Below are positions 1-64,000 of a DNA stretch of 64,000 nt, in pieces. The notes beneath the pieces are model-generated. The model did no database searches. It was not told the DNA's origin and was given only the letters and a program-made list of their open reading frames with translations. Origin of the DNA: Desulfofundulus kuznetsovii DSM 6115. GTDB taxonomy: Bacteria; Bacillota; Desulfotomaculia; Desulfotomaculales; Desulfovirgulaceae. The first letter of the stretch is position 1. The number at the start of each line of letters is the position of its first letter. The translations under genes and the position numbers were made by a program. Location: the NCBI RefSeq assembly GCF_000214705.1, contig NC_015573.1, forward strand, positions 12,501-76,500, written 5' to 3'.

Positions 1-1547
<1,547 letters not shown>

Positions 1548-1696
1548 AGAAAAGAAGTCGGAGGTCGGAAGTCAGAGGTCGGATTTAAGAAGGAAATCGC
1601 TTACGCGATTTCCGGGCAAAATTCGGCTGAAGAGACCCGGTTTCCGGCTGAAAAGGCGAACTAAACTCCGCTGTGAAGTTTTGAGGGAATAAAAAA
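1548..1696 (+). other. 23S-5S spacer with processing-type hairpin
   Basis: The spacer holds an imperfect direct repeat (GAGGTCGGAAGTCAGAGGTCGG, written in two parts at 1561-1570 and 1571-1582) and a perfect 9-bp hairpin, GGAAATCGC (1592-1600) with GCGATTTCC (1605-1613). No tRNA is present. The hairpin may be an rRNA processing signal; this is inference. Confidence 0.6.
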
Positions 1697-1814
<118 letters not shown>

Positions 1815-1821
1815 AATTATT

Positions 1822-1858
1822 TAAAGTCCCTGGAATTGCATCCAGGGGCTTTAATTTT
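1822..1858 (+). terminator. rrn operon terminator
   Basis: Hairpin AAAGTCCCTGGA / TCCAGGGGCTTT with a 6-nt loop followed by AATTTTTG, directly after the 5S gene. It is a standard Rho-independent layout. Confidence 0.85.
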
Positions 1859-1981
1859 TGAGAAGCTAAGGGCTGGATTCATCCCTGTTCTTGGCCGTGC
1901 CATGGGACGAAGGAATGCGCAATTTTATAGTTATCCGGATATTCCTCCCGGGGGTTTTGTTTTTCCGCACCCCCGCTCCAC

Positions 1982-2010
1982 TTGTCTTTAAAACAAAAGT
2001 CAGTTAAAAT
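1982..2010 (+). promoter_or_regulatory. Candidate pdxS promoter (TTGTCT-17-TAAAAT)
   Basis: -35 TTGTCT at 1982-1987, 17-bp spacer, -10 TAAAAT at 2005-2010. A start site near 2017 excludes the upstream in-frame TTG (1982) and ATG (2012) as pdxS starts and favours the GTG at 2054. The preceding 120 bp (1860-1980) show no gene, only a G5/C5 hairpin near 1950-1974. Confidence 0.55.
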
Positions 2011-2053
2011 AATGGGGTATAAAAATGAAAAGTGGCGATTGGGGGAAGTGGAA

Positions 2054-2938
2054 GTGGCGGAGAAGGGAACCTGGACCGTAAAAAAAGGCCTGGCGGAAAT
2101 GCTTAAAGGCGGCGTGATTATGGACGTTACCACACCGGAACAGGCCAAGATCGCCGAAGAAGCCGGTGCCTGTGCCGTAATGGCCCTGGAGCGGGTGCCT
2201 GCCGATATCCGGGCAGCCGGCGGTGTGGCCCGCATGGCCGACCCGACTGTGATTTTGCGCATCATGGATGCCGTAACCATTCCGGTAATGGCCAAGGTTC
2301 GCATTGGTCATTTTGTGGAGGCGCAAATTTTAGAGCAACTGGGTGTGGATTACATAGATGAAAGTGAAGTGCTTACCCCGGCGGACGAACAGCATCACAT
2401 TGACAAGCATAAGTTCAAGGTGCCCTTTGTCTGTGGCGCCCGCAACCTGGGTGAAGCCCTGCGGCGCATTGCTGAAGGCGCGGCGATGATCCGGACCAAA
2501 GGGGAACCGGGCACCGGCAACGTGGTGGAAGCCGTGCGCCACATGCGCATGATGATGGCCGAAATTCGCCGGGTGCAGAATATGCCCCGGGAGGAACTGA
2601 TGGCCCTGGCCAAGGAGATGGGCGCCCCATATGAACTGTTGCTGCAGGTGGCCGAGCAGGGGCGCCTGCCGGTGGTGAACTTTGCTGCCGGCGGCATCGC
2701 CACCCCGGCAGACGCCGCCCTGATGATGCAGCTGGGTGCCGACGGCATTTTTGTGGGTTCGGGCATTTTCAAATCCAAGAACCCCTCGGCCCGGGCCCGG
2801 GCCATCGTGGCGGCCACCACCCACTACAACGACCCGCAGGTCCTGGCCGAGGTGTCCAAGGATCTGGGCGAAGCCATGCCCGGACTGGAGATCGCCACCA
2901 TTGCTCCCGAACAGAGGATGCAGGATCGCGGCTGGTAA
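2054..2938 (+). CDS. pdxS: Pyridoxal 5'-phosphate synthase lyase subunit PdxS
   Basis: Synthase subunit of the DXP-independent PLP pathway. It makes PLP from ribose 5-phosphate, glyceraldehyde 3-phosphate and ammonia supplied by PdxT, in the cytoplasmic 12+12 complex. The start is the GTG at 2054, about 7 nt after GGGGGAA. This gives 294 residues, the B. subtilis length, and puts the family's key residues in register: Asp24 in VIMDV and the Schiff-base Lys81 in MAKVRIGH. The glycine-rich phosphate-binding segment [11 protein letters not shown] lies near residue 153. An upstream in-frame ATG (2012) is less likely because it precedes the predicted transcription start. The gene is followed after 31 bp by pdxT. 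Very secure. Confidence 0.97.
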
Positions 2939-2969
2939 TTAAGCAACAGGGGAAGGAAGTTTATCTACC

Positions 2970-3533
2970 ATGTTAATCGGAGTACTGGCCCTGCAAGGAG
3001 CCTTCCGGGAACACCAGGAAATGCTTGCCGCTCTGGGGGTGGAGTCCCGCCAGGTGCGCAAACCGGAACAACTGGAAGGAATCAATGGCTTGATCATCCC
3101 GGGTGGTGAAAGCACCACCATGGGCAAGCTGCTTCATGATTATCATTTGTTTGAACCAATCCGCCAAAAAGCCCTGCAGGGAATGCCTGTTTTCGGCACC
3201 TGTGCCGGCCTTATTTTGCTGGCCCGGGAGATTGTGGGTTCCGCCCAGCCCCGGCTGGGGTTGGTGGATATGGTGGTGGAAAGAAATGCCTTTGGCCGGC
3301 AGGTGGAAAGCTTTGAGGTGGACCTGGATGTACCTGTCCTGGGGGAAAAGCCCCTGCGGGCGGTTTTTATCCGCGCCCCCTATATTGTATCCGTAGGCCC
3401 GGGCGTGGAAGTGCTGGCCAGATACGGTGACAAAATTGTACTGGCCCGGCAGGGCAACTTTCTGGCCTGTGCCTTTCACCCCGAACTGACCGACGATACC
3501 CGCCTGCACCGTTTGTTCCTGCAACAATGTTAA
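2970..3533 (+). CDS. pdxT: Pyridoxal 5'-phosphate synthase glutaminase subunit PdxT
   Basis: Glutamine amidotransferase that hydrolyses glutamine and channels ammonia to PdxS. 187 residues, normal for the family. The class I triad is visible: Cys78 in FGTCAGL, and His170 and Glu172 in the C-terminal HPE. The oxyanion/glutamine segment PGGESTTMG is at 44-52. It has an ATG start with AAGGAAG upstream, and the two genes form a compact pair. The pair sits next to serine genes here, as pdxST-serS do in Bacillus. Confidence 0.97.
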   Translation: MLIGVLALQGAFREHQEMLAALGVESRQVRKPEQLEGINGLIIPGGESTTMGKLLHDYHLFEPIRQKALQGMPVFGTCAGLILLAREIVGSAQPRLGLVDMVVERNAFGRQVESFEVDLDVPVLGEKPLRAVFIRAPYIVSVGPGVEVLARYGDKIVLARQGNFLACAFHPELTDDTRLHRLFLQQC

Positions 3534-3559
3534 TGTTTTGTAAAACGGCCAATTAAGGG

Positions 3560-3588
3560 TTGCCAAAAACCATGGCTTATAGTATTAT
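3560..3588 (+). promoter_or_regulatory. Promoter of the serine T-box operon (TTGCCA-17-TATTAT)
   Basis: -35 TTGCCA at 3560-3565, 17-bp spacer, -10 TATTAT at 3583-3588, directly in front of the T-box leader. Confidence 0.75.
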
Positions 3589-3594
3589 GTAAAA

Positions 3595-3876
3595 CAGGTT
3601 CTAAAAGTAGCAAACCCGATGCAGGGGTAGAGTAGCCGGAAGGACCTTTGCAGAGAGCCGGTGGTTGCTGCGAACCGGTAAGGTGTCCGGTGAAAGAGCT
3701 CCCCGAAGGGGACCTGCTGAAAACAGCAGTAGGCAGGTACGGGCGGTTCCCGTTATCACGTTCGAGAGGGCAGGCAAGTGGATCAATCTTGCCTGTCAAA
3801 TAGGGTGGCACCGCGGGAGTAACCTCTCGTCCCTGTTGGTTATCAGCCAGCATGGGATGGGGGGTTTAATTTTTTA
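3595..3876 (+). promoter_or_regulatory. T-box leader (tRNA-Ser type) of the serine operon
   Basis: A full T-box architecture is visible. Stem I elements include AGAGAGCCGG and GGTTGCTGCGA with CCGGTAAGG. A stem III region reads AGTAGG...CCCGTTATC. The T-box motif GGGTGGCACCGCGG is at about 3803-3816. A terminator hairpin (3822-3876) is mutually exclusive with the antiterminator. By analogy with other T-boxes the specifier should lie near 3693-3702 (GAAAGAGCTCC). AGC (3697-3699) or the adjacent TCC are both serine codons; which one is used was not decided. Downstream genes make serine and charge tRNA-Ser, so uncharged tRNA-Ser as effector fits. This is inference from motif and context. Confidence 0.9.
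3822..3876 (+). terminator. T-box attenuator terminator
   Basis: A long two-part hairpin. ACCTCTCGTCCC pairs with GGGATGGGGGGT (G-T pairs allowed) and the inner TGTTGG pairs with CCAGCA. It is followed by TTAATTTTTT. It overlaps the 3' side of the antiterminator region, as expected for a transcriptional T-box. Confidence 0.85.
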
Positions 3877-3908
3877 GGCTAAATTTTAAGTCAAGGGAGA
3901 GGTAGGCT

Positions 3909-5060
3909 ATGCAGGAAAAACAATACTTGATGATTCCGGGACCGACACCGGTACCGCCGTCAGTGGTCGCGGCCATGTCCCGTCCCATGATTGGTCACCG
4001 CAGTGAAGACTTTGCCGCGCTGCACCGGCGCATCCAGGAGAAAATCCGGCAGGTATTTCAGACCTCCCAGGAAGTTTTCATCATGACCAATTCCGGTACG
4101 GGTGGTCTGGAAGCGGCCGTTGCCAACGTAATTTCCCCCGGGGACCGGGTTCTGGCTTTAGTTACCGGTAACTTTGGAGAAAGGTTCGCCAATATCGCCA
4201 GGGCCTACGGGGCCGAAGTGGACGAAGTGAATTTCGGCTGGGGCAACCCTGTGGACCTCTCGGTAGTTAGGGAAAAGCTGGCCGGGAGCCCCGGCTATAA
4301 GGCCGTCCTGGCGACTCAAAACGAAACATCCACCGGGGTGCTCAATGACATTGCCGGTATCGGCGCCCTGGTGGCCGAGACACCGGCCCTGTTGCTTGTA
4401 GATGGGGTCAGCGGCGTGGGCGGTATTGAAATCAAGATGGACGAATGGCAGGTAGACATTCTGGTTACCGCGTCACAAAAGGCCATGATGCTACCCCCCG
4501 GCCTGGCCATGATTGGTGTGAGCCCCAAGGCCTGGGCAGTGATTGAAGAGAACCGTTCGCCGCGCTTTTACTTCAGTCTCCCGGCGGCCAAAAAAGCTCT
4601 GGCCAAGTGGAATACGGCCTACACGCCCAACGTGGCCCTGTTCTTCGGCTTGGACGCGGCCCTGGACATGATGCTGGCCGAGGGGCTGGAAAATGTTTAC
4701 CGCCGCCATCTCCTGCTGGCCAAAGCTACCCGGGCGGCTGTCAGGGCTCTGGGACTGTCGCTCCTGGCGGAGGATCACTGCGCATCCCCCACGGTGACCG
4801 CCGTGCAAAGCCTGGAGGGAATTGCAGCCGACGATCTGCGCAAAGTCCTGAAGGAGGAGTTCGGCATCACCTTTGCCGGGGGACAGGGGATTCTCAAAGG
4901 AAAGATATTCCGCATTGCCCATATGGGTTACGCCGGCAAGATGGACGTGCTCATTGCCATCAGCGGACTGGAAATGGCCCTGGCCCGGCTGGGTTACCCG
5001 GTGGAACTGGGCAAGGGCGTGCGGGCGGCGCAGGAAGTCTTTCTGGGGAGGGATCTGTAG
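3909..5060 (+). CDS. Serine-pyruvate/alanine-glyoxylate family aminotransferase (likely serine-pathway transaminase)
   Basis: Fold-type I PLP aminotransferase of 383 residues. The N-terminus MIPGPTPVPP and the lysine motif TASQKAMMLPPG (Schiff-base Lys191) are typical of the class V alanine-glyoxylate/serine-pyruvate group. The preceding VDGVSGVGG holds the cofactor Asp. It is the first gene after the serine T-box, and its stop overlaps the serA start. No serC is seen in the window. From the operon I infer that it does the SerC step (3-phosphohydroxypyruvate plus amino donor to phosphoserine), as reported for related enzymes in anaerobes. Direct use as a glyoxylate or serine transaminase is the alternative. 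ATG start with AGGGAGAGG upstream. Confidence 0.88.
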   Translation: MQEKQYLMIPGPTPVPPSVVAAMSRPMIGHRSEDFAALHRRIQEKIRQVFQTSQEVFIMTNSGTGGLEAAVANVISPGDRVLALVTGNFGERFANIARAYGAEVDEVNFGWGNPVDLSVVREKLAGSPGYKAVLATQNETSTGVLNDIAGIGALVAETPALLLVDGVSGVGGIEIKMDEWQVDILVTASQKAMMLPPGLAMIGVSPKAWAVIEENRSPRFYFSLPAAKKALAKWNTAYTPNVALFFGLDAALDMMLAEGLENVYRRHLLLAKATRAAVRALGLSLLAEDHCASPTVTAVQSLEGIAADDLRKVLKEEFGITFAGGQGILKGKIFRIAHMGYAGKMDVLIAISGLEMALARLGYPVELGKGVRAAQEVFLGRDL

Positions 5061-6643
5061 TGTATAAAGTACTGGTTATGGACGGCGTGGCAGAGGAAGG
5101 GCTGGCGCCGCTGCGCCGGGAAGAAGATATAGAAGTGGTTATAGGCCGGAAGATGACCGAAGACGAGCTGGTGGAGATTATTCCCGAATTTGATGCCCTG
5201 ATCGTGCGCAGCGCCACCAGGGTTACCCGCCGGGTCATCGAAGCCGGCGTAAATCTCCAGGTTATCGGCCGTGCGGGCGTAGGGGTGGATAATATTGACC
5301 TGGAGGCCGCCACCACCCAGGGTATCCTGGTGGTCAACGCTCCCGACGGCAATACTATTGCCGCCACGGAGCATACCATTGCCATGATGCTGGCCCTGGC
5401 CCGCAATATTCCCCAGGCCGTGGCCAGGCTGAAGGAAGGGGTCTGGGACAAGAAGGCCTTTTTGGGTGTGGAACTGCGGGATAAGACCCTGGGCATCATC
5501 GGCCTGGGAAGGATTGGCTCGGCAGTGGCCAAAAGGGCCCAGGCCCTGGAAATGAACGTCATAGCCTACGACCCTTATATCACCGAAGAAAAGGCTTCCA
5601 CTTTGGCCGTGGAACTGGTGTCCCTGGAAGAGCTGTTCCGCCGCTCCGATTTTATTACCGTGCACCTGCCGAAGACCAAAGAATCTTACCACATGATTGA
5701 TGAGCGGGCCTTTGCCATGATGAAAGACGGGGTGCGGATCATCAACTGCGCCCGGGGCGGGATCATCGATGAGGACGCCCTGTACCAGGCCATGCTTTCC
5801 GGTAAAGTGGCCGGGGCGGCCCTGGACGTTTTTGAAAAGGAACCCTGTACCGACAGCCCCCTGTTTTCCCTGCCAAACTTCATCGCCACCCCGCACCTGG
5901 GAGCATCCACCCGGGAGGCGCAGCTGCACGTGGCCCTGGATGTTGCCGAAGAGATTGTGGCGGCGCTGCGGGGGAAACTGGTGAAAAACACGGTCAACAT
6001 TCCTTCCATCAACCCGCAGGTGCTTTCAGCCGTACGTCCCTACCTGGGGCTGGCGGAAAAACTTGGCAAACTGCAGGCCCAGCTGGTTACCGGGCGCATC
6101 CGCAAGATAGAGGTGATTTACAGCGGGGAGCTGGCCAAACAGGAAGTAAGCCCCATTACCACCGCCGTGGTCAAAGGGCTTCTTGATCCTATCCTGCAGC
6201 AAACCGTGAACTTTGTAAATGCCCCCGTCCTGGCCAGGAACCGCGGCATCCAGGTTTTCCAGGCGGTAGACGGGGAGGCGGAAGGGTATTCGAGCCTGAT
6301 CACCGTGAAGGTTTACTCGGATAAAGTGGAAAAAAGCGTTGCCGGTACGCTCTTTGGCAAGGAAGATCCGCGTATTGTAATGGTAGACGGCTACCGGATT
6401 GACGTCATCCCCAACGGCTATATTCTTTATGTGCCCCACATCGACAAGCCCCGCATCATCGGCCCCGTGGGGCTGCTTATCGGCGAGCATAACATCAACA
6501 TTGCCGCCATGCAAGTGGGGCGCAAACAGATCGGCGGCCGGGCGGTGATGATGCTTTCGGTGGATGCGCCGGTGCCCGAAGAAACCCTGGCCGAGATTGC
6601 CAAGGTTGACGGGGTGCTGGATGTAAAAATGGTGCACCTGTAA
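5060..6643 (+). CDS. serA: D-3-phosphoglycerate dehydrogenase
   Basis: First committed enzyme of serine synthesis: NAD-dependent oxidation of 3-phosphoglycerate. 527 residues from a GTG start that overlaps the upstream TAG (TAGTG), with GGGGAGGGATC as ribosome site. A much longer in-frame opening upstream is a shadow over the aminotransferase. Domains are the D-isomer 2-hydroxyacid dehydrogenase with nucleotide motif GLGRIG at 148-153 and the substrate segment RSATRVT. The catalytic His279 sits in TPHLGAST. An intervening allosteric (ASB) domain covers about 320-450, and a C-terminal ACT domain ends in MMLSVD. The long form with ACT suggests serine feedback, in addition to T-box control. Confidence 0.97.
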   Translation: MYKVLVMDGVAEEGLAPLRREEDIEVVIGRKMTEDELVEIIPEFDALIVRSATRVTRRVIEAGVNLQVIGRAGVGVDNIDLEAATTQGILVVNAPDGNTIAATEHTIAMMLALARNIPQAVARLKEGVWDKKAFLGVELRDKTLGIIGLGRIGSAVAKRAQALEMNVIAYDPYITEEKASTLAVELVSLEELFRRSDFITVHLPKTKESYHMIDERAFAMMKDGVRIINCARGGIIDEDALYQAMLSGKVAGAALDVFEKEPCTDSPLFSLPNFIATPHLGASTREAQLHVALDVAEEIVAALRGKLVKNTVNIPSINPQVLSAVRPYLGLAEKLGKLQAQLVTGRIRKIEVIYSGELAKQEVSPITTAVVKGLLDPILQQTVNFVNAPVLARNRGIQVFQAVDGEAEGYSSLITVKVYSDKVEKSVAGTLFGKEDPRIVMVDGYRIDVIPNGYILYVPHIDKPRIIGPVGLLIGEHNINIAAMQVGRKQIGGRAVMMLSVDAPVPEETLAEIAKVDGVLDVKMVHL

Positions 6644-6685
6644 TCCCGCGTTTTAAGGCCCTTTGGCAAGGGGGGTAGGTGGTGG

Positions 6686-7330
6686 TTGAAGGAAACCTTT
6701 ATTATCCTGGCCAGACATGGAGCAACCGAATGGAACCGCATTTCCCGCTACCAGGGTCAGCTGGACGCCCCTTTAAGCCGGGAAGGCCTGGAACAGTCCC
6801 GGGCCCTGGCCGGCGCCCTGGCGGCACTGCCCCTCAAGGCGGTTTATACCAGCCCCCTTTCCCGGGCCCGGATCTGTGCCGAAATGGTGGCCGCGCAGCA
6901 TGGCCTGGCGGTGACTCCTTTGCCCGGTCTCATTGAGATTTGCCATGGGGAATGGGAAGGAATGCTGCTTTCCGAGGTGGAGGTGCGCTACGCCGGTTTA
7001 ATCAGGCAGTGGCGCACCTATCCCTATACGGTGCGGATGCCCAAAGGGGAATCCCTGGCCGAGGTGGAGGAGCGGTCCTGGGCGGCACTGGAGTTCATGG
7101 CCGCGGCGCATCCCGGGGAGATTAGCCTGGCCGTGACCCACGACACGCCCATCCGCACCATCCTGCGGCGTATTCTCAACCTGGACCAGGCGGTCTTCTG
7201 GCAGATTAAACTGGACAATACGGGCATCAATGTCCTTGGCTGCCGCCAGGGGCGTTGGCGGGTGATTGCCGTTAACGATACCTGCCACCTGGGAGGATGG
7301 TTGAAGGCCGGGGAGCAGCTGGCTTTATAA
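6686..7330 (+). CDS. Histidine phosphatase family protein, candidate phosphoserine phosphatase
   Basis: 214 residues, cofactor-independent phosphoglycerate-mutase superfamily. The phosphohistidine motif ARHGATEWN has Arg10, His11 and Gly12. The second core His is His152 in VTHDTPIR, and Glu in ICHGEWEGM is the usual proton donor. The start is a TTG after AGGGGGGTAGG. It lies 43 bp behind serA and before serS within the T-box unit, while no HAD-type serB is visible. This makes a histidine-phosphatase-type phosphoserine phosphatase (known in Hydrogenobacter and some other bacteria) the best guess. The sequence alone cannot exclude another phosphomonoesterase such as a cobalamin-pathway CobC-like enzyme. 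Confidence 0.8.
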   Translation: MKETFIILARHGATEWNRISRYQGQLDAPLSREGLEQSRALAGALAALPLKAVYTSPLSRARICAEMVAAQHGLAVTPLPGLIEICHGEWEGMLLSEVEVRYAGLIRQWRTYPYTVRMPKGESLAEVEERSWAALEFMAAAHPGEISLAVTHDTPIRTILRRILNLDQAVFWQIKLDNTGINVLGCRQGRWRVIAVNDTCHLGGWLKAGEQLAL

Positions 7331-7415
7331 TCTTCTGCAAAAATCCCTGAAAACTAAAATGAGATTAAAGGCAAAAAAGGGAAATACTATCAGTGCAGAG
7401 GTCGTTTGGGGGTAA

Positions 7416-8696
<1,281 letters not shown>

Positions 8697-8855
8697 GGTG
8701 CGGAAAATAGAGCTGGGACGATTCGATTTTAGAGGAAGAATGCCTTTCCAGGCACGAATTTTCCAGACCGCCCCCCTGAATTGAAATTCGCTGAAATCGT
8801 GAGGAGGAAGAATTAATTGTCCAATCTTAGGGGGCAGTCCGCAGGTGGATGATGG

Positions 8856-8884
8856 GCTCCGGGATAACCCGGGGGCATTTTCTT
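8856..8884 (+). terminator. Weak candidate terminator after serS
   Basis: CCGGG-ATAA-CCCGG hairpin (8859-8872), flanked by GGGCT and GGGC, followed by ATTTTCTTT. The 235 bp from 8697 to 8931 hold no other recognisable gene. Confidence 0.4.
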
Positions 8885-8931
8885 TACAGATAATACCAGA
8901 TGGAACCAGATTCCAATCTGCAGTTGCGGAG

Positions 8932-9336
8932 CTACAGTCCTGTAGTGGCTGTTTTTTCGGGAAGCACAGTTTCGACAGTGGGAAAATCTTTGACGTTTGA
9001 GGTGACCACCTTCAGGTTCCTCAACTCGGCCGTCGCCGCGATCAGGCAGTCGGCCATTCCCAGGGTCCTGCCTTTCGCGGCCTGATCCCGCCGGATTTCG
9101 GCGGCGCGCCCGGCAACTCTGCGGTCCACGGGAAGTATTTCCCACGCTTCCAACAGCTTTTCGACGGCGGCTCTTGCTTTTTCAGTACGAGCCCCGTACA
9201 GAAGTTCGTGGTAGACGATCACGCTGGTGGCCGCTGAACCGGACGCCACCACCTGTTCCAGCCAGGCGCCCGCATCGGGGGACAGCCTCCCGGTCAGATG
9301 GTCGATCAAAACGCAGGTATCTATCAGGTAGCCCAT
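8932..9336 (-). CDS. PIN-domain ribonuclease, VapC-like toxin
   Basis: 134 residues with the PIN acidic set: Asp6 in IDTCVLID, Glu44 in YHELLYG, Asp96 in GMADCLIAATA, and Asn114/Asp117 in TSNVKDF. These bind Mg/Mn and cut RNA in this family. The start overlaps the upstream ribbon-helix-helix gene by 13 bp, the classic antitoxin-toxin arrangement. RNA target unknown. It lies in an accessory patch next to an IS607 element, between serS and the tRNA cluster, a region disturbed by mobile DNA. Confidence 0.9.
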   Translation of the reverse strand: MGYLIDTCVLIDHLTGRLSPDAGAWLEQVVASGSAATSVIVYHELLYGARTEKARAAVEKLLEAWEILPVDRRVAGRAAEIRRDQAAKGRTLGMADCLIAATAELRNLKVVTSNVKDFPTVETVLPEKTATTGL

Positions 9337-9596
9337 GCCGGGGGCTCACCATCCTCACCGCGCACTTTCCGGACCCAACCCGCCCCCGGAACTTCCGCCC
9401 ACTCCGGTGCGTCCTCCGATCCGAGAATTCCCCGGGTTTCCCGCAATCCCCTGAGCCGTATTTCGCGGGCCACTTTTTCCGCGACCGCCTGGACGATGAA
9501 TTCGTTGCGGCTCACGCCGAGAAGTTTCAAGAGTTGTTCCATTTGCGTGACGATGCTTTTTGGTAACCTGATGTGCACCATACGGGTGTTATCCAT
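9324..9596 (-). CDS. Ribbon-helix-helix antitoxin, VapB-like
   Basis: 90 residues. The start is the ATG at 9596 because AGGAGGTG sits 7 nt upstream; a longer reading from 9632 would lie over this site. The N-terminus MVHIRLPKSIVTQME and the helix LGVSRNEFIVQAVAEKVA form a typical RHH/CopG-type DNA-binding fold. The C-terminal tail (about 55-90, rich in Glu, Trp, Pro) would wrap the PIN toxin. It is co-transcribed with the PIN gene, which overlaps its end. Autorepression is likely given the inverted repeat over its promoter. Confidence 0.85.
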   Translation of the reverse strand: MDNTRMVHIRLPKSIVTQMEQLLKLLGVSRNEFIVQAVAEKVAREIRLRGLRETRGILGSEDAPEWAEVPGAGWVRKVRGEDGEPPAWAT

Positions 9597-9611
9597 TTTG
9601 TAACACCTCCT

Positions 9612-9651
9612 GTTATATGACCATGTTATCATAACGTAAAGAAAAGGTCAA
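9612..9651 (-). promoter_or_regulatory. Promoter and candidate operator of the toxin-antitoxin pair
   Basis: On the minus strand, -35 TTGACC (9651-9646) and -10 TAACAT (9628-9623) are separated by 17 bp. An imperfect inverted repeat GTTATATGA (9612-9620) / TCATAAC (9629-9635) overlaps the -10 region. It would suit RHH antitoxin autoregulation. Confidence 0.6.
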
Positions 9652-9796
9652 TTCCAGAGCGAGGTGGCTTAATTGTTCTTGAAAATGTTCAAACACTGAA
9701 AAACTATAAACCCAGGGACAAAATCGAATTCGGCCAGCGGGATAGCCGACTGGATCGCCGGGCGTGCCGGGGGTGGTTAGCAGTTGAATAATTAAC

Positions 9797-9825
9797 TGTA
9801 CATAGAAAGAAATACATGGTATAAT
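9797..9825 (+). promoter_or_regulatory. tnpA promoter (TGTACA-17-TATAAT)
   Basis: TGTACA at 9797-9802, 17-bp spacer, consensus TATAAT at 9820-9825. The expected transcription start (about 9832) is only a few bases before the tnpA ATG at 9835, so the mRNA would be nearly leaderless. Confidence 0.6.
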
Positions 9826-9834
9826 ATACCCACT

Positions 9835-10494
9835 ATGGAAAAGCTCTACCCGATGCATGAAGCAATGAGAATTCTGGGGGTATCTTTAAAAACACTCCAG
9901 CGTTGGGATAAAGCGGGCAAAATAAAAATTGTTCGCACTCCCGGTGGTAGGAGGAGGGTTCCCGAATCCGAGATCAGAAGGCTGCTTGGGGAAAAAGAAC
10001 CGGTGTCTGCCGGCCGGGTGTTGGCCATTTATGCTCGGGTTTCTTCCCACGAGCAGAAAGCGAAAGGAGACCTGGGCAGGCAGGTTGAGCTGGTTAGGAA
10101 GAAATTCGACCACCGCCTCTTCGACGATATTCTGGTGGTTACCGATGTTTCCTCCGGATTAAATGACAGAAGAAAGGGCTTGCTAAAACTGATGCAGTTA
10201 GCCCGCGAAGGCAAAATAACCGACCTGGCCGTAAGCTACAAAGACAGGCTGACCCGTTTCGGCTTCAACTACCTGAAAACCTATTTTGAGAGCTACGGCG
10301 TGAAAATCCACGTCGTAAACGTCGAAGAAGATAAGAAGACGGTTTACGAGGAGCTGGTAGAGGACCTCCTCAGTATCGTTACCAGTTTTTCCGGAAAGCT
10401 TTACGGCATCAGGAGCAAGAAAAAAGAAGAAGTGACCTCAAAAATAAGGGAGGTGATTGAAAATGCTGGCTACCTACCAGACGAGAATAGATGA
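9835..10494 (+). CDS. tnpA: IS607-family serine recombinase TnpA
   Basis: 219 residues. Residues 1-50 are a MerR-like winged helix (YPMHEAMRILGVSLKTLQRW ... PGGRRRVPESEI). The serine-recombinase catalytic domain starts near 62 with IYARVSSHEQ, where Arg68 and Ser70 are the conserved active-site residues. The C-terminal helix has ELVEDLLSIVTSFSGKLYG, which is characteristic of IS607 TnpA. It catalyses excision and integration without target duplication. The 3' end overlaps tnpB by 32 bp, as is usual in this family. No frameshift seen. Confidence 0.93.
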   Translation: MEKLYPMHEAMRILGVSLKTLQRWDKAGKIKIVRTPGGRRRVPESEIRRLLGEKEPVSAGRVLAIYARVSSHEQKAKGDLGRQVELVRKKFDHRLFDDILVVTDVSSGLNDRRKGLLKLMQLAREGKITDLAVSYKDRLTRFGFNYLKTYFESYGVKIHVVNVEEDKKTVYEELVEDLLSIVTSFSGKLYGIRSKKKEEVTSKIREVIENAGYLPDENR

Positions 10495-11986
10495 CAGGAC
10501 ACCTTACCCTTATTTCGACGCCATGGGCGAATACTTCGGCCGTCTGGAAAGGAAACTCTTCGTTGACCATTACATCCACGGAGTACCGGTAAACGAGCTT
10601 AAAAAAAGGTATATAAAAGAGTACAGGATAACTGCCCGGCAGTTCAATTCACTTAATAACAGCCTTTCCGGGAAAATCGAATCGATAAGAGAGATCCAGA
10701 AATACCAGGAACACGACCTTCTGGGCCGCATTGCTTCGACGGAGAAGGCGATTAAGGAAAAAGAAAAAAAACAGGATAAAATTATAAAGTCGCTCAAGAA
10801 GCTCCAGCCCCGCACGGAGAAGTGGCAGAAGAAAATCGACCGGTTAAAGGGAATCAAGTTTATCATTCACCAGAAAAAGAGGAAGCTGCGGAACCTCCGG
10901 CAGAGACTGGAGAACCTGCGCAAAGACATGGCGCGGGGTATCGTCCGCATCTGTTTTGGCACCCGCAAGCTCTTCAAGGCCCAGCACAACCTGGAGGCAA
11001 ACGGGTTTAAAGATCATCAGGAATGGCTTGCTGCCTGGAGAAAAGCGCGTTCCTCCAGCTTTTTTATTCTTGGCTCAAAGGACGAGACCTGCGGCAACCA
11101 GACCTGTACATACTTTTGGGACAACACTTTGAGAATACGGGTAGCCAATAAGTTCACTAAACAATTCGGCAGATACATCGAGTTGATTGGTATCGTTTTT
11201 CCCTACGGCCAGGAGCACCTGGACAGAGCCAGGACCGTTAGAAGGATTGTTAAAGGCAGGAAGGAATGCACAGCGGCTATATCCTACCGTTTTCTCCGCA
11301 GGGGAGATAGCTGGTACGTGCATGCGACGACGGAGTTGGAAGCTTCGCCGCTGCGGACCAGCAGGTGGAACGGAGCCGTGGGTATTGACTTGAACGACGG
11401 CTTCCTCCGGGTGGGCGACATTGACCGCTTCGGCAACCCTTTAAACGAGTTTGAAATTCCGGTTCCGATGCGTGACAGGAGTAAAAACCAGGTGAAAGCC
11501 GCTCTGGGCGAAGCAGTCAAGAAAGCGGTTCTGTACGCGAAGGAAAGAGGGAAACCCATAGCTATTGAGGACCTGGACTTCGCTAAAAAGAAACAGGTCC
11601 TGCGGGAGTCAGGCACAAAACGTGCCAGGATGCTCTCCGGCTTGACTTACAGGCAATTTCGTATGATGGTGGAATCCTGCACCCTCCGGGAAGGGGTGGA
11701 ACTCCTGAAGCCTGATGGGAAAAACGTTGATCCCTTCGCCACTTCAGTCATCGGGCAACTCAAGTTTATGGCCCGTTACGGCATGTCCTCCCACGGTTCA
11801 GCGGCCTGCGTCATTGCCCGGCGGGGTCTGGGATTTAAGCTGGAAAAGGCAGCGAAGAGCTCTGTGCTTGAATTGCCCGAAAGAAAAAGGACTTCCAGGC
11901 GCAATTACTGGTTGAGAGTATCCAACAGGCTTAAGAAAACTCATTTTAGTGACAGGGTAACACTTCTTTACGCAGACAGGTTTTAG
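10463..11986 (+). CDS. tnpB: TnpB-related RuvC-fold protein of the IS607 element
   Basis: 507 residues. The ATG at 10463 is chosen because GGAGGT ends 8 nt upstream. It has a basic coiled-coil N-terminal half (about 70-150, KEKEKKQDK...). RuvC-I is Asp309 in GIDLNDG, and RuvC-II is Glu369 in IEDLDF. The expected RuvC-III site reads SSHGSAA (442-448), with His where most TnpBs have an Asp, and no CxxC zinc ribbon is visible. TnpB proteins are RNA-guided nucleases using an omega RNA from the element's 3' end. Members of this TnpB-related branch differ in the third motif, so cleavage activity should not be assumed. The gene is intact. Confidence 0.88.
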   Translation: MLATYQTRIDDRTPYPYFDAMGEYFGRLERKLFVDHYIHGVPVNELKKRYIKEYRITARQFNSLNNSLSGKIESIREIQKYQEHDLLGRIASTEKAIKEKEKKQDKIIKSLKKLQPRTEKWQKKIDRLKGIKFIIHQKKRKLRNLRQRLENLRKDMARGIVRICFGTRKLFKAQHNLEANGFKDHQEWLAAWRKARSSSFFILGSKDETCGNQTCTYFWDNTLRIRVANKFTKQFGRYIELIGIVFPYGQEHLDRARTVRRIVKGRKECTAAISYRFLRRGDSWYVHATTELEASPLRTSRWNGAVGIDLNDGFLRVGDIDRFGNPLNEFEIPVPMRDRSKNQVKAALGEAVKKAVLYAKERGKPIAIEDLDFAKKKQVLRESGTKRARMLSGLTYRQFRMMVESCTLREGVELLKPDGKNVDPFATSVIGQLKFMARYGMSSHGSAACVIARRGLGFKLEKAAKSSVLELPERKRTSRRNYWLRVSNRLKKTHFSDRVTLLYADRF

Positions 11987-12392
11987 TATCTGCGCTGGTC
12001 TGGCGGTTGGAGGGCAGCGGCAACGCTTCCCGGGGACCTGCAAGGATGCCCGGGACCACGTACCACTCCCTGATGAAGTCCGGCCAGGCCGGCGCAAGAC
12101 TGTGAGCGGCCCTAACAGGGCAGGGGGGCGGGGAGGAATCCATGGACATCGACCTCCCCATCCTTTCAGGAACCGGCTGAGGGTGGCGCCCCTAGCGTCG
12201 CCTGATGACGTACGGCTCTGATTGTGATTGGAGCGATGAAGCCTGTGCCGGTGCGAACTGGTACAACGCGGATGTTCCGGCTCTGCCATCCGGGGTGGGA
12301 GTCCCCGGCGCGAACCGCAGGGAGCACCGTTCGCCCTGCGTCGGTCAAAAGCAGCCTGGTTGCAGTAAAATTTTGGCCGGAGCATGAGTTTA
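11987..12392 (+). ncRNA. Structured 3' region of the IS607 element, candidate omega RNA and right end
   Basis: No convincing ORF. The DNA is GC-rich and full of hairpins: GGGGAGG (12130-12136) with CCTCCCC (12153-12159), CCGGGG with CCCCGG near 12292-12308, and CGCAGGG (12316-12322) with CCCTGCG (12334-12340). In TnpB elements the guide-bearing omega RNA starts inside or after tnpB and runs to the right end. Position and structure fit that, but the RNA boundary and guide cannot be fixed from one copy. Confidence 0.4.
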
Positions 12393-12527
12393 TCATGCTT
12401 GGGTACGTATGTCCACGTGCTTAGGAACGGTCATGAGCGGAAGCGCACCAACCTGACCTTCCAGAACCCGCTGCAAAACCAGCATCCGCTTCAGTTCCGT
12501 CTGTGACAGGGTAACCATCTCCTTCAT
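12393..12527 (-). pseudogene. Transposase N-terminal fragment (ISNCY/IS1202-like)
   Basis: A 44-codon open stretch from ATG 12527, preceded by a poor ribosome site. The first 26 residues (MKEMVTLSQTELKRMLVLQR followed by VLEGQ) match the usual N-terminus of ISNCY-type transposases. Homology then stops near 12455 and the frame ends at 12393. The helix-turn-helix and catalytic domains are missing, so it is a relic. It marks this locus as a repeated landing site for mobile DNA. Assignment rests on remembered family pattern. Confidence 0.5.
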
Positions 12528-12597
12528 ACTGACATTTTCACTGACGGATTTTACCCTGACAATATCACAGACGGATCACACCTCCCCTTTAATTTGG

Positions 12598-12626
12598 TTG
12601 ACAGGCAAGAACTCCTGTGTTATACT
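12598..12626 (+). promoter_or_regulatory. tRNA-Ser pair promoter (TTGACA-17-TATACT)
   Basis: Perfect -35 TTGACA (12598-12603), 17-bp spacer, -10 TATACT (12621-12626), 24 bp before the first tRNA. Confidence 0.85.
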
Positions 12627-12649
12627 TTTACTTGCATCGGGCATAATCT

Positions 12650-12740
12650 GGAGGGGTGTCCGAGTGGTTTAAGGAGGCGGTCTTGAAAACCGTTGGGCCG
12701 TTTACCGGTCCCGTGGGTTCGAATCCCACTCCCTCCGCCA
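12650..12740 (+). tRNA. tRNA-Ser (anticodon TGA)
   Basis: 91 nt with acceptor pair GGAGGGG/TCCCTCC, discriminator G and encoded CCA. The anticodon stem-loop GCGGT-CTTGAAA-ACCGT gives TGA. The long variable arm is typical of tRNA-Ser. Reads UCN codons, mainly UCA/UCG. Confidence 0.95.
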
Positions 12741-12758
12741 GTTTGATTATACTTGCGT

Positions 12759-12853
12759 GGAGAGCTGGCCGAGTAGGTCGAAGGCGCTCGCCTGCTAAGC
12801 GAGTAGACGGTTATAAAACTGTCTCGAGGGTTCGAATCCCTCGCTCTCCGCCA
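12759..12853 (+). tRNA. tRNA-Ser (anticodon GCT)
   Basis: 95 nt; acceptor GGAGAGC/GCTCTCC with encoded CCA. Anticodon loop CTGCTAA between CTCGC and GCGAG. Long variable arm. Reads AGC and AGU. Confidence 0.95.
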
Positions 12854-12862
12854 ACAACACTC

Positions 12863-12890
12863 GGTGTGCTTTGGAGCACACCCTTTTCTT
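12863..12890 (+). terminator. Terminator of the tRNA-Ser pair
   Basis: GGTGTGCT (12863-12870), TTGG loop, AGCACACC (12875-12882), then CTTTTCTT. Confidence 0.85.
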
Positions 12891-12912
12891 GTATGTGGTC
12901 AAAGCAACGGTC

Positions 12913-12941
12913 TTGACTTTTGCCGCCTCCTTTGATAGAAT
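12913..12941 (+). promoter_or_regulatory. tRNA-Arg promoter (TTGACT-17-TAGAAT)
   Basis: -35 TTGACT at 12913-12918, 17-bp spacer, -10 TAGAAT at 12936-12941, 33 bp before tRNA-Arg(ACG). Confidence 0.75.
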
Positions 12942-12974
12942 TACACTTGCCAGCGTTCAGGGCGAGGTTGTCTT

Positions 12975-13051
12975 GTGCCTGTAGCTCAATTGGATAGAGC
13001 ATCTGACTACGGATCAGAAGGTTGGGGGTTCGAGTCCCTCCAGGCACGCCA
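12975..13051 (+). tRNA. tRNA-Arg (anticodon ACG)
   Basis: 77 nt; acceptor GTGCCTG/CAGGCAC, discriminator G, encoded CCA. Anticodon stem-loop TCTGA-CTACGGA-TCAGA. A34 is the substrate of the TadA deaminase encoded 2 kb downstream, giving ICG that reads CGU/CGC/CGA. Confidence 0.95.
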
Positions 13052-13187
13052 GTTAAAAAATTAAAGACGCGCAAAGCATATAAAGCCCTGATATATTTTT
13101 CCACTTACTGTATGCTAGACAAACAGTAAGTGCACAATTTTTTGCCGGGGTTTTCCCGGCAATAATAATTCTTGCATTTTACGACGG

Positions 13188-13264
13188 GCGCCCGTAGCTC
13201 AGGAGGATAGAGCAGCGGTTTCCTAAACCGCGTGTCGGGGGTTCGAGTCCCTCCGGGCGCACCA
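13188..13264 (+). tRNA. tRNA-Arg (anticodon CCT)
   Basis: 77 nt; acceptor GCGCCCG/CGGGCGC, discriminator A, encoded CCA. Anticodon loop TTCCTAA between GCGGT and ACCGC. Reads AGG. A TTGCCGGG/CCCGGCAA hairpin (13142-13162) lies between the two Arg genes. Confidence 0.95.
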
Positions 13265-13276
13265 GAAAAAGTTAAG

Positions 13277-13308
13277 CCCCGCAAGGATTTGCGGGGTTTT
13301 CGGTTTTT
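13277..13308 (+). terminator. tRNA-Arg terminator
   Basis: CCCCGCAA (13277-13284), GGAT loop, TTGCGGGG (13289-13296), then TTTTCGGTTTTT. Confidence 0.85.
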
Positions 13309-13396
13309 AGCGAAACCGGCGGAATTCAACGTCACTTTCTGGTATAGGCAAGCCCATTTCTTGCATTGTCTCCAGGAATCTTTCAATAATCTTTAA

Positions 13397-13428
13397 TCAC
13401 TAGTAATTATGCTCACTAGTAATTATGC
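13397..13428. repeat. Perfect 16-bp tandem duplication at the end of the methylthiotransferase gene
   Basis: TCACTAGTAATTATGC occurs twice back to back (13397-13412 and 13413-13428). It covers the stop codon region of the minus-strand gene and changes its last residues. Confidence 0.9.
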
Positions 13429-14719
13429 AACCTTCCACTCCCCACGACCCGGCGGCCAGAACCTGCACCGGTACTAAAGAACCCTTCAATTCCGGGTTGC
13501 CGACCGGGAACCGCACTTTTACGTAATGTTCCGAAAAACCTTCCCCCAGGTTCTCCTCCACCTTTTCCACCAGCACCTGCACCCGTTTACCCACCAGCTG
13601 CCGGTGAAAACGCAGGGACAGCTTTTCGTCAAGGGCGCGCAACTCCTGAACTCTTCTTTTTTTTACGTCGGGTGCGACCTGATCGGGAAAAGCGGCAGCT
13701 TCTGTGCCCGGCCGGGGGGAATAGGGGAACACGTGCAGGTGGCTTAAAGCCAGCTCCTCGACCAGTTTCATGGTCTGCTGGTGGTCGTCCACCGTTTCCC
13801 CGGGAAAGCCCACTATTAAATCGGTCCATATGGAAAGGCCGGGGATCAATTCCCTTGCCTTTTGTACCAGCCGGGCAAACTCTACGCTTGTATACCGGCG
13901 CCCCATCCTTTGGAGAATGCGGTCCGAGCCGCTCTGGAGGGGGAGGTACAAAAAGGGGCAAACTTTTCGCGCCCGGGCCAGGGCTTGTAAAAACTCAAGG
14001 CATAGATCCATGGGCTCGATATAGCTTAAGCGCAGGCGGAAGGAATGGGGGAGGGCGTCCAGTTCTTTTATGAGGCGGGCCAGATTCCACCCGGGCAGAT
14101 CTTTCCCATAAGCTCCCAGGTGGGTACCGGCCAGGACTATCTCCCGGCAGCCCATAGCTACGAAATGTTTGACCTGAGCGACCACCTTATCTGGGGCCAG
14201 GCTTCGGGGCAATCCCCGCGCCTTCCGGACAATGCAGTAGGTACAGGCTTCGTCGCAGCCTTCCTGGATCTTAATTACCGGCCGGGTGCGCCCGTAATTG
14301 CCGGTCAAGGGAAACTCCTCAAACTCTTCACCTGGTCCGTGCTCCACGATAATTGCCTTTTGCTCCCGGTGAGTTTCAGCCAGTTGCCGGGCTATGATGG
14401 CCGGCAGCCGGGATCTGCCGGTGGTGCCGATGATAATGTCTACCTGGGGCAGTTTTTCCTTTATTTCCTCCCAGTACACCTGGGGGTAGCAGCCGGCTAA
14501 AACCACCAGGGAGCGGGGATTTTCCTTTTTGGCCTGGCTGGCCAGGCGGCGGGCTTCCGCGGCCGCGGCCTGGGTTACCACGCAGCTGTTGATGATATAA
14601 ATATCGGCAATGTCTCCAGTTGGGACAAAGCCGGCCTCTTCCATGGCCAGTTCCAATGCCCGGCCCTCGTACTGGTTGACCGGGCAACCAAGGGTTTTAA
14701 CCTTGAAAGTGTAAGGCAA
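13400..14719 (-). CDS. mtaB: tRNA (N6-threonylcarbamoyladenosine 37) methylthiotransferase MtaB
   Basis: Radical-SAM enzyme that converts t6A37 to ms2t6A37 in ANN-decoding tRNAs. A TTG start at 14719 is chosen because GGAGGG sits 7 nt upstream, giving 439 residues beginning MPYTFKVKTLGC. The N-terminal UPF0004 domain has three cluster cysteines (GCPVNQYEG, NSCVVTQ, AGCYPQ). The radical-SAM motif is CDEACTYC (CxxxCxxC) at about 150, and a C-terminal TRAM domain follows (about 375-435). The extreme C-terminus reads IITSEHNY because of a 16-bp tandem duplication. Not to be confused with the methanol methyltransferase of the same name at 42.6 kb. Confidence 0.93.
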   Translation of the reverse strand: MPYTFKVKTLGCPVNQYEGRALELAMEEAGFVPTGDIADIYIINSCVVTQAAAAEARRLASQAKKENPRSLVVLAGCYPQVYWEEIKEKLPQVDIIIGTTGRSRLPAIIARQLAETHREQKAIIVEHGPGEEFEEFPLTGNYGRTRPVIKIQEGCDEACTYCIVRKARGLPRSLAPDKVVAQVKHFVAMGCREIVLAGTHLGAYGKDLPGWNLARLIKELDALPHSFRLRLSYIEPMDLCLEFLQALARARKVCPFLYLPLQSGSDRILQRMGRRYTSVEFARLVQKARELIPGLSIWTDLIVGFPGETVDDHQQTMKLVEELALSHLHVFPYSPRPGTEAAAFPDQVAPDVKKRRVQELRALDEKLSLRFHRQLVGKRVQVLVEKVEENLGEGFSEHYVKVRFPVGNPELKGSLVPVQVLAAGSWGVEGCIITSEHNY

Positions 14720-14943
14720 AAAGGCTCCCTCCAAATACTTTGTAGTGGTATTAAGAGTGCTGATTCCACCCAATTATACCACGGTGTTCACAAATCATCA
14801 TAACCCGGCGGTGATTTCCCTGTTATCTATCCCTGAAGTACAAAGTGGACCTTTGAGCCGTCTTCCCGAAATAGACAATACAGGGGCAAAAAAAACATCT
14901 GAGGCATATCAGCTGTTGATTGACAGGCCTTTGGGGGCATGGG

Positions 14944-14972
14944 TTGCCAGAAACGGTTCTTCTATGTTAAAA
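14944..14972 (+). promoter_or_regulatory. Candidate tadA promoter (TTGCCA-17-TTAAAA)
   Basis: -35 TTGCCA at 14944-14949 and an AT-rich -10 TTAAAA at 14967-14972, about 40 bp before the start codon. The -10 is poor. Confidence 0.4.
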
Positions 14973-15012
14973 TAACACGTGTCGATAGATATCTCTGGTG
15001 GGGAGGGGGCAT

Positions 15013-15477
15013 TTGACGGATCACCGCCGCTACATGCTGGAAGCCCTGGCCGAAGCACAAAGGGCCTACGAGATGGGTGAAGTACCCATCGGCGCGGTAG
15101 TGGTGCTGGGAGATCAGATTATCGGCCGGGGACACAACCTCCGGGAAACGCTTAAAGATAGTACGGCCCACGCGGAAATCCTGGCGATGCGGGAAGCAGC
15201 CCGCTACCTGGGGGACTGGCGCCTGGTGGATACCGTCCTTTACAGCACCATCGAGCCCTGTCCCATGTGTGCCGGTGCTCTGGTGCAGTTCCGGGTGCGG
15301 ACGCTGGTTTACGGAGCCCGGGATCCAAAGGCGGGAGCTGTAGATTCCATTATGGATGTGGTGCGGGAGCCCCGGTTTAACCACCAGGTGGAGGTTGTCT
15401 CGGGCGTCCTGGCCGATGAATGTGCGGCAATCATCCAGCGTTTCTTCCGGGAGTTGAGGCAAAAAGACAGGCATTAA
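15013..15477 (+). CDS. tadA: tRNA-specific adenosine deaminase TadA
   Basis: Zinc deaminase converting A34 to inosine in tRNA-Arg(ACG). 154 residues from a TTG start after GGGGAGGGGGC; the next ATG is at 15034. The zinc/proton-shuttle motif is [12 protein letters not shown] and the second zinc motif is [10 protein letters not shown] (CPMC). The substrate tRNA gene is 2 kb upstream, and tadA stands between tRNA-Ser genes, as yaaJ does before scr and dnaX in B. subtilis. The gene end is 16 bp from tRNA-Ser(CGA), so read-through into it is possible. Confidence 0.95.
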
Positions 15478-15493
15478 GGAAGGTTAATTTGAC

Positions 15494-15587
15494 GGAGAGA
15501 TGGCCGAGTGGTTTAAGGCGCTCGACTCGAAATCGAGTAGGCGGGCCAAAACTCGCCTCGTGGGTTCGAATCCCACTCTCTCCGCCA
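15494..15587 (+). tRNA. tRNA-Ser (anticodon CGA)
   Basis: 94 nt; acceptor GGAGAGA/TCTCTCC with encoded CCA. Anticodon loop CTCGAAA between CTCGA and TCGAG. Long variable arm. Reads UCG. Confidence 0.95.
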
Positions 15588-15662
15588 TTTTCTAGCTCTT
15601 AAAAACGGCTGGAAAACGTCGAATCGAGTAGTGTTGGCAAACCCACCCGACTCCAACCCGTT

Positions 15663-15692
15663 GCCTCCCTCGAACGAAAGGGAGGCTTTGTT
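15663..15692 (+). terminator. Terminator after tadA/tRNA-Ser(CGA)
   Basis: GCCTCCCT (15663-15670), loop CGAACGAA, AGGGAGGC (15679-15686), then TTTGTT. Confidence 0.8.
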
Positions 15693-16098
15693 ATGCGAAA
15701 TGGGAAGGTTCTGCGCATCAGGAAGGACGTACCGGCCACCTACAACATCCGCCTGGTTTACCTCAATAAGGCCGTATGTGACCTGTGTCACTGCTTCGCC
15801 CTGCAGAAAACAATGACGACCGTTCCTGGGGCGGGTTCTTCTACGATATGTAATTAATTAATTAACTTGGGAACCTGATGGGCCTTTTCAGCGTCTTAGT
15901 AAGTGGAGGCAATTGAAAAGCGGGTTTGCCAGCCGGACCATACAGGATGGGCCGGATTTGGCCTGTCAAGGAGAAAGGGGGGGGAGGGGAAAACCAGCCG
16001 GTTCCGGTAGTGTTGGTGGACATTCCTCGCCGGTACAACGGCGGGAAAAGGAATGAGGAGCGCAATGGAAAAGTAAATAATGGAAGGGGCGATGGCAT
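15693..16098 (+). other. Gene-poor stretch with an orphan 54-codon ORF
   Basis: An ATG at 15693 opens a 54-residue frame to 15857 (MRNGKVLRIRKDVPATYNIR at its start, two CxxC-like cysteine pairs in CDLCHC). It starts right after a terminator without a ribosome site and resembles nothing I can name; it may be a gene fragment. The rest to 16098 shows G-rich runs and no gene. Confidence 0.25.
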
Positions 16099-17493
16099 TT
16101 GCGCAAGGGGTTTATAATCTCACTGGTTTTATTGCTTTCCCTGTGCTTGGGTGCCGGTTTGTCCTATGCCCAGCCTCTGGACCGGGGAGAACTGCTGGGT
16201 GTTTTTCCGGAGTCCCCTGCCCTAGATCAGCCGGTTAGCCGGGGTGCCTTTGCCGCCATGCTGGTAAAGGCGGCCAACATACCGGCTGTGGACCAGCAGG
16301 TTTACCTGGCAAAGGATGTGAATCCGGGAAGCTGGTACGCTAAAGCCATGGCCACCCTGAGGGAAGAGGGAATTATGGGCGGCTACCCCGACGGCACCAT
16401 GCGGCCGAACCAGCCCCTGACGGGGGTGGAAGCGGCTGCGCTGGTGGCCCGCACCCTGGGCCTTTTTGATACCCTGGAGCAGCAGACCGGTCCTTTAAAA
16501 GGGGATCACTGGGGCAACTCCCTTTACAACTGGCTGACCGGCCGGGGGTTGATCAGTGAAAATGCCGATCCGGAAAAACCCCTCTCCGTGGGTGATGCTG
16601 CTACCTTTCTGGCCCGGGTCTTCGGCAGCGACCCGCAGGCCGTGGATATTGTGGAAAAAAGCCGGCGGGCGCAGTCCGAAATAAAAGCCGTAAGCCTTAC
16701 GGGCGATATGGACTGGGCCATCAAGCCCCGGCAGGGAGCGGCCGAAAAGGTGCCGGATTTCAAGGGATCGGGACAGATAAGTATGGAGATGATTTTACCG
16801 GCCACCTACCACCAGGTGCAGCGGTGGCAATTTAAAGCCGATGGGCTGGGCAAGCAATTGCCGGACATGGAAATGGAGCAATACCTGGTGGACGGCAAGC
16901 TGTATATAAAAATGGGCAACCCGGTTAGCGATAAAGCCCAGTGGATGCGCCTGCCGGAAAAGGATACGGCGAACATAGAGGCTTTGATGAAGGAAAGCCT
17001 GGAAGCCAGCAAAATGGGGATACCGGAGGAGTTAAAACCCTATTTGCACTACCAGCTTTTGGGGACTGCGCAGAAAAACGGTCAGAAGATATATGAGATT
17101 GGTTACCACGGCCGGATTGACGATATGGCCACTTTCTTAAAAGTTGCCGTGCCCCAATCCATGCGTGATCAGTTGATGGGTGGGCCGGAAATGGAAAGCG
17201 CTTTGAAGGAATTTAATCAACTGTTTAAATCCATTTCCTACTGGGGCCGGGAAGAGATCAACGCGGACACTTACCTGCCCGTGGCCAGCCAGACGCGAGT
17301 AGTGGTCTCTTTCAATGACCGGTTCAAAGGCGAGGTCATGCCGGTGGAACTGGCGGAAATGGTTATGCAGGTAAAGGATTTTTCCTATGGAGAGAACATC
17401 AAGATCCAGCTGCCGCCCGAAGCCCTGCAGGCTAAGGAAATACCTGGAAATAATGAACTGAAAGGAAAATCTACCTCCATGTTACCAGAATAA
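16099..17493 (+). CDS. Exported SLH-domain protein
   Basis: 464 residues. TTG start after GGAAGGGG. A signal peptide is clear: MRKGFIISLVLLLSLCLGAG with cleavage near SYAQP. Residues 30-180 contain S-layer-homology repeats: the SRGAFAAMLVKAA segment, then WYAKAMATLREEGIMGGYPD with the TGVEAAALVARTLG segment, then a third weaker copy. These bind secondary cell-wall polymer. The rest (about 195-460) is a beta-rich region with recurring Trp/Tyr and DGKLYIKMG, similar in look to DUF6612 or LolA-like lipoprotein folds; I cannot assign a function. It probably sits at the cell surface. Confidence 0.75.
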   Translation: MRKGFIISLVLLLSLCLGAGLSYAQPLDRGELLGVFPESPALDQPVSRGAFAAMLVKAANIPAVDQQVYLAKDVNPGSWYAKAMATLREEGIMGGYPDGTMRPNQPLTGVEAAALVARTLGLFDTLEQQTGPLKGDHWGNSLYNWLTGRGLISENADPEKPLSVGDAATFLARVFGSDPQAVDIVEKSRRAQSEIKAVSLTGDMDWAIKPRQGAAEKVPDFKGSGQISMEMILPATYHQVQRWQFKADGLGKQLPDMEMEQYLVDGKLYIKMGNPVSDKAQWMRLPEKDTANIEALMKESLEASKMGIPEELKPYLHYQLLGTAQKNGQKIYEIGYHGRIDDMATFLKVAVPQSMRDQLMGGPEMESALKEFNQLFKSISYWGREEINADTYLPVASQTRVVVSFNDRFKGEVMPVELAEMVMQVKDFSYGENIKIQLPPEALQAKEIPGNNELKGKSTSMLPE

Positions 17494-17514
17494 AAGGAAC
17501 CTTTTCCGCCGCGG

Positions 17515-17551
17515 CCCCTTCCGGATGGGCAATCCCCCGGAAGGGGTTTTA
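17515..17551 (+). terminator. Terminator of the SLH gene
   Basis: CCCCTTCCGG (17515-17524) pairs with CCGGAAGGGG (17537-17546), followed by TTTT. Confidence 0.85.
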
Positions 17552-17656
17552 CTATTGGAAAAGAGGGTAAAGGCTGTTAGCAGGAGTGAAATATTATATT
17601 CAAAAAGCCGCTGGACAGGCCGTTTTGGGTATAATGGGTGGGGGAGGGGATGAAAA

Positions 17657-18037
17657 ATGGATATTGTGGCGGTCATTGCTGAGAACAAGATCCGGGAGGC
17701 CATGGAGAAGGGAGAATTCGACAACCTGCCCGGTAAGGGCAAGCCCCTGCAACTGGAGGATCTTTCCGGCGTTCCCGAGGAACTCCGGGCCTCCTACCTG
17801 ATCCTGAAAAATGCCGGGGTGCTGCCCCCGGAGCTCGAGCTGCACAGGGAGATCCTGTCCCTGAAAAAGCTGATTGATTTTTGTTACCAAGAAGAAGAAA
17901 GGCAAGACCTGACCAGAAAACTAAACGAGAAGATATTGAGATTCAACCTGCTGATGGAAAGAAGGGGCATGAATGCCGCCGTGAACTTTTACCAGGAAAA
18001 GATATACCGCAAACTGGGGAGGGGGTACACTCCCTGA
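17657..18037 (+). CDS. DUF1992 / DnaJC28-type conserved domain protein
   Basis: 126 residues, ATG start. The N-terminal block IVAVIAENKIREAMEKGEFD, followed by NLPGKGKPL, is the signature of the DnaJ homologue subfamily C member 28 conserved domain (DUF1992). This domain occurs as a stand-alone cytoplasmic protein in bacteria and has no J domain here. The C-terminal half is helical and charged (EEERQDLTRKLNEKI). Function unknown. A TATAAT-like element at about 17630 may be its promoter. Isolated gene on the plus strand. Confidence 0.85.
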   Translation: MDIVAVIAENKIREAMEKGEFDNLPGKGKPLQLEDLSGVPEELRASYLILKNAGVLPPELELHREILSLKKLIDFCYQEEERQDLTRKLNEKILRFNLLMERRGMNAAVNFYQEKIYRKLGRGYTP

Positions 18038-18276
18038 AACGGAGCGCGGCTGCCAGCAGGCTGGAAAAAAGCCTTAAAAAGAACTAGACCTTAGTTTTTT
18101 CTATGGCTCAGTGTCAGTACCACTTGCAGCCTGTTTTCCTTCTGGGCGTCAACCAAGCCGTCCCATACCGGTTTGGCTCGCCCGGTGAGCGACTCTTAAT
18201 TTTCCGAAATAAGAAAGGCTAAAATATGCTTAAAATGGCAATCACTGCAATAACTTAAAGAAAAGGAGGTGACAGG

Positions 18277-18465
18277 ATGCCCGTAATTACGGTTCACGGC
18301 CCGAAAATGAGCAAGGAACAAAAGGCGGAACTGGTAAAATCTTTTACCGAGATCGCCGGCAAAATCATGAATATCCCCACCCAGGCTTTTACAATTCTCA
18401 TTGAGGAAATGGAACGTGAAAACGTAGGTGTCGGGGGAGTTTTGCTGGCGGACAGGGAGAAATAG
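18277..18465 (+). CDS. 4-oxalocrotonate tautomerase family enzyme
   Basis: 62 residues, the usual size for a single tautomerase subunit. It begins MPVITVHGPK, so Pro becomes residue 1 after Met removal and acts as the catalytic base. The Lys/Arg-rich helix SKEQKAELVKSFTEIA and the hairpin ending VGVGGVLLADR match the family. Excellent ribosome site AAAGGAGGTGA. Such enzymes form hexamers and isomerise 2-hydroxymuconate-like enols; the real substrate here is unknown and no aromatic meta-cleavage genes are near. Confidence 0.9.
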   Translation: MPVITVHGPKMSKEQKAELVKSFTEIAGKIMNIPTQAFTILIEEMERENVGVGGVLLADREK

Positions 18466-18620
18466 GGACCGCTGGAACAGCAAAAAATTCTTCCTTTGGC
18501 CGCCGCTGTGTCGTTGGTGGCTGGGGGGCGGGGTAGGCCCGGGCAAATGCCCGGGTCAACGTATCCGCCCGGCATGTCCGGCCGAAAGAAGCCCGAACGC
18601 TCAGCGGGCCAGCCGGCGGA

Positions 18621-19385
18621 TTATGTAGGCCTGCAAATGTTCGTAACCTTCTGGACCTCCTCCGTCTTTGGCAGCCGGGCGACAATCTTTTCCACGTAGC
18701 CGTTCCTGGCAATCTCCGAGAGGGAGCGGGGGAAATTGATGTCATATACCCATGAGAGCATGAGCAGTTTGCGGTCGTTAAAATTTTTCATGTCATCGTA
18801 GTAACAGAGTTGTTCTTGAAGCAGGTTTCGAACCAGGACCGGCGAATAGCCCGGCGTATCGGGGAGGCCGGAAATCTGCTGCGCTTCTGGCTTATCGTTC
18901 TTACGGTCCAGGGAAGCGGTGAACATCTCCAGGATGTCCAGTTTATCCGCATCCCGGATCAGGCGGGCCAATAAAGAGAGGCGGTCCGGTAAATCCGGGG
19001 GCAGCGTACACAGGTTATGATACTCAATGGACCTGGTAATCAGTTTCCTTTCCTCTTCGGTCAGAGCCGCAAGCACCCCGGTCCGTTCCAGTTCGCGTAT
19101 GCCCAGGAGGGCATGGTTTTCCGAACGGCGGTCGTTAAAAGTATGGTAGAGGGCAAACTGTTTGAAGCGCCCGATATCGTGTAAAAGGGCGATGGTTTCG
19201 GCCAGGTAAAGGTCTTCAGGCTCCAGGTTTAAAGAGCTTCCGATACGCAATATTTTCTCGCAGACCCTTTTGGTGTGTTCCTCCTTGAGCCTGATTCCTG
19301 CCTGAACGTCGGGGTCGTCATGGTAAAAACCCTTAACGTATTGGTTAAACCAGTCCTTTAAGGCCTGTAGCTGCTTCCGTTGCAA
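18621..19385 (-). CDS. HD-domain phosphohydrolase family protein
   Basis: 254 residues. The metal site is seen as HTKRVCEKILRIG (first His), LLHDIGRFKQFALYHTF (HD pair) and a distal Asp in LIRDADKLDILEMF. Two further His residues lie in the middle (SIEYHNL, ENHALLG). The N-terminus is helical. This is a stand-alone HD protein without GGDEF, PAS or nucleotide-binding partner, so the substrate (cyclic nucleotide, dNTP or phosphate ester) cannot be said. It is monocistronic and convergent with the tautomerase gene. The 333 bp beyond its start hold the tRNA-Ser promoter and no gene. Confidence 0.8.
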   Translation of the reverse strand: MQRKQLQALKDWFNQYVKGFYHDDPDVQAGIRLKEEHTKRVCEKILRIGSSLNLEPEDLYLAETIALLHDIGRFKQFALYHTFNDRRSENHALLGIRELERTGVLAALTEEERKLITRSIEYHNLCTLPPDLPDRLSLLARLIRDADKLDILEMFTASLDRKNDKPEAQQISGLPDTPGYSPVLVRNLLQEQLCYYDDMKNFNDRKLLMLSWVYDINFPRSLSEIARNGYVEKIVARLPKTEEVQKVTNICRPT

Positions 19386-19637
19386 AATCCCGTCTCCTTT
19401 CGACCAAAGAAATTTACAAATAATGGTGGGGGCAGGATAATTAATTTTATTAAAAATAATAGTACCATATCAGGAAGCCAACAGGTAACAGGTGTTGGAG
19501 TTTACCTTACTTTTTTGCTTGTAGTACCGGGGGGCGGGGGGCGGCAAAACCCTTGCAAAAACCCGCCTTTAGTTGTAAAATATAAAGGCGGGGAGCCGGC
19601 GGCTGGCACCCTTAAACCCTTTGCCAGTTGCCCCCTC

Positions 19638-19666
19638 TTGAGTTTTTTGTGCGGCATGGATATAAT
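19638..19666 (+). promoter_or_regulatory. Promoter for tRNA-Ser(GGA) and SRP RNA (TTGAGT-17-TATAAT)
   Basis: -35 TTGAGT at 19638-19643, 17-bp spacer, consensus -10 TATAAT at 19661-19666, 53 bp before the tRNA. Confidence 0.75.
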
Positions 19667-19718
19667 AAAATGTACTAAAGAATAGCGTACCAGCGGCAGT
19701 AGGCCACGGCCATAGCGT

Positions 19719-19813
19719 GGAGAGATGGCTGAGTGGTTGAAGGCGCTCGCCTGGAGAGCGAGTAGACGGGTACAAAGCCTGTCTCGTGGGTTCGAATCCC
19801 ACTCTCTCCGCCA
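19719..19813 (+). tRNA. tRNA-Ser (anticodon GGA)
   Basis: 95 nt; acceptor GGAGAGA/TCTCTCC with encoded CCA. Anticodon loop CTGGAGA between CTCGC and GCGAG. Long variable arm. Reads UCC and UCU. Completes the serine set in this window. Confidence 0.95.
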
Positions 19814-19870
19814 GTGACAAGTTTTTGGCCGCAGGTTTGGCATGGCCGGCCTACGGCCGGTGGAAGCATT

Positions 19871-20139
19871 GGCCGTGCTAGACGGGGAGGTAGCGGTGCC
19901 CTGTACCCGCAAGCCGCTGTAGCGGGGTCGAATTCCTGTCCGCGGGTGTGGCTTGTGGGGTCTGGCCCCTGTAAGGGGTGACGACGGTTGGGTCTTGCGC
20001 GACGGAGACTTCTGAACCGTGTCAGGTCCTGGCGGAAGCAGCACTAAGGAAGCCCCTCCGGGTGCCGCAAGGGTGCCTGACCCGAGCTACCTGCAGGGGT
20101 AACGCCCGGAAGTCACCATTCAACGACAGGTGCACGGCC
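19871..20139 (+). ncRNA. ffs: Signal recognition particle RNA, long (Alu-domain) form
   Basis: About 269 nt, similar in size to B. subtilis scRNA. Ends pair: GGCCGTGC (19871-19878) with GCACGGCC (20132-20139). The helix 8 SRP54-binding signature GTCAGGTCCTGGCGGAAGCA and following CAGCACTAAGG lie near 20020-20050, and the 5' part folds into an Alu-like domain. It lies directly before dnaX, as scr does in Bacillus. Confidence 0.92.
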
Positions 20140-20152
20140 AATAAAATTTCGC

Positions 20153-20180
20153 GAACTGCGTAAAAGCAGTTCTTTTTTTT
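20153..20180 (+). terminator. SRP RNA terminator
   Basis: GAACTGC (20153-20159), loop GTAAAA, GCAGTTC (20166-20172), then eight T. Confidence 0.95.
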
Positions 20181-20303
20181 CTATAAAGAGGAAATTAATT
20201 AAAAGGTGACGAATTTGTTGTAAGGCTTTTGTGCCAGGCGTTGCGCATCCAACAACTGCCGTGCCGTATGGCAATTTAAATGAGCTCCGTGGAGTGAATT
20301 ACC

Positions 20304-22055
20304 ATGTCCTACCAGGCCCTTTACCGCAAATGGCGCCCCAGTCGTTTTAAAGAAATTGTCGGTCAGGAGCACGTTACCCTTACGTTGCAGAATGCCCTGC
20401 TGGCCGGGAGAGTTGCCCACGCCTACCTTTTTTGCGGTCCCCGGGGCACGGGCAAAACAACTACGGCCAAGGTGCTGGCCAAGGCATTGAATTGCCTTGC
20501 CCGCCAGGGATCCGAGCCTTGCAATGAATGTGCCGTATGCCGGGAGATTAACGCGGGCACGTCCATGGATGTGGTGGAAATAGATGCCGCCTCCCACCGG
20601 GGCATTGATGAAATCCGGGAGTTGCGGGAAAAAGTGAGATTTTCGCCGGCCCTGGCCGGCTACCGGGTTTATATTATAGACGAAGTGCATATGCTGACCA
20701 GTGAAGCCTTTAATGCCCTGTTGAAAACTTTAGAGGAGCCGCCCGCCCATGTGGTTTTTGTTCTGGCCACCACCGAGCCCCATAAGGTTCCCCTGACCAT
20801 CCTGTCCCGGTGCCAGCGTTTTGATTTTCATCCCATTGGTCTTGGGGATATGCTGGCTCGCTTGCGGGAGGTGGCCACCGGATCAGGTTTTCAAGTGGAA
20901 GAGGAGGCTTTATACCTGATTGCCCGGGCTGCCGATGGCGGCCTGCGGGACGCTCTGGGCATCCTGGATCAGGCGGCGGCCTATGGCAACATGGTTGTTA
21001 CCGTAGACCATGTGCACCGGATTATGGGTACCGTCCGGGACGACCTGCTGGATGGGGCAGCCCGGGACCTGGCGGCCGGCCGGGTCGACCGCTTGCTGCA
21101 CCTGGTGGCCGCCCTGGTGGCAGAAGGAAAGGACCTGCGCCTCTTTGTCCAGGGGCTGGCGGCTTATTTGCGCAACCTCATGCTGGTCCGTGTTTCACAC
21201 CAGGAAGAGCTGGTCCTGGCTCCCGGGGAAAGGGAGCGTTTGCTGGAACGGGCCGGTGAATTTACCCGGGAACAATTGCTGTACATTTTACAGGTGCTGA
21301 CCCGGGTGGAACAGGATATGAAATGGGCCAGCCAGCCCCGCATTTTGCTGGAGGTAGCCCTGGTGGAAGCTACCCGTCCCGAAGGTGGTGATTCCCTGGC
21401 CGCCCTTGCCCGGCGGCTGGAACAGCTGGAGTCTCGCCTGGAGCAGTTGGTGGCCGGCGGCTTGCAAGGTTCCGGGGGGGGAAAAGATATTATCGAAGAA
21501 GAGATCCACCCTCCAGAGGAAAGAATGGAAGCCAGACACAGGGGTGACACAAGCACAAAACGGTCCCAGGCAAGCAAAAACACCGCCGCAGGCGAGAGGG
21601 GGAAAAAACGAAACGTTACAAAAAACGTTACAAAAGAAGTTCAGTTAAATGAAGCCGAAAAAGTCGCCCCCGGAAACGGGAATGTTTGCGCCAACGGCGG
21701 GGTCACTCTGGACAAAATCAGGCAGCGCTGGCCGCAGGTGCTGGATCTGGTCCGCAGCAAGAGCGTTCCAGTATACAATTATCTTACCCACAGCTGGCCG
21801 GAACAGGTTGAGGAGGGTTGCTTAACCATAGCCTTCGGCCCCGATGACATGTTCAAGGAGTTGCTGGACACGGCGGTAAACCGCCGGGTGCTGGAAGAGG
21901 CGCTGGCCGTTTTATTCCCGGGGACCTGGCGGGTAAACATAGTATACGGAAAAGCGCCCCCGGAGAAAAGGCAACCGGAGGATGCAAGTGAGCAGCTTGA
22001 CGCCGCAACGGCCATCCAGCTGTTCGGGGGAGAAGAGATAGAAGAAAACAAGTAA
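20304..22055 (+). CDS. dnaX: DNA polymerase III subunits gamma/tau
   Basis: Clamp-loader ATPase. 583 residues, ATG start. Walker A GPRGTGKTTTAKVLAK (about 45), zinc module CNECAVCREI preceded by CLARQG, Walker B IIDEVHML, sensor-1 VLATTEPHK and the SRC arginine-finger box ILSRCQRF are all present. Domain III follows to about 375. A linker rich in Lys, Asn and Thr (about 420-450) leads to a tau-specific C-terminal region starting near DKIRQRWPQVLDLVRS. A heptamer A-AAA-AAC in the linker (21620-21626) could give a shorter gamma form. It sits in the conserved dnaX-ybaB-recR-bofA order. Confidence 0.97.
   Translation: MSYQALYRKWRPSRFKEIVGQEHVTLTLQNALLAGRVAHAYLFCGPRGTGKTTTAKVLAKALNCLARQGSEPCNECAVCREINAGTSMDVVEIDAASHRGIDEIRELREKVRFSPALAGYRVYIIDEVHMLTSEAFNALLKTLEEPPAHVVFVLATTEPHKVPLTILSRCQRFDFHPIGLGDMLARLREVATGSGFQVEEEALYLIARAADGGLRDALGILDQAAAYGNMVVTVDHVHRIMGTVRDDLLDGAARDLAAGRVDRLLHLVAALVAEGKDLRLFVQGLAAYLRNLMLVRVSHQEELVLAPGERERLLERAGEFTREQLLYILQVLTRVEQDMKWASQPRILLEVALVEATRPEGGDSLAALARRLEQLESRLEQLVAGGLQGSGGGKDIIEEEIHPPEERMEARHRGDTSTKRSQASKNTAAGERGKKRNVTKNVTKEVQLNEAEKVAPGNGNVCANGGVTLDKIRQRWPQVLDLVRSKSVPVYNYLTHSWPEQVEEGCLTIAFGPDDMFKELLDTAVNRRVLEEALAVLFPGTWRVNIVYGKAPPEKRQPEDASEQLDAATAIQLFGGEEIEENK
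21620..21626 (+). other. Candidate -1 frameshift heptamer in dnaX
   Basis: In zero frame the codons are ACA AAA AAC, so the heptamer A AAA AAC is in the correct phase for simultaneous -1 slippage. The -1 frame reads eight more codons and stops at TGA 21650-21652. That gives a protein of about 449 residues, ending between the clamp-loader core and the tau domain. A purine-rich AGAGGGGG lies 18 nt upstream. Function is not shown. Confidence 0.35.
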
Positions 22056-22086
22056 AGTGCAGTAAAATCGTTTTGTTAACTACAAA

Positions 22087-22339
22087 GGCACGGCGTTGTC
22101 CAGAGCGAACGATTTTGCGGAGCGCCGGTAACAGCACCCGGTGAAGCGAGGGTGCCGGCTCGGCTCTCGAGGACGCAAGATCAGCTAGCCGAAAGAAAAA
22201 ATTTGAAACACATTGGTTCAAAGCCTACCAACGAAGCGCAACCAGTTTACGGGCAATCCGCAGAGAGCTAGAGCCGGCCCGAAGCGAACCGTGGTGCTGT
22301 CGGCGCGGAGCATATGAGTGAGCGGGGCAACGCCGTGCC
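22087..22339. repeat. Long palindromic element between dnaX and ybaB
   Basis: Terminal inverted repeat GGCACGGCGTTG (22087-22098) / CAACGCCGTGCC (22328-22339), 12 bp perfect. Nested pairings go inward: CGCCGGTAACAGCACC with GGTGCTGTCGGCG, GCCGGCTC with GAGCCGGC, and a central TTTGAA/TTCAAA hairpin near 22201-22220. The whole 253 bp can fold into one long imperfect hairpin. No ORF. It fills most of a 336-bp gap in an otherwise tight operon, suggesting a non-autonomous insertion. GCGA-rich motifs resemble those of the element at 33.7 kb, although the sequences differ. Confidence 0.7.
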
Positions 22340-22391
22340 TGGAAAGTAAGTTGGCTAAAAAATTACGACAATTTAAAAGGAGAGATCAATC

Positions 22392-22706
22392 ATGATGGGC
22401 AATATGAACAAAATGCTGAAGCAGGTCCAGAAAATGCAGGCGGAAATGATGCGCCTGCAGGAGGAACTGGGCAACCGGACGGTGGAAGCCACCGCCGGGG
22501 GAGGAGCCGTAAAGGCCGTGGTGAACGGGAAGCAGGAACTGGTGGCCCTGGAAATAAAGCCCGAGGCAGTGGACCCGGAAGATGTGGAAATGTTGACAGA
22601 GCTTGTTCTCACTGCCGTAAACAGCGCACTCAATCAATCCCGGGAAATGGTGACCAGGGAAATGGGCAAGCTGACTGGCGGACTGAACCTGCCCGGCCTC
22701 TTTTAG
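22392..22706 (+). CDS. YbaB/EbfC family nucleoid-associated protein
   Basis: 104 residues. The N-terminal helix NKMLKQVQKMQAEMMRLQEE and the glycine-rich turn TAGGGAVKAVVNGKQELVAL are diagnostic. These small dimers bind DNA and are nearly always encoded between dnaX and recR, as here. ATG start after AAAGGAGAGATC; a second ATG follows directly. It is spaced only 12 bp from recR. Confidence 0.95.
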   Translation: MMGNMNKMLKQVQKMQAEMMRLQEELGNRTVEATAGGGAVKAVVNGKQELVALEIKPEAVDPEDVEMLTELVLTAVNSALNQSREMVTREMGKLTGGLNLPGLF

Positions 22707-22718
22707 GGGTGAAAACCG

Positions 22719-23321
22719 GTGAGGTATCTTTCCGGCCCTGCAAACCGCCTGATTGAGGAGCTGTCCAAGCTGCCCGGCATCGGTCCCAAAACGGCCCAGC
22801 GCCTGGCCTTCCACCTTTTGAACGCTCCGCCGGAAGTAGCCCACAACCTGGCCCGGGCGCTGGTTTTCGCCCGCGATAACGTCCGCTATTGTTCGGTCTG
22901 CGCCAACCTCACCGACCGGGAGGTCTGCCAGATTTGCTCCGACCCGGAGCGGGACCCCACCCTTCTCTGCGTGGTCCAGGAGCCGCGGGACGTGGTGGCT
23001 ATGGAAAAAACCCGGGGCTACCGGGGGCTCTACCACGTCCTCCAGGGGGCCATCTCCCCCCTGGCCGGGGTTGGTCCGGACGACCTGACCATCAAGCAGC
23101 TTCTGGCCAGGTTGGGCGAAGGAAAGATCAAAGAGGTAATTCTGGCCACCAATCCGGACGTTGAAGGTGATGCCACCGCCCTTTACCTTGCCCAGCTAAT
23201 CAAACCCCTGGGTTTGAAGGTTACCCGCATTGCCCACGGTTTGCCCGTGGGCGCCCACCTGGAATATGCCGATGAGATGACCCTGGCCAGGGCCCTGGAA
23301 GGTCGCCGGGAATTAACATAA
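22719..23321 (+). CDS. recR: Recombination protein RecR
   Basis: Acts with RecO and RecF to load RecA at gaps. 200 residues, GTG start after AGGGGTGAAAA. N-terminal helix-hairpin-helix [21 protein letters not shown]4 zinc finger [16 protein letters not shown] (about 57-72). Toprim domain with [14 protein letters not shown] and the acidic motif [17 protein letters not shown]-terminal [17 protein letters not shown]. Complete and typical. Confidence 0.97.
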
Positions 23322-23396
23322 GAAGAGAGCATATTTTTCCATTCCACCCCATATACATGCCGTGGGACGAGATTGCCGGCAAAAGGGGTGGGACTG

Positions 23397-23660
23397 ATGG
23401 AATTAAAATTATTTTTTTTAATAGGCCTCGGGCTTTTGGGATTATTTCTCATGGGCGGTGTTTTGTTTAAGGTTTTTAAATTTAGCTTGCAGTTGATCCT
23501 GCACATCCTGCTGGGGGGAGTCCTGTTGCTTTTGTTCAATATTTTCCTCGGACAGTTGGGCTTAAGGATCGCTGTTAACCCGGTTACTCTCCTCACCGCT
23601 GGATTGCTCCAGGTACCCGGGGTACTCCTGTTAATCCTGCTGCACTACTTTTTTATTTAG
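23397..23660 (+). CDS. bofA: Pro-sigmaK processing inhibitor BofA family protein
   Basis: 87 residues from ATG 23397 (AAAAGGGGTGGG upstream); a longer TTG reading from 23373 is unlikely. Almost entirely hydrophobic with two to three membrane segments (LFFLIGLGLLGLFLMGG, LQLILHILLGGVLLLLFN, LLQVPGVLLLILLHY). The internal INxxTxLxxGxLGxPG-like end reads VNPVTLLTAGLLQVPG, as in BofA. In Bacillus BofA holds the SpoIVFB protease inactive in the forespore outer membrane. Gene order recR-bofA is conserved. Supports a spore former. Confidence 0.88.
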   Translation: MELKLFFLIGLGLLGLFLMGGVLFKVFKFSLQLILHILLGGVLLLLFNIFLGQLGLRIAVNPVTLLTAGLLQVPGVLLLILLHYFFI

Positions 23661-23706
23661 ATCAGTTTATTTAGATTAACGTAAATTCTGCAATTTTTGG
23701 CTTGTG

Positions 23707-23735
23707 TTGACGTGGAGTCCTTTTTGCAATATACT
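23707..23735 (+). promoter_or_regulatory. Strong promoter in the bofA-downstream gap (TTGACG-17-TATACT)
   Basis: -35 TTGACG at 23707-23712, 17-bp spacer, -10 TATACT at 23730-23735. It points at a terminator only 60 bp further on, not at a gene. Confidence 0.65.
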
Positions 23736-23741
23736 AAATAC

Positions 23742-23824
23742 GGAGTGAAAGGGCGTGATAGAATAAGTAAAATTAGTAAAGATTAATAAAATTAGGGACA
23801 GTAGCCCCAACTGTCCCGGTTTTC
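23742..23824 (+). ncRNA. Candidate small transcript of about 85 nt
   Basis: Bounded by the promoter at 23707-23735 and a perfect 8-bp terminator hairpin GGGACAGT (23795-23802) / ACTGTCCC (23810-23817) followed by GGTTTTCATT. The 5' part has repeated AGTAAA/AATAAA words and no ORF beyond two codons after the only ribosome-site-like sequence. Could be a small regulatory RNA or a short untranslated transcript. Confidence 0.4.
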
Positions 23825-23826
23825 AT
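23795..23826 (+). terminator. Terminator before the 23.9 kb gene
   Basis: GGGACAGT-AGCCCCA-ACTGTCCC hairpin followed by GGTTTTCATTCTT. Confidence 0.75.
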
Positions 23827-23902
23827 TCTTAATGTTGTTATAATCTTTTTAGAAAATATACAGGGATTTTAAAATTTTTATTTTCGCGTCGCCCTGGCGG
23901 AG

Positions 23903-24577
23903 GTGAGGTGTATTTCCGGCCGGATAGTAGAAGCCTATATTGGAGAGTATGCCAGTGGCAAGAGTGAAGTGGCAGTCAATCGGGCTATTTTTCTAGCCTC
24001 CAGCGGCCGGCGGGTTAACCTGGTTGATCTGGACATCGTGGAGCCCTGCTATACCCTGCGGCCGATCAAGAAAAAATTAACTGCCATGGGGATGAATGTA
24101 GTAGCCTGGGAAACCAGGGAGATGATGGGTTTGGGAGAAACGGGAAGCATCCTTCACCCCGCCAATCGCTGGGCCCTAAGGCTTCCCGGGGACGTAATCC
24201 TTGATATCGGGTACGGCGTGGAAGGAGCCAAAACCTTAAACCTGGTGGAGGGTGCGGCCACCGACCCTGACTTAAAAATTTTCGCGGTGGTAAACGTAGG
24301 CCGGCCCATGACCGGTACCGTGGAAGAAATTGTGGAGTATGTCCGGTCCCTGGGGAGAGTGGATGGCCTGATTAACAACAGCCACCTGGGTGACGAAACC
24401 ACCGTGGAATTTGTCCAGGAAGGGGCAAGGATTGTGGACGAGGCTGCCAGGCAACTGGGCATTCCCGTAGTGGCCACTACCGTCCTGGAAGAGCTGGCCC
24501 GGGTCATCGGCACCCATGATGCGGCAGGCCACCCGGTGTGGCCCATCAAGCGTTATATGCCCCAAACCCTGTGGTGA
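23903..24577 (+). CDS. P-loop NTPase-like protein linked to the 2-oxoacid oxidoreductase cluster
   Basis: 224 residues. The region YIGEYASGKSEVAVNRAIFL looks like a deviant Walker A (GxxxSGKSE). VNLVDLDIVEPCYTLRP gives an Asp-rich second strand, as in MinD/CobQ-type NTPases, and FAVVNVGRPMTG and LINNSHLGDETT resemble their base-contact strands. The C-terminus is a helix pair ending RYMPQTLW. No function can be assigned. It lies 98 bp before korA on the same strand, and an assembly or regulatory role for that complex is only a guess. The GTG start at 23903 is uncertain because GGAGGTGA overlaps it. Confidence 0.7.
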   Translation: MRCISGRIVEAYIGEYASGKSEVAVNRAIFLASSGRRVNLVDLDIVEPCYTLRPIKKKLTAMGMNVVAWETREMMGLGETGSILHPANRWALRLPGDVILDIGYGVEGAKTLNLVEGAATDPDLKIFAVVNVGRPMTGTVEEIVEYVRSLGRVDGLINNSHLGDETTVEFVQEGARIVDEAARQLGIPVVATTVLEELARVIGTHDAAGHPVWPIKRYMPQTLW

Positions 24578-24619
24578 AAAAGAAAAGCTCTTTTTGCGCT
24601 TCTCTTAAGGGTAAGAGTG

Positions 24620-24642
24620 AATGTTCAGCATCGCTGAACATT
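24620..24642. other. Perfect 10-bp inverted repeat before korA
   Basis: AATGTTCAGC (24620-24629), ATC, GCTGAACATT (24633-24642), without a following T-run, 33 bp before the korA start. It could be a regulator operator or an mRNA-stabilising hairpin. Confidence 0.5.
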
Positions 24643-24675
24643 AACGGGATAAGATTTCAGGAGGTGTAGGTCTTT

Positions 24676-25764
24676 ATGCCTGACAAACCAATTGAGGGTG
24701 AAAAGCGGGTCTTTATGACCGGTAATGAGGTGGTTGCCTGGGCTGCGCTGGTGGCCGGCGCCGAGATCATGTACGGTTACCCGATTACCCCTCAGAATGA
24801 AATCATGCACTACTGGACCCGCCTGGCACCCAAATATGGCCGCGAGTTCCTGCAAACGGAGGATGAGCTTTCCGCCGGTTTTACCACCATCGGCGGAGTG
24901 CTGGCGGGACGCAAAGCCTTCACCGCCACGGCAGGACCGGGTAACACCTTAATGCAGGAACCCATGTCCATGGCTGAGGCCATGCGCCTGCCTACCGTAG
25001 TGGTAATCCAGCAGCGGGGCGGCCCCTCCACGGCCACTGTAATTTACTCCCAGCAGGAAGTGACCATGACCACCCTGGGCGGCAACGGCGAGGGTCTGCG
25101 TATCGTCTATTCCACCGCCAACCACCAGGAGCTCTTTGATTATACCATCAAGGCCTTCAACACAGCCTGGAAATATCGTTTCCCCACCTTTATCCTGGGC
25201 GACGGCTACCAGGCGAAAATGAGGGAATCCCTGACCATCTACGACCCCGCCAGCCGGGGCATTGAGCTGGTAGAAGCCGAGCCTTACTTTGGTAAGCCCG
25301 GCGTTCCCGGGGTGGACAGGCCTCCCACGCAGCTGCGCAATACCTACAACGTGGAAGAAGAACTCTACGAGGTGCTGGAAGGATACTTCAAGGATTATGC
25401 GAAAATCGCCCCGGAAGTAGCGGAGCATGAGGCCTTTGGTCTTGAGGATTCCGACCTGGTGGTGATTTCCCACGGCGTTGTATCCCGGGCATGTAAGGCC
25501 GCCGTTAAAGAACTGCGGGAAGAGGGTATCAAGGTTGGTTACTTCCGTCCCATCACCCTGCGTCCCCTTCCGGTGGAGGCCATCCGGGAAACGGCCAACA
25601 AGGTCAGACGGTTCCTGGTGGTGGAATCGGCCCAGGGGCAGCTGGCCAGGCTTTTGAAGGAAGCGGCTTTCGGATGCCCCGTGGAAATGCTGGATCTTTT
25701 CAAGCCCGGTGTAGGCATCACTGCCGAAGATGTGGTCAGCCGCGTGAAAGAGATCGCCGGTTAA
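24676..25764 (+). CDS. korA: 2-oxoacid:ferredoxin oxidoreductase, alpha subunit
   Basis: 362 residues. The N-terminal pyrimidine-domain signature GNEVVAWAALVAGAEIMYGYPITPQ (here cited in part), QTEDELSAG and TATAGPGNTLMQE are typical of the alpha subunit of four-subunit 2-oxoglutarate or branched-chain oxoacid ferredoxin oxidoreductases. Residues 250-360 form the C-terminal transketolase-like domain (ISHGVVSRACKAAVKELREE). With the next three genes it oxidatively decarboxylates a 2-oxoacid with CoA, reducing ferredoxin. I favour 2-oxoglutarate (KorABCD) but VorABCD is possible. ATG start after AGGAGGTG. Confidence 0.9.
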   Translation: MPDKPIEGEKRVFMTGNEVVAWAALVAGAEIMYGYPITPQNEIMHYWTRLAPKYGREFLQTEDELSAGFTTIGGVLAGRKAFTATAGPGNTLMQEPMSMAEAMRLPTVVVIQQRGGPSTATVIYSQQEVTMTTLGGNGEGLRIVYSTANHQELFDYTIKAFNTAWKYRFPTFILGDGYQAKMRESLTIYDPASRGIELVEAEPYFGKPGVPGVDRPPTQLRNTYNVEEELYEVLEGYFKDYAKIAPEVAEHEAFGLEDSDLVVISHGVVSRACKAAVKELREEGIKVGYFRPITLRPLPVEAIRETANKVRRFLVVESAQGQLARLLKEAAFGCPVEMLDLFKPGVGITAEDVVSRVKEIAG

Positions 25765-25794
25765 TGGCGAAACAAGGAAAGGAGGCCATTTTTG

Positions 25795-26559
25795 ATGTCT
25801 GTGCAACCTGCCATGCCCAAGAGCTGGCGTGTAGATACCAAGCCCCACAAGTTTTGTCCCGGTTGCGGCCACGGCCTGGTGCTGAAGGCGCTGGGGCAGG
25901 CCATTGACGAACTGGGGATCCAGGACCGGGCCGTTTTTGGCTGTGATATTGGCTGTTCCCTGCTTGCCTGGGACTTCTTCAACGTGGATACCATTCAAAC
26001 CCACCACGGCCGCACCACGCCCGTGATCACGGGTTTAAAGCGGGCCAATCCCAACCTCATCGGCATTGCCTACATGGGTGACGGCGGCGGCTATGCCATT
26101 GGTTCGCAGCACCTGGTAAATGCCGCGTCAAGAAATGAAAAGATCACCGTGATCCTGGTGAACAATACCCAGTACGGCATGACCGGCGGCCAGATGGCGC
26201 CAACCACCCTGCCCGGGCAGAAGACCGAAACCACACCCTACGGCCGGGATCCGGAAAAAACCGGTTATCCCACCCAGGGTCCGGAAATGGTGGCCGCCAT
26301 TACCCGGGAGGGGGCGTACGTGGCCCGGGGTACGGTGGCTAACCTGCGGCAGTTAAAGAATTACCTGAAAAAGGCCCTGGAAAACCAGATGGCCGGCAAC
26401 GGTTTTTCCTTTGTGGAGGTCCTCTCCACCTGCCCGACAAACTGGCGGACCAACGCCGAGGAGACCTGGAAAATGGTAGAACAGGAACTTCCCAAGTACT
26501 TCAAGGTGGGCGAAATTAAAGTGCCCGGCGGCCAGAAGGAGGGCGAGGCAAATGGCTAA
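25795..26559 (+). CDS. korB: 2-oxoacid:ferredoxin oxidoreductase, beta (TPP-binding) subunit
   Basis: 254 residues from ATG 25795 (GGAAAGGAGG upstream); a TTG one codon earlier is less likely. The thiamine diphosphate motif is seen as YMGDGGGYAIGSQHLVNAA ... VNNTQYGMTGGQ. The N-terminal KFCPGCGHGLV carries the CPGCG cysteines common in this subunit, and GCDIGCS follows. The C-terminus has SFVEVLSTCPTNWRT. The next gene starts inside its last codons (8-bp overlap), indicating translational coupling. Confidence 0.92.
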   Translation: MSVQPAMPKSWRVDTKPHKFCPGCGHGLVLKALGQAIDELGIQDRAVFGCDIGCSLLAWDFFNVDTIQTHHGRTTPVITGLKRANPNLIGIAYMGDGGGYAIGSQHLVNAASRNEKITVILVNNTQYGMTGGQMAPTTLPGQKTETTPYGRDPEKTGYPTQGPEMVAAITREGAYVARGTVANLRQLKNYLKKALENQMAGNGFSFVEVLSTCPTNWRTNAEETWKMVEQELPKYFKVGEIKVPGGQKEGEANG

Positions 26560-27118
26560 GGCGGTGAAGATCCTTCTGGCCGGGGAAGGCGGTCAGGGGG
26601 TTCAATCGGTAGCGGAAATCATTGCCGAGGCGGCCAACGAGGAAGGCCGTGAGGCCCTGTACATCCCCAACTTCGGCGTGGAGCAGCGTGGCGGCGTTTC
26701 CATTGCCTATTTGCAAATCGGGGATGAACCCATTGGTGCACCCAAATTCCAGACCGGGGATATTGTCATTGCCTTGAGCGACCGGGCCGTGCACCGGACC
26801 CGGCAGTATGTGGGCTCCCAAACCCTGTTTGTTTACGATTCCGGCATTGAAGGTATCGAGGACGCTCTGCCCGCCCAGGCGAAAAAAATTTTGCCCATTC
26901 CAGCCATTGAGGTTTCCAAGAAGGAACTGCATCCCCGGGTATTCAACATTGTCATCATGGGAGCGGTAATCAAGGCCACCGGGGTAATTTCCGTAGAAGA
27001 GGCTAAGAATGCCATTGAGAAAAAACTCGGCTACAAGTTTGAAAAGAACCCCAAGTTGCGGGAATTGAACTTCCGTGCCCTGGAGCGGGGCATGGAGCTT
27101 GTGGCCCAAGCCATCTAA
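26552..27118 (+). CDS. korC: 2-oxoacid:ferredoxin oxidoreductase, gamma subunit
   Basis: 188 residues, ATG start. ILLAGEGGQGVQSVAEIIAE is the classic gamma-subunit opening, followed by FGVEQRGGVSIAYLQI, with the QRGG motif. VIMGAVIKATGVISVEEA is the conserved C-terminal strand-helix. It contacts the alpha subunit's CoA-binding side in known enzymes. Coupled to korB by overlap and 12 bp from korD. Confidence 0.92.
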   Translation: MAKAVKILLAGEGGQGVQSVAEIIAEAANEEGREALYIPNFGVEQRGGVSIAYLQIGDEPIGAPKFQTGDIVIALSDRAVHRTRQYVGSQTLFVYDSGIEGIEDALPAQAKKILPIPAIEVSKKELHPRVFNIVIMGAVIKATGVISVEEAKNAIEKKLGYKFEKNPKLRELNFRALERGMELVAQAI

Positions 27119-27130
27119 GGGGGGTAAGCA

Positions 27131-27391
27131 ATGACACAGCACTTTAAGGCCCGGACCATAGAAACCACCAAAAGCTTCTGGACGATCTTCCCCGGCCTGT
27201 GCAAAGGCTGCGGGTTGTGTATGCAAAAGTGCCCCAAGAAGTGCCTTTCCTGGTCGGATGTCCTGGGGGTGTACGGCACCCCTTCGGTGGAACCCAACGA
27301 TGAGTGCATCGCCTGCGGCATCTGCCAGATAGTTTGCCCTGACTGTGCCATTAACGTCACCAAGAAGAAGGAAGAAAAGAAAGCCGGTTAA
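27131..27391 (+). CDS. korD: 2-oxoacid:ferredoxin oxidoreductase, delta (2x[4Fe-4S]) subunit
   Basis: 86 residues, ATG start after AGGGGGG. Two complete clusters: CKGCGLCMQKCPKKCL and CIACGICQIVCPDCAI, each CxxCxxCxxxCP. It passes electrons from the TPP site to soluble ferredoxin. In most operons of this type the delta gene comes first; here it is last, which is a variation of order. The Lys-rich tail is short. A strong terminator follows directly. Confidence 0.92.
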   Translation: MTQHFKARTIETTKSFWTIFPGLCKGCGLCMQKCPKKCLSWSDVLGVYGTPSVEPNDECIACGICQIVCPDCAINVTKKKEEKKAG

Positions 27392-27398
27392 TAGTCAA

Positions 27399-27432
27399 GG
27401 GCCCTTTCCCCATGGGGAAAGGGCCTTTATCT
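27399..27432 (+). terminator. kor operon terminator
   Basis: GGCCCTTTCCCC pairs with GGGGAAAGGGCC (27400-27411 and 27414-27425), followed by TTTATCTT. Confidence 0.92.
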
Positions 27433-27564
27433 TAACAGCACCGCCTTACGGCGGAGCTGGTCAAAAAATTTTTCAGGATACCCCGGGCATCTGAACAAGT
27501 AAAAGTTGCTATACACTATGAAGGAATGCAGGCAATGGTTCTGAATGGGGTTTTGTGGATACGG

Positions 27565-27789
27565 TTAAAGATAAACCGGGCGGTTCAATTCCTTTTTCCG
27601 GGCCAGGCGCAGGCGCCGGTGGGCCATTTCGATATCGCCCCGGATCCTGTTCAAGGTAGCGGGGTCGATACCGGTGCTGGCGGCAATTTCCATATCCGAA
27701 AGACCCCTTTTCCAGGCCCGGATCAGGCGGGAAACATTGGTTTTATACTTGCGGGAAAGGCTTTTTTCGTCAATTTTATCACCTCTCAT
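27565..27789 (-). CDS. Small helix-turn-helix protein
   Basis: 74 residues, minus strand, start ATG 27789 with AAAGGAGAGG upstream. The core SRLIRAWKRGLSDMEIAAST with GIDPATLNRIRGDIE reads as a helix-turn-helix with the second helix IDPATLNRIR. The N- and C-terminal ends are strongly basic (RRLRLARKKELNRP). Length and charge suit a DNA-binding regulator or a phage-derived Cro-like protein. It lies divergent from the yaaO-tmk operon and could regulate it, but no target site was recognised. Confidence 0.6.
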   Translation of the reverse strand: MRGDKIDEKSLSRKYKTNVSRLIRAWKRGLSDMEIAASTGIDPATLNRIRGDIEMAHRRLRLARKKELNRPVYL

Positions 27790-27826
27790 CCGTTGCCTCT
27801 CCTTTCACTTTGTCTTTAAACTTATT

Positions 27827-27855
27827 TTGACCGCCGCCTTGACCGGATATAAGAT
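27827..27855 (+). promoter_or_regulatory. Candidate promoter of the yaaO-tmk-holB-ricT operon (TTGACC-17-TAAGAT)
   Basis: -35 TTGACC at 27827-27832, 17-bp spacer, -10 TAAGAT at 27850-27855, about 95 bp before the first gene. Confidence 0.5.
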
Positions 27856-27949
27856 TAAAGTAATGGCAATGCTTTATGACACAGGGCACTCATGTTAAAA
27901 TAAAGCTGTTGAACCAAAATTTTGACTTGTCAATAGGTGAAAACGGTTT

Positions 27950-29395
27950 ATGAACCAGCAGGAAGCGCCCCTGTTGGCCGCACTCTATGCCCATTGTGCC
28001 CGGGATTACGCCCACCTGCACGTGCCCGCACACCGCCAGGGGGAAGCCGTTTTTCCCGAGTGGCAGGGAGTCAAAGAAATCCTCCAGCTGGATCTTACCG
28101 AATTGCCCGGTCTGGATGACCTGCACCGTCCCGAAGGGGTGATCGCCCGGGCCCAGGCCCTGGCGGCAGAGCTTTTTGGTGCCGGGCAAACCTTTTTTCT
28201 GGTTAACGGGAGCACGGTGGGTATAACGGCGCTGTTGCTGGCCCTGTGCCGCCCGGGGGAGGAAATCTTGCTTCCCCGCAACGCCCACCGGGCCGTACTG
28301 GGGGGGTTGATTTTTTCCGGGGCCAAACCCGTCTTCCTTGAACCTGTGGTTCTGGAGGAGTTCGGTATAGCTGCCGGATTGACCCCCCGGGCAGTTGCCG
28401 GCGCCCTGGAAAAACACCCGCTGGCGAAGGGGCTTTTGGTTATCCACCCCACCTATTATGGGATTACGGGCGACCTGCCGCGGCTGGTGGGGCTGGCCCA
28501 CAGGGTGAACAAGCCTGTAGTGGCCGATGAGGCCCACGGGGTGCACTTCCCTTTTCATGAGGGGCTGCCGCCGCCGGCATTGCAGTGCGGCGTGGACGCC
28601 GCAGTGCAGAGTATGCACAAGATGGGTGGTTCCCTTACCCAATCCTCGTTGCTGCATCTCAAAGGAAACCGGGTAGATGTCCAGAAAACAGCCCGTGCTT
28701 TAAGTCTTTTGCAGAGCAGCAGCCCTTCTTATCTTCTGCTGGCCTCCCTGGACGGTGCCCGCAGGCAGCTGGCTACCAGGGGCAGGGAAATGCTGGAACG
28801 GGCGGTGAGTTTGGCCCGGGAGGTGAGGCAGATCCTCTCCCGGTTGCCCGGCATTACCCTGCTGGAAGAAGAACACCTGGGCCGGCCGGGAGCACACGGC
28901 CTGGATCCCACCCGGCTGGTGGTTTCCGTACGGTCCCTGGGTTTGACGGGGTACCAGGCGGCCCGCATCCTGGCCCGGGATTACCGGGTACAGGTGGAAA
29001 TGGCCGATTACTATAACCTGGTGGTGGTTGTTGGCATAGGCACCACCCGCCGGGACTGCCATCTCCTCGTCCGCGGTCTGCAGGAGCTGGTTCGCCGGGA
29101 GGGGGGGAGACAACCACTTGGGGCCTGCCCCGAACTGCCGCCGCTTCCATTGGCGCGACTTACGCCCCGCCAGGCCTGGCTGGCTCCCAGCCGCCCCCTG
29201 CCGTTGCGGGAGTGCGCCGGCCATATCTGTGCCGAATGGGTGAACGTTTCCCCGCCGGGCATTCCCCTGCTCTATCCCGGGGAGGAGATTGGCCCGGAGA
29301 TGGTCGAATATCTACAATGGGTGAGGAACCTGTCACTTTTCGTACAGGGCCCTGAAGATCCCGGGCTGGCGAGCCTGCGGGTGGTGGTCTGTTGA
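27950..29395 (+). CDS. Orn/Lys/Arg decarboxylase-family PLP enzyme (YaaO-like)
   Basis: 481 residues, ATG start. Fold-type I PLP enzyme. LHVPAHRQG near 24 is the N-terminal signature, GSTVGITALLLAL the cofactor-phosphate loop, VVADEAHGVHFPF holds the pyridine-binding Asp and conserved His, and SMHKMGGSLTQSS has the Schiff-base Lys. It is shorter than biodegradative decarboxylases and corresponds to YaaO/SpeA-type aminoacid decarboxylases. Substrate (arginine, lysine, ornithine) cannot be told. As in B. subtilis, it is followed by tmk; their ends overlap (TTGA). Confidence 0.87.
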   Translation: MNQQEAPLLAALYAHCARDYAHLHVPAHRQGEAVFPEWQGVKEILQLDLTELPGLDDLHRPEGVIARAQALAAELFGAGQTFFLVNGSTVGITALLLALCRPGEEILLPRNAHRAVLGGLIFSGAKPVFLEPVVLEEFGIAAGLTPRAVAGALEKHPLAKGLLVIHPTYYGITGDLPRLVGLAHRVNKPVVADEAHGVHFPFHEGLPPPALQCGVDAAVQSMHKMGGSLTQSSLLHLKGNRVDVQKTARALSLLQSSSPSYLLLASLDGARRQLATRGREMLERAVSLAREVRQILSRLPGITLLEEEHLGRPGAHGLDPTRLVVSVRSLGLTGYQAARILARDYRVQVEMADYYNLVVVVGIGTTRRDCHLLVRGLQELVRREGGRQPLGACPELPPLPLARLTPRQAWLAPSRPLPLRECAGHICAEWVNVSPPGIPLLYPGEEIGPEMVEYLQWVRNLSLFVQGPEDPGLASLRVVVC

Positions 29396-30003
29396 AAGGT
29401 TTGTTTATTGTTTTTGAAGGCATTGATGGTGCCGGCAAAACTACCCAGGCCCGGCTTCTGGCGACGGCCCTGATCCGGCGGGGGCACCCCGTGGTGCTCA
29501 CCCGGGAACCCGGGGGGACTCCGGTGGGGGAAAAGATTCGCAGCCTTTTACTCGATCCGGTACTGGCCGGTTTAAACCCCCTGGCCGAGGCCCTGCTTTA
29601 CGCCGGTGCCCGGGCCGAGCTGGTGGCCCGCATCATCCGCCCCGCTTTAGCCCAGGGCCGGGTGGTAATCAGCGATCGCTTTGTGGATTCCAGCCTGGCC
29701 TATCAGGGCTACGGGCGCTGCCTCGACTTAAAAGAATTGGAACAACTTAACGCCCTGGCCACGGGAAAGCTTGTGGCGGACTTGACGGTGCTGCTGGACA
29801 TGCCGGCTGCCGGGGCTCTGGCCCGGCTGGCGGGCAGGGCAGATCGCATCGAACGGGAACGGCAGGATTTTTTTGACCGTGTGCGCCGGGGATACCTCCA
29901 GCTCGTAAAAAGGGCCCCCGAGCGTTACCTGGTGCTGGACGGACGCCTGGACCGCCGGGAACTCCACCGGCAGATCTTAAAGGCTGTGGAGGAGAGGCTT
30001 TAG
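29392..30003 (+). CDS. tmk: Thymidylate kinase
   Basis: 203 residues. TTG start overlapping the previous stop. P-loop FEGIDGAGKTTQARLL (about 7-22), DR(Y/F) motif SDRFVDSSLAYQGYGR, and LREPGG equivalent TREPGGTPVGE. It makes dTDP from dTMP for DNA replication. Directly joined to holB (zero spacing), in line with a replication gene set. Confidence 0.97.
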   Translation: MKGLFIVFEGIDGAGKTTQARLLATALIRRGHPVVLTREPGGTPVGEKIRSLLLDPVLAGLNPLAEALLYAGARAELVARIIRPALAQGRVVISDRFVDSSLAYQGYGRCLDLKELEQLNALATGKLVADLTVLLDMPAAGALARLAGRADRIERERQDFFDRVRRGYLQLVKRAPERYLVLDGRLDRRELHRQILKAVEERL

Positions 30004-30993
30004 ATGAAACTGGCGAACATTGTAGGACATGGCGAAATAATCCGCGCCCTGTGCCGGGCGGTGGAACAAGACAGGGTCAGCCATGCCTATTTATTTGCCG
30101 GGCCGGAAGGCGTGGGCAAGACCACCACGGCCCTGGCCTTTGGGGCCGCCCTGCTGTGCCGGCAGCCCGACTCCGGGGATGCCTGCGGTCAGTGCCGGGA
30201 TTGCCGGCAGGCAGCCGCACAAAACCACCCCGACCTGCACCGGATTGCTCCCCAGGGGGCGTCTATCAAGATCGGGCAAATGCGGGAGATGTTGCGCCGC
30301 ATTACCCTGTCCCCCTACCAGGGGCAGCGGCAGATTTTTCTCGTGGAACAGGCGGACCTGATGACCCATGAGGCGGCCAACTGCCTTTTAAAAACCCTGG
30401 AAGAACCACCGGCCGGTACGGTGCTTATTTTAATTTCCGACCGTCCCCAGGCTTTGCTGCCTACAATCCTTTCCCGCTGCCAGATCTTCACCTTTCACCC
30501 GCTGCCCCCGGAACAGGTGGCCGGTATCCTGAAAAGGGGAATGGACGCTTCCCGGGAAGAACTGGAGCTGCTGGCCCGGCTTACCGGGGGGTGCCCCGGG
30601 CGGGCCGTGCGGCTGGCCGGTATGAATGGCGGCTATTTTGGCTTGCGGCAAAAGGTGGTGGATCTGGCCACCGGGCTAGGCCGGGCTTCCGTTATGGAGG
30701 CCTTCCGGCTGGCAGCTATCGTGGCTGAAGATAAAGAGCTGGCTTTAGCCTACCTGGAGCTTTTCCTGCTGTGGTACCGGGATTTGCTGGTGTGGAAGGA
30801 AACCGGGGCACCCGGGTTGCTTTTCAACCAGGATCACCTTTCCCTGGTAGACCGGGAGGCCCGTTTGTACAGCTGCACCCGGCTCCTGGAGATCATCAAA
30901 GAAATTGAAAGAACCAGGGATTCCCTTCTGGCAAACGTTAATACCAGACTGGCACTGGAAATGCTTTTTATGCGTCTGGCTGGCGCCGCCTGA
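30004..30993 (+). CDS. holB: DNA polymerase III subunit delta'
   Basis: 329 residues, ATG start next to the tmk stop. Clamp-loader AAA+ fold: GPEGVGKTTTALAFG, a zinc module CGQCRDCRQAA after LLCRQPDSGDA, the Walker B-like region IFLVEQADLMTHEAAN (VEQ rather than the ATPase DEAD-like box), and sensor/SRC box PTILSRCQIF. The catalytic loop is kept more than in many delta' proteins. Clusters with dnaX-type genes of replication in this region. Confidence 0.95.
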   Translation: MKLANIVGHGEIIRALCRAVEQDRVSHAYLFAGPEGVGKTTTALAFGAALLCRQPDSGDACGQCRDCRQAAAQNHPDLHRIAPQGASIKIGQMREMLRRITLSPYQGQRQIFLVEQADLMTHEAANCLLKTLEEPPAGTVLILISDRPQALLPTILSRCQIFTFHPLPPEQVAGILKRGMDASREELELLARLTGGCPGRAVRLAGMNGGYFGLRQKVVDLATGLGRASVMEAFRLAAIVAEDKELALAYLELFLLWYRDLLVWKETGAPGLLFNQDHLSLVDREARLYSCTRLLEIIKEIERTRDSLLANVNTRLALEMLFMRLAGAA

Positions 30994-31039
30994 TTGAACG
31001 GTGGCGACCGGGCCAGGGAGGCTGAATGGAGGGAAAGAC

Positions 31040-31966
31040 ATGCCCTACCGGGTTGTAGGGGTCAGGTTCAGGCGGGCGGGTAAAATCTACTACTTTGACC
31101 CGGGGGAATACCAGCTTAAACCCGGCGATACGGTTATTGTAGAAACGGCCCGCGGTATAGAAAACGGGCAGGTGGTGATCGGGCCCACCGAAGTGCCTGA
31201 CGAAGAGGTGGTCGCGCCTTTAAAGAAGGTCATCCGCCCGGCGACCAGGGAAGACCTGGAGAAAATTGCCGCCAACAAAAAAAAGGAAAGACGGGCTTTT
31301 CAAATCTGCCTGGAAAAGATTTCCGCCCACGGTTTACCCATGAAGCTGGTGGACGTGGAGCAGACCTATGACGGAAACAAGATCATTTTTTACTTTACTG
31401 CCGAGGGGCGGGTTGATTTCCGGGAACTGGTGAGGGATCTGGCCTCGGTTTTCCGCACCCGCATCGAGCTGCGGCAAATTGGAGTGCGGGATGAAGCCAA
31501 GATGATGGGCGGCCTGGGTTGCTGCGGGCGGGAATTATGCTGCAGCACCTGGTTGTGCGACTTTGCCTCCGTTTCCATCCGCATGGCCAAGGACCAGAAT
31601 CTTTCCCTGAATCCTACCAAGATTTCCGGTATTTGCGGGAGGTTAATGTGCTGCCTCAAGTATGAAAACGAGATTTACGAACAGGCCAAGGAGGAACATC
31701 CCGAAATTGGCGCCCGGGTGTTGACGCCCCAGGGGGAGGGCAGGGTCACAGCCGTAAACATTTTTCGTAAAACCGTGACGGTGGAATTAAAGGAAACCAG
31801 GCTTAACAAGGAGTATTCTTTTAGCGAGGTAATCACCAGGACGAGAGGTGACCAGTGTGCAAGCTCTGACCGCAATGCTCAAGGAAATGGAAGCCAGGAT
31901 CCAGGCACTCGGGAGCGACATGCAGAAAATCAAAAAGCAGATCCGCCTTTTGATGGAGGAAAATGA
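31040..31966 (+). CDS. ricT: PSP1-domain protein RicT (YaaT)
   Basis: 308 residues from ATG 31040, after GGAGGGAAAG. The PSP1 C-terminal domain has the characteristic cysteines GGLGCCGRELCCSTWL and GICGRLMCCLKYE. In B. subtilis these bind Fe-S clusters in the RicAFT complex, which acts with RNase Y and in sporulation phosphorelay. The last 37 residues or so (after ITRTRGD, low complexity) run through the start of yabA in another frame, an overlap of 110 bp. A sequence change may have destroyed an earlier stop. Confidence 0.93.
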   Translation: MPYRVVGVRFRRAGKIYYFDPGEYQLKPGDTVIVETARGIENGQVVIGPTEVPDEEVVAPLKKVIRPATREDLEKIAANKKKERRAFQICLEKISAHGLPMKLVDVEQTYDGNKIIFYFTAEGRVDFRELVRDLASVFRTRIELRQIGVRDEAKMMGGLGCCGRELCCSTWLCDFASVSIRMAKDQNLSLNPTKISGICGRLMCCLKYENEIYEQAKEEHPEIGARVLTPQGEGRVTAVNIFRKTVTVELKETRLNKEYSFSEVITRTRGDQCASSDRNAQGNGSQDPGTRERHAENQKADPPFDGGK

Positions 31967-32162
31967 CAAGTTGCGGGAGGAGTTAGCCAGGGCCTACGGG
32001 CAGGCCGGCGACAGCACCCCTGCCAGGGGAGGGCTAAAAAACCTGTGGGACCTCTACCAGCAGGGTTTTCATATTTGCAACGTACACTTCGGCCGCATCC
32101 GGACGACGGAATGCCTGTTTTGTGAAGCATTTTGGGACAGGGAACGGGAGGGGGGAAGGTGA
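31857..32162 (+). CDS. yabA: Replication initiation control protein YabA
   Basis: 101 residues if started at GTG 31857 (GAGAGGTGA just upstream); GTG 31848 would add three. The N-terminal leucine-zipper coiled coil is visible (AMLKEMEARIQALGSDMQKI and on to about 50). The C-terminal zinc domain has FHICNVHFGRIRTTECLFC, matching the family's HxC...C..C ligands. In Bacillus YabA restrains DnaA by binding DnaA and DnaN. It overlaps both ricT and the rsmI start. Confidence 0.92.
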   Translation: MQALTAMLKEMEARIQALGSDMQKIKKQIRLLMEENDKLREELARAYGQAGDSTPARGGLKNLWDLYQQGFHICNVHFGRIRTTECLFCEAFWDREREGGR

Positions 32163-33022
32163 GTCAACAGGGAATCCTCTTTCTCTGCGCCACCCCCATT
32201 GGCAACCTGGAGGATATTACCCTGCGGGTTCTGCGGATATTGCGGGAAGTGGATCTGATTGCGGCCGAGGATACCCGCCACACCAGAAAGCTCCTGGCCC
32301 ATTACGACATACACACACCGGTGGTCAGCTACCGCGAACAAAACCGCCGGCAAATGGGCCGGTATCTTTTAAGCCTGCTGGCGGCCGGCCGGAGGATCGC
32401 CCTGGTTTCCGATGCCGGCATGCCGGGTATATCCGACCCCGGGGAGGAACTGGTTTCCCTCTCCATAAGCCAGGGTATTCCAGTGGTGCCCCTGCCCGGA
32501 CCCAGCGCGGCCCTGGCCGCACTGGTGGCCTCTGGTCTGCCCACCTCTTCTTTTTGTTTTGAAGGCTTCCTTCCGGCGGCAGCCGGTGCCAGGCGCCGAA
32601 AGCTGCAGGAGTTAAAGGGAGAGAGGCGGACCATTATTTTTTACGAAGCCCCCCACCGTCTTTTGGAAAGCCTTTCTGATATGGTTGAAATCCTGGGAGA
32701 GCGGCAGATTGCCGTTGCCCGGGAGCTGACCAAAAAATATGAAGAAATCTGGCGGGGTACATTGCCCCAGGCATTGGAACACTTTCGCCTCCACTCTCCC
32801 CGGGGCGAGTTTACCCTGGTGGTGGCCGGCGCCCGGGAAGAAGAGGTCGCGGGTACACGGGATGAATCCTGGCGGGGGCTTTCACTGCAGGAGCACGTTG
32901 CTCTCCTCCAGGTGCAGGGTATGGATAAAAAGGCAGCTATCCGGGAGGTGGCCCGGCTGCGGGGAATGTCCCGGCGGGACGTTTACAACCAGGTGGTTCG
33001 GGACGGTGAAGGAAACTCTTAA
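32159..33022 (+). CDS. rsmI: 16S rRNA (cytidine-1402 2'-O)-methyltransferase
   Basis: 287 residues. GTG at 32159 overlaps the yabA stop (GTGA) and follows GGGAGGGGGG. Tetrapyrrole-methylase fold: LFLCATPIGNLEDITLRVL, AAEDTRHTRKLLAHY, SDAGMPGISDPG and EAPHRLLESL are the family's SAM and substrate motifs. Modifies C1402 in the ribosomal P-site. Last gene of this plus-strand run; a loose GGGCCGG/CCGGCCC hairpin (33023-33060) separates it from convergent abrB. Confidence 0.96.
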   Translation: MSQQGILFLCATPIGNLEDITLRVLRILREVDLIAAEDTRHTRKLLAHYDIHTPVVSYREQNRRQMGRYLLSLLAAGRRIALVSDAGMPGISDPGEELVSLSISQGIPVVPLPGPSAALAALVASGLPTSSFCFEGFLPAAAGARRRKLQELKGERRTIIFYEAPHRLLESLSDMVEILGERQIAVARELTKKYEEIWRGTLPQALEHFRLHSPRGEFTLVVAGAREEEVAGTRDESWRGLSLQEHVALLQVQGMDKKAAIREVARLRGMSRRDVYNQVVRDGEGNS

Positions 33023-33101
33023 GGGCCGGTTGGTGATCAAAATCCCCTCCCACCCGGCCCTTCGCCATGGTCATTTAAGGTTATGATAATTTTATGATTC
33101 C

Positions 33102-33356
33102 TTACATGGCCTTGGCATTTTCAAACATTTCCACAGCACAGTTCCGGCATACCAGCTTGCCGCGGTAAAGCTGTACCTCCGCCGCGTTGCCGCAGAAGAC
33201 GCAGCCGGGCTCGTACTTCTTAAGGATAATTTTTTCGTTGTCTACGTAGATCTCCAGAGCGTCCTTTTCGTCAATCCCCAGAGTTCTCCGCAACTCGATT
33301 GGAATAACCACCCTCCCCAGCTCGTCCACCTTTCTAACAACACCCGTTGACTTCAA
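33102..33356 (-). CDS. abrB: AbrB/SpoVT-type transition-state regulator with C-terminal zinc motif
   Basis: 84 residues. The swapped-hairpin DNA-binding domain reads GVVRKVDELGRVVIPIELRR ... LEIYVDNEKIILKKY, near-canonical AbrB. The C-terminus carries CVFCGNAAEVQLYRGKLVCRNC, a CxxC...CxxC set that probably binds zinc and aids multimerisation, as in clostridial AbrB forms. Position between rsmI (yabC) and metS equals that of abrB in B. subtilis. Start ATG 33356 after GGGGAGGGAAAG. Confidence 0.93.
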   Translation of the reverse strand: MKSTGVVRKVDELGRVVIPIELRRTLGIDEKDALEIYVDNEKIILKKYEPGCVFCGNAAEVQLYRGKLVCRNCAVEMFENAKAM

Positions 33357-33418
33357 AGTCTTTCCCTCCCCTTAAAATTTACATAGATCGACAAGAAACT
33401 AGTTTATCATACAAGTAA

Positions 33419-33447
33419 ATGGTACCAAGTTACCCAGTTAAAGTCAA
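33419..33447 (-). promoter_or_regulatory. abrB promoter (TTGACT-17-TACCAT, minus strand)
   Basis: -35 TTGACT at 33447-33442, 17-bp spacer, -10 TACCAT at 33424-33419; about 60 bp leader. Confidence 0.55.
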
Positions 33448-33494
33448 TATGTTTTTGGCTTTTTTTGTATAAATTTTTCGCCTGAAGGGAAAAC

Positions 33495-33524
33495 TTGACA
33501 AGTCAAGGCTTTTTTCAATACAAT
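33495..33524 (+). promoter_or_regulatory. metG T-box promoter (TTGACA-18-TACAAT)
   Basis: Perfect -35 TTGACA at 33495-33500, 18-bp spacer, -10 TACAAT at 33519-33524. Confidence 0.75.
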
Positions 33525-33680
33525 CTAGATGTTGGGAACAGGTGATGAAGGGGAAGAGTAGAGCTGCCAGTACCCGTACAGAGAGCGGGGGTCAGGTGAA
33601 AACCCGCCGGGGAAGACAGTTTGAACATGGCCCCGGAGCTGCCCGCTGAACGCCCTCAAGGCCCAAAGGGGCACACTTTT

Positions 33681-33933
33681 TCAGTGAAGGGTTTTAAGAG
33701 CGTGATTTAGCTCGAAAGCGAGCGACTTGAGCCAAGCGGCAGACCAAACTTAGCGAAATTGAGGACGGAGGCGGGGCCGAGGCCCTGGATGGCCGAGGCC
33801 GGCTCCTGAGGCATGGAAGCCGAATGAGCCGGGAACCCCGCCGGAGTCCGAAAATTGAGCGCTAGTTTGGTCCGCGAGGCTCATGGAGCGAGCGAGAGCT
33901 AAATCACGCTTGTCGAATAACTCAGTGAAGGGT
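33681..33933. mobile_element. Palindromic MITE-like insertion with 12-bp flanking direct repeat
   Basis: Direct repeat TCAGTGAAGGGT at 33681-33692 and 33922-33933 brackets a 229-bp element. The arms pair over AGCGTGATTTAGCTC / GAGCTAAATCACGCT. Further nested pairs are GAGCC/GGCTC, ACCAAACTTAGCG / CGCTAGTTTGGT, GGCGGGG/CCCCGCC and GCCGGCTC/GAGCCGG. No ORF. The direct repeat looks like a target-site duplication, so I read it as a non-autonomous transposed element, though a captured structured RNA is possible. Confidence 0.75.
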
Positions 33934-34070
33934 CAGTAGGTGGGGCCGGGTTGAGCACCCGTTATCCATGCTTGCAGTATCGCCGCAAAGGTTTTGCCCT
34001 TGCGGCCGTACTGGCCGAGGCCCCGGACCGTGAGGCCGGGGTGAATCTGGGTGGTACCACGGAAAGATCT

Positions 34071-34100
34071 CCGTCCCGGTAAGAAGGACGGGGTTTTTTT
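34071..34100 (+). terminator. metG T-box terminator
   Basis: CCGTCC, loop CGGTAAGAA, GGACGG, then GG and seven T. It overlaps the antiterminator 3' side. Confidence 0.85.
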
Positions 34101-34125
34101 ATGGCAGCAAAGGAGGGATCTGTTT

Positions 34126-35688
34126 TTGCGCAAAACGTTTTATATCACCACACCCATTTACTATCCCAGCGACAACCTGCATATCGGCCATGCCTACACC
34201 ACCGTGGCCGCCGATGCCATGGCCCGGTTCAAACGCCTCACCGGCTACGACGTCTGGTTTTTAACCGGCTCCGACGAGCACGGCCAGAAAATTGAACGCA
34301 CCGCCCGGGCAAAAGGTATGACTCCCCGGGAATATGTGGACAGGATTGTGGCCGGGTTCAAGCACCTGTGGAAAAAACTGGACATCAGCTATGACGACTT
34401 CATCCGCACCACCGAGGAAAGGCACAAGCGGGTAGTCCAGGCCATTTTCCAGAAGCTTTACGACCAGGGGGACATTTACAAGGCCAGCTACGAGGGCTGG
34501 TACTGCACTCCCTGCGAAACCTTCTGGACGGAAAGCCGGCTGGAGGAGGGCAACTGCCCGGACTGCGGCCGTCCGGTGGAGCTGGTGCGGGAGGAGAGTT
34601 ACTTCTTCCGCCTGTCCAGATATGCCGACCGGTTGCTGCAGTACATCGAGGAAAATCCCCATTTCATCCAGCCCGTCTCCCGGCGCAACGAAATGATCAG
34701 CTTTATCAAAAGCGGTCTGGAAGATTTGTGCGTTTCCCGCACTACCTTCGACTGGGGCATCCCGGTGCCTTTCGATCCCAAGCACGTAATCTACGTCTGG
34801 GTGGACGCCCTGACCAACTACATTTCAGCCCTGGGCTACGGCAGCGGGGACGACAGCCTTTTCCGCAAGTTCTGGCCGGCCGACGTCCACCTGGTGGGAA
34901 AGGACATCGTACGCTTCCACAGCATCATCTGGCCCATTATCCTTATGGCCGCCGGCATTGAGCTGCCCCGGCAGGTGGTGGGACACGGGTGGCTCCTGCT
35001 GGAGAGCGGGAAGATGAGCAAATCCAGGGGCAACGTGGTGGATCCCCTGGTCCTGATTGACAAGTACGGGGTGGATGCCATCCGCTACTACCTGCTCCGG
35101 GAGATGCCCTTTGGGGCCGACGCCTATTACTCCGAGGAATCCCTGGTGCAGCGCATTAACATCGACCTGGCCAACGACCTGGGCAACCTGGTCAGCCGCA
35201 CCCTGGGTATGATTGAAAAGTATTCCGGCGGCGTGCTGCCACAGCCCGGGCCGGCGGAAGGCGTGGACCGGGAACTAATTGAACTGGCCGAACAAACCCC
35301 TGCGGTGGTGGAGGAGCTGATTGACCGCCGGGAGCTGTCCAGCGCCCTGGGCGCCATCTGGAAACTGGTCAACCGGGCCAATAAGTACGTCGACGAAACG
35401 GAGCCCTGGGTTTTGAACCGGGATCCCGCCCGCCGGGAACGCCTGAACACCGTGCTCTACAACCTGGCGGAAAGCATGCGCTTTATCGGCGTGTTGATCA
35501 CCGCCTTTATGCCCAATACTCCCGGCCGGATCTGGTCCCAGCTGGGCATTGCCGACCAACCCGGGCTCCATACCTGGGAGTCCTTGAGCTGGGGGTGCCT
35601 GCCGGCGGGAATAAAGGTGCGGCGGGGCGAAGCCCTCTTCCCGCGCATTGATCTGAAGACCCTGGAAAAGGACAGGGGGTTAGCATGA
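34126..35688 (+). CDS. metG: Methionyl-tRNA synthetase
   Basis: 520 residues from TTG 34126, placed 6 nt after AGGAGGGATC; a longer in-frame reading starts inside the T-box and is wrong. Class I: HIGHAYTT (HIGH motif), KMSKSRG (KMSKS motif), and a zinc-type insert CTPCETFW ... CPDCGRPV. The C-terminal anticodon-binding helical domain ends the protein. The C-terminal tRNA-binding dimerisation domain of B. subtilis MetS (about 130 residues) is absent, so this is a short form. Controlled by the Met T-box. Confidence 0.97.
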   Translation: MRKTFYITTPIYYPSDNLHIGHAYTTVAADAMARFKRLTGYDVWFLTGSDEHGQKIERTARAKGMTPREYVDRIVAGFKHLWKKLDISYDDFIRTTEERHKRVVQAIFQKLYDQGDIYKASYEGWYCTPCETFWTESRLEEGNCPDCGRPVELVREESYFFRLSRYADRLLQYIEENPHFIQPVSRRNEMISFIKSGLEDLCVSRTTFDWGIPVPFDPKHVIYVWVDALTNYISALGYGSGDDSLFRKFWPADVHLVGKDIVRFHSIIWPIILMAAGIELPRQVVGHGWLLLESGKMSKSRGNVVDPLVLIDKYGVDAIRYYLLREMPFGADAYYSEESLVQRINIDLANDLGNLVSRTLGMIEKYSGGVLPQPGPAEGVDRELIELAEQTPAVVEELIDRRELSSALGAIWKLVNRANKYVDETEPWVLNRDPARRERLNTVLYNLAESMRFIGVLITAFMPNTPGRIWSQLGIADQPGLHTWESLSWGCLPAGIKVRRGEALFPRIDLKTLEKDRGLA

Positions 35689-36470
35689 TTCACCTGATTG
35701 ACAGCCACGCCCACCTGGACGACCGCAAATTTGAGGCCGACCGGGAAGAAATGCTGGACCGGGCCCAAAAGGCCGGCGTGGTGCAGATAATCAATGCCGG
35801 TTACGATCTGCCTTCCTCCGCCCGGTCCATAAGTCTAGCTGCAAAATATCCCTTTATATTTGCCGCTGTGGGCATCCATCCCCACGATGCCGGGGGGGTC
35901 CCGGAGGATTACCTGGGCCAGCTGCAGGAAATGTGCCGCCGGCGGGGTGTAGTGGCCATCGGGGAAATCGGCCTGGACTATTACCGGGACTTGAGCCCGC
36001 GGGACGTGCAGCAAAAGGTTTTCCGGGAGCAGCTGGCCCTGGCCCGGGAGCTGGGCCTCCCGGTGATCATCCACGACCGGGACGCCCACGGGGACATTTT
36101 GGACATCCTGCGCAGGGACGGCGTCGGGCCGGCCGGGGGAGTAATGCACTGTTTTGCCGGCAGCTGGGAAATGGCCAGGGAATGTATGGCCATGGGCCTT
36201 TACATCTCCTTTGCCGGGCCGGTGACCTATCCCAATGCCCGCCGGCCCAAAGAGGTGGCCGCCCGGGTGGATCTATCGCGCCTGCTGGTGGAAACCGACG
36301 CTCCTTACCTCACCCCCCAGGCCCGGCGGGGAAATCGCAACGAGCCGGCCTATGTGCGCTATGTGGCGGAGGAAATAGCCGCCTTAAAGGGCGTGACCCT
36401 GGAGGAGCTGGCCCGGGCGACCACGGCGAATGCCCGGCGCCTGTTCGGACTGCCCGAAGCCGGCGCTTAA
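35685..36470 (+). CDS. tatD: TatD-family metal-dependent hydrolase
   Basis: 261 residues; ATG overlaps the metG stop by 4 bp. Metal ligands of the TIM-barrel amidohydrolase fold are present: IDSHAHLDD (HxH), IGEIGLDYYRD (Glu), IIHDRDAHGD (His), MHCFAGS (His) and VETDAPYLTP (Asp). A 3'-5' DNase/quality-control role is known for TatD homologues. Equals yabD in Bacillus, where yabE follows. Here about 21.5 kb of corrinoid genes intervene. Confidence 0.95.
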   Translation: MIHLIDSHAHLDDRKFEADREEMLDRAQKAGVVQIINAGYDLPSSARSISLAAKYPFIFAAVGIHPHDAGGVPEDYLGQLQEMCRRRGVVAIGEIGLDYYRDLSPRDVQQKVFREQLALARELGLPVIIHDRDAHGDILDILRRDGVGPAGGVMHCFAGSWEMARECMAMGLYISFAGPVTYPNARRPKEVAARVDLSRLLVETDAPYLTPQARRGNRNEPAYVRYVAEEIAALKGVTLEELARATTANARRLFGLPEAGA

Positions 36471-36700
36471 GCCGGCGGCGCCTGAAAGCCGCCGGCCCGT
36501 GTCATTCCGCCTTTATGGCCCCGGGAAATTCCGGTCCGCTGGGATGACAGGTGAACATCTTTCGCGGGACCCGGGGAGTGTACGAAAATAACGCCGTTGA
36601 TTAAATCAAAAATAGAGGATGTTAACAGCGTGTCCCGAAATCAAACGTAAAGAGGGGATATATTGCGGTTGCGGACTTTACCTGGGGGGAGAGGGGAAAA
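36471..36700. other. Left boundary of the corrinoid island with inverted repeats
   Basis: GCCGGCGGC (36471-36479) pairs with GCCGCCGGC (36488-36496) directly at the tatD stop. A second imperfect inverted repeat TGTCATTCCGC / GCTGGGATGACA spans about 36500-36552. No terminator T-run and no gene. No cobalamin riboswitch motif was recognised upstream of cobO. Confidence 0.5.
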
Positions 36701-37234
36701 ATGAGTGAAACAAAGGGGCTGATCCTGGTTTTCACCGGCAACGGCAAGGGCAAAACCACCGCCGCCCTGGGCATGGGCCTGCGGGCCTGGGGCCAGGGGA
36801 TGAAGGTGCTGGTGCTGCAGTTTATTAAGGGTGGGTGGAAATACGGTGAATTGAATGCTCCCGCCCGGCTGGGTCCCGGCTTTGAAATCCGCCAGCTGGG
36901 GGAAGGATTTACCCGGGTGGGGAACGGTAAAAGCCTGGAGGAACACCGGGCGGCAGCCCGGGCTGCCCTTAATGAGGCAGAAAAGGAAGTAGCGGCGGGG
37001 AGCTTTGACCTGATTATCCTGGATGAAATCCTGTACGCCTTGAAGTTCGGGCTCATTAGCCTCGATGAAGCACTCGCCCTGCTGGACAAGAAGCCACCCC
37101 GGCTGCACATAGTGCTTACCGGCCGGGACGCTCCCCCGGAAATTATTGACCGGGCGGACCTGGTCACGGAAATGAAGGAAATCAAGCACCATTATCAAAA
37201 GGGGATTAAAGCCCAGCGGGGGATCGAGTTTTAG
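36701..37234 (+). CDS. cobO: Corrinoid adenosyltransferase CobO/BtuR type
   Basis: 177 residues, ATG start after GGGGGGAGAGG. P-loop FTGNGKGKTTAALGMGLRAW at the N-terminus, WKYGELN and LIILDEILYALKFGLI (Walker B) match the CobA/CobO/BtuR family. It adds the adenosyl group from ATP to cob(I)alamin or precursors. It opens the corrinoid island, where it may supply or salvage cofactor for the methyltransferases. The product AdoCbl is not the form they use in turnover, so it may serve biosynthesis. Confidence 0.93.
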   Translation: MSETKGLILVFTGNGKGKTTAALGMGLRAWGQGMKVLVLQFIKGGWKYGELNAPARLGPGFEIRQLGEGFTRVGNGKSLEEHRAAARAALNEAEKEVAAGSFDLIILDEILYALKFGLISLDEALALLDKKPPRLHIVLTGRDAPPEIIDRADLVTEMKEIKHHYQKGIKAQRGIEF

Positions 37235-37245
37235 TTTCTCTTGCA

Positions 37246-37275
37246 TCCACCCCATTAAGGCGGTGGGTTTTCTTT
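37246..37275 (+). terminator. cobO terminator
   Basis: CCACC-CC paired with GGCGGTGG (one bulge), followed by GTTTTCTTTT. Confidence 0.6.
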
Positions 37276-37315
37276 TGATCGCTGGTGAAAAAATTGACGG
37301 TTTGCGGAAAATTGC

Positions 37316-37345
37316 TTTACAGGCAGGAAGATTTTAAAGTAAAAT
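37316..37345 (+). promoter_or_regulatory. Candidate promoter (TTTACA-18-TAAAAT)
   Basis: -35 TTTACA at 37316-37321, 18-bp spacer, -10 TAAAAT at 37340-37345, 45 bp before the first CobW-like gene. Confidence 0.55.
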
Positions 37346-37389
37346 AAAAAGCAAACTTTTTGTTACCGTAGAAACAAGGTGCGTTGACC

Positions 37390-38475
37390 ATGATCGTGAA
37401 TATTGTAACAGGCTACCTTGGCAGTGGGAAAACCGCTCTTATTCAGCATCTGGTAAGGCAACTGGCTCCCGGGGAACGGGTGGCTGTTTTAGTAGGAGAG
37501 TTTGGAGAGGTAGGTATTGACGGTGCCCTTTTGGCCCAGGATGCACCTGATGTGCTGGAATTGGGCTGTGAATGCATTTACTGCACCTTAAGCGCCGACC
37601 TGGCCAGGCAGATTCCCTATGTGGCAGGTTCCCTCTCGCCGGACAGGTTGATCATAGAATACCCCGGTGTGGCGGCCGTTCAGGGGTTGCTGGCGGCGGC
37701 AAAGGTAATGGGCCTGCATTTAATGGACCACCGCTTCAGCATCATTCACGTTATTGACGCCTGTTCCTTTGACGAACTCTACGCCCGGTCCCCGCTTTTT
37801 GCCGAATCCCAAATTTGCCGGGCCAATGTGCTGGTGTTGAACAAGTGTGACCTAGTTCCGGAGAAAAAGGTGCAATCGTTGACGAAAAAAATCAAGGAGC
37901 TTAATCCCCGGGCACGCTTTGTTTCTACGCACCATGGGCAGGTAAGCCCGGCGGATTTACAAGTGGCCTCTCAAACCGGGTTTTCCTCTCCCAGGGAGAG
38001 AAAGGTTTGCCGGAGGCCCCAGAGTGCCGTGGATATCCCCAGTTATTACAGTTTTTCACGCAAGTTTCAGGGCACCTTTTCCAGAACACAGCTCGCCAGG
38101 TTGTTTGAAAATCTAACCGGGTCAAGTATTGGCGAAGTGGTACGGGCCAAGGGCATCTTTTGCTGCGAAGAAGGGTGGGTGCGCCTGGACTTTCTCCCTT
38201 CCGGCGTTTCCCTTGAGCCTGTAACGGGCCGCTTTTACGAGAGCAAGGTGCTGGTTATTGGTTCTACCCTGGCTGCCGGTAAGCTTACCGCCGCCCTTTT
38301 GGATTGTCTTCACAAAGATCCGCAAGGTTTTTATGAAGATGGTGGTGACCAGCGGCGCAGGGTTTCCCGCCCGGCCGGCTTAAACCGCCGGCGTTCCCCG
38401 GCTTGCACTGCACCGGGCAATTATGCCGGCTCCTCCTTGCGGTTGGGCCATGACAAAAAGGAATTGAGCTCGTAA
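37390..38475 (+). CDS. CobW-family G3E GTPase with divergent metal motif
   Basis: 361 residues from ATG 37390. G1 TGYLGSGKTALIQHL, base motif NKCD and C-terminal CobW domain (VRAKGIFCCEEGWVRLDF) place it in the G3E metallochaperone family. It differs from its paralog at 44.7 kb. The usual CxCC reads GCECIYC here, with an additional Cys and a Tyr in place of one Cys. The G3-side EPTG is EYPG, and no His-rich loop is present. The C-terminal tail (RRRVSRPAGLNRRR) is basic and probably disordered. May deliver cobalt/corrinoid or another metal to the island's proteins; that is inference. Confidence 0.87.
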   Translation: MIVNIVTGYLGSGKTALIQHLVRQLAPGERVAVLVGEFGEVGIDGALLAQDAPDVLELGCECIYCTLSADLARQIPYVAGSLSPDRLIIEYPGVAAVQGLLAAAKVMGLHLMDHRFSIIHVIDACSFDELYARSPLFAESQICRANVLVLNKCDLVPEKKVQSLTKKIKELNPRARFVSTHHGQVSPADLQVASQTGFSSPRERKVCRRPQSAVDIPSYYSFSRKFQGTFSRTQLARLFENLTGSSIGEVVRAKGIFCCEEGWVRLDFLPSGVSLEPVTGRFYESKVLVIGSTLAAGKLTAALLDCLHKDPQGFYEDGGDQRRRVSRPAGLNRRRSPACTAPGNYAGSSLRLGHDKKELSS

Positions 38476-38477
38476 AA

Positions 38478-38502
38478 AATCCCCCGCAGGGGGTTTATTT
38501 CT
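38478..38502 (+). terminator. Terminator after the first CobW-like gene
   Basis: AAATCCCCC-GCA-GGGGGTTTATTT (38478-38500). Confidence 0.8.
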
Positions 38503-38520
38503 CCAGTTATGAAAGTTTGC

Positions 38521-38549
38521 TTGAATCTCCAGGCGGCCTGTGCTATGAT
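38521..38549 (+). promoter_or_regulatory. Promoter of the XRE regulator (TTGAAT-17-TATGAT)
   Basis: -35 TTGAAT at 38521-38526, 17-bp spacer, -10 TATGAT at 38544-38549. Confidence 0.75.
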
Positions 38550-38608
38550 TTCGATCAAAGTAGCTGGTGGGAAGTCATAGATTTTAACGGGATGAAAGGG
38601 TGGACGGT

Positions 38609-39376
38609 ATGAGTTTGGGGCAAAAAATCAGGGACTTCCGGAAGGAAAGGGGCATTACGCTGACCGAACTGGCCAGCCAGTTAAAAATATCCCCTTCTTA
38701 CCTCAGCGCGGTGGAAAGGGAAATCCGCAAGCCGTCCATCCCCATGTTAAAGAGGATTAGCGAAGCTCTCAATGTTTCAGTGAGTTACCTGGTAGGTGAT
38801 ACCGACGATACGGTCACCGGGGAAAAACTGCGCTTTATGCGGGAAAGCCGCGGCCTTTCCATCCAGGACCTGGCCGAAATCAGCGAGCTGCCCGCGTCCA
38901 TGCTGGAAAAGTTTGAAAACGGGCAGGCTACCCCGGATTTAGAGGATTTAAAGAAACTTTCCGAGGCCCTGAATGTAACCCTTCGCTATTTTCTTGATCA
39001 GACGGATCGTCCCGATAGCCTGGGCTACCGCTTGCGCAAGTTGCGGCAAAAGCAGGGATTGACAGTGGCCGCCCTGGCCGAGAAAGCGGGAGTTTCCCCG
39101 GGTTTGTTAAGCCAGATTGAAAACGGGCAAACCACCCCCCTGCTGGATACCCTTGAAAAGATTGCCAGGGTGCTCAATACCTCAGTTAGTTACTTTCTGA
39201 TGAAACAGGAGGACGTGGAGGACCTCCTGGCCACATTGAATTCCGATATTTTAGAAACCCTGGGAGATCCTAACGTTCAGGCAGTTTTGCGGGCAGTGCG
39301 GGATTTTGACGCCAGTGAAATAAAATATATTCTTAATTTCATCCAGTTTTTTAAGCAAAACCGTCACCTGCTCTGA
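38609..39376 (+). CDS. Transcription regulator with three tandem XRE helix-turn-helix domains
   Basis: 255 residues from ATG 38609; an in-frame GTG lies at 38600. Three Cro/CI-type domains occur in series. They are about 1-62 (LGQKIRDFRKERGITLTELA), 70-130 (KLRFMRESRGLSIQDLAEIS) and 138-200 (RLRKLRQKQGLTVAALAEKA). Each ends in the same A-LNVS-SYL-like helix. The C-terminal 55 residues (ATLNSDILETLGDPNVQAVL and on) are helical, perhaps dimerising. No ligand domain is visible. Located between cobO/cobW and the methyltransferase genes, it is the only evident regulator in the island and the obvious candidate to control it. Confidence 0.88.
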   Translation: MSLGQKIRDFRKERGITLTELASQLKISPSYLSAVEREIRKPSIPMLKRISEALNVSVSYLVGDTDDTVTGEKLRFMRESRGLSIQDLAEISELPASMLEKFENGQATPDLEDLKKLSEALNVTLRYFLDQTDRPDSLGYRLRKLRQKQGLTVAALAEKAGVSPGLLSQIENGQTTPLLDTLEKIARVLNTSVSYFLMKQEDVEDLLATLNSDILETLGDPNVQAVLRAVRDFDASEIKYILNFIQFFKQNRHLL

Positions 39377-39431
39377 TGTTGCTTGCCGGTAACCTTTCAA
39401 GGGTAAAATAGGACGGTTCATGGATTAGCTG

Positions 39432-39460
39432 TTGTCAGTTCCAGGTTTCCCCTTTAGGAT
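39432..39460 (+). promoter_or_regulatory. Promoter of the first corrinoid-protein gene (TTGTCA-17-TAGGAT)
   Basis: -35 TTGTCA at 39432-39437, 17-bp spacer, -10 TAGGAT at 39455-39460, 30 bp before the GTG start. Confidence 0.6.
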
Positions 39461-39490
39461 AAGAATTAAAAGGTCCGGAGGTGGGGGTGG

Positions 39491-40180
39491 GTGCTGGAGC
39501 TGGAACGGGAATGGCAAGAACTGGAATTGCACTTATTGACCAGGCTGAAAAAAGCGGTGGTGGAACATGATGAGGAAGAATTGCTTGCCGCCATTGAAGA
39601 TGCCTTTCGTGAAGGTCTGGATGCCCGCAAGGCCATCTTCGAAGGACTGGTTCCCGGGATGGAGGAGGTAAGCCGGCTCTACGAGGAGGGCGTTTACTAT
39701 ATTCCCGAGTTGCTCCTCTGCGCCGAGGTGTTATACCGGGGGCTGGCCGTTTTCAAAGAACATGTCGAGAAGAAAGATTTGGGCATTAAAGGTACGGTAA
39801 TTATCGGGGTAGTGGAAGGGGATATCCACGATATCGGCAAGAACCTGGTAAAAATGATGCTGGAGGGGGCCGGTTTTGAGGTAATTGATCTGGGGCGGGA
39901 CGTGCCCCTGCGCCGGTTCCTGTCCGAACACCGTAAAGTGCGCCCCGACATTGTTTGTCTTTCCACCATGATGACCACCACCCTGGCCGAAATGAAAAAG
40001 GTGATCAAGGAACTGCGGGAACGCAACCCCCGGGTAAAAATCATGGTCGGGGGCGCCCCTTTAAGCGATTGTATAGCCAGGCGCTGGGGAGCCAGCGGCT
40101 ATGCCCCCAACGCTCACCAGGCTTTAAAAAAGGCAGTGGAAATTATGCTTTCGGTGAAAAACAGCTGTCATGAGTCATAG
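39491..40180 (+). CDS. B12-binding methyltransferase corrinoid protein (orphan 1)
   Basis: 229 residues, GTG start after GGAGGTGGGGG. The N-terminal four-helix cap (LTRLKKAVVEHDEEELLAAI ... AIFEGLVPGMEEVSRLYEEG) is followed by the Rossmann B12 domain with GDIHDIGKN. His113 is the lower cobalt ligand. The loop motifs CLSTMMTTTL and VGGAP contact the corrinoid. It is of MtbC/MtaC/MtgC type. No substrate methyltransferase lies beside it; with the next gene it forms a tandem pair of corrinoid proteins. Could be shared by the methyltransferases further on, or belong to a lost or distant partner. Confidence 0.93.
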   Translation: MLELEREWQELELHLLTRLKKAVVEHDEEELLAAIEDAFREGLDARKAIFEGLVPGMEEVSRLYEEGVYYIPELLLCAEVLYRGLAVFKEHVEKKDLGIKGTVIIGVVEGDIHDIGKNLVKMMLEGAGFEVIDLGRDVPLRRFLSEHRKVRPDIVCLSTMMTTTLAEMKKVIKELRERNPRVKIMVGGAPLSDCIARRWGASGYAPNAHQALKKAVEIMLSVKNSCHES

Positions 40181-40291
40181 CGGCGCCGGGGAATTACCCT
40201 GAGGGATCGCCAGTGATTTCAAAATATTCTGGTTAAACCGGTTCCTTATAGCCCTGGTGTTGAAAATCTTCAGGAGGGGGGCAGATGGCGC

Positions 40292-40975
40292 GTGCTCTGT
40301 TCGCAAAAGGAGAAAGAACTTCTCAACCGCCTGCGGGAAGCGGTAATTAGTTTTGATGAGGAGGCTGTGGTGGAGACGGCTAAGGAATGCATAGAAGTGG
40401 GGATGGATGCCACCAGGGCCATTTTTGAAGGGCTGGTGCCGGGAATTGAAGAGGTGGGCCGTCTTTATGAAGAAGAGATATATTTCATCCCCGAAATGCT
40501 TTTATGTGCCGACGCCCTCTACCGGGGCCTGGCGCTGCTTCGGGAGCACGTGGTAAAAAAAGACGTGGGCGTCAGGGGAAGGGTGCTCATCGGGGTGGTG
40601 GAAGGGGATATCCATGACATCGGCAAGAACATCGTGAAGATGATGTTTGAGGTTTCCTCCTTCGAGGTTTATGATCTGGGGAGGGATGTACCCCTGGAAA
40701 CTTTTATCCGGGAATACAGGAGGCTAAAACCAGATCTGGTTTGTCTTTCGGCCATGATGACCACCACCATGCTCAAAATGAAGTCTGTTATTGCCAGGCT
40801 AAAAGAGGAAAATCCGCAGGTGCGGATTATGGTGGGCGGGGCGCCGGTAACCGAACACGTAGCTGCCCGCTGGGGAGCCGACGGTTACGCTCCCAATGCC
40901 TCCCGGGTTTTAAAAGCGGCCATCGACCTGCTGGTGGCGGTGAGGAACCACCTGGCCGGGTGTACTGCAGGATGA
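40292..40975 (+). CDS. B12-binding methyltransferase corrinoid protein (orphan 2)
   Basis: 227 residues, GTG start after AGGAGGGGGG. Same layout as its upstream neighbour and clearly paralogous (AIFEGLVPGIEEVGRLYEEE, GDIHDIGKN, CLSAMMTTTM, MVGGAPVTEH). His in GDIHD is the cobalt ligand. The N-terminal residues LCSQKEKELLNRLREAV correspond to the cap. The tandem duplication suggests either dosage or two substrate routes. It is separated by 300 bp from the methanol operon, which has its own promoter. Confidence 0.93.
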   Translation: MLCSQKEKELLNRLREAVISFDEEAVVETAKECIEVGMDATRAIFEGLVPGIEEVGRLYEEEIYFIPEMLLCADALYRGLALLREHVVKKDVGVRGRVLIGVVEGDIHDIGKNIVKMMFEVSSFEVYDLGRDVPLETFIREYRRLKPDLVCLSAMMTTTMLKMKSVIARLKEENPQVRIMVGGAPVTEHVAARWGADGYAPNASRVLKAAIDLLVAVRNHLAGCTAG

Positions 40976-41179
40976 TCCTGGGGGCTGCAAAAGCATCTTT
41001 GCTCCACAAACAGCTGGACGTTCGAAAAGAAATGCCTGGCAACCGTTGGGGGCTGAAAATCGACCTTTTGCCGGGCATTAATTGCAATTAATGGCAGAAA
41101 AATTTACAACCAGCGGCGGGTCTGGTAAAATGGCAAAAAGGTTTTCTTTTGCATGAAGTTTAGCCAAAGAGCATTTTTT

Positions 41180-41208
41180 TTGAACACTCATGAACTCTCG
41201 TTTATGAT
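41180..41208 (+). promoter_or_regulatory. Promoter of the methanol methyltransferase operon (TTGAAC-17-TATGAT)
   Basis: -35 TTGAAC at 41180-41185, 17-bp spacer, -10 TATGAT at 41203-41208, giving a leader of about 65 nt before mtaA. Confidence 0.7.
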
Positions 41209-41279
41209 GTCTAGCCGGTCAAGAGGCTAAATAGTTTAACTGGATTGTCAATTATTGCAAAAGAAAGGGGTATAAATAC

Positions 41280-42296
41280 ATGACAGGTCGCGAAAGAGTA
41301 CTAAAAGCCCTGGCGGGGGAAGAAACAGATCGCCTGCCCGTGTTATCTGTTAACCAAACGGCTACCTATGAACAAATGGAGGAATTAAAGGTCTACTGGC
41401 CGGAGGCAAATTTTCGGGCTCAGGAAATGGCCAGGCTTGCTTCCGGGGCTTATACCATCCTGGGTTTTGACGCGGTGCGAGTTCCGTTTTGCCAGACTAT
41501 TGAAGCGGAAGCCCTGGGATGTCCAATTAAGGACGGGGGAAGGAATAATTTGCCAAGCCCTGCAGATTACCCGTATAAACCGGGCGATCAGCCTGCAATG
41601 CCGGGAGATTATCTCCAAAGGGGAAGAATTCCGGAATTAATCGAGGCCTTGAAGCTTTTAAAAGAAATGGTAGGAGACAAGGCTCTGGTCATCGGCGGAA
41701 TTATCGGGCCATACAGTATCGCGGGAAGCCTTATCGGGGCAACCGATCTGATGCGGGCCAGTTTTAGAAAGCCCCACCTGGTTGAGCCCCTCATGGAGGT
41801 CGGGGAACTGGCGGGCCGGCTCCTGGCGCGGGAATTAATTAAAGCCGGGGCCGATGCTATCTGCATAGAAGACATGATGGCCTCGCTGGATATGATCAGT
41901 CCTAAAATCTACCGGGAACTTGTCATGCCCTGGCACAAGAAACTCCTTGACGAACTCCAGGATGTTCCCACGATTATTCACATTTGCGGTAAGCTGGACG
42001 ATGTTATCGAAGATATCGCCAGCCTGGGTGTAACAGCAATAAGCGTCGAAAATAAAGTTGATGCCCCGAAAGCTGTCGAAAAATTAAAGAAATATAACCG
42101 TCATATCCCGCTTATTGGGGGAGTAGATGCTGCCCACACTTTGTTTTCAGGGAATGTAGAAAAGGTTAAGGAGGAAGTAAGAAAAGCTATTGCGGACGGA
42201 TACAGTATGATTGCTCCCGGTTGTTCCATCCCTCCGGCAACCACCATTGCCTGCCTGCGGGCAATGGTAGATGAAGTTATTGGTTATAGTCAATAA
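41280..42296 (+). CDS. mtaA: Methylcobamide methyltransferase, MtaA/UroD family
   Basis: 338 residues, ATG start after AAAGGGG. UroD-fold zinc methyltransferase: opening TGRERVLKALAGEETDRLPV, metal site IIHICGK (HxC) and a distal Cys in MIAPGCSIPP. In methanogens MtaA moves the methyl group from MtaC-bound cobamide to coenzyme M. In a sulfate reducer or acetogen the acceptor is expected to be tetrahydrofolate, directly or through another enzyme. First gene of the operon with MtaB and MtaC, supporting its role in methanol use. The acceptor is not visible from sequence. Confidence 0.88.
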   Translation: MTGRERVLKALAGEETDRLPVLSVNQTATYEQMEELKVYWPEANFRAQEMARLASGAYTILGFDAVRVPFCQTIEAEALGCPIKDGGRNNLPSPADYPYKPGDQPAMPGDYLQRGRIPELIEALKLLKEMVGDKALVIGGIIGPYSIAGSLIGATDLMRASFRKPHLVEPLMEVGELAGRLLARELIKAGADAICIEDMMASLDMISPKIYRELVMPWHKKLLDELQDVPTIIHICGKLDDVIEDIASLGVTAISVENKVDAPKAVEKLKKYNRHIPLIGGVDAAHTLFSGNVEKVKEEVRKAIADGYSMIAPGCSIPPATTIACLRAMVDEVIGYSQ

Positions 42297-42403
42297 TGAA
42301 AATAAAACCTGTTTATTAAAGAACAACGTGGTTTCTTAAAAGATATTTAATATTTTAAATATTACAAAATAAGGAGGTTGTTGCTGGGGTATAAGGAGGG
42401 GCC

Positions 42404-42526
42404 TTGAGATTTAAAGCTGTGGGCGGCTCTTTTAAAGTACAGAAAAGAAGGAGAATGGGTTTAAGGGTTTGGAAAAGGGGTTTATTTCGGAAGCATCAAA
42501 CTAAATACGCTTTAAAATCCAACTAA
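42404..42526 (+). CDS. Possible 40-residue basic leader peptide before mtaB
   Basis: TTG start 6 nt after AAGGAGGGG. The frame runs to TAA 42524-42526, 31 bp before the mtaB start. The product (opening MRFKAVGGSFKVQKRRRMGL) has about 14 Lys/Arg in 40 residues and no known motif. Good ribosome site but no comparative support; the 260-bp gap could also be plain leader sequence. Confidence 0.3.
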   Translation: MRFKAVGGSFKVQKRRRMGLRVWKRGLFRKHQTKYALKSN

Positions 42527-42557
42527 AATTTGGTTAAGAAAAAGAGGAGGTTTGACC

Positions 42558-43931
42558 ATGGCCAGGTATACTTCCATGGCTTATCAGAGTGCGGACGAGA
42601 TGGTTTTCGGAACGGCAAAGTATCCGGTTAAATACGGGCGCGACTTTGAGGTCGGGGGCGGTTTGGTTTATCCGGAACTGGTTCCCCATCCGCGGCCTGG
42701 TTCCGAGGAAACAAAAAAGAGCCTGGTGCGCGAATATGAAAAAATGGTTAATGATGTTTTAGAGCGCTGTGTTCAGCTGGGTTTCCCCGGGATTCAGGTT
42801 GAGCTGGAACACGTTTACCAGATGACCAGGAATCCAGACTGGGGCGGGGAGATCGCTGCCGCGACCAAGCGCCTGATGGATGACTATTACCAGAAATACG
42901 GTTTGAAGAGCGCCATCAGGGCCACGATAGCCGACTACCGCAAGCCGGACGAGGAAAATATGCGGGACAGCGATGCCCTGAAAAACATCCTGGCTACCTT
43001 CGAGGCTAGCGCAGCTGCCGGAGCGGATAATCTTTCTATTGAGTCTATGGGAGGGAAAGAAATCACCGACTATGCAATTGTTCGCCAGGATATCCGGGGC
43101 GTCCTCTTCGGAATCGGCGTGCTGGGCAGCCGCGACGTAGAATTTCTCTGGAAGAAAATTGTCGAAATTGCCAATAAATATGGGGTTACCCCCGGCGGAG
43201 ATACAGACTGTTCCCAGGCCAACGTAGCCATGTTTATGGCCGGCGGGTACCTGGATAAATCCGTACCGCATACTTTTGCGGCCATTTGCCGTGCCATAGC
43301 CGCGGCCCGCACGCTGGTGGCCTACGAGCAGGGGGCAAAGGGGCCGACCAAGGACTGCGGTTATGAGGATCCCATCATCAAGGCAATTGCGGGAATCCCG
43401 ATCTCCATGGAAGGGAAAACCTGCGCCTGCGCCCATTCCGACCTGCTGGGCAACCTGGTGGCAGCCGTTTGCGACCTTTGGAGCAACGAGGCCGTGGAGT
43501 ACCACGATATGTTCGGTGGAACCACGGCGGCGGTCTTCACGGAAATTCTGGGCTACGACGTTGCCCTGATGAACACAGCGATCAAAATGGGCAAGGCCAA
43601 AGACTTAAGGGATATGATGATTAACTCGGACAAGTACAGGGATACGCACGGGTTCATCCTTTCACCGGACAATGCCTATGAAATCGGAAAGGCTATTGTT
43701 AGCAATGCCGAATCTTATTACAGCCGTGCCCGTGCGGCAGCCATTAAGGCCGCCGAACTGATGCGCGGAGACAGCAAGCTGCTTTTGTCGGACTTTGAAA
43801 AGGAAGTTCTTGAGTCTACCTACAAAGCGCTTCTCTCCCTGCCTGATAAAGAAGAAGACTTTATTGCCGAATGCATTCCGGTTTACCAGAAGCAGGTTAA
43901 GGGCTTCAAACCATCCAATTACGGCCTGTAA
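42558..43931 (+). CDS. mtaB: Methanol:corrinoid protein methyltransferase MtaB
   Basis: 457 residues from ATG 42558 (GAGGAGG upstream). The zinc ligands of methanogen MtaB are all in place: Glu162 in SIESMGGKE, Cys218 in TDCSQAN and Cys267 in KDCGYED, offset by two from the Methanosarcina enzyme (164, 220, 269). It has the same length class. It activates methanol as a zinc alkoxide and transfers the methyl group to Co(I) of MtaC. Partner genes mtaA (upstream) and mtaC (52 bp downstream) complete the system. Strong, specific call. Confidence 0.96.
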   Translation: MARYTSMAYQSADEMVFGTAKYPVKYGRDFEVGGGLVYPELVPHPRPGSEETKKSLVREYEKMVNDVLERCVQLGFPGIQVELEHVYQMTRNPDWGGEIAAATKRLMDDYYQKYGLKSAIRATIADYRKPDEENMRDSDALKNILATFEASAAAGADNLSIESMGGKEITDYAIVRQDIRGVLFGIGVLGSRDVEFLWKKIVEIANKYGVTPGGDTDCSQANVAMFMAGGYLDKSVPHTFAAICRAIAAARTLVAYEQGAKGPTKDCGYEDPIIKAIAGIPISMEGKTCACAHSDLLGNLVAAVCDLWSNEAVEYHDMFGGTTAAVFTEILGYDVALMNTAIKMGKAKDLRDMMINSDKYRDTHGFILSPDNAYEIGKAIVSNAESYYSRARAAAIKAAELMRGDSKLLLSDFEKEVLESTYKALLSLPDKEEDFIAECIPVYQKQVKGFKPSNYGL

Positions 43932-43983
43932 TGTTTTGAGCTACCACTAATCTCCTAATTAAAAAATGTAAGGAGGAAATGAA

Positions 43984-44727
43984 ATGTACTTCCTCGATGA
44001 TTATTCCGGAATTTTTGTGCGCTACGACCTGAAGCGTGAACGGGGCGAGGCCAAGGCCGTAGCCGTTGAGGATGAAGCTTTGCAACAGGTTATCCAGTGC
44101 GTTGTTGACGGTGATACGGACAACATCGGTGAGGTAGTCAGGAAGGCGCTGGAAACCAAGGATCCCATGGAGGTCATTAATGCCCTGGTAAAAGGTATGA
44201 ACGAAGTCAGCCGGCTGTGGGACGAGGGAGTGTATTATTTACCGCAGGCGATTCTTTCCTCCGATGCCATGCTTGAAGGCATAGAAATATGTGAAGAAAA
44301 AATGGGTAAAGCCATGGAGAAGAAAGGCGTCATCATTACGCACACAGCCGAAGGAGATATTCACGACCTGGGTCAGAAAATTGTCAATGCCCTGTTGCGC
44401 GCCAACGGGTACGAGGTGATCGACCTGGGCAAGGATGTGCCTGTTGACGAAGTTGTAGCAGCGGTAAAGCAATACAAGCCCGCCATGCTGACCGGCACTG
44501 CGCTGATGACCACCACCATGACCGCTTTTGAAAGAATATCCAAGCGCCTGACCCGCGAAGGAATCAGCCTGCCCTTTGTCTGCGGCGGCGGGGCCGTTTC
44601 GGAGGAATACGTGACCAGCTTCGACCTGGGTATCTGGGGCAAAGATGCTTCCCAGGCACCGCTGATGGCTGCCGATGCTGTATCTGGTAAGGACTGGCGG
44701 CAACTGCGCGAAAAATGGAATGGATAG
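43984..44727 (+). CDS. mtaC: Methanol-specific corrinoid protein MtaC
   Basis: 247 residues, ATG after AAGGAGG. Cap domain (VINALVKGMNEVSRLWDEGV) and B12 domain with EGDIHDLGQ, where His127 is the lower ligand; TALMTTTM and CGGGAVSEEY complete the site. The N-terminal 35 residues (FLDDYSGIFVRYDLKRERGE) are an extension typical of MtaC and missing from the other corrinoid proteins of the window. Forms the MtaBC complex. Directly followed by a CobW-like gene. Confidence 0.95.
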   Translation: MYFLDDYSGIFVRYDLKRERGEAKAVAVEDEALQQVIQCVVDGDTDNIGEVVRKALETKDPMEVINALVKGMNEVSRLWDEGVYYLPQAILSSDAMLEGIEICEEKMGKAMEKKGVIITHTAEGDIHDLGQKIVNALLRANGYEVIDLGKDVPVDEVVAAVKQYKPAMLTGTALMTTTMTAFERISKRLTREGISLPFVCGGGAVSEEYVTSFDLGIWGKDASQAPLMAADAVSGKDWRQLREKWNG

Positions 44728-44738
44728 GGTGATCGATC

Positions 44739-45701
44739 TTGCTGGTTGATATCGTTAACGGTTTCCTGGGCAGCGGCAAAACCACCTTTATTCAGAACCT
44801 GGTCAAAAAGCTGGTTCCACTCGAGCGGATCGTCGTACTGGTGAATGACTTCGGGGAGATAGTGATTGACGGGGCATTGCTCGCTCAAAACGATCTGGAT
44901 GTGGTGGAGCTGTCCAGCGGTTGTATCTGCTGCAGCCTGGCGGCCGATTTGGGCAGGCAATTGCTCGATATCGCAACCAAAGTCAGGCCTGACCGGCTGA
45001 TTGTTGAGCCGACAGGTGTGGCCACAATCCAGGGATTGCTCTCCGTCATCGGCAGCCTGCGTCTGGAAAAGTATATTGAGGCGGTGAAAGTGATCCTTCT
45101 CATTGATGCAGCCGAATTTAAGGATTTCCACGCCGGCTACCGTACTTTTGTGGAATCCCAAATTTCCCTGGCCGACATCGTGATCATCAATAAATGCGAT
45201 CTGGTTTCCGCCGCTGAAGCCCGGGAGATTCGGAAAACGATATCAACAGTCAACCAGCGGGCAACCGTTGTGGAAACTACTTTTGGACAGGTCGCCCTGG
45301 AGCAAATGGGTGCCCCACCTGCTCAGGGGGACCTGCCTGGTGGTGGCGGAGACGAATGTCTCCGCCACCACCATCACCACCATGAAAAACGCCTCCCGAC
45401 CTATCAGAGCTTTTCCCGGGAATACAAAGGAGTTTTTGATTTAAAGAGCCTCCAAAACTATTTTCAAAGTTTGAACAGCTTGCCCCAGGGTAAAGTCGTA
45501 CGCGCAAAAGGCATCTTCCAGTGCCCGGAAGGGTGGTACCGGATCGATTTCGTCCCGGCGACCGGTATAAAGGCAAATCCCGTAACGGTTAATTTGGATA
45601 ACAGCAGGGTATTGATAATCGGCCTGGACTTGAATCATTTATCGCTTGCCGGGAGTCTGGAAGAGTGCCGGTTGGTTCCTGCCGGGGGAACGGGGGTATA
45701 A
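44739..45701 (+). CDS. CobW-family G3E GTPase with His-rich loop
   Basis: 320 residues, TTG start. Canonical motifs: NGFLGSGKTTFIQNL, SSGCICCSL (CxCC metal site), VEPTGVATIQG, NKCD. A loop of CLRHHHHHHEK before the C-terminal domain should bind metal. The location between mtaC and the RamA-like activator suggests a chaperone for corrinoid/cobalt loading or for zinc delivery to MtaB/MtaA. In Moorella-like operons similar genes accompany methyltransferases. A paralog with altered motifs is at 37.4 kb. Confidence 0.9.
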   Translation: MLVDIVNGFLGSGKTTFIQNLVKKLVPLERIVVLVNDFGEIVIDGALLAQNDLDVVELSSGCICCSLAADLGRQLLDIATKVRPDRLIVEPTGVATIQGLLSVIGSLRLEKYIEAVKVILLIDAAEFKDFHAGYRTFVESQISLADIVIINKCDLVSAAEAREIRKTISTVNQRATVVETTFGQVALEQMGAPPAQGDLPGGGGDECLRHHHHHHEKRLPTYQSFSREYKGVFDLKSLQNYFQSLNSLPQGKVVRAKGIFQCPEGWYRIDFVPATGIKANPVTVNLDNSRVLIIGLDLNHLSLAGSLEECRLVPAGGTGV

Positions 45702-45703
45702 AA

Positions 45704-47347
45704 ATGGCTTATGGAATTGCACTTGACCTGGGAACCAGCGGTTTTCGGGGACAGGCTATCGAGCTTGACAGCGGTGACGTTGTGGCAACTGTAATCACCT
45801 CCCGCCATCCCGTACCGGGCGCAAACGTCATGGATCACCTGAACTTTGCCGTTGATTTTGGGCTGGAGATCGCCCACAACCTGGTTGTTTCGGCTGTCAA
45901 CCAGATTATCGAACGCCTGGGGGTTCCTTTAGAGAAAGTTACTAGACTGGCAGTTTGCGGAAATCCCATTCAATTATCCCTGTTTGAAGAAATCGAAATT
46001 CGCGACCTGGCCTACGCCGGCGAACGCAAGAAAAGGGCACTGGGTGTGATTCCCCCCAGCCGGGATGCCAAGATCCTCCCGGCAAACCAGATCCGCGGGT
46101 TGGCTTTGCTCCCGGATGCAGAGGTATATATTCCGCCGGCAGTCAGACACGAGATCGGTGCGGACGCCCTGGCCATGATGATTTTTTCAGGCCTTCTGGA
46201 CAGGTCAGAGATCACCCTGGTGACCGACTACGGGACCAATGCGGAAATGGCCCTCAAAGTGGGCGATGAAATCTTCACGGGATCTTGTGCCGCCGGACCA
46301 GCTCTGGAAGGACAGCACATCAACTACGGAATGCTGGCGGCGCCGGGAGCAATTTCCGACGTTTGCGCCGAAGGCCCGGGCCACCGCTCATACGTTTTGG
46401 ATGAAAACCTTATACCGCAAGCGGGCGACCTGAACGATCTTGCCCGGGGTACCGTCCTGGAAAAGGGATCCCTGAACGCAACCGGGATTACGGGCACAGG
46501 TGTTGTAGCGCTAATTTACGAAGGACTGCGGGCCAGCCTCATCCGCCTTCCCGAAATCAAAGTCAGCAACGGCTTACTTCACCTGGCTAACGGGGTTACC
46601 TTCAGCAAGCGCGATCTGGAGGAGGCCGGAAAAGCAATCGGCGCTCTGCGGGCCGGCTACCTGACGCTGGCCAAAGAAGCGGGGATTGCGGTGAAAGATA
46701 TCCACTGTGCGTACATGGCCGGGGCCTCCGGAACTTACGTAGATGCCTTTAAAGCCCACCAGATTGGCATGGTTCCCCCGGCCGTAAAAAAGATTTACCA
46801 GATCGGCAATACTTCTCTTGCCTTAGCCAGACAGCTGGTCCGGCAACCTGCATTGCTGTCCGAGCTACAAGATCTGGCGGGGAAGTTAAGGGCCCGGCAC
46901 TGTATGTTCGGGATGTCGAAAGACTTTGCCAACGCCTACCTGTTAGAGCTATCTTTCTGGGGAGAAGGAATGCCCTGGGAGCAATACTGGAAACTGGCGA
47001 AGTCCTTTAAATTACCCGAGCTTCCGTTGCCGGAAGGAGCTCCTGAAATCCACCGGATAGTATCCCGGGATATTGAAGTGCTCGGTCAACGGGGGCTTAA
47101 CGTGATCGAGCAAGTCGGTCATGTATACCACGCATTTTTCCCCGGTTGCCAGTTGTGCGGACTTTGCGTGGAAGAGTGCCCGGAAAAGGCCCTGGACACA
47201 TCGGAAACCAACGAAAACAGGGGCGGCTTGCTTTGCCTGAGAGCCGACCGCTGCAATGGAACCGCCTGCCTGCGCTGTGAACGAGTTTGTCCCGAAAAAA
47301 TTTTTTCTCTAAAAAAATTTCTGGTCTGCTTGCAGGATGACAGATGA
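45704..47347 (+). CDS. RamA-like reductive activase of methyltransferase corrinoid proteins
   Basis: 547 residues from ATG 45704. The N-terminal ASKHA ATPase part reads YGIALDLGTSGFRGQAIELD, with VTDYGTNAEMAL and AGPALEGQHINYGM. The C-terminus has two 4Fe-4S sites, CQLCGLCVEECP and CNGTACLRCERVCP (CxxxxCxxCxxxC), the same pattern as methanogen RamA (539 residues). RamA uses ATP and low-potential electrons to return Co(II) to Co(I). It should serve MtaC here. This differs from the RACo-type activator at 49.5 kb, so the island carries both designs. Confidence 0.92.
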   Translation: MAYGIALDLGTSGFRGQAIELDSGDVVATVITSRHPVPGANVMDHLNFAVDFGLEIAHNLVVSAVNQIIERLGVPLEKVTRLAVCGNPIQLSLFEEIEIRDLAYAGERKKRALGVIPPSRDAKILPANQIRGLALLPDAEVYIPPAVRHEIGADALAMMIFSGLLDRSEITLVTDYGTNAEMALKVGDEIFTGSCAAGPALEGQHINYGMLAAPGAISDVCAEGPGHRSYVLDENLIPQAGDLNDLARGTVLEKGSLNATGITGTGVVALIYEGLRASLIRLPEIKVSNGLLHLANGVTFSKRDLEEAGKAIGALRAGYLTLAKEAGIAVKDIHCAYMAGASGTYVDAFKAHQIGMVPPAVKKIYQIGNTSLALARQLVRQPALLSELQDLAGKLRARHCMFGMSKDFANAYLLELSFWGEGMPWEQYWKLAKSFKLPELPLPEGAPEIHRIVSRDIEVLGQRGLNVIEQVGHVYHAFFPGCQLCGLCVEECPEKALDTSETNENRGGLLCLRADRCNGTACLRCERVCPEKIFSLKKFLVCLQDDR

Positions 47348-48408
47348 CCATGAAGGCAAAAGAGCGCATCCTGGGGCTATTAGAAGGCAGGCAGGTTGAT
47401 CGCGTGGCCTGCTTCAGCGGAATGGGCACAGTTTGGGGGCAGGCCCTTAAGGAATATGGCTACCATTTCGCCGAGGTTCACCATACAGCCGACAAATTAG
47501 CTCAAGTGGCTGTATTTCCCGCACAGGCGTATGAGTATGAATGTGCGGTGGTCCCCTTTGACATATGCATAGAGGCAGAAATCCTGGGGTGCGAAGCCAA
47601 TTTTTATCCCCAGCACAAGAAGGGTCTTTATCCGAAAATCGTTCGCCAGGTTATTTCCACAGAAAACGATCTCTCTTTGCCGGTTCCCGACCGGGTAAGC
47701 GACAGGGCCCGTGTTCCCGTGGTTACCGAGGCCATCCAGCGGGTAAAAGAACTGGTCGGCGATAAGGTACCTGTCGGATCATATGTGATGGGACCATATA
47801 CCCTGGCCGGGCAGGCTATGGATATAAACATGCTCCTGCGGCTAACCATCCGCAAACCGGAAAAAATTATGGATTTACTTTCCAGGCTGACGGAATTAAT
47901 CCTCAAGCTTTGTACCTGCTACGAAGAAGCAGGTGTGGATTACCTTACCGTGCGGGAAATGAGTGCCACGGCAGATATCTTGCCCCCTCAGATATTTACC
48001 AAAATGATTAAGCCTCACTTGAAAAACATCATGGCCAATATACGGGTACCAAAGATTCTCCACATCTGCGGCAATTCGCTGCCGGTTATTCACGAAATGC
48101 TGGATTGCGGAGCAAATGCCATCAGCGTTGAAAATAAAAACGGACTGGCGGAAACAAGAACTCGGACAGGGCCGGAACCACTTGTCTTTGGTAACCTCGA
48201 TGGTTACGGGGTGCTGGTTAATGGAACTCCGCAGGAAGTGGAAGCTGAAGTAGTCCGGTGCCTCATAGATGGTACTGACGGTCTCTGGCCCAGTTGTGAA
48301 ATCTCCCTTGAGGCTCCAGAAGAAAACCTGATCGCCATGATCAAAGCGACCAAAAAAAATGGGGATAAATTATGGTTTAGAGCGAAACTTCGTCAGGGTA
48401 ACAATTAA
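47344..48408 (+). CDS. UroD-family corrinoid methyltransferase (module B, copy 1)
   Basis: 354 residues; ATG overlaps the activase stop (ATGA). UroD fold with zinc-type ligands in LHICGNS (HxC) and LWPSCEI. It is closer to the gene at 52.8 kb than to MtaA: both start K-R-LGL-EG-VDR-AC-SGMG, share SYVMGPYTLAGQ/SWLLGPFTLAGQ, and keep TGPEPL/IGPEPL. In O-demethylase systems of acetogens and Desulfitobacterium the first methyltransferase can be of this fold. It may act on a methoxylated or other methylated substrate, or be a second MtaA. Substrate unknown. Confidence 0.85.
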   Translation: MTMKAKERILGLLEGRQVDRVACFSGMGTVWGQALKEYGYHFAEVHHTADKLAQVAVFPAQAYEYECAVVPFDICIEAEILGCEANFYPQHKKGLYPKIVRQVISTENDLSLPVPDRVSDRARVPVVTEAIQRVKELVGDKVPVGSYVMGPYTLAGQAMDINMLLRLTIRKPEKIMDLLSRLTELILKLCTCYEEAGVDYLTVREMSATADILPPQIFTKMIKPHLKNIMANIRVPKILHICGNSLPVIHEMLDCGANAISVENKNGLAETRTRTGPEPLVFGNLDGYGVLVNGTPQEVEAEVVRCLIDGTDGLWPSCEISLEAPEENLIAMIKATKKNGDKLWFRAKLRQGNN

Positions 48409-48796
48409 TAAACACCATCATCTGGCACGGAATTTACTTATCCCATACCAAGCAAGTTAACTATCGGGATTAGATCAATGTTACAATATCGACGCAAACC
48501 AGCGCAAACATGTTTTCCATTCAACAGCAACTGATCACCAAATTGCCTGCTTAACAGGATCTCGTAGGGTTTTGTGCTACCCTTCATGACATAATTTATG
48601 GTCATCTTCTCCATTCATCGGTTGAAATAAGCAATTCGCGGAGCTTTTTCCCCCATTAGGGAAAGAAAACTTCCGCTGGAAGGGGGTGTAATTTAGAATT
48701 TTATCAGGGAGAGGCGGTTAATTTTTGTTTTATGTTTAGTAGGAGAGCAAATATCATCAACGCCTTAATCAAAATTAATGAAAGGAGTATGCAGTA
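48409..48796 (+). other. 388-bp intergenic region before the fourth corrinoid protein
   Basis: No ORF. It contains short hairpins (TTTCCC/GGGAAA near 48645-48667, CTTCC/GGAAG near 48671-48683) and a weak promoter-like pair TTAACT-19-TACAAT (48457-48487). A GGCACG-N4-TTACT word at 48424-48438 recalls a sigma-54 site but lacks the -12 GC. Confidence 0.4.
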
Positions 48797-49462
48797 ATGA
48801 CACCGGAAAGGGAGAAAGAAATTCTTGAAAGGTTGGCCGAGGCCGTACTGAATTATGACGAGGACGCTGTGCGCCAGGCAGCCCAGGAGGCACTGGATGA
48901 AGGCATGGACGCAAACAAAGCCGTTTTTGATGGTATGGTAGAGGGAATGAAGAAGGCCGGTGACCTGTATGAGCAACAGGAATACTTTGTCCCCGAGCTT
49001 CTCATGTGCGCCGATGCTATGTACGCCGGTCTGGAAATACTCCGCCCCCATATGCAGGCAAAGAAAGATGATAGTAAAGTTAAAGGCCAGGTGGTCATGG
49101 GAGTAGTGCAGGGAGACGTGCACGATATCGGCAAAAACCTGGTGAAGATCATGTTTGAGGCAGCCGGTTTTGAGGTGCACGATCTGGGTAAAGACGTGCC
49201 TTTGGAAAAGTTTGTGGAGGAACAACTGAAAACTGATTCGGAGATTGTTGCCCTCTCGGCCATGATGACCACCACCATGGTGGGCATGAAAGATATTATT
49301 AAAGCTATTAAGGAGAAGAACCCCAAGGCCAAAATTATGATTGGCGGCGCTCCGGTAACCGATGAAATTGCCGACCGTTTTGGCGCGGATGGTTATGCCA
49401 AAGATGCCAGCAACGCCCTAAAGGAAGCCATAAACATGATCGCTTCTTTAAGAGAGTTGTAA
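48797..49462 (+). CDS. B12-binding methyltransferase corrinoid protein (module B)
   Basis: 221 residues, ATG after AAAGGAG. Cap domain (AVFDGMVEGMKKAGDLYEQQ) and B12 domain with GDVHDIGKN (His ligand), ALSAMMTTTM and IGGAPVTDEI. The shortest of the four corrinoid proteins in the window and of MtbC/MtvC size. It is followed by a RACo-type activator and an MtrH-family methyltransferase. These are the partners found for corrinoid proteins of O-demethylases, so it probably carries the methyl group between a UroD-type enzyme and the MtrH-type enzyme. Confidence 0.94.
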   Translation: MTPEREKEILERLAEAVLNYDEDAVRQAAQEALDEGMDANKAVFDGMVEGMKKAGDLYEQQEYFVPELLMCADAMYAGLEILRPHMQAKKDDSKVKGQVVMGVVQGDVHDIGKNLVKIMFEAAGFEVHDLGKDVPLEKFVEEQLKTDSEIVALSAMMTTTMVGMKDIIKAIKEKNPKAKIMIGGAPVTDEIADRFGADGYAKDASNALKEAINMIASLREL

Positions 49463-49480
49463 AGGGAGGATGAAGCAAAA

Positions 49481-51430
49481 GTGCAGCACCAGGTAATCTT
49501 TCAGCCTTCCGGGCGCCGGGGAATGGTGGAGCGCGGTATCACCCTGCTGGAAGCGGCCAGGGAGCTGGGCGTAGACATTGAAAACCTCTGTGGCGGCGCC
49601 AAGGTCTGCGGGAAATGCAAGGTTAAAATAGAAGAAGGCTTTTTTGAAAAATTCGGCATCGACTCCAGCATGGAGCATCTTTCCCCACTCCAGGAGGAAG
49701 AAAGGGATTGCCTTACCGAAGCGGAACTGGCGGATAATTACCGTCTGGCCTGCTGCTGCGAAGTGCTGGGGGATGTACTGGTCTTCGTGCCCGAAGAAAG
49801 CAGGGGAGCCAAGCAGGTGGTGCTGGAAACCGGCAAGGAACGGAAATTCAACCTGAACCCCGCCGTACGCAAATATTATGTGGAAATGCCGGAAGCCACC
49901 CTGGAGGACCACCGGGGGGATTTCGAGCGCCTGCGGGAAGCCCTCCACGAGCAGCACGGCCTGCCGCTAGACCTGGAAATCGACTATTTTGTGCTGCGGG
50001 ACCTGCCCAATGCGGTCCGGGAAGGCCAGTGGAAGGTCACGGCGACTGTCTGGTGTGACAGGGAAATCATCCGGGTGGAACCGGGCTTAAAGGATACCCT
50101 GGTCGGCCTGGCGGTGGACATCGGTACCACTACGGTGGCCGCCTACCTCTGCGATTTACGCACCGGCCAGGTGCTGGTGGTAGACTCCATGATGAACCCC
50201 CAGGTGCGCTACGGCGAAGATGTGCTCTCCCGGATTACCTACTCCATGATGAATGAGGACGGTCTGGAGAAAATGCACCAGGCCATTATCGAAGGGCTGA
50301 ACACCCTGGCCCAGCGCATGACCGAAAAGGTCGGCCTTTTGCCCACCGATATCGTTGATATGACCCTGGTCTTCAACACCGCCATGCAGCATATCGCCCT
50401 CTGCATTGATCCCAAATTCCTCGGCCGTTCTCCTTTTGCCCCGGGGACCAAGCAATCAAGGAACATCAAGGCCCGCGATCTGGGCGTTAACATCTGTCGC
50501 GCCGCCATCATCCATACCCTTCCCGTGGAATCGGGCTTTGTCGGCCCGGACAACGTGGCCGTGCTCATTGCCGAAGAACCTTACCGGGAACCGGAGAAAA
50601 TCCGCCTCATCATTGACATCGGTACCAACGGGGAAATCGATCTGGGCAACGAAAAGCGTCTGCTCTGCACTTCCTGCGCCACCGGCCCGGCCCTGGAGGG
50701 GGCCCAGATCAAGTTCGGCATGCGTGCCGCACCGGGAGCCATTGAAAAGATACGCATCAACCCCGAAACCCTGGAGGTTTCCTACAAGGTTATCGGACAG
50801 GAGAAGTGGTACCCGGAAATTCAAAAAACTGAGGCCAAAGGTATTTGTGGTTCCGGGATTATCGATATGGTGGCTCAGCTTTTCCGTTCCGGCGTCATCG
50901 ATCGCTCCGGCCGGTTTAACATGAAGATCAATCACCCCCGGGTCCGCCGCGGTGCCGACGGTAAACCGGAGTTTGTGGTGGCCTGGGCCGAGGAAACGGC
51001 CATCGGCAAGGATATCACCTTCACCCAGGCCGACGTCCGGGCGGTGCAACTGGCCAAGGCGGCCCTGTACGTGGGGGCCAAATATCTGATGGAGAAGCTG
51101 GGCGTGGATAAGGTGGACAGCGTCACCCTGGCCGGCGCCTTTGGCAGTTACATTGATCGGGAAAGCGCCATGGTCATCGGTATGTTTCCGGACTGTGATC
51201 TGGAAAACGTGCAGGCCGTGGGCAACGCTGCCGGGGACGGCGCCAAGCTGGCCCTGCTGGACGTGGGCAAGCGGGAAGAGGCGGCCTGGATTGCCCGGCA
51301 GGTGGAATTTGTGGAAACGGCCATTGAGCCGGACTTCCAGACCCGTTTTGCCGCCGCCATGGCGTTACCGCACTCAACGGATAAGTTCCCGCATATCCAG
51401 CACATCCTGGATGCCATTCCCAAACGGTAA
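49481..51430 (+). CDS. RACo-type corrinoid activation protein (2Fe-2S plus ASKHA ATPase, DUF4445)
   Basis: 649 residues, GTG start after GGGAGG. N-terminal ferredoxin domain with CGGAKVCGKC and a later Cys-rich RLACCC. Linker 90-200, then the ASKHA domain GLAVDIGTTTVAAYL ... IDIGTNGEIDLG ... CATGPALEGAQIKFGM and LAGAFGSYID. Members reduce Co(II) of corrinoid proteins with ATP in acetogens (RACo, AcsV, OdmC-type). It has no C-terminal 4Fe-4S pair, unlike the RamA-like protein. The gene position directly after the corrinoid protein argues for that client. Confidence 0.93.
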   Translation: MQHQVIFQPSGRRGMVERGITLLEAARELGVDIENLCGGAKVCGKCKVKIEEGFFEKFGIDSSMEHLSPLQEEERDCLTEAELADNYRLACCCEVLGDVLVFVPEESRGAKQVVLETGKERKFNLNPAVRKYYVEMPEATLEDHRGDFERLREALHEQHGLPLDLEIDYFVLRDLPNAVREGQWKVTATVWCDREIIRVEPGLKDTLVGLAVDIGTTTVAAYLCDLRTGQVLVVDSMMNPQVRYGEDVLSRITYSMMNEDGLEKMHQAIIEGLNTLAQRMTEKVGLLPTDIVDMTLVFNTAMQHIALCIDPKFLGRSPFAPGTKQSRNIKARDLGVNICRAAIIHTLPVESGFVGPDNVAVLIAEEPYREPEKIRLIIDIGTNGEIDLGNEKRLLCTSCATGPALEGAQIKFGMRAAPGAIEKIRINPETLEVSYKVIGQEKWYPEIQKTEAKGICGSGIIDMVAQLFRSGVIDRSGRFNMKINHPRVRRGADGKPEFVVAWAEETAIGKDITFTQADVRAVQLAKAALYVGAKYLMEKLGVDKVDSVTLAGAFGSYIDRESAMVIGMFPDCDLENVQAVGNAAGDGAKLALLDVGKREEAAWIARQVEFVETAIEPDFQTRFAAAMALPHSTDKFPHIQHILDAIPKR

Positions 51431-51445
51431 AAGGAGGAGTTTTGC

Positions 51446-52381
51446 ATGTTTAAACTGAGCCGTCCGCAGCGGGTGTGCCGCATCGGCCGGTGGAACATCG
51501 GTGGGCAGCCCGGGGAAAACCCGCCCCTTTTGATTTCCTCCATGTTCCACAACGGTGATAAAATCCTCGAGTCACGTAAAGAGAGGAAATTTGACCGGGA
51601 AAAGGCCAAAGAATATGTTAAACGGCAGGAAGAACTTTCGGCCCAAACGGGCGTACCGGCCCTGGTGGCCATGGTGGCCACGTCTTTGGATGAGATGAAG
51701 ACCTACATTGACTTTTTCCTGAGCATCAGCGACCAGCCCTTCGGGATCGACATGTGGGTGGAAAAAACCCGCCTGGAAGTGGCCGAATACATTGCCCGGC
51801 TGGGCATCCAGGACCGGGTGCTGTACAACAGCATCACCCCCTGGGACAAGGACATCCCCGGCCAGGTGGCCCGCCTGAAGGAACTGGGCATCAAGCACGT
51901 GGTGGTCCAGGCCTTCAACCAGGAAGACCAGACCCCCAAAGGGCGGGTAACCGGGCTCAAGAAGATGCTGGACATAATTGGCGAGGATACCTTTGAAACC
52001 ATCCTGGTGGATACTGCCGTAATGAACCTGCCCTCCACCTCTTTCTCCTGTATTGCCTGCCGGTTGGTCAAGGAGGAGTTTGGCTGGCCCGCCGGGGTGG
52101 CTTCCTCCAACGGCACCTACATGTGGAAGGCGGCCCGGGAAATGTGGGGCAGTGAAGGTTTCAACGCTATGAATGCCGCCGGGCAGGCCATTGCCGCCCT
52201 GCTCTGGAGCGACCTGCTGTTCAGCGGTCCAATTGTCAACATTCCGAAAATTATCCCTGCCGTCACCACCGCCAGTCTGATGCTGTCAACACTGGTTTAC
52301 GACGAAACGGGTAAACTGCCGCCGAACCAGGATCACCCCCTGTACAAATTCTTTGCAGACTTTGTGAAGCAGTTGCAGTGA
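51446..52381 (+). CDS. MtrH-family methylcorrinoid:tetrahydrofolate methyltransferase
   Basis: 311 residues, ATG after AAAAGGAGG. Opening LSRPQRVCRIGRWNIGGQPG and the pterin-binding TIM-barrel pieces (SSMFHNGD, VAMVATSLDEM, DMWVEKTRLE, VVVQAFNQED, DTAVMNLPST) mark the tetrahydromethanopterin S-methyltransferase subunit H / MtgA / MtvA group. In acetogens and sulfate reducers such enzymes pass the methyl group from the corrinoid protein to tetrahydrofolate. It may serve both modules, because no other folate-type methyltransferase is visible in the island. Confidence 0.92.
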   Translation: MFKLSRPQRVCRIGRWNIGGQPGENPPLLISSMFHNGDKILESRKERKFDREKAKEYVKRQEELSAQTGVPALVAMVATSLDEMKTYIDFFLSISDQPFGIDMWVEKTRLEVAEYIARLGIQDRVLYNSITPWDKDIPGQVARLKELGIKHVVVQAFNQEDQTPKGRVTGLKKMLDIIGEDTFETILVDTAVMNLPSTSFSCIACRLVKEEFGWPAGVASSNGTYMWKAAREMWGSEGFNAMNAAGQAIAALLWSDLLFSGPIVNIPKIIPAVTTASLMLSTLVYDETGKLPPNQDHPLYKFFADFVKQLQ

Positions 52382-52430
52382 TCAGGGTGTGCCAGGTGCC
52401 GGATATCAAAAATTAAGGGGGAAATCGGTT

Positions 52431-52826
52431 ATGCCTAAAGTTAATGAAGAAATGAGGAATATAGTTGAAAAGGAACAGTGTTTTATTGTTACCGCCGATA
52501 AAACGGGGCAGCCTTCCGCTGCCCCCAAGGGCTCCATGCTGGTGCTTGATGAGCAAACACTGGCCTACGGGGAACTGGTAGGCAAACAGACCTACCGCAA
52601 CCTGCTGGAAAACCCTAAGGTGGCGGTGGTGGTTACCGACCGCCAGGCGCTGAAAGGCTACCGGTTCATGGGCCGGGCTGAGCTGCTCTCCGAAGGGCCA
52701 CTTTATGACCGTTTTGCCGAAAAGTTTGCTCAAATGGGCCTGCCCAAGCCGAAGGCAGCGGTCAAAATTATTGTGGAAGAAATTTACGATTTGTCTGTGC
52801 GCAACCCGGGTGAAAAAATTTGTTAA
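52431..52826 (+). CDS. Pyridoxamine 5'-phosphate oxidase-fold (split-barrel) protein
   Basis: 131 residues from ATG 52431 (AAGGGGG upstream). Split-barrel flavin-binding fold: CFIVTADKTGQPSAAPKGSM, TYRNLLENPKVAVVV, GYRFMGRAELL. It is shorter than true PdxH and more like the small FMN-binding proteins of anaerobes. In the island it is flanked by the MtrH-type and UroD-type methyltransferases, 12 bp before the latter. A flavin-linked redox or corrinoid/heme-handling role is a guess. Confidence 0.85.
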   Translation: MPKVNEEMRNIVEKEQCFIVTADKTGQPSAAPKGSMLVLDEQTLAYGELVGKQTYRNLLENPKVAVVVTDRQALKGYRFMGRAELLSEGPLYDRFAEKFAQMGLPKPKAAVKIIVEEIYDLSVRNPGEKIC

Positions 52827-52838
52827 GGAGGTTACCCC

Positions 52839-53891
52839 ATGTCCATGAAACCGCGGGATAGGGTTTTGGGTCTTTTTGAAGGAAAAGAAGTGGACCGCAT
52901 GGCCTGTTACAGTGGTATGGGTAATGTGACCACGGCGGGCCTGGAACAGCTGGGCTACAAGTTTGCCGAAGTGCACACGGATCCGGTAAAAATGGCCAAT
53001 TCGGCGGCCACTTCCTACAAGCTGTTTGGTTATGAGTGTGCCGTCGTTCCCTATGATCTGTGCGTGGAAGCGGAGGCCCTGGGCTGCGTCATGAACGCCT
53101 ATGAGGACGTGGCGCACCTTTTGTATCCGACCATTAAGGAGAAGCTGATCCATTCCCCCGATGAAATAACCGGGGTGACCATTCCGGACAATATAGCCGA
53201 GCGGGGCCGTTTCCCCCTGGTGATGGAGGCTATTACCCTGCTCAAAAAAGACATTGGCGATGAAGTGGCCATCGGTTCCTGGCTGTTAGGTCCCTTTACC
53301 CTGGCCGGCCAGTTGATGGACTTGAACGACCTGTTCAAGCTGGTCTTTAAAAAACCCAATGAAGTGAACATTTTACTGGACAGGCTGGCCGACCTGATCA
53401 TCACCATGGCCGCCAGATACCGGGAGGCCGGGGCGGACTACATCACCATCCGGGAAATGGGTGCCCCCACCGACGTGCTCAGCCCGCGGAGCTTCCGCCA
53501 GGTCATTAAACCGCATCTGGAAAAGATCTTTAAAAACATTCCGTCGCCGAAAATCCTGCACATCTGCGGGGATACCAACCTGATTATCGGCCTCATGAAC
53601 GAGTGCGGTGCCGACGCCATCAGCGTGGAGACGAAAAACGACCTGGCCAAGAGCCGGGCCACCATTGGTCCTGAACCGCTGCTCTTCGGCCACGTGGACG
53701 GATATAACGTCCTCTGCAACGGGACGCCGGAAGACGTGGAGAAAGCGGTCCTGGCCAGTATTGAAGGCGGCGTGGACGCCGTTTGGCCCTCCTGCGACAT
53801 CTGGCCGACCGCTCCCCTGGAGAACCTGCGAGCTATGGTGGATACGGTTAAGAAATACGGTGCGGAAAAGTGGGCTCGCAAGAACAGGTAA
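52839..53891 (+). CDS. UroD-family corrinoid methyltransferase (module B, copy 2)
   Basis: 350 residues, ATG after AAGGAGGTTACC. HxC site in ILHICGDTN and distal Cys in VWPSCDIW. Closely related to the 47.3 kb gene over its whole length, e.g. DRVLGLFEGKEVDRMACYSG, YECAVVPYDLCVEAEALGC (both have the CxxxEAE-LGC stretch) and NGTPEDVEKAV. Two such paralogs flank the corrinoid protein, RACo and MtrH genes. One could be the substrate-specific methyltransferase I, the other a second specificity. A 12-bp hairpin follows the gene. Confidence 0.87.
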   Translation: MSMKPRDRVLGLFEGKEVDRMACYSGMGNVTTAGLEQLGYKFAEVHTDPVKMANSAATSYKLFGYECAVVPYDLCVEAEALGCVMNAYEDVAHLLYPTIKEKLIHSPDEITGVTIPDNIAERGRFPLVMEAITLLKKDIGDEVAIGSWLLGPFTLAGQLMDLNDLFKLVFKKPNEVNILLDRLADLIITMAARYREAGADYITIREMGAPTDVLSPRSFRQVIKPHLEKIFKNIPSPKILHICGDTNLIIGLMNECGADAISVETKNDLAKSRATIGPEPLLFGHVDGYNVLCNGTPEDVEKAVLASIEGGVDAVWPSCDIWPTAPLENLRAMVDTVKKYGAEKWARKNR

Positions 53892-53909
53892 ACAAACACC
53901 CTTAAACCG

Positions 53910-53942
53910 GGGCGAGGGAAAACCACAGCGTTTCCCTTGCCC
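53910..53942. other. 12-bp hairpin after the second UroD-like gene
   Basis: GGGCGAGGGAAA (53910-53921) pairs with TTTCCCTTGCCC (53931-53942), one G-T pair, 9-nt loop, no T-run. Possible mRNA 3'-end or stability structure. Confidence 0.5.
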
Positions 53943-53998
53943 TACCTGGAATGATATTTTGAGCTGTTGTTTAGTTATTTAGAATGGAGGCTTTCAGG

Positions 53999-54745
53999 AT
54001 GGCCATGGAAAGGGCACTGAAACGTTCCCTGACTTCCTTTGAAATAAAAAGATACTTGCTGGAACTGGGGGCCACCCTTGTGGGTTTTGGCGATGTCAGC
54101 CAGGGCCTGGCCGGGGAATTACGGCACCTGCCGGTAGCCATTTCCCTGGCCATCCGGCATCCCTCCCCCGGGCGAAACCTGATTCATACTACCCGGGGAC
54201 CAATTTATTCTAACCGCTACCAGCAGATCGATTTAAAACTGGAACAATTGCAAAAGCGCCTGGTGTCCTTGCTGAAGAGCTACGGATTTAAATGCCTGGC
54301 CATACCCCCCGATTCCCACCGGCATGATAACAGGTTTGTGGCCCGCCTGTACCCCCTCTTTCCCCACAAGACGGCGGCCACCTGTGCCGGCCTGGGCTGG
54401 ATCGGCAAGAACGGCCTTCTGGTGAACGAAACCTACGGCCCCCGCTTGAGCTGGGCTACGGTGCTGACCAATGCTCCCCTGGAGGTCTCTGCCGCTCCAT
54501 ATGTTTCCGGCCGCTGCGGCAAATGCCGCCGCTGTGTGGAAGCCTGCCCGGCCGGAGCCATTGCCGACCGGGAGTGGGTGCGGGATGAAGGGCTGGTGCC
54601 CCATATCGATGTGGAGGCCTGCCGTCGCCAGCTGGAGAAAAACCGGCAGCAGGTGGGGGAGGATGTTTGCGGCCTCTGCATCCTGGCCTGCCCCCGGGGT
54701 AATATACAATTGAAAGAATTGAGGGATGGCCGGTGGCTAAGGTAG
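53999..54745 (+). CDS. QueG-like double 4Fe-4S protein
   Basis: 248 residues if started at ATG 53999, because GGAGG lies 8 nt upstream; ATG 53984 is the longer option. The segment CAGLGWIGKNGLLVNETYGPR and the cluster motifs CGKCRRCVEACP and CGLCILACPRG resemble the epoxyqueuosine reductase / reductive dehalogenase-like group (COG1600). It is much shorter than QueG (about 380) and lacks its C-terminal HEAT part. QueG is itself B12-dependent, so a corrinoid redox partner role near these genes is attractive, but unproven. Overlaps the next gene by 13 bp. Confidence 0.83.
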   Translation: MAMERALKRSLTSFEIKRYLLELGATLVGFGDVSQGLAGELRHLPVAISLAIRHPSPGRNLIHTTRGPIYSNRYQQIDLKLEQLQKRLVSLLKSYGFKCLAIPPDSHRHDNRFVARLYPLFPHKTAATCAGLGWIGKNGLLVNETYGPRLSWATVLTNAPLEVSAAPYVSGRCGKCRRCVEACPAGAIADREWVRDEGLVPHIDVEACRRQLEKNRQQVGEDVCGLCILACPRGNIQLKELRDGRWLR

Positions 54746-55047
54746 AAATCTTTGGCGGTATTTGCGGTTTTAATACCGTAGTTTCAGCCACAGCGGAACA
54801 AAGGCGTATGGTGGAGCTGAAGGTGGAAAGCGAATGCCCAAACTGGCAAAAGGTGCAGGAGCAATTGAAAAAGGTCGACGCGTATAAGGAACTGTTCGGC
54901 AAGCTGCATGAGGGTGAGGTATACCGCCTTAGCTCTCCCTTTATTCCCCACCTGGCCTGTTTGGTGCCTGCCGGGATTATGAAGGCCGTCGAGGTGGCCG
55001 CCGGGTTGGCCCTCCCCCGGGATGGGTTCATCAGGGTAACCGGTTAA
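54733..55047 (+). CDS. Small Cys-conserved protein, DUF6951-like (copy A)
   Basis: 104 residues, GTG start inside the end of the QueG-like gene, so likely co-translated. It aligns without gaps over 80 residues with the gene at 55.2 kb. Shared are Cys11 in GICGF, Cys35 in SEC, FGK at 55-57, Tyr64, His73 and Cys76 in CLVP. The pattern suggests a metal or Fe-S site. No known enzyme fold was recognised; I recall such proteins near corrinoid genes of Peptococcaceae under the name DUF6951, but could not check this. Confidence 0.75.
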   Translation: MAKVEIFGGICGFNTVVSATAEQRRMVELKVESECPNWQKVQEQLKKVDAYKELFGKLHEGEVYRLSSPFIPHLACLVPAGIMKAVEVAAGLALPRDGFIRVTG

Positions 55048-55094
55048 AATATTTATCCGGGCGCCGGTCAAATCGGCCAAAAACTTCTCACCCG

Positions 55095-55123
55095 TTGCCA
55101 TACCAGGGTATTTATTTTATAAT
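55095..55123 (+). promoter_or_regulatory. Promoter of the DUF6951-like copy B (TTGCCA-17-TATAAT)
   Basis: -35 TTGCCA at 55095-55100, 17-bp spacer, -10 TATAAT at 55118-55123, 45 bp before the ATG. Confidence 0.75.
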
Positions 55124-55167
55124 TAATTAGTTAAAGTTAGGTTTTTCCGGGAAGAGAGGTAGGCGAC

Positions 55168-55488
55168 ATGGCCAAAGCCAAAGTTATGGCTGGCGCCTGT
55201 GGGTTTACCAGTGTGATAAAAGTCACTAAAATAGGCAAGATGAAAGTGCGGGTGCAAATCATCAGTGCCTGCCAGGACCTGCGCAGTTTAAACGAGGACC
55301 TGGCCGAGGTGGACTGCAGCCGCAATGTCTTCGGCAAAATGATCGATTCGGTAATATACCAGAAGGCCAGCAAAAGGCTGAAGCATCCCGACTGCCCGGT
55401 GCCCTGCGCCATAATCAAAACCATTCAGGTGGAACTGGGCGGAGCCGTTCCCAGGGACGTGATCATTAAAATTGACGCCCATGGTTAG
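55168..55488 (+). CDS. Small Cys-conserved protein, DUF6951-like (copy B)
   Basis: 106 residues, ATG after GGGAAGAGAGG. Paralog of copy A with the same Cys11, Cys35, His73 and Cys76 positions. It has two extra cysteines, Cys50 (VDC) and Cys80 (CPVPC), where copy A has Ala. It has its own consensus promoter and terminator, so it can be expressed alone. The last gene of the corrinoid island before the IS607 remnant. Function unknown; metal or cluster binding is inferred only from the cysteines. Confidence 0.75.
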   Translation: MAKAKVMAGACGFTSVIKVTKIGKMKVRVQIISACQDLRSLNEDLAEVDCSRNVFGKMIDSVIYQKASKRLKHPDCPVPCAIIKTIQVELGGAVPRDVIIKIDAHG

Positions 55489-55527
55489 GGTGAAGAAACT
55501 GAAGACGTAGTGTTCGGTTACAACGTC

Positions 55528-55552
55528 GTCCCGTAAAAACGGGACTTTTTTC
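55528..55552 (+). terminator. Terminator after DUF6951-like copy B
   Basis: GTCCCGT (55528-55534), AAAA, ACGGGAC (55539-55545), then six T. End of the corrinoid island's coding part. Confidence 0.93.
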
Positions 55553-55826
55553 ATTTAGTTTAGAACAATTAAGGGAACAAGGGAAGCTGTTTCATTTTTG
55601 CTATCAACTTCTATCAAGTAGCGATAAAAGTGACAGCAAAAGCAGTTCACGCTCTCCGAGAGGCCGGGTACCCCCACCTGCCCGGCTGACGGGGCAGGCG
55701 GACCACGGGCTTCTGGAGTCCCGCCCGAAACAGTCACCGCCAAACCGGTACGTCATCCGGCAGACTCACAGGCCCACCGTCTTTATCCAGCCTGACGGCT
55801 TCCAAACGGCGGAGTGGTTTTATCGC

Positions 55827-55877
55827 CCCAGCACTCAACACCCATCGCAACACTCAACTTCCGTGTTGAGTGCTGGG
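55827..55877. repeat. 14-bp perfect inverted repeat in the IS607 3' region
   Basis: CCCAGCACTCAACA (55827-55840) and TGTTGAGTGCTGGG (55864-55877) around a 23-nt loop that holds a third ACTCAAC word. Part of the region 55560-56096, which also has a GTGCG/CGCAC hairpin (56002-56025) closed by AAGCCC/GGGCTT. Position after tnpB suggests omega RNA or end structure of the old element. Confidence 0.6.
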
Positions 55878-56096
55878 CTCCCACCTGAAGGACAGGGACG
55901 GTTTGGCCGACCGGAATGCCGTTTCCCGTACACCCCAGTGCACGGCTACCCGGCAGTGCTCAATCCCCCAAAGGAAACCTCATCGTTAAAGCCCGCTTCG
56001 CGTGCGCCACTACCAGCCAGCGCACGTTCCGTCGGGGCTTTCTCCCACCGGGCCAGCCCCTGCCCTTTCCCGGGAACATCCCAGGAGAATAAAGGA

Positions 56097-57529
56097 TTAA
56101 TTGGCCTGCTGTTTCTGATAATAACGCTGGAGTAAAAGTTCTTTTACTTTCTTATATGGCATATACCGGGTTATTTCTTCATCGTGCAATCTCATCTTCA
56201 GGTTTATACCCGAAACCTGGTCAGCGTCGCATGTAAAACCGCATTTTTGGCATTTGAAAACGTCCCCGTGGCGGTTCTTCGCGTCCACCCACCCGCACAC
56301 GGGACACGTCTGGCTGGAGTACGCCGCGTTCACCGGACCGGGGTCGGTGGCGGAGTAAATGTAATTTTTGTATCCCAGCCGCTCTTTGATGATGCTGCGC
56401 TGCCAGCCGCTCACCTTGCGGGAGAGACCCCTGCTCCCGGCCTTCCCGCGCAGATGGGCAAGGTCTTCGTAGGCAATTATCTTCGGCCGGCGTTCTTTGT
56501 AGAATTCGTTAAACGCCCGGTTGATTTCGTTCTCGCACCTGGTTCGGTATTTTTGTTTCTTTTGGTTTGCTTGGTAAGGCCCAGGTTGTGTTTTAAGATC
56601 CGCCGGGCCTTGTTCGGGTCCTGTTCGAGGAACTTCCGGCGCAGCGCCCACAGCTTGCCGCGCTTCCGGCTCTTGTCCAGGATATGGTCGGACATTTCCT
56701 GCAGGGCCTCACCGTATTCGGGCCGGTATTTTTTGCCCGTGTCGTCGGTGAACACCTCAGTCACGCCCAGGTCGATGCCCGCTTCTTCTTCGCCGGGCGG
56801 ATAAGTCCGCGGTTCCCTGGTCAGATGGATTTCCACGCAGTTTTCTTCGGGAATCAGAACCACCCGCACGTTGCCTTCTATGGCGTGCACGCCAGCCAGC
56901 GGGATGATCACCCTCTCGCCGGGGGTTAGAGTCGCTACAGCAATGTACTGCCGCTTTCCGGTGGCAAACACCCGGTACATCTGCTGGTCGACGGTGAAGC
57001 TGCGGGCCTTCTTAACCCGGGGCTTCCTGCCCAGAACGCGCCGGAAGGTACGCTTTAAGTACTTTCTCACCCTGGCGCGGCCTCCCGCGTCCAGCTTTAT
57101 CTCTTCGCTGACAATATCTTCACCGGTGAAGACTGCCCGGATGCGTTTCCAGTTGCGACCGTGCTTCACGTGCCTGTACAGCAACCAGAAGGCGTAGTGC
57201 TTTTCTTCATCGGTCAGCCCTTCGTGGCGGTAAAGGTACTCTTTGACTTCGGCAATGGCGGCCTCCCACTGCCTCTCCAGGGTGTAAAGAGCATCTTCCA
57301 GGGCCAGCTTCCACTGCCGGGCCTGCAGGCCAAAGGGACTGACAAAACCGGCGGAAACCAGTTCGTCCCGCAGCTTGCGCTTTTCGCCCAGATAGTGCAG
57401 GTATTTTACATGCCCGTACTCCACCAGGAAGGCGTCCTTCTGCCGGGCATATGCATCGGCAGTTTCAGTTATCCTGGCCCACTTCTCATTGTTCAGCGGC
57501 AGGCTCTTCTGTCTTACTGTCTGCTGCAT
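56097..57529 (-). pseudogene. tnpB: tnpB, frameshifted IS607/IS605-type RNA-guided nuclease
   Basis: Two overlapping frames make one TnpB. The first part (57529 to about 56555) holds RuvC-I AGIDLGVTEVF. The second (to 56097) holds RuvC-II IIAYEDLAHL, zinc ribbon CPVCGWVDAKNRHGDVFKCQ with KCGF, and RuvC-III Asp in CDADQVSGINL. The frames join in the A-rich segment near 56549-56570 (AAACCAAAAGAAACAAAAAT on the minus strand), a one-base slip. Either the gene is dead or a slippage event restores it. Catalytic residues are otherwise kept. Confidence 0.85.
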
Positions 57530-57756
57530 CTTTCAGCGCCTCCCGGACGGTTCTGGTGAGCTTTCGCGCCTTATATGTCCTCTGGCCGTACAACCTGGCC
57601 GCGAAGTGCTGGACGATGCTGATCAGGTCTTCGGTCAACTCCCGGGCCGGGGACATGTCGTAAAGCAACCAGTTTACCCTCTTTATCCCAAGCGCGGAGC
57701 GTTGATACGCTGACACCAAGTTTTTCGGCAAACTCGCTTATTGTGTAAAGTTTCAT
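57486..57756 (-). pseudogene. tnpA: tnpA, IS607 serine recombinase with internal deletion
   Basis: The start at 57756 encodes the MerR-like head KLYTISEFAEKLGVSVSTLRAW. After about 33 residues the frame breaks. The C-terminal helix of TnpA (ELTEDLISIVQHFAARLYGQ and RTYKARKLTRTVREAL) continues in another frame to 57486. The catalytic core with the YARVS nucleophile region is missing, about 110 codons. The protein cannot catalyse recombination. It overlaps the tnpB start by 44 bp, as in intact elements. Confidence 0.85.
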
Positions 57757-57759
57757 AAA

Positions 57760-57793
57760 ACACCACCTGATATTAATTTATATCAGATGGTGT
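57760..57793. repeat. Inverted repeat before the decayed tnpA
   Basis: ACACCACCTGATAT / ATATCAGATGGTGT, 14 bp with one mismatch, 6-nt loop, just upstream of the minus-strand tnpA start. May be the TnpA binding or promoter region of the element end. Confidence 0.55.
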
Positions 57794-58055
57794 TGGTTGG
57801 CAATGCCTATTTAGGATAATTATTAAAAGAGAAGAAGCTGTTTTCTACCTCCAGTTCATTTTTGCAACCTTCCTGCATAGGATAAAGCAAAAGGCTTTGC
57901 CAGCAACCTCATAACAGTTTAAGATGTGCCAACAACCTGATGCCGTTTATCGACACAACTTTTTCTTTTTAACGGCAGGAAAATACTTCTGGCGTCTCGA
58001 ATAATACCCGGTGATTCAGCTGACTGGCGACAGCAAATGCAAAAGGAGGGATAAT

Positions 58056-59075
58056 GTGGAATGGTATACCCTCGGTCGCCCGCAAAATCCCTTTCGTGGT
58101 GGTATCCATCCCCGTAATTTCCGCCTCATATTGCTGTCCCTGTGTTTGTTACTCGTGGTCGTAGTGGGAAGCCTGGTCTTTGCCGGGTATGCCTGGGCGA
58201 AAAAAAATATTACCCTGGTGGTGGACGGAAAGGAAATTACTCTCGAAACCCGGGTCGATACAGTAGGAGATTTTTTGAAAGCACAAGGTATCCAGTTAGG
58301 TCCCCGGGACCGGGTGGAACCGGATCTTGCCGCGCCGGTTACCGAAGGAATGCGGGTGGTAGTTAAACGGGCGGTGCCGGTTACGGTAACTGCCGGCGGA
58401 AAAACTTTAGAACTGCTCACTGCAGCATCCACTGTCCGGGAAGCGCTTCAAGAGGCAAAGATTCTACCGGGCAAGGAAGACATAGTTACACCCGGCCCCG
58501 AAGAGGAAGTTCGTTCGGGGATGACCATTCGCGTGATCAGGGTGCGCCAGGTGGCCAAGGAGATAGTGGTTCCCGTTCCTTATTCGATCCGCCGGGAGCC
58601 GGATCCCAACCTGTTGCGCGGGCAGGTAAAGGTAGTCCAGGCCGGCCGGGAGGGAAAGGAAAAGCAGCGCTGGGTGCTGGTCTACCATGACGGCCGGGAG
58701 GTTAAAAGGGTCATGGAGGCCAGCCAGATGGTTACACCCCCCGTGGACCGGGTTGTCCGGGTGGGCACGCTGCAGCAGGTTTCCCGGGGTGGCCGGGACA
58801 TCCGGTTCAACCGGGTGATTGATATGGTGGCTACAGCCTATACTTATTCGGGTAACAACACTGCTTCCGGAGTACCCCCTCGTTATGGCGTGGTGGCAGT
58901 GGATCCCCGGGTAATTCCTCTGGGTACCCGCCTTTACGTGGAGGGCTATGGTTATGCCACGGCTCTTGATGTAGGTTCCAGCATCCGGGGGAACCGGATT
59001 GACCTTTTTATGGAAAGTGCAGCCGAGGCCAGGCGCTGGGGTGTCCGCCGGGTGAACGTTTACGTCCTGGAATAA
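58056..59075 (+). CDS. yabE: YabE-like cell-wall protein (DUF348, G5 and 3D domains)
   Basis: 339 residues from GTG 58056 with AAGGAGGG upstream. N-terminal membrane anchor (LILLSLCLLLVVVVGSLVFA). Two DUF348 repeats follow (KNITLVVDGKEITLETRVDT and PVTVTAGGKTLELLTAASTV), a G5 domain about 175-250, and a C-terminal 3D domain with its three Asp (VVAVDPRVIPLG, ALDVGSSIRGNRIDLFM). 3D domains are lytic-transglycosylase/Rpf-like and remodel peptidoglycan. Synteny yabD-yabE-ksgA resumes here after the island; rnmV between yabE and ksgA is missing. Confidence 0.92.
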   Translation: MEWYTLGRPQNPFRGGIHPRNFRLILLSLCLLLVVVVGSLVFAGYAWAKKNITLVVDGKEITLETRVDTVGDFLKAQGIQLGPRDRVEPDLAAPVTEGMRVVVKRAVPVTVTAGGKTLELLTAASTVREALQEAKILPGKEDIVTPGPEEEVRSGMTIRVIRVRQVAKEIVVPVPYSIRREPDPNLLRGQVKVVQAGREGKEKQRWVLVYHDGREVKRVMEASQMVTPPVDRVVRVGTLQQVSRGGRDIRFNRVIDMVATAYTYSGNNTASGVPPRYGVVAVDPRVIPLGTRLYVEGYGYATALDVGSSIRGNRIDLFMESAAEARRWGVRRVNVYVLE

Positions 59076-59140
59076 TGTAGTGTAGCCCGGATAATTGTTC
59101 AACGGACAAAAGAGCTGATGTGAATGTTAAAACCTCGTTA

Positions 59141-59166
59141 AAAAAGGGGGAAGTCCCCCTTTTTTA
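59141..59166 (+). terminator. yabE terminator
   Basis: AAAAAGGGGG, AAGT loop, CCCCCTTTTTT (59141-59165). Symmetric A/T runs could make it work in both directions. Confidence 0.92.
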
Positions 59167-59233
59167 ATTTATTACGGAAATTAAATAGGGTATAATATGA
59201 ATATGTTAATAACTGGTGAGTGAGGGTTTACGT

Positions 59234-60109
59234 GTGTCCGAGCAGGTTTCTCCCGGCAAGGTAAGGGCCATTTTAGAAAAGCACAACATTCATTTGCGCA
59301 AATCACTGGGACAAAACTTTTTAATGGATGGAAATATGGTGCGCAAGATCGTGAAAGCCAGCCGGTTTTTACCAGGGGATGTAGTGGTGGAAATTGGCCC
59401 GGGTGCCGGCACCCTCACGGCGGCCCTGGCCGGCACTTGCTTCCATGTGGTGGCCATAGAACTGGACAAAAGGCTATTACCCGTGCTGGAAGAGGTTTTG
59501 GGCGGACTACAAAATGTCACCGTAGTGTTTAAAGACGCCCTGAAAGTAGATTTCGACCGGCTGGTGGCGGAAGTCACGGGAGCAACAACCTACAAAGTGG
59601 TGGCCAATCTCCCCTATTACATCACCACCCCTCTAATCATGCACCTTTTGCGTCAATCCGGTGTTACCGGAATGGTGCTCATGATCCAGCTGGAGGTTGC
59701 TGAAAGGCTTGTGGCCGGGCCTGGGAGCAAAGATTATGGGGCGTTTACTGTTGCGGTGCAATATTACTGCCGCCCGGAGATTCTGTTTCGTGTTCCCCGG
59801 ACGGTTTTTTTTCCGCAGCCCGAAGTGGATTCGGCGGTAGTACGGCTGGCCAAACGGCAAGAACCGGAAGTGGCGGTTGATGATGAGGATCTTTTTTTCA
59901 CCCTGGTGCGCGGGGCCTTTGGCCAGCGACGCAAAACGCTGGCCAACGCCCTGGCCGGGGCCAAAATTTTTTCCGGCTGGACCCGGGCGACCTGGGAGGA
60001 AGTTTTAAAACGGGCCGGTATTGATCCCCGTTGTCGGGGCGAGACCCTGGGCCTGAAAGAATTTGCGGCCCTGGCCAGGGCCTGCCGGCAACGCCTGAGG
60101 GAATGCTGA
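59234..60109 (+). CDS. rsmA: 16S rRNA adenine dimethyltransferase (KsgA)
   Basis: 291 residues from GTG 59234 (GAGTGAGGG 7 nt upstream); GTG 59216 would add six. SAM motif VVEIGPGAGTLTAALAG, first block LRKSLGQNFLMDG, acceptor motif VVANLPYYITTPLI (NLPY) and C-terminal GQRRKTLANAL. It dimethylates A1518 and A1519 of 16S rRNA. A consensus TATAAT at 59191-59196 lies upstream, the -35 is weak. Same order as B. subtilis ksgA before yabG. Confidence 0.96.
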   Translation: MSEQVSPGKVRAILEKHNIHLRKSLGQNFLMDGNMVRKIVKASRFLPGDVVVEIGPGAGTLTAALAGTCFHVVAIELDKRLLPVLEEVLGGLQNVTVVFKDALKVDFDRLVAEVTGATTYKVVANLPYYITTPLIMHLLRQSGVTGMVLMIQLEVAERLVAGPGSKDYGAFTVAVQYYCRPEILFRVPRTVFFPQPEVDSAVVRLAKRQEPEVAVDDEDLFFTLVRGAFGQRRKTLANALAGAKIFSGWTRATWEEVLKRAGIDPRCRGETLGLKEFAALARACRQRLREC

Positions 60110-60134
60110 ATTAAGAGGCTATGGGGAGGTAGCC

Positions 60135-60605
60135 ATGTACTTTACCAGTCCTACTAAAGGAAGGTTAACCTTTGAACAAATGATGGCCGATATCATGGGT
60201 TATATTACCGGCCTGCCCAGTTCGGCTTATAAGATTATTATTGGTTCCGATTCCCAGGTGAAACAGGAAACCTGTTTCATCACGGCTGTTATTGTCCACC
60301 GGTTGGGTAAGGGTGCCCGCTATTACTACCGCAAAAAGCTCCAGCGCAAAATAAAGAGCTTACGGCAGAAAATCTTTTACGAAACTGCCTTAAGTCTGGA
60401 ATTAGGCGGCTTAATTGCCAGGTATCTTGCCGAGTGCGGCCTGGATGATTTGCAGGTGGAAATCCACATAGACGTGGGTACCCAGGGTGAAACCAGAGAC
60501 CTGATCCGGGAAGTGGTGGGCATGGTTACGGGCAGCGGCTTCCAGGCCAAGATTAAACCCGAAGCCTACGGTGCTTTCAGCGTGGCCGACAAACACACAA
60601 AATAG
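60135..60605 (+). CDS. YkuK-like ribonuclease H-fold protein (DUF458)
   Basis: 156 residues, ATG after GGGGAGG. The core IIIGSDSQVKQETCFITAVI, the Glu/Asp of AECGLDDLQVEIHIDVG and the C-terminal EAYGAFSVADKHTK match the DUF458/YkuK family with an RNase H-like fold. The conserved acidic residues suggest a nuclease, but no activity is established to my knowledge. It is 25 bp behind rsmA and probably co-transcribed. Confidence 0.88.
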   Translation: MYFTSPTKGRLTFEQMMADIMGYITGLPSSAYKIIIGSDSQVKQETCFITAVIVHRLGKGARYYYRKKLQRKIKSLRQKIFYETALSLELGGLIARYLAECGLDDLQVEIHIDVGTQGETRDLIREVVGMVTGSGFQAKIKPEAYGAFSVADKHTK

Positions 60606-60682
60606 GTTCCCTCTCCGGTTGGGCCGGTACATTTTTAGACAAATTTCTCAAAAATTTTTAAGCGAAAATGGAAAATTAACTC

Positions 60683-60711
60683 TTGATAGTAAGGATAATT
60701 ATTACTATAAT
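60683..60711 (+). promoter_or_regulatory. Promoter of the rubredoxin-like/rubrerythrin genes (TTGATA-17-TATAAT)
   Basis: -35 TTGATA at 60683-60688, 17-bp spacer, -10 TATAAT at 60706-60711. The surrounding TTATTACTATAATA has loose dyad symmetry like a PerR box; too weak to call. Confidence 0.75.
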
Positions 60712-60772
60712 ATATTCAAGGCAATTATCAACAGGGTTTTTCAAAATAGTTATTGAAGGAGGCGAAAGATTG

Positions 60773-61105
60773 ATGAAATGGCGTTGTGGTGTTTGTGGCT
60801 ACATCCATGACGGAGATCAGCCCCCGGAAAAATGCCCCAAATGTGGTGCGCCGCGGGAAAAGTTCGCCCAATTGACTGATGAAGAAGCCAGGCTCATCGA
60901 GCGCTCCCGCTACACCAACAATCTCCACGCCAAACTGATTGCCCTCATGCAAAAGGTGGAAGCTCTGGCCGATGAAGGTATCAAGGATAATCTGGACCCC
61001 GGCTGCCTCATCGTGTTCCAGGCGGCCAAAAAACAGGCCCACATTTTGGCCCAGATGGCCAAAGCCGAAATCCAGACCCATATCTCCAAGGGTAAATGGG
61101 GTTGA
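60773..61105 (+). CDS. Rubredoxin-like domain protein with helical tail
   Basis: 110 residues from ATG 60773 (GAAGGAGGCG upstream); the longer reading crosses the promoter and is wrong. The N-terminal iron site is WRCGVCGYIHDGDQPPEKCP with KCGAP, two CxxC knuckles of the rubrerythrin-type rubredoxin. The helical remainder (RYTNNLHAKLIALMQKVEAL ... AAKKQAHILAQMA) has no di-iron ExxH set. It may be an electron donor to the next gene product, a rubrerythrin. Oxidative stress role inferred. Confidence 0.87.
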   Translation: MKWRCGVCGYIHDGDQPPEKCPKCGAPREKFAQLTDEEARLIERSRYTNNLHAKLIALMQKVEALADEGIKDNLDPGCLIVFQAAKKQAHILAQMAKAEIQTHISKGKWG

Positions 61106-61161
61106 AATTTAATTTTTGGGGTTGCTAAATTAGTGCAAAATAAAAGGAGGACGATGATTAC

Positions 61162-61698
61162 ATGAAACCGCTTGCCGGTACCCGTACGGAAAAAAATTTA
61201 TGGACTGCTTTTGCGGGGGAATCCCAGGCCCGCAACAAGTATACGTATTTTGCTTCCGAGGCCAAAAAGGCCGGCTACGAGCAGATCGCTGCCATTTTCC
61301 AGGAAACGGCCGATAATGAAAAGGAACACGCCAAGCGTATCCTGAAATTCCTGGGAGGCATTGGCGATACGGCGGCCAACCTGGAAGCAGCCGCTCAAGG
61401 GGAGAACTATGAATGGACCACCATGTACAAAGAATTTGCCGCCGTGGCCAGAGAAGAGGGCTTTACCGAGATTGCGGCCTTTTTTGAAGGCGTGGCCCGG
61501 GTGGAAGAGGAGCATGAAAGGCGTTTCCGGACCCTGTTGCAGAACCTGAGGGAAGGAAACGTATTCAAGAAAGAAGGGCCGGTACGCTGGAAGTGCCGCA
61601 ACTGCGGACACATCCATGAGGGTGCCGAGGCGCCGAAAGTATGCCCGGTATGTAACCATCCCCAGGCCTTTTTCGAGCTGCTTTGTGAAAATTATTAA
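61162..61698 (+). CDS. Rubrerythrin
   Basis: 178 residues, ATG after AAAAGGAGG. Di-iron four-helix domain with [48 protein letters not shown] and HERRF (ExxH ligands). The C-terminal rubredoxin domain is [20 protein letters not shown] with VCNHPQ. Reduces hydrogen peroxide to water in anaerobes with electrons from rubredoxin. Follows its likely partner by 56 bp under one promoter, and ends in a strong terminator. Confidence 0.95.
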
Positions 61699-61739
61699 AT
61701 TAAGGGAGATATTCTAAAAGGCGTAAGTACTTGAAAATG

Positions 61740-61783
61740 GTGGCCTTTCGGGGCAGTGATCACCCGGAAGGCCACTTTTTTTG
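61740..61783 (+). terminator. Rubrerythrin terminator
   Basis: TGGCCTTTCGGG (61741-61752) with CCCGGAAGGCCA (61763-61774), then CTTTTTTT. Confidence 0.92.
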
Positions 61784-61825
61784 GGAGCGCCAATGACTTC
61801 GCGGCTAAAAGGTCCTTCATTTTGA

Positions 61826-62629
61826 TTATGTCAAGCCTTCCCGCAAACTGAAAGCTTCCAGCAAATCAAACCTCCGCTCCGGGTGGTAGCCCAGGTAGGT
61901 GACACCGTTGAGGCTGCGTTCCCGGGGCAGGCCACGGGCCAGATTGATGGCCTCGAGGCAATCGCCGATAATGGTTTCGGCAATGCGCCGGGCATGCACG
62001 GCGGTGCGAAAAGGGGAACCCAGGTGCCGGTGGGCAATGATGGCTTCCACCCCAATTTTCAGGCCTTTTTGGGCGGCCAGAGCCAGAGCTACCGGAGGTA
62101 CGGCCAGTTCCCGTAAGGGTATCTGGATAAGGAACCTGCGGGAAACGGCATGGGGGCCGTGGGAGGGGGAGCCCGGCCCTATTGATTGGGCCAGGCCCAG
62201 TTCCCGGTTTAAGGCCAGACGTATTTCCAGCAGGTAGCTGGCCAGGTCGGAAAGCCGGGCCAGTTCTTCGGCGGGATAACAGTTGGTTAAGGCCAGGTCC
62301 ATTTCTTTGGCGGTAACCGCCGTGGCCAGTTCCCGCAACACGTCAACGATGTCCCCGTCCATATCCCCGTCTACAAAGAGGACGGCCCGGGCGCCCAGCT
62401 TTTTGGCCTGGATTGCTCCCACCGCCCGGGGTATGTCAATGCCCAGGGCATCGGCAAAAACCAGCGGTTTTACCAGCCGCGAGGGGAAGTCCCGGACAAT
62501 TTGTTCCGAGCAGTCATTACAACCGTTGAGTACGGGGACCACCAGGTCCACGGGTACGTCCAGCAAATTCTTTAAAACCGTTTCCAAACGTAGGGCTTCG
62601 TTTTTTACCGGAACCACAGCTACCAGCAT
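61826..62629 (-). CDS. Glycosyltransferase family 2-type protein
   Basis: 267 residues. GT-A nucleotide-sugar fold: VAVVPVKNEALRLETVLKNL at the start, VVPVLNGCNDCSEQIV, and the DxD equivalent LFVDGDMDGDIVDVL. The acceptor half contains GPGSPSHGPHAVSRRFL and AIIAHRHLGSPFRTAVHARR. No membrane segment is seen. Placed next to yabG on the opposite strand, it may act in spore or envelope glycan synthesis; sugar and acceptor cannot be predicted. Confidence 0.8.
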   Translation of the reverse strand: MLVAVVPVKNEALRLETVLKNLLDVPVDLVVPVLNGCNDCSEQIVRDFPSRLVKPLVFADALGIDIPRAVGAIQAKKLGARAVLFVDGDMDGDIVDVLRELATAVTAKEMDLALTNCYPAEELARLSDLASYLLEIRLALNRELGLAQSIGPGSPSHGPHAVSRRFLIQIPLRELAVPPVALALAAQKGLKIGVEAIIAHRHLGSPFRTAVHARRIAETIIGDCLEAINLARGLPRERSLNGVTYLGYHPERRFDLLEAFSLREGLT

Positions 62630-62758
62630 GGCAATCTCCTCTCTTCACCCGACTGATTTTTAATTTATGAAACCATACTGCGTTCGTTACCAGATATCCT
62701 CACCCTTTCCAGAGGCTTCAACATAAAATGGGGATAAAAAGGTGAGGAGGAAGCCGCC

Positions 62759-63628
62759 GTGGAGGGAATCAGGGTTGGAGACATAGTGGGGCGGATTTCA
62801 TACGGGTGCGATATCTTTTTTAAAGTAGTGGAGTTAACTGTAAAAGAAGATGGTAAAAAAAGTGCCCGTTTAAAGGGGCTGGATAAGCGCCTTTGTGCCA
62901 CTGCGCCTTTAGAGGACCTGCGCAAGTTTGAACCGGCCGAGGTTGCTGCTTTCTGGCATTCGTTTATGACCAAAAATCACGAACATATGAAACGCATTTT
63001 TAAGCGCCGGGAACAGGACCGGCAGCGTTTGGTCCGGAGCAACGACGTGGTTTCCAATTTAGGCACTTTTGATGTTCCGGGTTCGGTGTTGCATATAGAT
63101 GGCGATGGTGACTACCTGGACCTCTGCCTCACTACCTACCGGCAGCTGGGCATACCGGCTTCCGGCTACCACATCGATGAGGAGAACCAGCCCGGGGTGG
63201 TTGCCGATCTGTTGCAAAAACACCGCCCCGATATACTGGTGCTTACCGGTCACGACGGTATTGAAAAGGATACTCAAAATTTTTCTGATTTGAACGGTTA
63301 CCACAACTCCCGTTATTTTGTGGAAGCGGTAAAAAAAGCACGCTTGTATGAAAAAAGCCGGGATGATCTGGTTATTTTTGCCGGGGCCTGCCAGTCGCAC
63401 TATGAAGCCATACTGGAGGCGGGCGCTAACTTTGCCAGTTCACCCCACCGGGTACTCATTCATACTTTTGATCCGGTGTTTGTGGTGGAAAAAATTGCTT
63501 ATACCTCAATATATGATCAGATCTCTTTAAAGGACATTATAGCCGGGACCATAACCGGGTTTCCCGGAATCGGCGGTGTGGAAACCAGGGGAAAATACCG
63601 CCTCGGGCTGCCAAAATCACCCTATTGA
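62759..63628 (+). CDS. yabG: Sporulation-specific protease YabG
   Basis: 289 residues, GTG start after GTGAGGAGGAAG. YabG family signatures: RVGDIVGRISYGCDIFFKV, VLHIDGDGDYLDLCLTTYRQ, ILVLTGHDGIEKD, GYHNSRYFVEAVKKAR and FAGACQSHYEAILEAGANFA. The His and Cys in GHDG and GACQSH are the likely cysteine-protease pair. In Bacillus it is a mother-cell protease that trims coat proteins. Supports endospore formation. Synteny with ksgA is kept apart from inserted genes. Confidence 0.95.
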   Translation: MEGIRVGDIVGRISYGCDIFFKVVELTVKEDGKKSARLKGLDKRLCATAPLEDLRKFEPAEVAAFWHSFMTKNHEHMKRIFKRREQDRQRLVRSNDVVSNLGTFDVPGSVLHIDGDGDYLDLCLTTYRQLGIPASGYHIDEENQPGVVADLLQKHRPDILVLTGHDGIEKDTQNFSDLNGYHNSRYFVEAVKKARLYEKSRDDLVIFAGACQSHYEAILEAGANFASSPHRVLIHTFDPVFVVEKIAYTSIYDQISLKDIIAGTITGFPGIGGVETRGKYRLGLPKSPY

Positions 63629-63721
63629 TAGGTACCGCTTATCTCACTGCTAACAGGTTGCGTCACCCCTTCCAGTCCTTTTGCATATGATGGCACAAGG
63701 ACCTTGAGGAGGGGTTTTTTT

Positions 63722-64000
63722 ATGGAAAAGTATTTTCGCGTCCTGAAAAAATCCCGGGAAAAGCTCTTGCGGTTGCCCAATGTAACCGGCGTAGGAGTTG
63801 GCCTTAAACAGGTGTCCGGCGAAACCACCAATCGCCCCGCCCTCATTATCTTTGTAAAGAAAAAGGTGCCGTCCGACGGCCTGGTACGCGTACAACAGGT
63901 GCCGGCTTACATTGACGGATTGCCTACCGATATCATAGAAATCGGCGAGGTCAGGCTGCTTTCCCTGCGTACAGGTAAAGAGCGGCCGGCGCAGCCGGGA
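63722..64000 (+). CDS. NAL1-like/trypsin-like protein, N-terminal part (cut by window end)
   Basis: An open frame from ATG 63722 (GAGGAGGGG upstream) to the window end, 93 codons so far. LPNVTGVGVGLKQVSGETTN followed by RPALIIFVKKKVP and the DGLPTDIIEIGEV block are the usual opening of NAL1-type serine-protease-fold proteins found in Firmicutes. There the catalytic residues lie further on. Length and active site cannot be judged. It follows yabG by 93 bp. Confidence 0.7.
   Translation, partial: MEKYFRVLKKSREKLLRLPNVTGVGVGLKQVSGETTNRPALIIFVKKKVPSDGLVRVQQVPAYIDGLPTDIIEIGEVRLLSLRTGKERPAQPG

Follow-up and report, generated by a model that had tools for sequence, protein, structure and literature searches.

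A pair of DUF6951 proteins beside the corrinoid methyltransferase genes of Desulfofundulus kuznetsovii: a conserved cysteine set and a suggestive likeness to IscU

The methanol methyltransferase operon of Desulfofundulus kuznetsovii 17T is described, in the excerpts available from two papers, as Desku_0050-0060, whose products become more abundant on methanol when cobalt and vitamin B12 are present (PMC5770442; PMC10907483). A form of this operon without mtaB, that of strain TPOSR, is reported in the second paper, likewise in excerpt, for D. thermosubterraneus DSM 16057 and D. australicus DSM 11792. The type 1 mlp clusters form another described group with a corrinoid protein, a Ram/RACE activator, and several MtaA-like proteins, including at least one Mlp2 and one Mlp3, and the results and discussion sections of Kountz and Balskus name no DUF6951-like protein (PMC10418091). 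The reduction and the metal supply of the corrinoid methyltransferases of anaerobes are only partly known. Among proteins, the iron-sulfur scaffolds of the IscU/SufU type provide the nearest comparison considered here. The cluster ligands of human ISCU are Cys69, Cys95, and Cys138 (PMC6098246, in excerpt), and a conserved Asp of IscU is critical in cluster delivery, its substitution stabilizing the cluster (PMC2644719, in excerpt).

Here we report the analysis of a 64,000-nucleotide stretch of the D. kuznetsovii DSM 6115 genome (NC_015573.1, positions 12,501 to 76,500; hereafter the window), in which a first-pass annotation had singled out two small paralogous proteins near corrinoid methyltransferases. 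We compared the gene cluster with published operons, surveyed the protein family to which the pair belongs, and examined its predicted fold and its genomic neighbors.

The gene cluster and the protein pair

The genes at window positions 41280-53891 match the excerpted description of Desku_0050-0060 both in their number, eleven, and in where MtaA, MtaB, and MtaC stand (Table 1). The published operon, as excerpted, stops short of the QueG-like gene and of the pair, which follows one gene later and is not mentioned in the excerpts; by gene order, the locus tags of the pair are probably 0062 and 0063. The interval 41280-53891 also combines a corrinoid protein, Ram/RACo-type activators, and several MtaA-like proteins, as type 1 mlp clusters do. 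Compared with those clusters, it additionally has MtaB and an MtrH-like methyltransferase, and the first three type 1 clusters are without an H4folate methyltransferase, whereas the window has the MtrH-like gene at 51446-52381, for which use of H4folate is presumed. A further CobW-type gene is found in the window at 37384, and a homolog of a triple-HTH regulator, with up to 65% identity, lies at 38600-39376.

Table 1. Coordinates of the genes and signals considered in the window
Feature	Position	Strand	Remarks
MtaA-type URO-D protein	41280..42296	+	By gene order, probably opens the published methanol operon
MtaB, methanol-cobalamin methyltransferase	42552..43931	+	PF12176, 6.4e-219
MtaC-type corrinoid protein	43984..44727	+	
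CobW-type (COG0523) GTPase	44739..45701	+	
RACo/Ram-type activator with 4Fe-4S domain	45665..47347	+	
MtaA-type URO-D methyltransferase	47344..48408	+	
Corrinoid protein	48797..49462	+	
RACo-type corrinoid activator with 2Fe-2S domain	49481..51430	+	
MtrH-like methyltransferase	51446..52381	+	
PNPOx-type flavoprotein	52389..52826	+	
MtaA-type URO-D methyltransferase	52839..53891	+	
QueG-like protein, two 4Fe-4S motifs	53984..54745	+	Fer4_16; TIGR00276 and RDH below cut-offs
Copy 1 (D1), DUF6951 protein, 104 aa, GTG start	54733..55047	+	PF22263 2e-36; AlphaFold2 pLDDT 86.1
Sigma-70-like promoter site 5' of copy 2	55095..55123	+	TTGCCA-17-TATAAT, 11/12; weak evidence
Copy 2 (D2), DUF6951 protein, 106 aa, ATG start	55168..55488	+	PF22263 1.1e-33; AlphaFold2 pLDDT 87.7
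Terminator-like hairpin and T run 3' of copy 2	55528..55545	+	Weak evidence

The paralogy of the two proteins was confirmed by BLASTP, which aligns them with 33% identity and 59% positives (E = 2e-24 in a single comparison). The alignment is gapless, as the first-pass annotation had described it, but it extends over 102 positions rather than 80. Residues C11, C35, H73, and C76 and the words F-G-K and C-x-V-P are common to both copies, while C50 and C80 are the two further cysteines noted earlier and are present in copy 2 only. Both proteins match the Pfam model PF22263 end to end, at 124.9 bits (copy 1) and 116.1 bits (copy 2) against a gathering cut-off of 27, and the likeness of the pair is therefore not due to chance. 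A search of the 3,601,386-base genome with copy 2 recovered these two members only, in concurrence with the PF22263 model. An NCBIfam search of both copies and a search of plasmid records with copy 1 gave no match.

The coupling of copy 1 to the preceding 4Fe-4S gene is borne out by the sequence, in which the last 13 bases of the QueG-like reading frame are also the first 13 of copy 1. Copy 2 had also been credited with a promoter and terminator of its own; sites of both kinds exist, but they are weak evidence because shuffles of the region yield about as many (1.0 +/- 1.0 promoters and 1.6 +/- 1.5 terminators).

The DUF6951 family and its two branches

The pair had been taken as a possible new protein family. 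This reading was rejected, since both copies score far above the cut-off of an existing Pfam family without assigned function, DUF6951 (PF22263). Of 299 genomes sampled from the phylum, 44 have the family, as does one of 14 control genomes, that of Methanosarcina acetivorans. Around PF22263 matches, 63 stretches were fetched, each 20 kb at most, and we added eight loci from named genomes, giving 71 loci that do not include the M. acetivorans one. These loci and the window provided 80 distinct sequences for the analysis of conservation, one broken member (L079) being left out. PF22263 was matched by all 39 aligned members compared with Pfam. Single weak matches to other families, such as FeS_assembly_P in two of the 39 (best E 0.038), were taken for chance.

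Of the four residues described as invariant in the pair, the three cysteines C11, C35, and C76 hold this status throughout the family (80/80 each), but the histidine does not: position 73 is His in 74 sequences, Cys in five, and Asn in one. The five Cys assignments depend on the alignment, a second one setting the C-C of those rows beside the His column, and the Asn row (L039) has a His one residue earlier. G12 is conserved in 79 and Lys84 in 77 of the same 80 sequences. This invariant cysteine set with its nearly invariant histidine points to metal binding.

We found no paper containing the word DUF6951, and none among the matches listed for IscU joined with corrinoid terms treats the question, judged by title and the start of the abstract. 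As far as these searches of the literature show, outside of which lie subscription papers and preprints, neither the likeness to IscU nor the branch linked to corrinoid genes nor the coupling to a QueG-like gene is in print.

A tree of the 80 sequences (110 columns) was built by a quick method with SH-aLRT support, and many of its forks are unresolved. A row was assigned a methyltransferase context if it had a gene for a corrinoid protein, MtrH, RACo, or the QueG-like protein at up to 10 kb, or one for an MtaA-like protein at up to 3 kb; under this rule, a QueG-like gene alone counts, and the two window rows were labeled by hand. By these labels, 48 rows have a methyltransferase context and 32 stand alone, in counts from which near-identical genomes were not removed (L035, for one, is the same contig as L096) and in which a gene may look alone where its locus stops at a contig end. 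The context label changes 10 times on the tree, compared with 25.3 times on shuffling, and none of 500 shuffles was as low.

The clade that contains copy 2 has 32 rows and support 99; by the rule that includes the QueG-like gene, all of its rows are in methyltransferase context. Recounts within the clade cover the 31 fetched rows, the window's own row being omitted. A corrinoid protein, MtrH, or RACo gene lies within 10 kb in 25 of these, three have an MtaA-like gene only, at 0.9-4.1 kb, and three (L033, L067, and L071) have a QueG-like gene only. Without the QueG-like gene, the context is retained in 28 of the 31 rows, if an MtaA-like gene within 10 kb counts, and in 43 of the 82 members of the loci. 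Copy 1 belongs to a clade of seven rows with support 95, all in methyltransferase context, which is nested in a part of the tree with support 67 only, where 30 of 46 rows stand alone. The supported clade of copy 2 thus does not include copy 1; the two copies are therefore old paralogs, and a recent tandem duplication was rejected. The corrinoid link by neighborhood proposed for the pair holds for the copy 2 branch but does not extend to the 32 lone rows. In the reading that we prefer, the branch of copy 2 is devoted to gene clusters for corrinoid methyltransferases, and copy 1 would stem from the remainder of the family and have joined the cluster in Desulfofundulus and its relatives. Both copies are kept in D. 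thermosubterraneus DSM 16057 and D. australicus DSM 11792 (L034 and L035), the two species with a reported mtaB-less operon in the excerpts of PMC10907483, which makes a role confined to methanol unlikely.

At the genome level, a strong corrinoid link is observed for the whole DUF6951 family, in statistics that ignore kinship. RACo-type activators are present in all 44 genomes with DUF6951 and in 119 of the 255 without, at least five corrinoid-protein matches (counted to at most 10 per genome) in 40/44 versus 47/255, and strong MtrH matches (E < 1e-40) in 21/44 versus 10/255. The link might be one of lifestyle, DUF6951 being a general iron-sulfur or sulfur housekeeping protein of strict anaerobes and copy 2 a local recruitment, as would be consistent with the 32 lone rows, the varied contexts of stand-alone members, and the enrichment of the acetyl-CoA synthase CdhC as well (36/44 with versus 54/255 without). 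We consider this improbable, as the difference in genomes with at least five corrinoid matches persists both among CdhC-positive genomes (34 of 36 with DUF6951 versus 28 of 54 without) and among CdhC-negative ones (6 of 8 versus 19 of 201), again with kinship ignored.

Predicted fold and comparison with iron-sulfur scaffolds

AlphaFold2 models were obtained from shallow alignments of 16 sequences for copy 2 and 15 for copy 1. In the copy 2 model, three strands are followed by one helix, then by a short fourth strand, and finally by two more helices; C11 lies between the first two strands, C35 after strand 3 and ahead of the first helix, and H73 and C76 immediately before the last helix. In a Foldseek search with this model, ranks 1-13 were all IscU (best E 0.061, probability 0.90, TM 0.48), and no row passed an E of 0.001. 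The highest Z of an IscU/SufU chain in VIA-align was 6.5 for copy 2 (4eb5_C, 92 residues at 3.6 A); for copy 1, such chains reached 6.1. The top row for copy 2 was a lipoate-ligase domain (Z 6.8), with CO-dehydrogenase-type domains tied; for copy 1, CO-dehydrogenase-type and lipoate-ligase-type domains followed close behind, and neither copy gave a Z of 8 or more. The predicted fold of the pair thus resembles that of IscU/SufU scaffolds in a match that is not significant, and the models are suggestive of this relationship rather than proof.

The positions of the cysteines were compared with those of IscU proteins. Residues 1-94 of the copy 2 model align with 27-126 of E. coli IscU (3lvl_A) and with 59-158 of human ISCU (8pk8_D); from the starting offset, C11 would fall on E. 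coli position 37 and human position 69, if no gap intervenes. The commonest spacings between the three conserved cysteines of DUF6951, which are present in 80/80 sequences, are 24 (66/80) and 41 (55/80), close to the spacings of 25 and 44 seen in 27/27 NifU_N proteins of relatives. Three random positions satisfy both spacings in about 0.5% of draws, within limits of 2 and 3 residues that were chosen after the data had been seen. Further IscU-like traits are a Gly after the first Cys and a His near the third.

Other features set DUF6951 apart from IscU. In IscU, the first Cys is followed by Gly and then Asp (C-G-D); this Asp is found in 27/27 NifU_N proteins but in 0/80 DUF6951 sequences. The His is placed three residues before the third Cys (H-x2-C), whereas IscU has H-C, and the HscA motif of IscU, LPPVK, is absent by inspection from the 39 aligned DUF6951 sequences. 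Phmmer searches with the IscS-like protein of this genome detected a cysteine desulfurase near DUF6951 in 0/71 loci and near NifU_N in 21/30 loci; the single match in the window is weak (E 6e-6) and about 50 kb away from the pair. The Pfam NifU_N profile (PF01592) matched neither the pair nor the 39 aligned members; the genome has two true NifU_N matches elsewhere. Comparison of DUF6951 with NifU_N by HHalign gave a probability of 0.2%, with a higher value (22%) for the reversed control, and sequence and profile searches of the PDB gave 0 matches. Membership in IscU proper was therefore rejected, the sequence, Asp, and desulfurase-neighbor tests all being against it.

An alternative is that the IscU likeness is a coincidence of a common alpha/beta arrangement and that the pair are metal-binding or thiol proteins of some other, unnamed fold, a reading to which the non-significant Foldseek E, the Z values below 8, the tied domains, and the missing sequence link all lend weight. 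Against it stand the first 13 Foldseek rows for copy 2, which are IscU without exception, and three invariant cysteines near the spacing of the IscU ligands, and we regard such a coincidence as having little probability. DUF6951 may work like a stable-cluster variant of IscU. As to the proposal of a metal or corrinoid accessory protein, the three invariant cysteines, the nearly invariant histidine, and the IscU-like predicted fold make a metal-site accessory protein well supported, but the corrinoid neighborhood applies to one branch only.

The QueG-like partner, the neighboring genes, and the proposed function

The QueG-like protein aligns to QueG and to reductive dehalogenases only in its second half, within residues 127-243. 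Its gene overlaps copy-1-type genes in the window, in L035 (the same contig as L096), in L039, and, with a chosen start, in L037. It also overlaps copy-2-type genes in eight loci, with overlap lengths that depend on the first possible start codon. The coupling of the same QueG-like partner to both branches provides the best hint that the proteins may be physically linked. Within 3 kb of the 31 rows of the copy 2 clade, a QueG-like gene and a corrinoid protein gene are each found 15 times, a triple-HTH regulator 12 times, and a CobW gene nine times.

The reading that we tentatively prefer, and hold at somewhat less than an even chance, is that the pair provides an iron-sulfur carrier or redox partner that works with the QueG-like protein in corrinoid reactivation. 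C11, C35, and C76, with H73 or a nearby Cys, would form one site on an IscU-type fold, and this site would most likely hold an iron-sulfur cluster. A role as scaffold in general cluster assembly is less likely for the copies than one as a stable carrier or a redox partner, because C-G-F replaces C-G-D and no desulfurase gene is near. They would act with the QueG-like 2x[4Fe-4S] protein and keep the corrinoid system active, either by electron transfer to the iron-sulfur proteins that reactivate the corrinoid or by supplying clusters for them. Zinc is equally compatible with the ligand set, which we count against this explanation, together with the missing sequence homology to IscU, the non-significant fold match, the H-x2-C order, the 32 lone rows of the tree, and 11 of the 31 copy 2 clade rows that lie by a triple-HTH regulator and a corrinoid protein with no QueG-like gene within 3 kb. 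A more specific claim, that DUF6951 is an unrecognized protein of the IscU superfamily that has lost the release Asp and, paired with the QueG-like protein, is the dedicated iron-sulfur carrier or redox partner of corrinoid methyltransferases, appears doubtful.

If this more specific claim is true, gene clusters for B12-dependent methyl transfer carry an iron-sulfur carrier of their own. A small protein with an IscU-like metal site, of which one branch lay beside such clusters in nearly all loci examined, would be a missing accessory factor for growth on methanol and other methylated compounds, and the IscU superfamily would extend beyond general iron-sulfur assembly.

The triple-HTH regulator raises another possibility, namely that DUF6951 is a sensor module which, with this regulator and a corrinoid protein, regulates the operon according to the sensed state of corrinoid, methyl, or metal. 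Of the 12 clade rows with the regulator within 3 kb, 11 have it on the same strand. The window has its regulator homolog at 38600-39376, and the methanol operon is responsive to cobalt and B12 according to the excerpts of PMC5770442. However, the pair lies about 15 kb from that homolog, and among the 15 rows with a QueG-like gene within 3 kb the regulator is also present in one only; a sensor role is thus very improbable.

The main rival of the iron-sulfur carrier is zinc delivery, in which the C-C-H-C site would bind zinc and, with a CobW-type GTPase, supply the zinc-dependent methyltransferases of the MtaA/MtaB type. It takes this place because COG0523 subfamily 13 co-localizes with corrinoid methyltransferases that include the zinc enzymes MtaA and MtaB, as stated in the excerpted PMC2770081. 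Zinc often replaces the cluster in IscU (PMC6098246, in excerpt), and the window has CobW-type genes at 37384 and 44739. In nine of the 31 rows of the copy 2 clade CobW directly follows the copy-2-type gene, and in one group the two are followed by genes for a NarI-like cytochrome b and an HdrD-like protein. Still, we judge zinc delivery unlikely: CobW is within 3 kb in only nine of the 31 rows, the QueG-like partner is by its motifs an iron-sulfur and not a zinc protein, and lone members of the family have no adjacent methyltransferase.

DUF6951 variants and their neighbourhoods

Among the loci fetched around DUF6951 genes of other genomes (L-numbers), the members of five carry C-C-x-x-C in place of the H-x2-C motif (His73 and Cys76), the cysteine at the His73 place being alignment-dependent. 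A corrinoid protein gene lies upstream of the variant in L080, L081, and L083, ending 45-46 bases away, and in L081 the variant is also adjoined by thioredoxin, DsbD-like, MtaA-like, and rhodanese genes, perhaps forming a corrinoid and sulfur-redox cluster; none of these neighbours was found at the L077 locus. The L079 gene is probably frameshifted, because the family sequence breaks off after the C-P-V-P word. In L038, whose contig is assigned to an Armatimonadetes MAG, the cluster is of the Desulfofundulus type and its copy 2 shows 83% identity, reflecting either recent transfer or mis-binning.

Triple-HTH regulator and RACo matches

Homologues of the triple-HTH regulator of the window (42-65% identity) adjoin DUF6951 genes in 12 other loci, which, together with the corrinoid proteins that follow it, suggests a corrinoid-sensing regulatory module. 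In the profile survey of sampled genomes, some matches to the C-terminal domain of the corrinoid activator RACo contained one in-frame stop (TAA, TAG, or TGA).

Mobile element behind the DUF6951 pair

The TnpB-like ORFs of this element are split over two frames; a Pfam search found a Cas12f1-like TNB domain in one and no match for the longer, and the minus strand holds a fragment of a MerR-type HTH. The broken element is reminiscent of IS607.

Coordinates of the features discussed
Feature	Location	Coordinates	Remark
DUF6951 C-C-x-x-C variant	L077	9839-10168	
DUF6951 C-C-x-x-C variant	L080	3873-4205	
DUF6951 C-C-x-x-C variant	L081	9841-10167	
DUF6951 C-C-x-x-C variant	L082	9811-10161	
DUF6951 C-C-x-x-C variant	L083	9841-10173	
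DUF6951 gene	L079	9874-10311	family sequence lost past C-P-V-P
Triple-HTH regulator, then two corrinoid proteins	window	38600-40975	
RACo C-terminal-domain match with one in-frame stop	G000:C1	2688825-2689580	same in several other genomes
Mobile element, broken	window	56097-57756	from ORFs and Pfam domains
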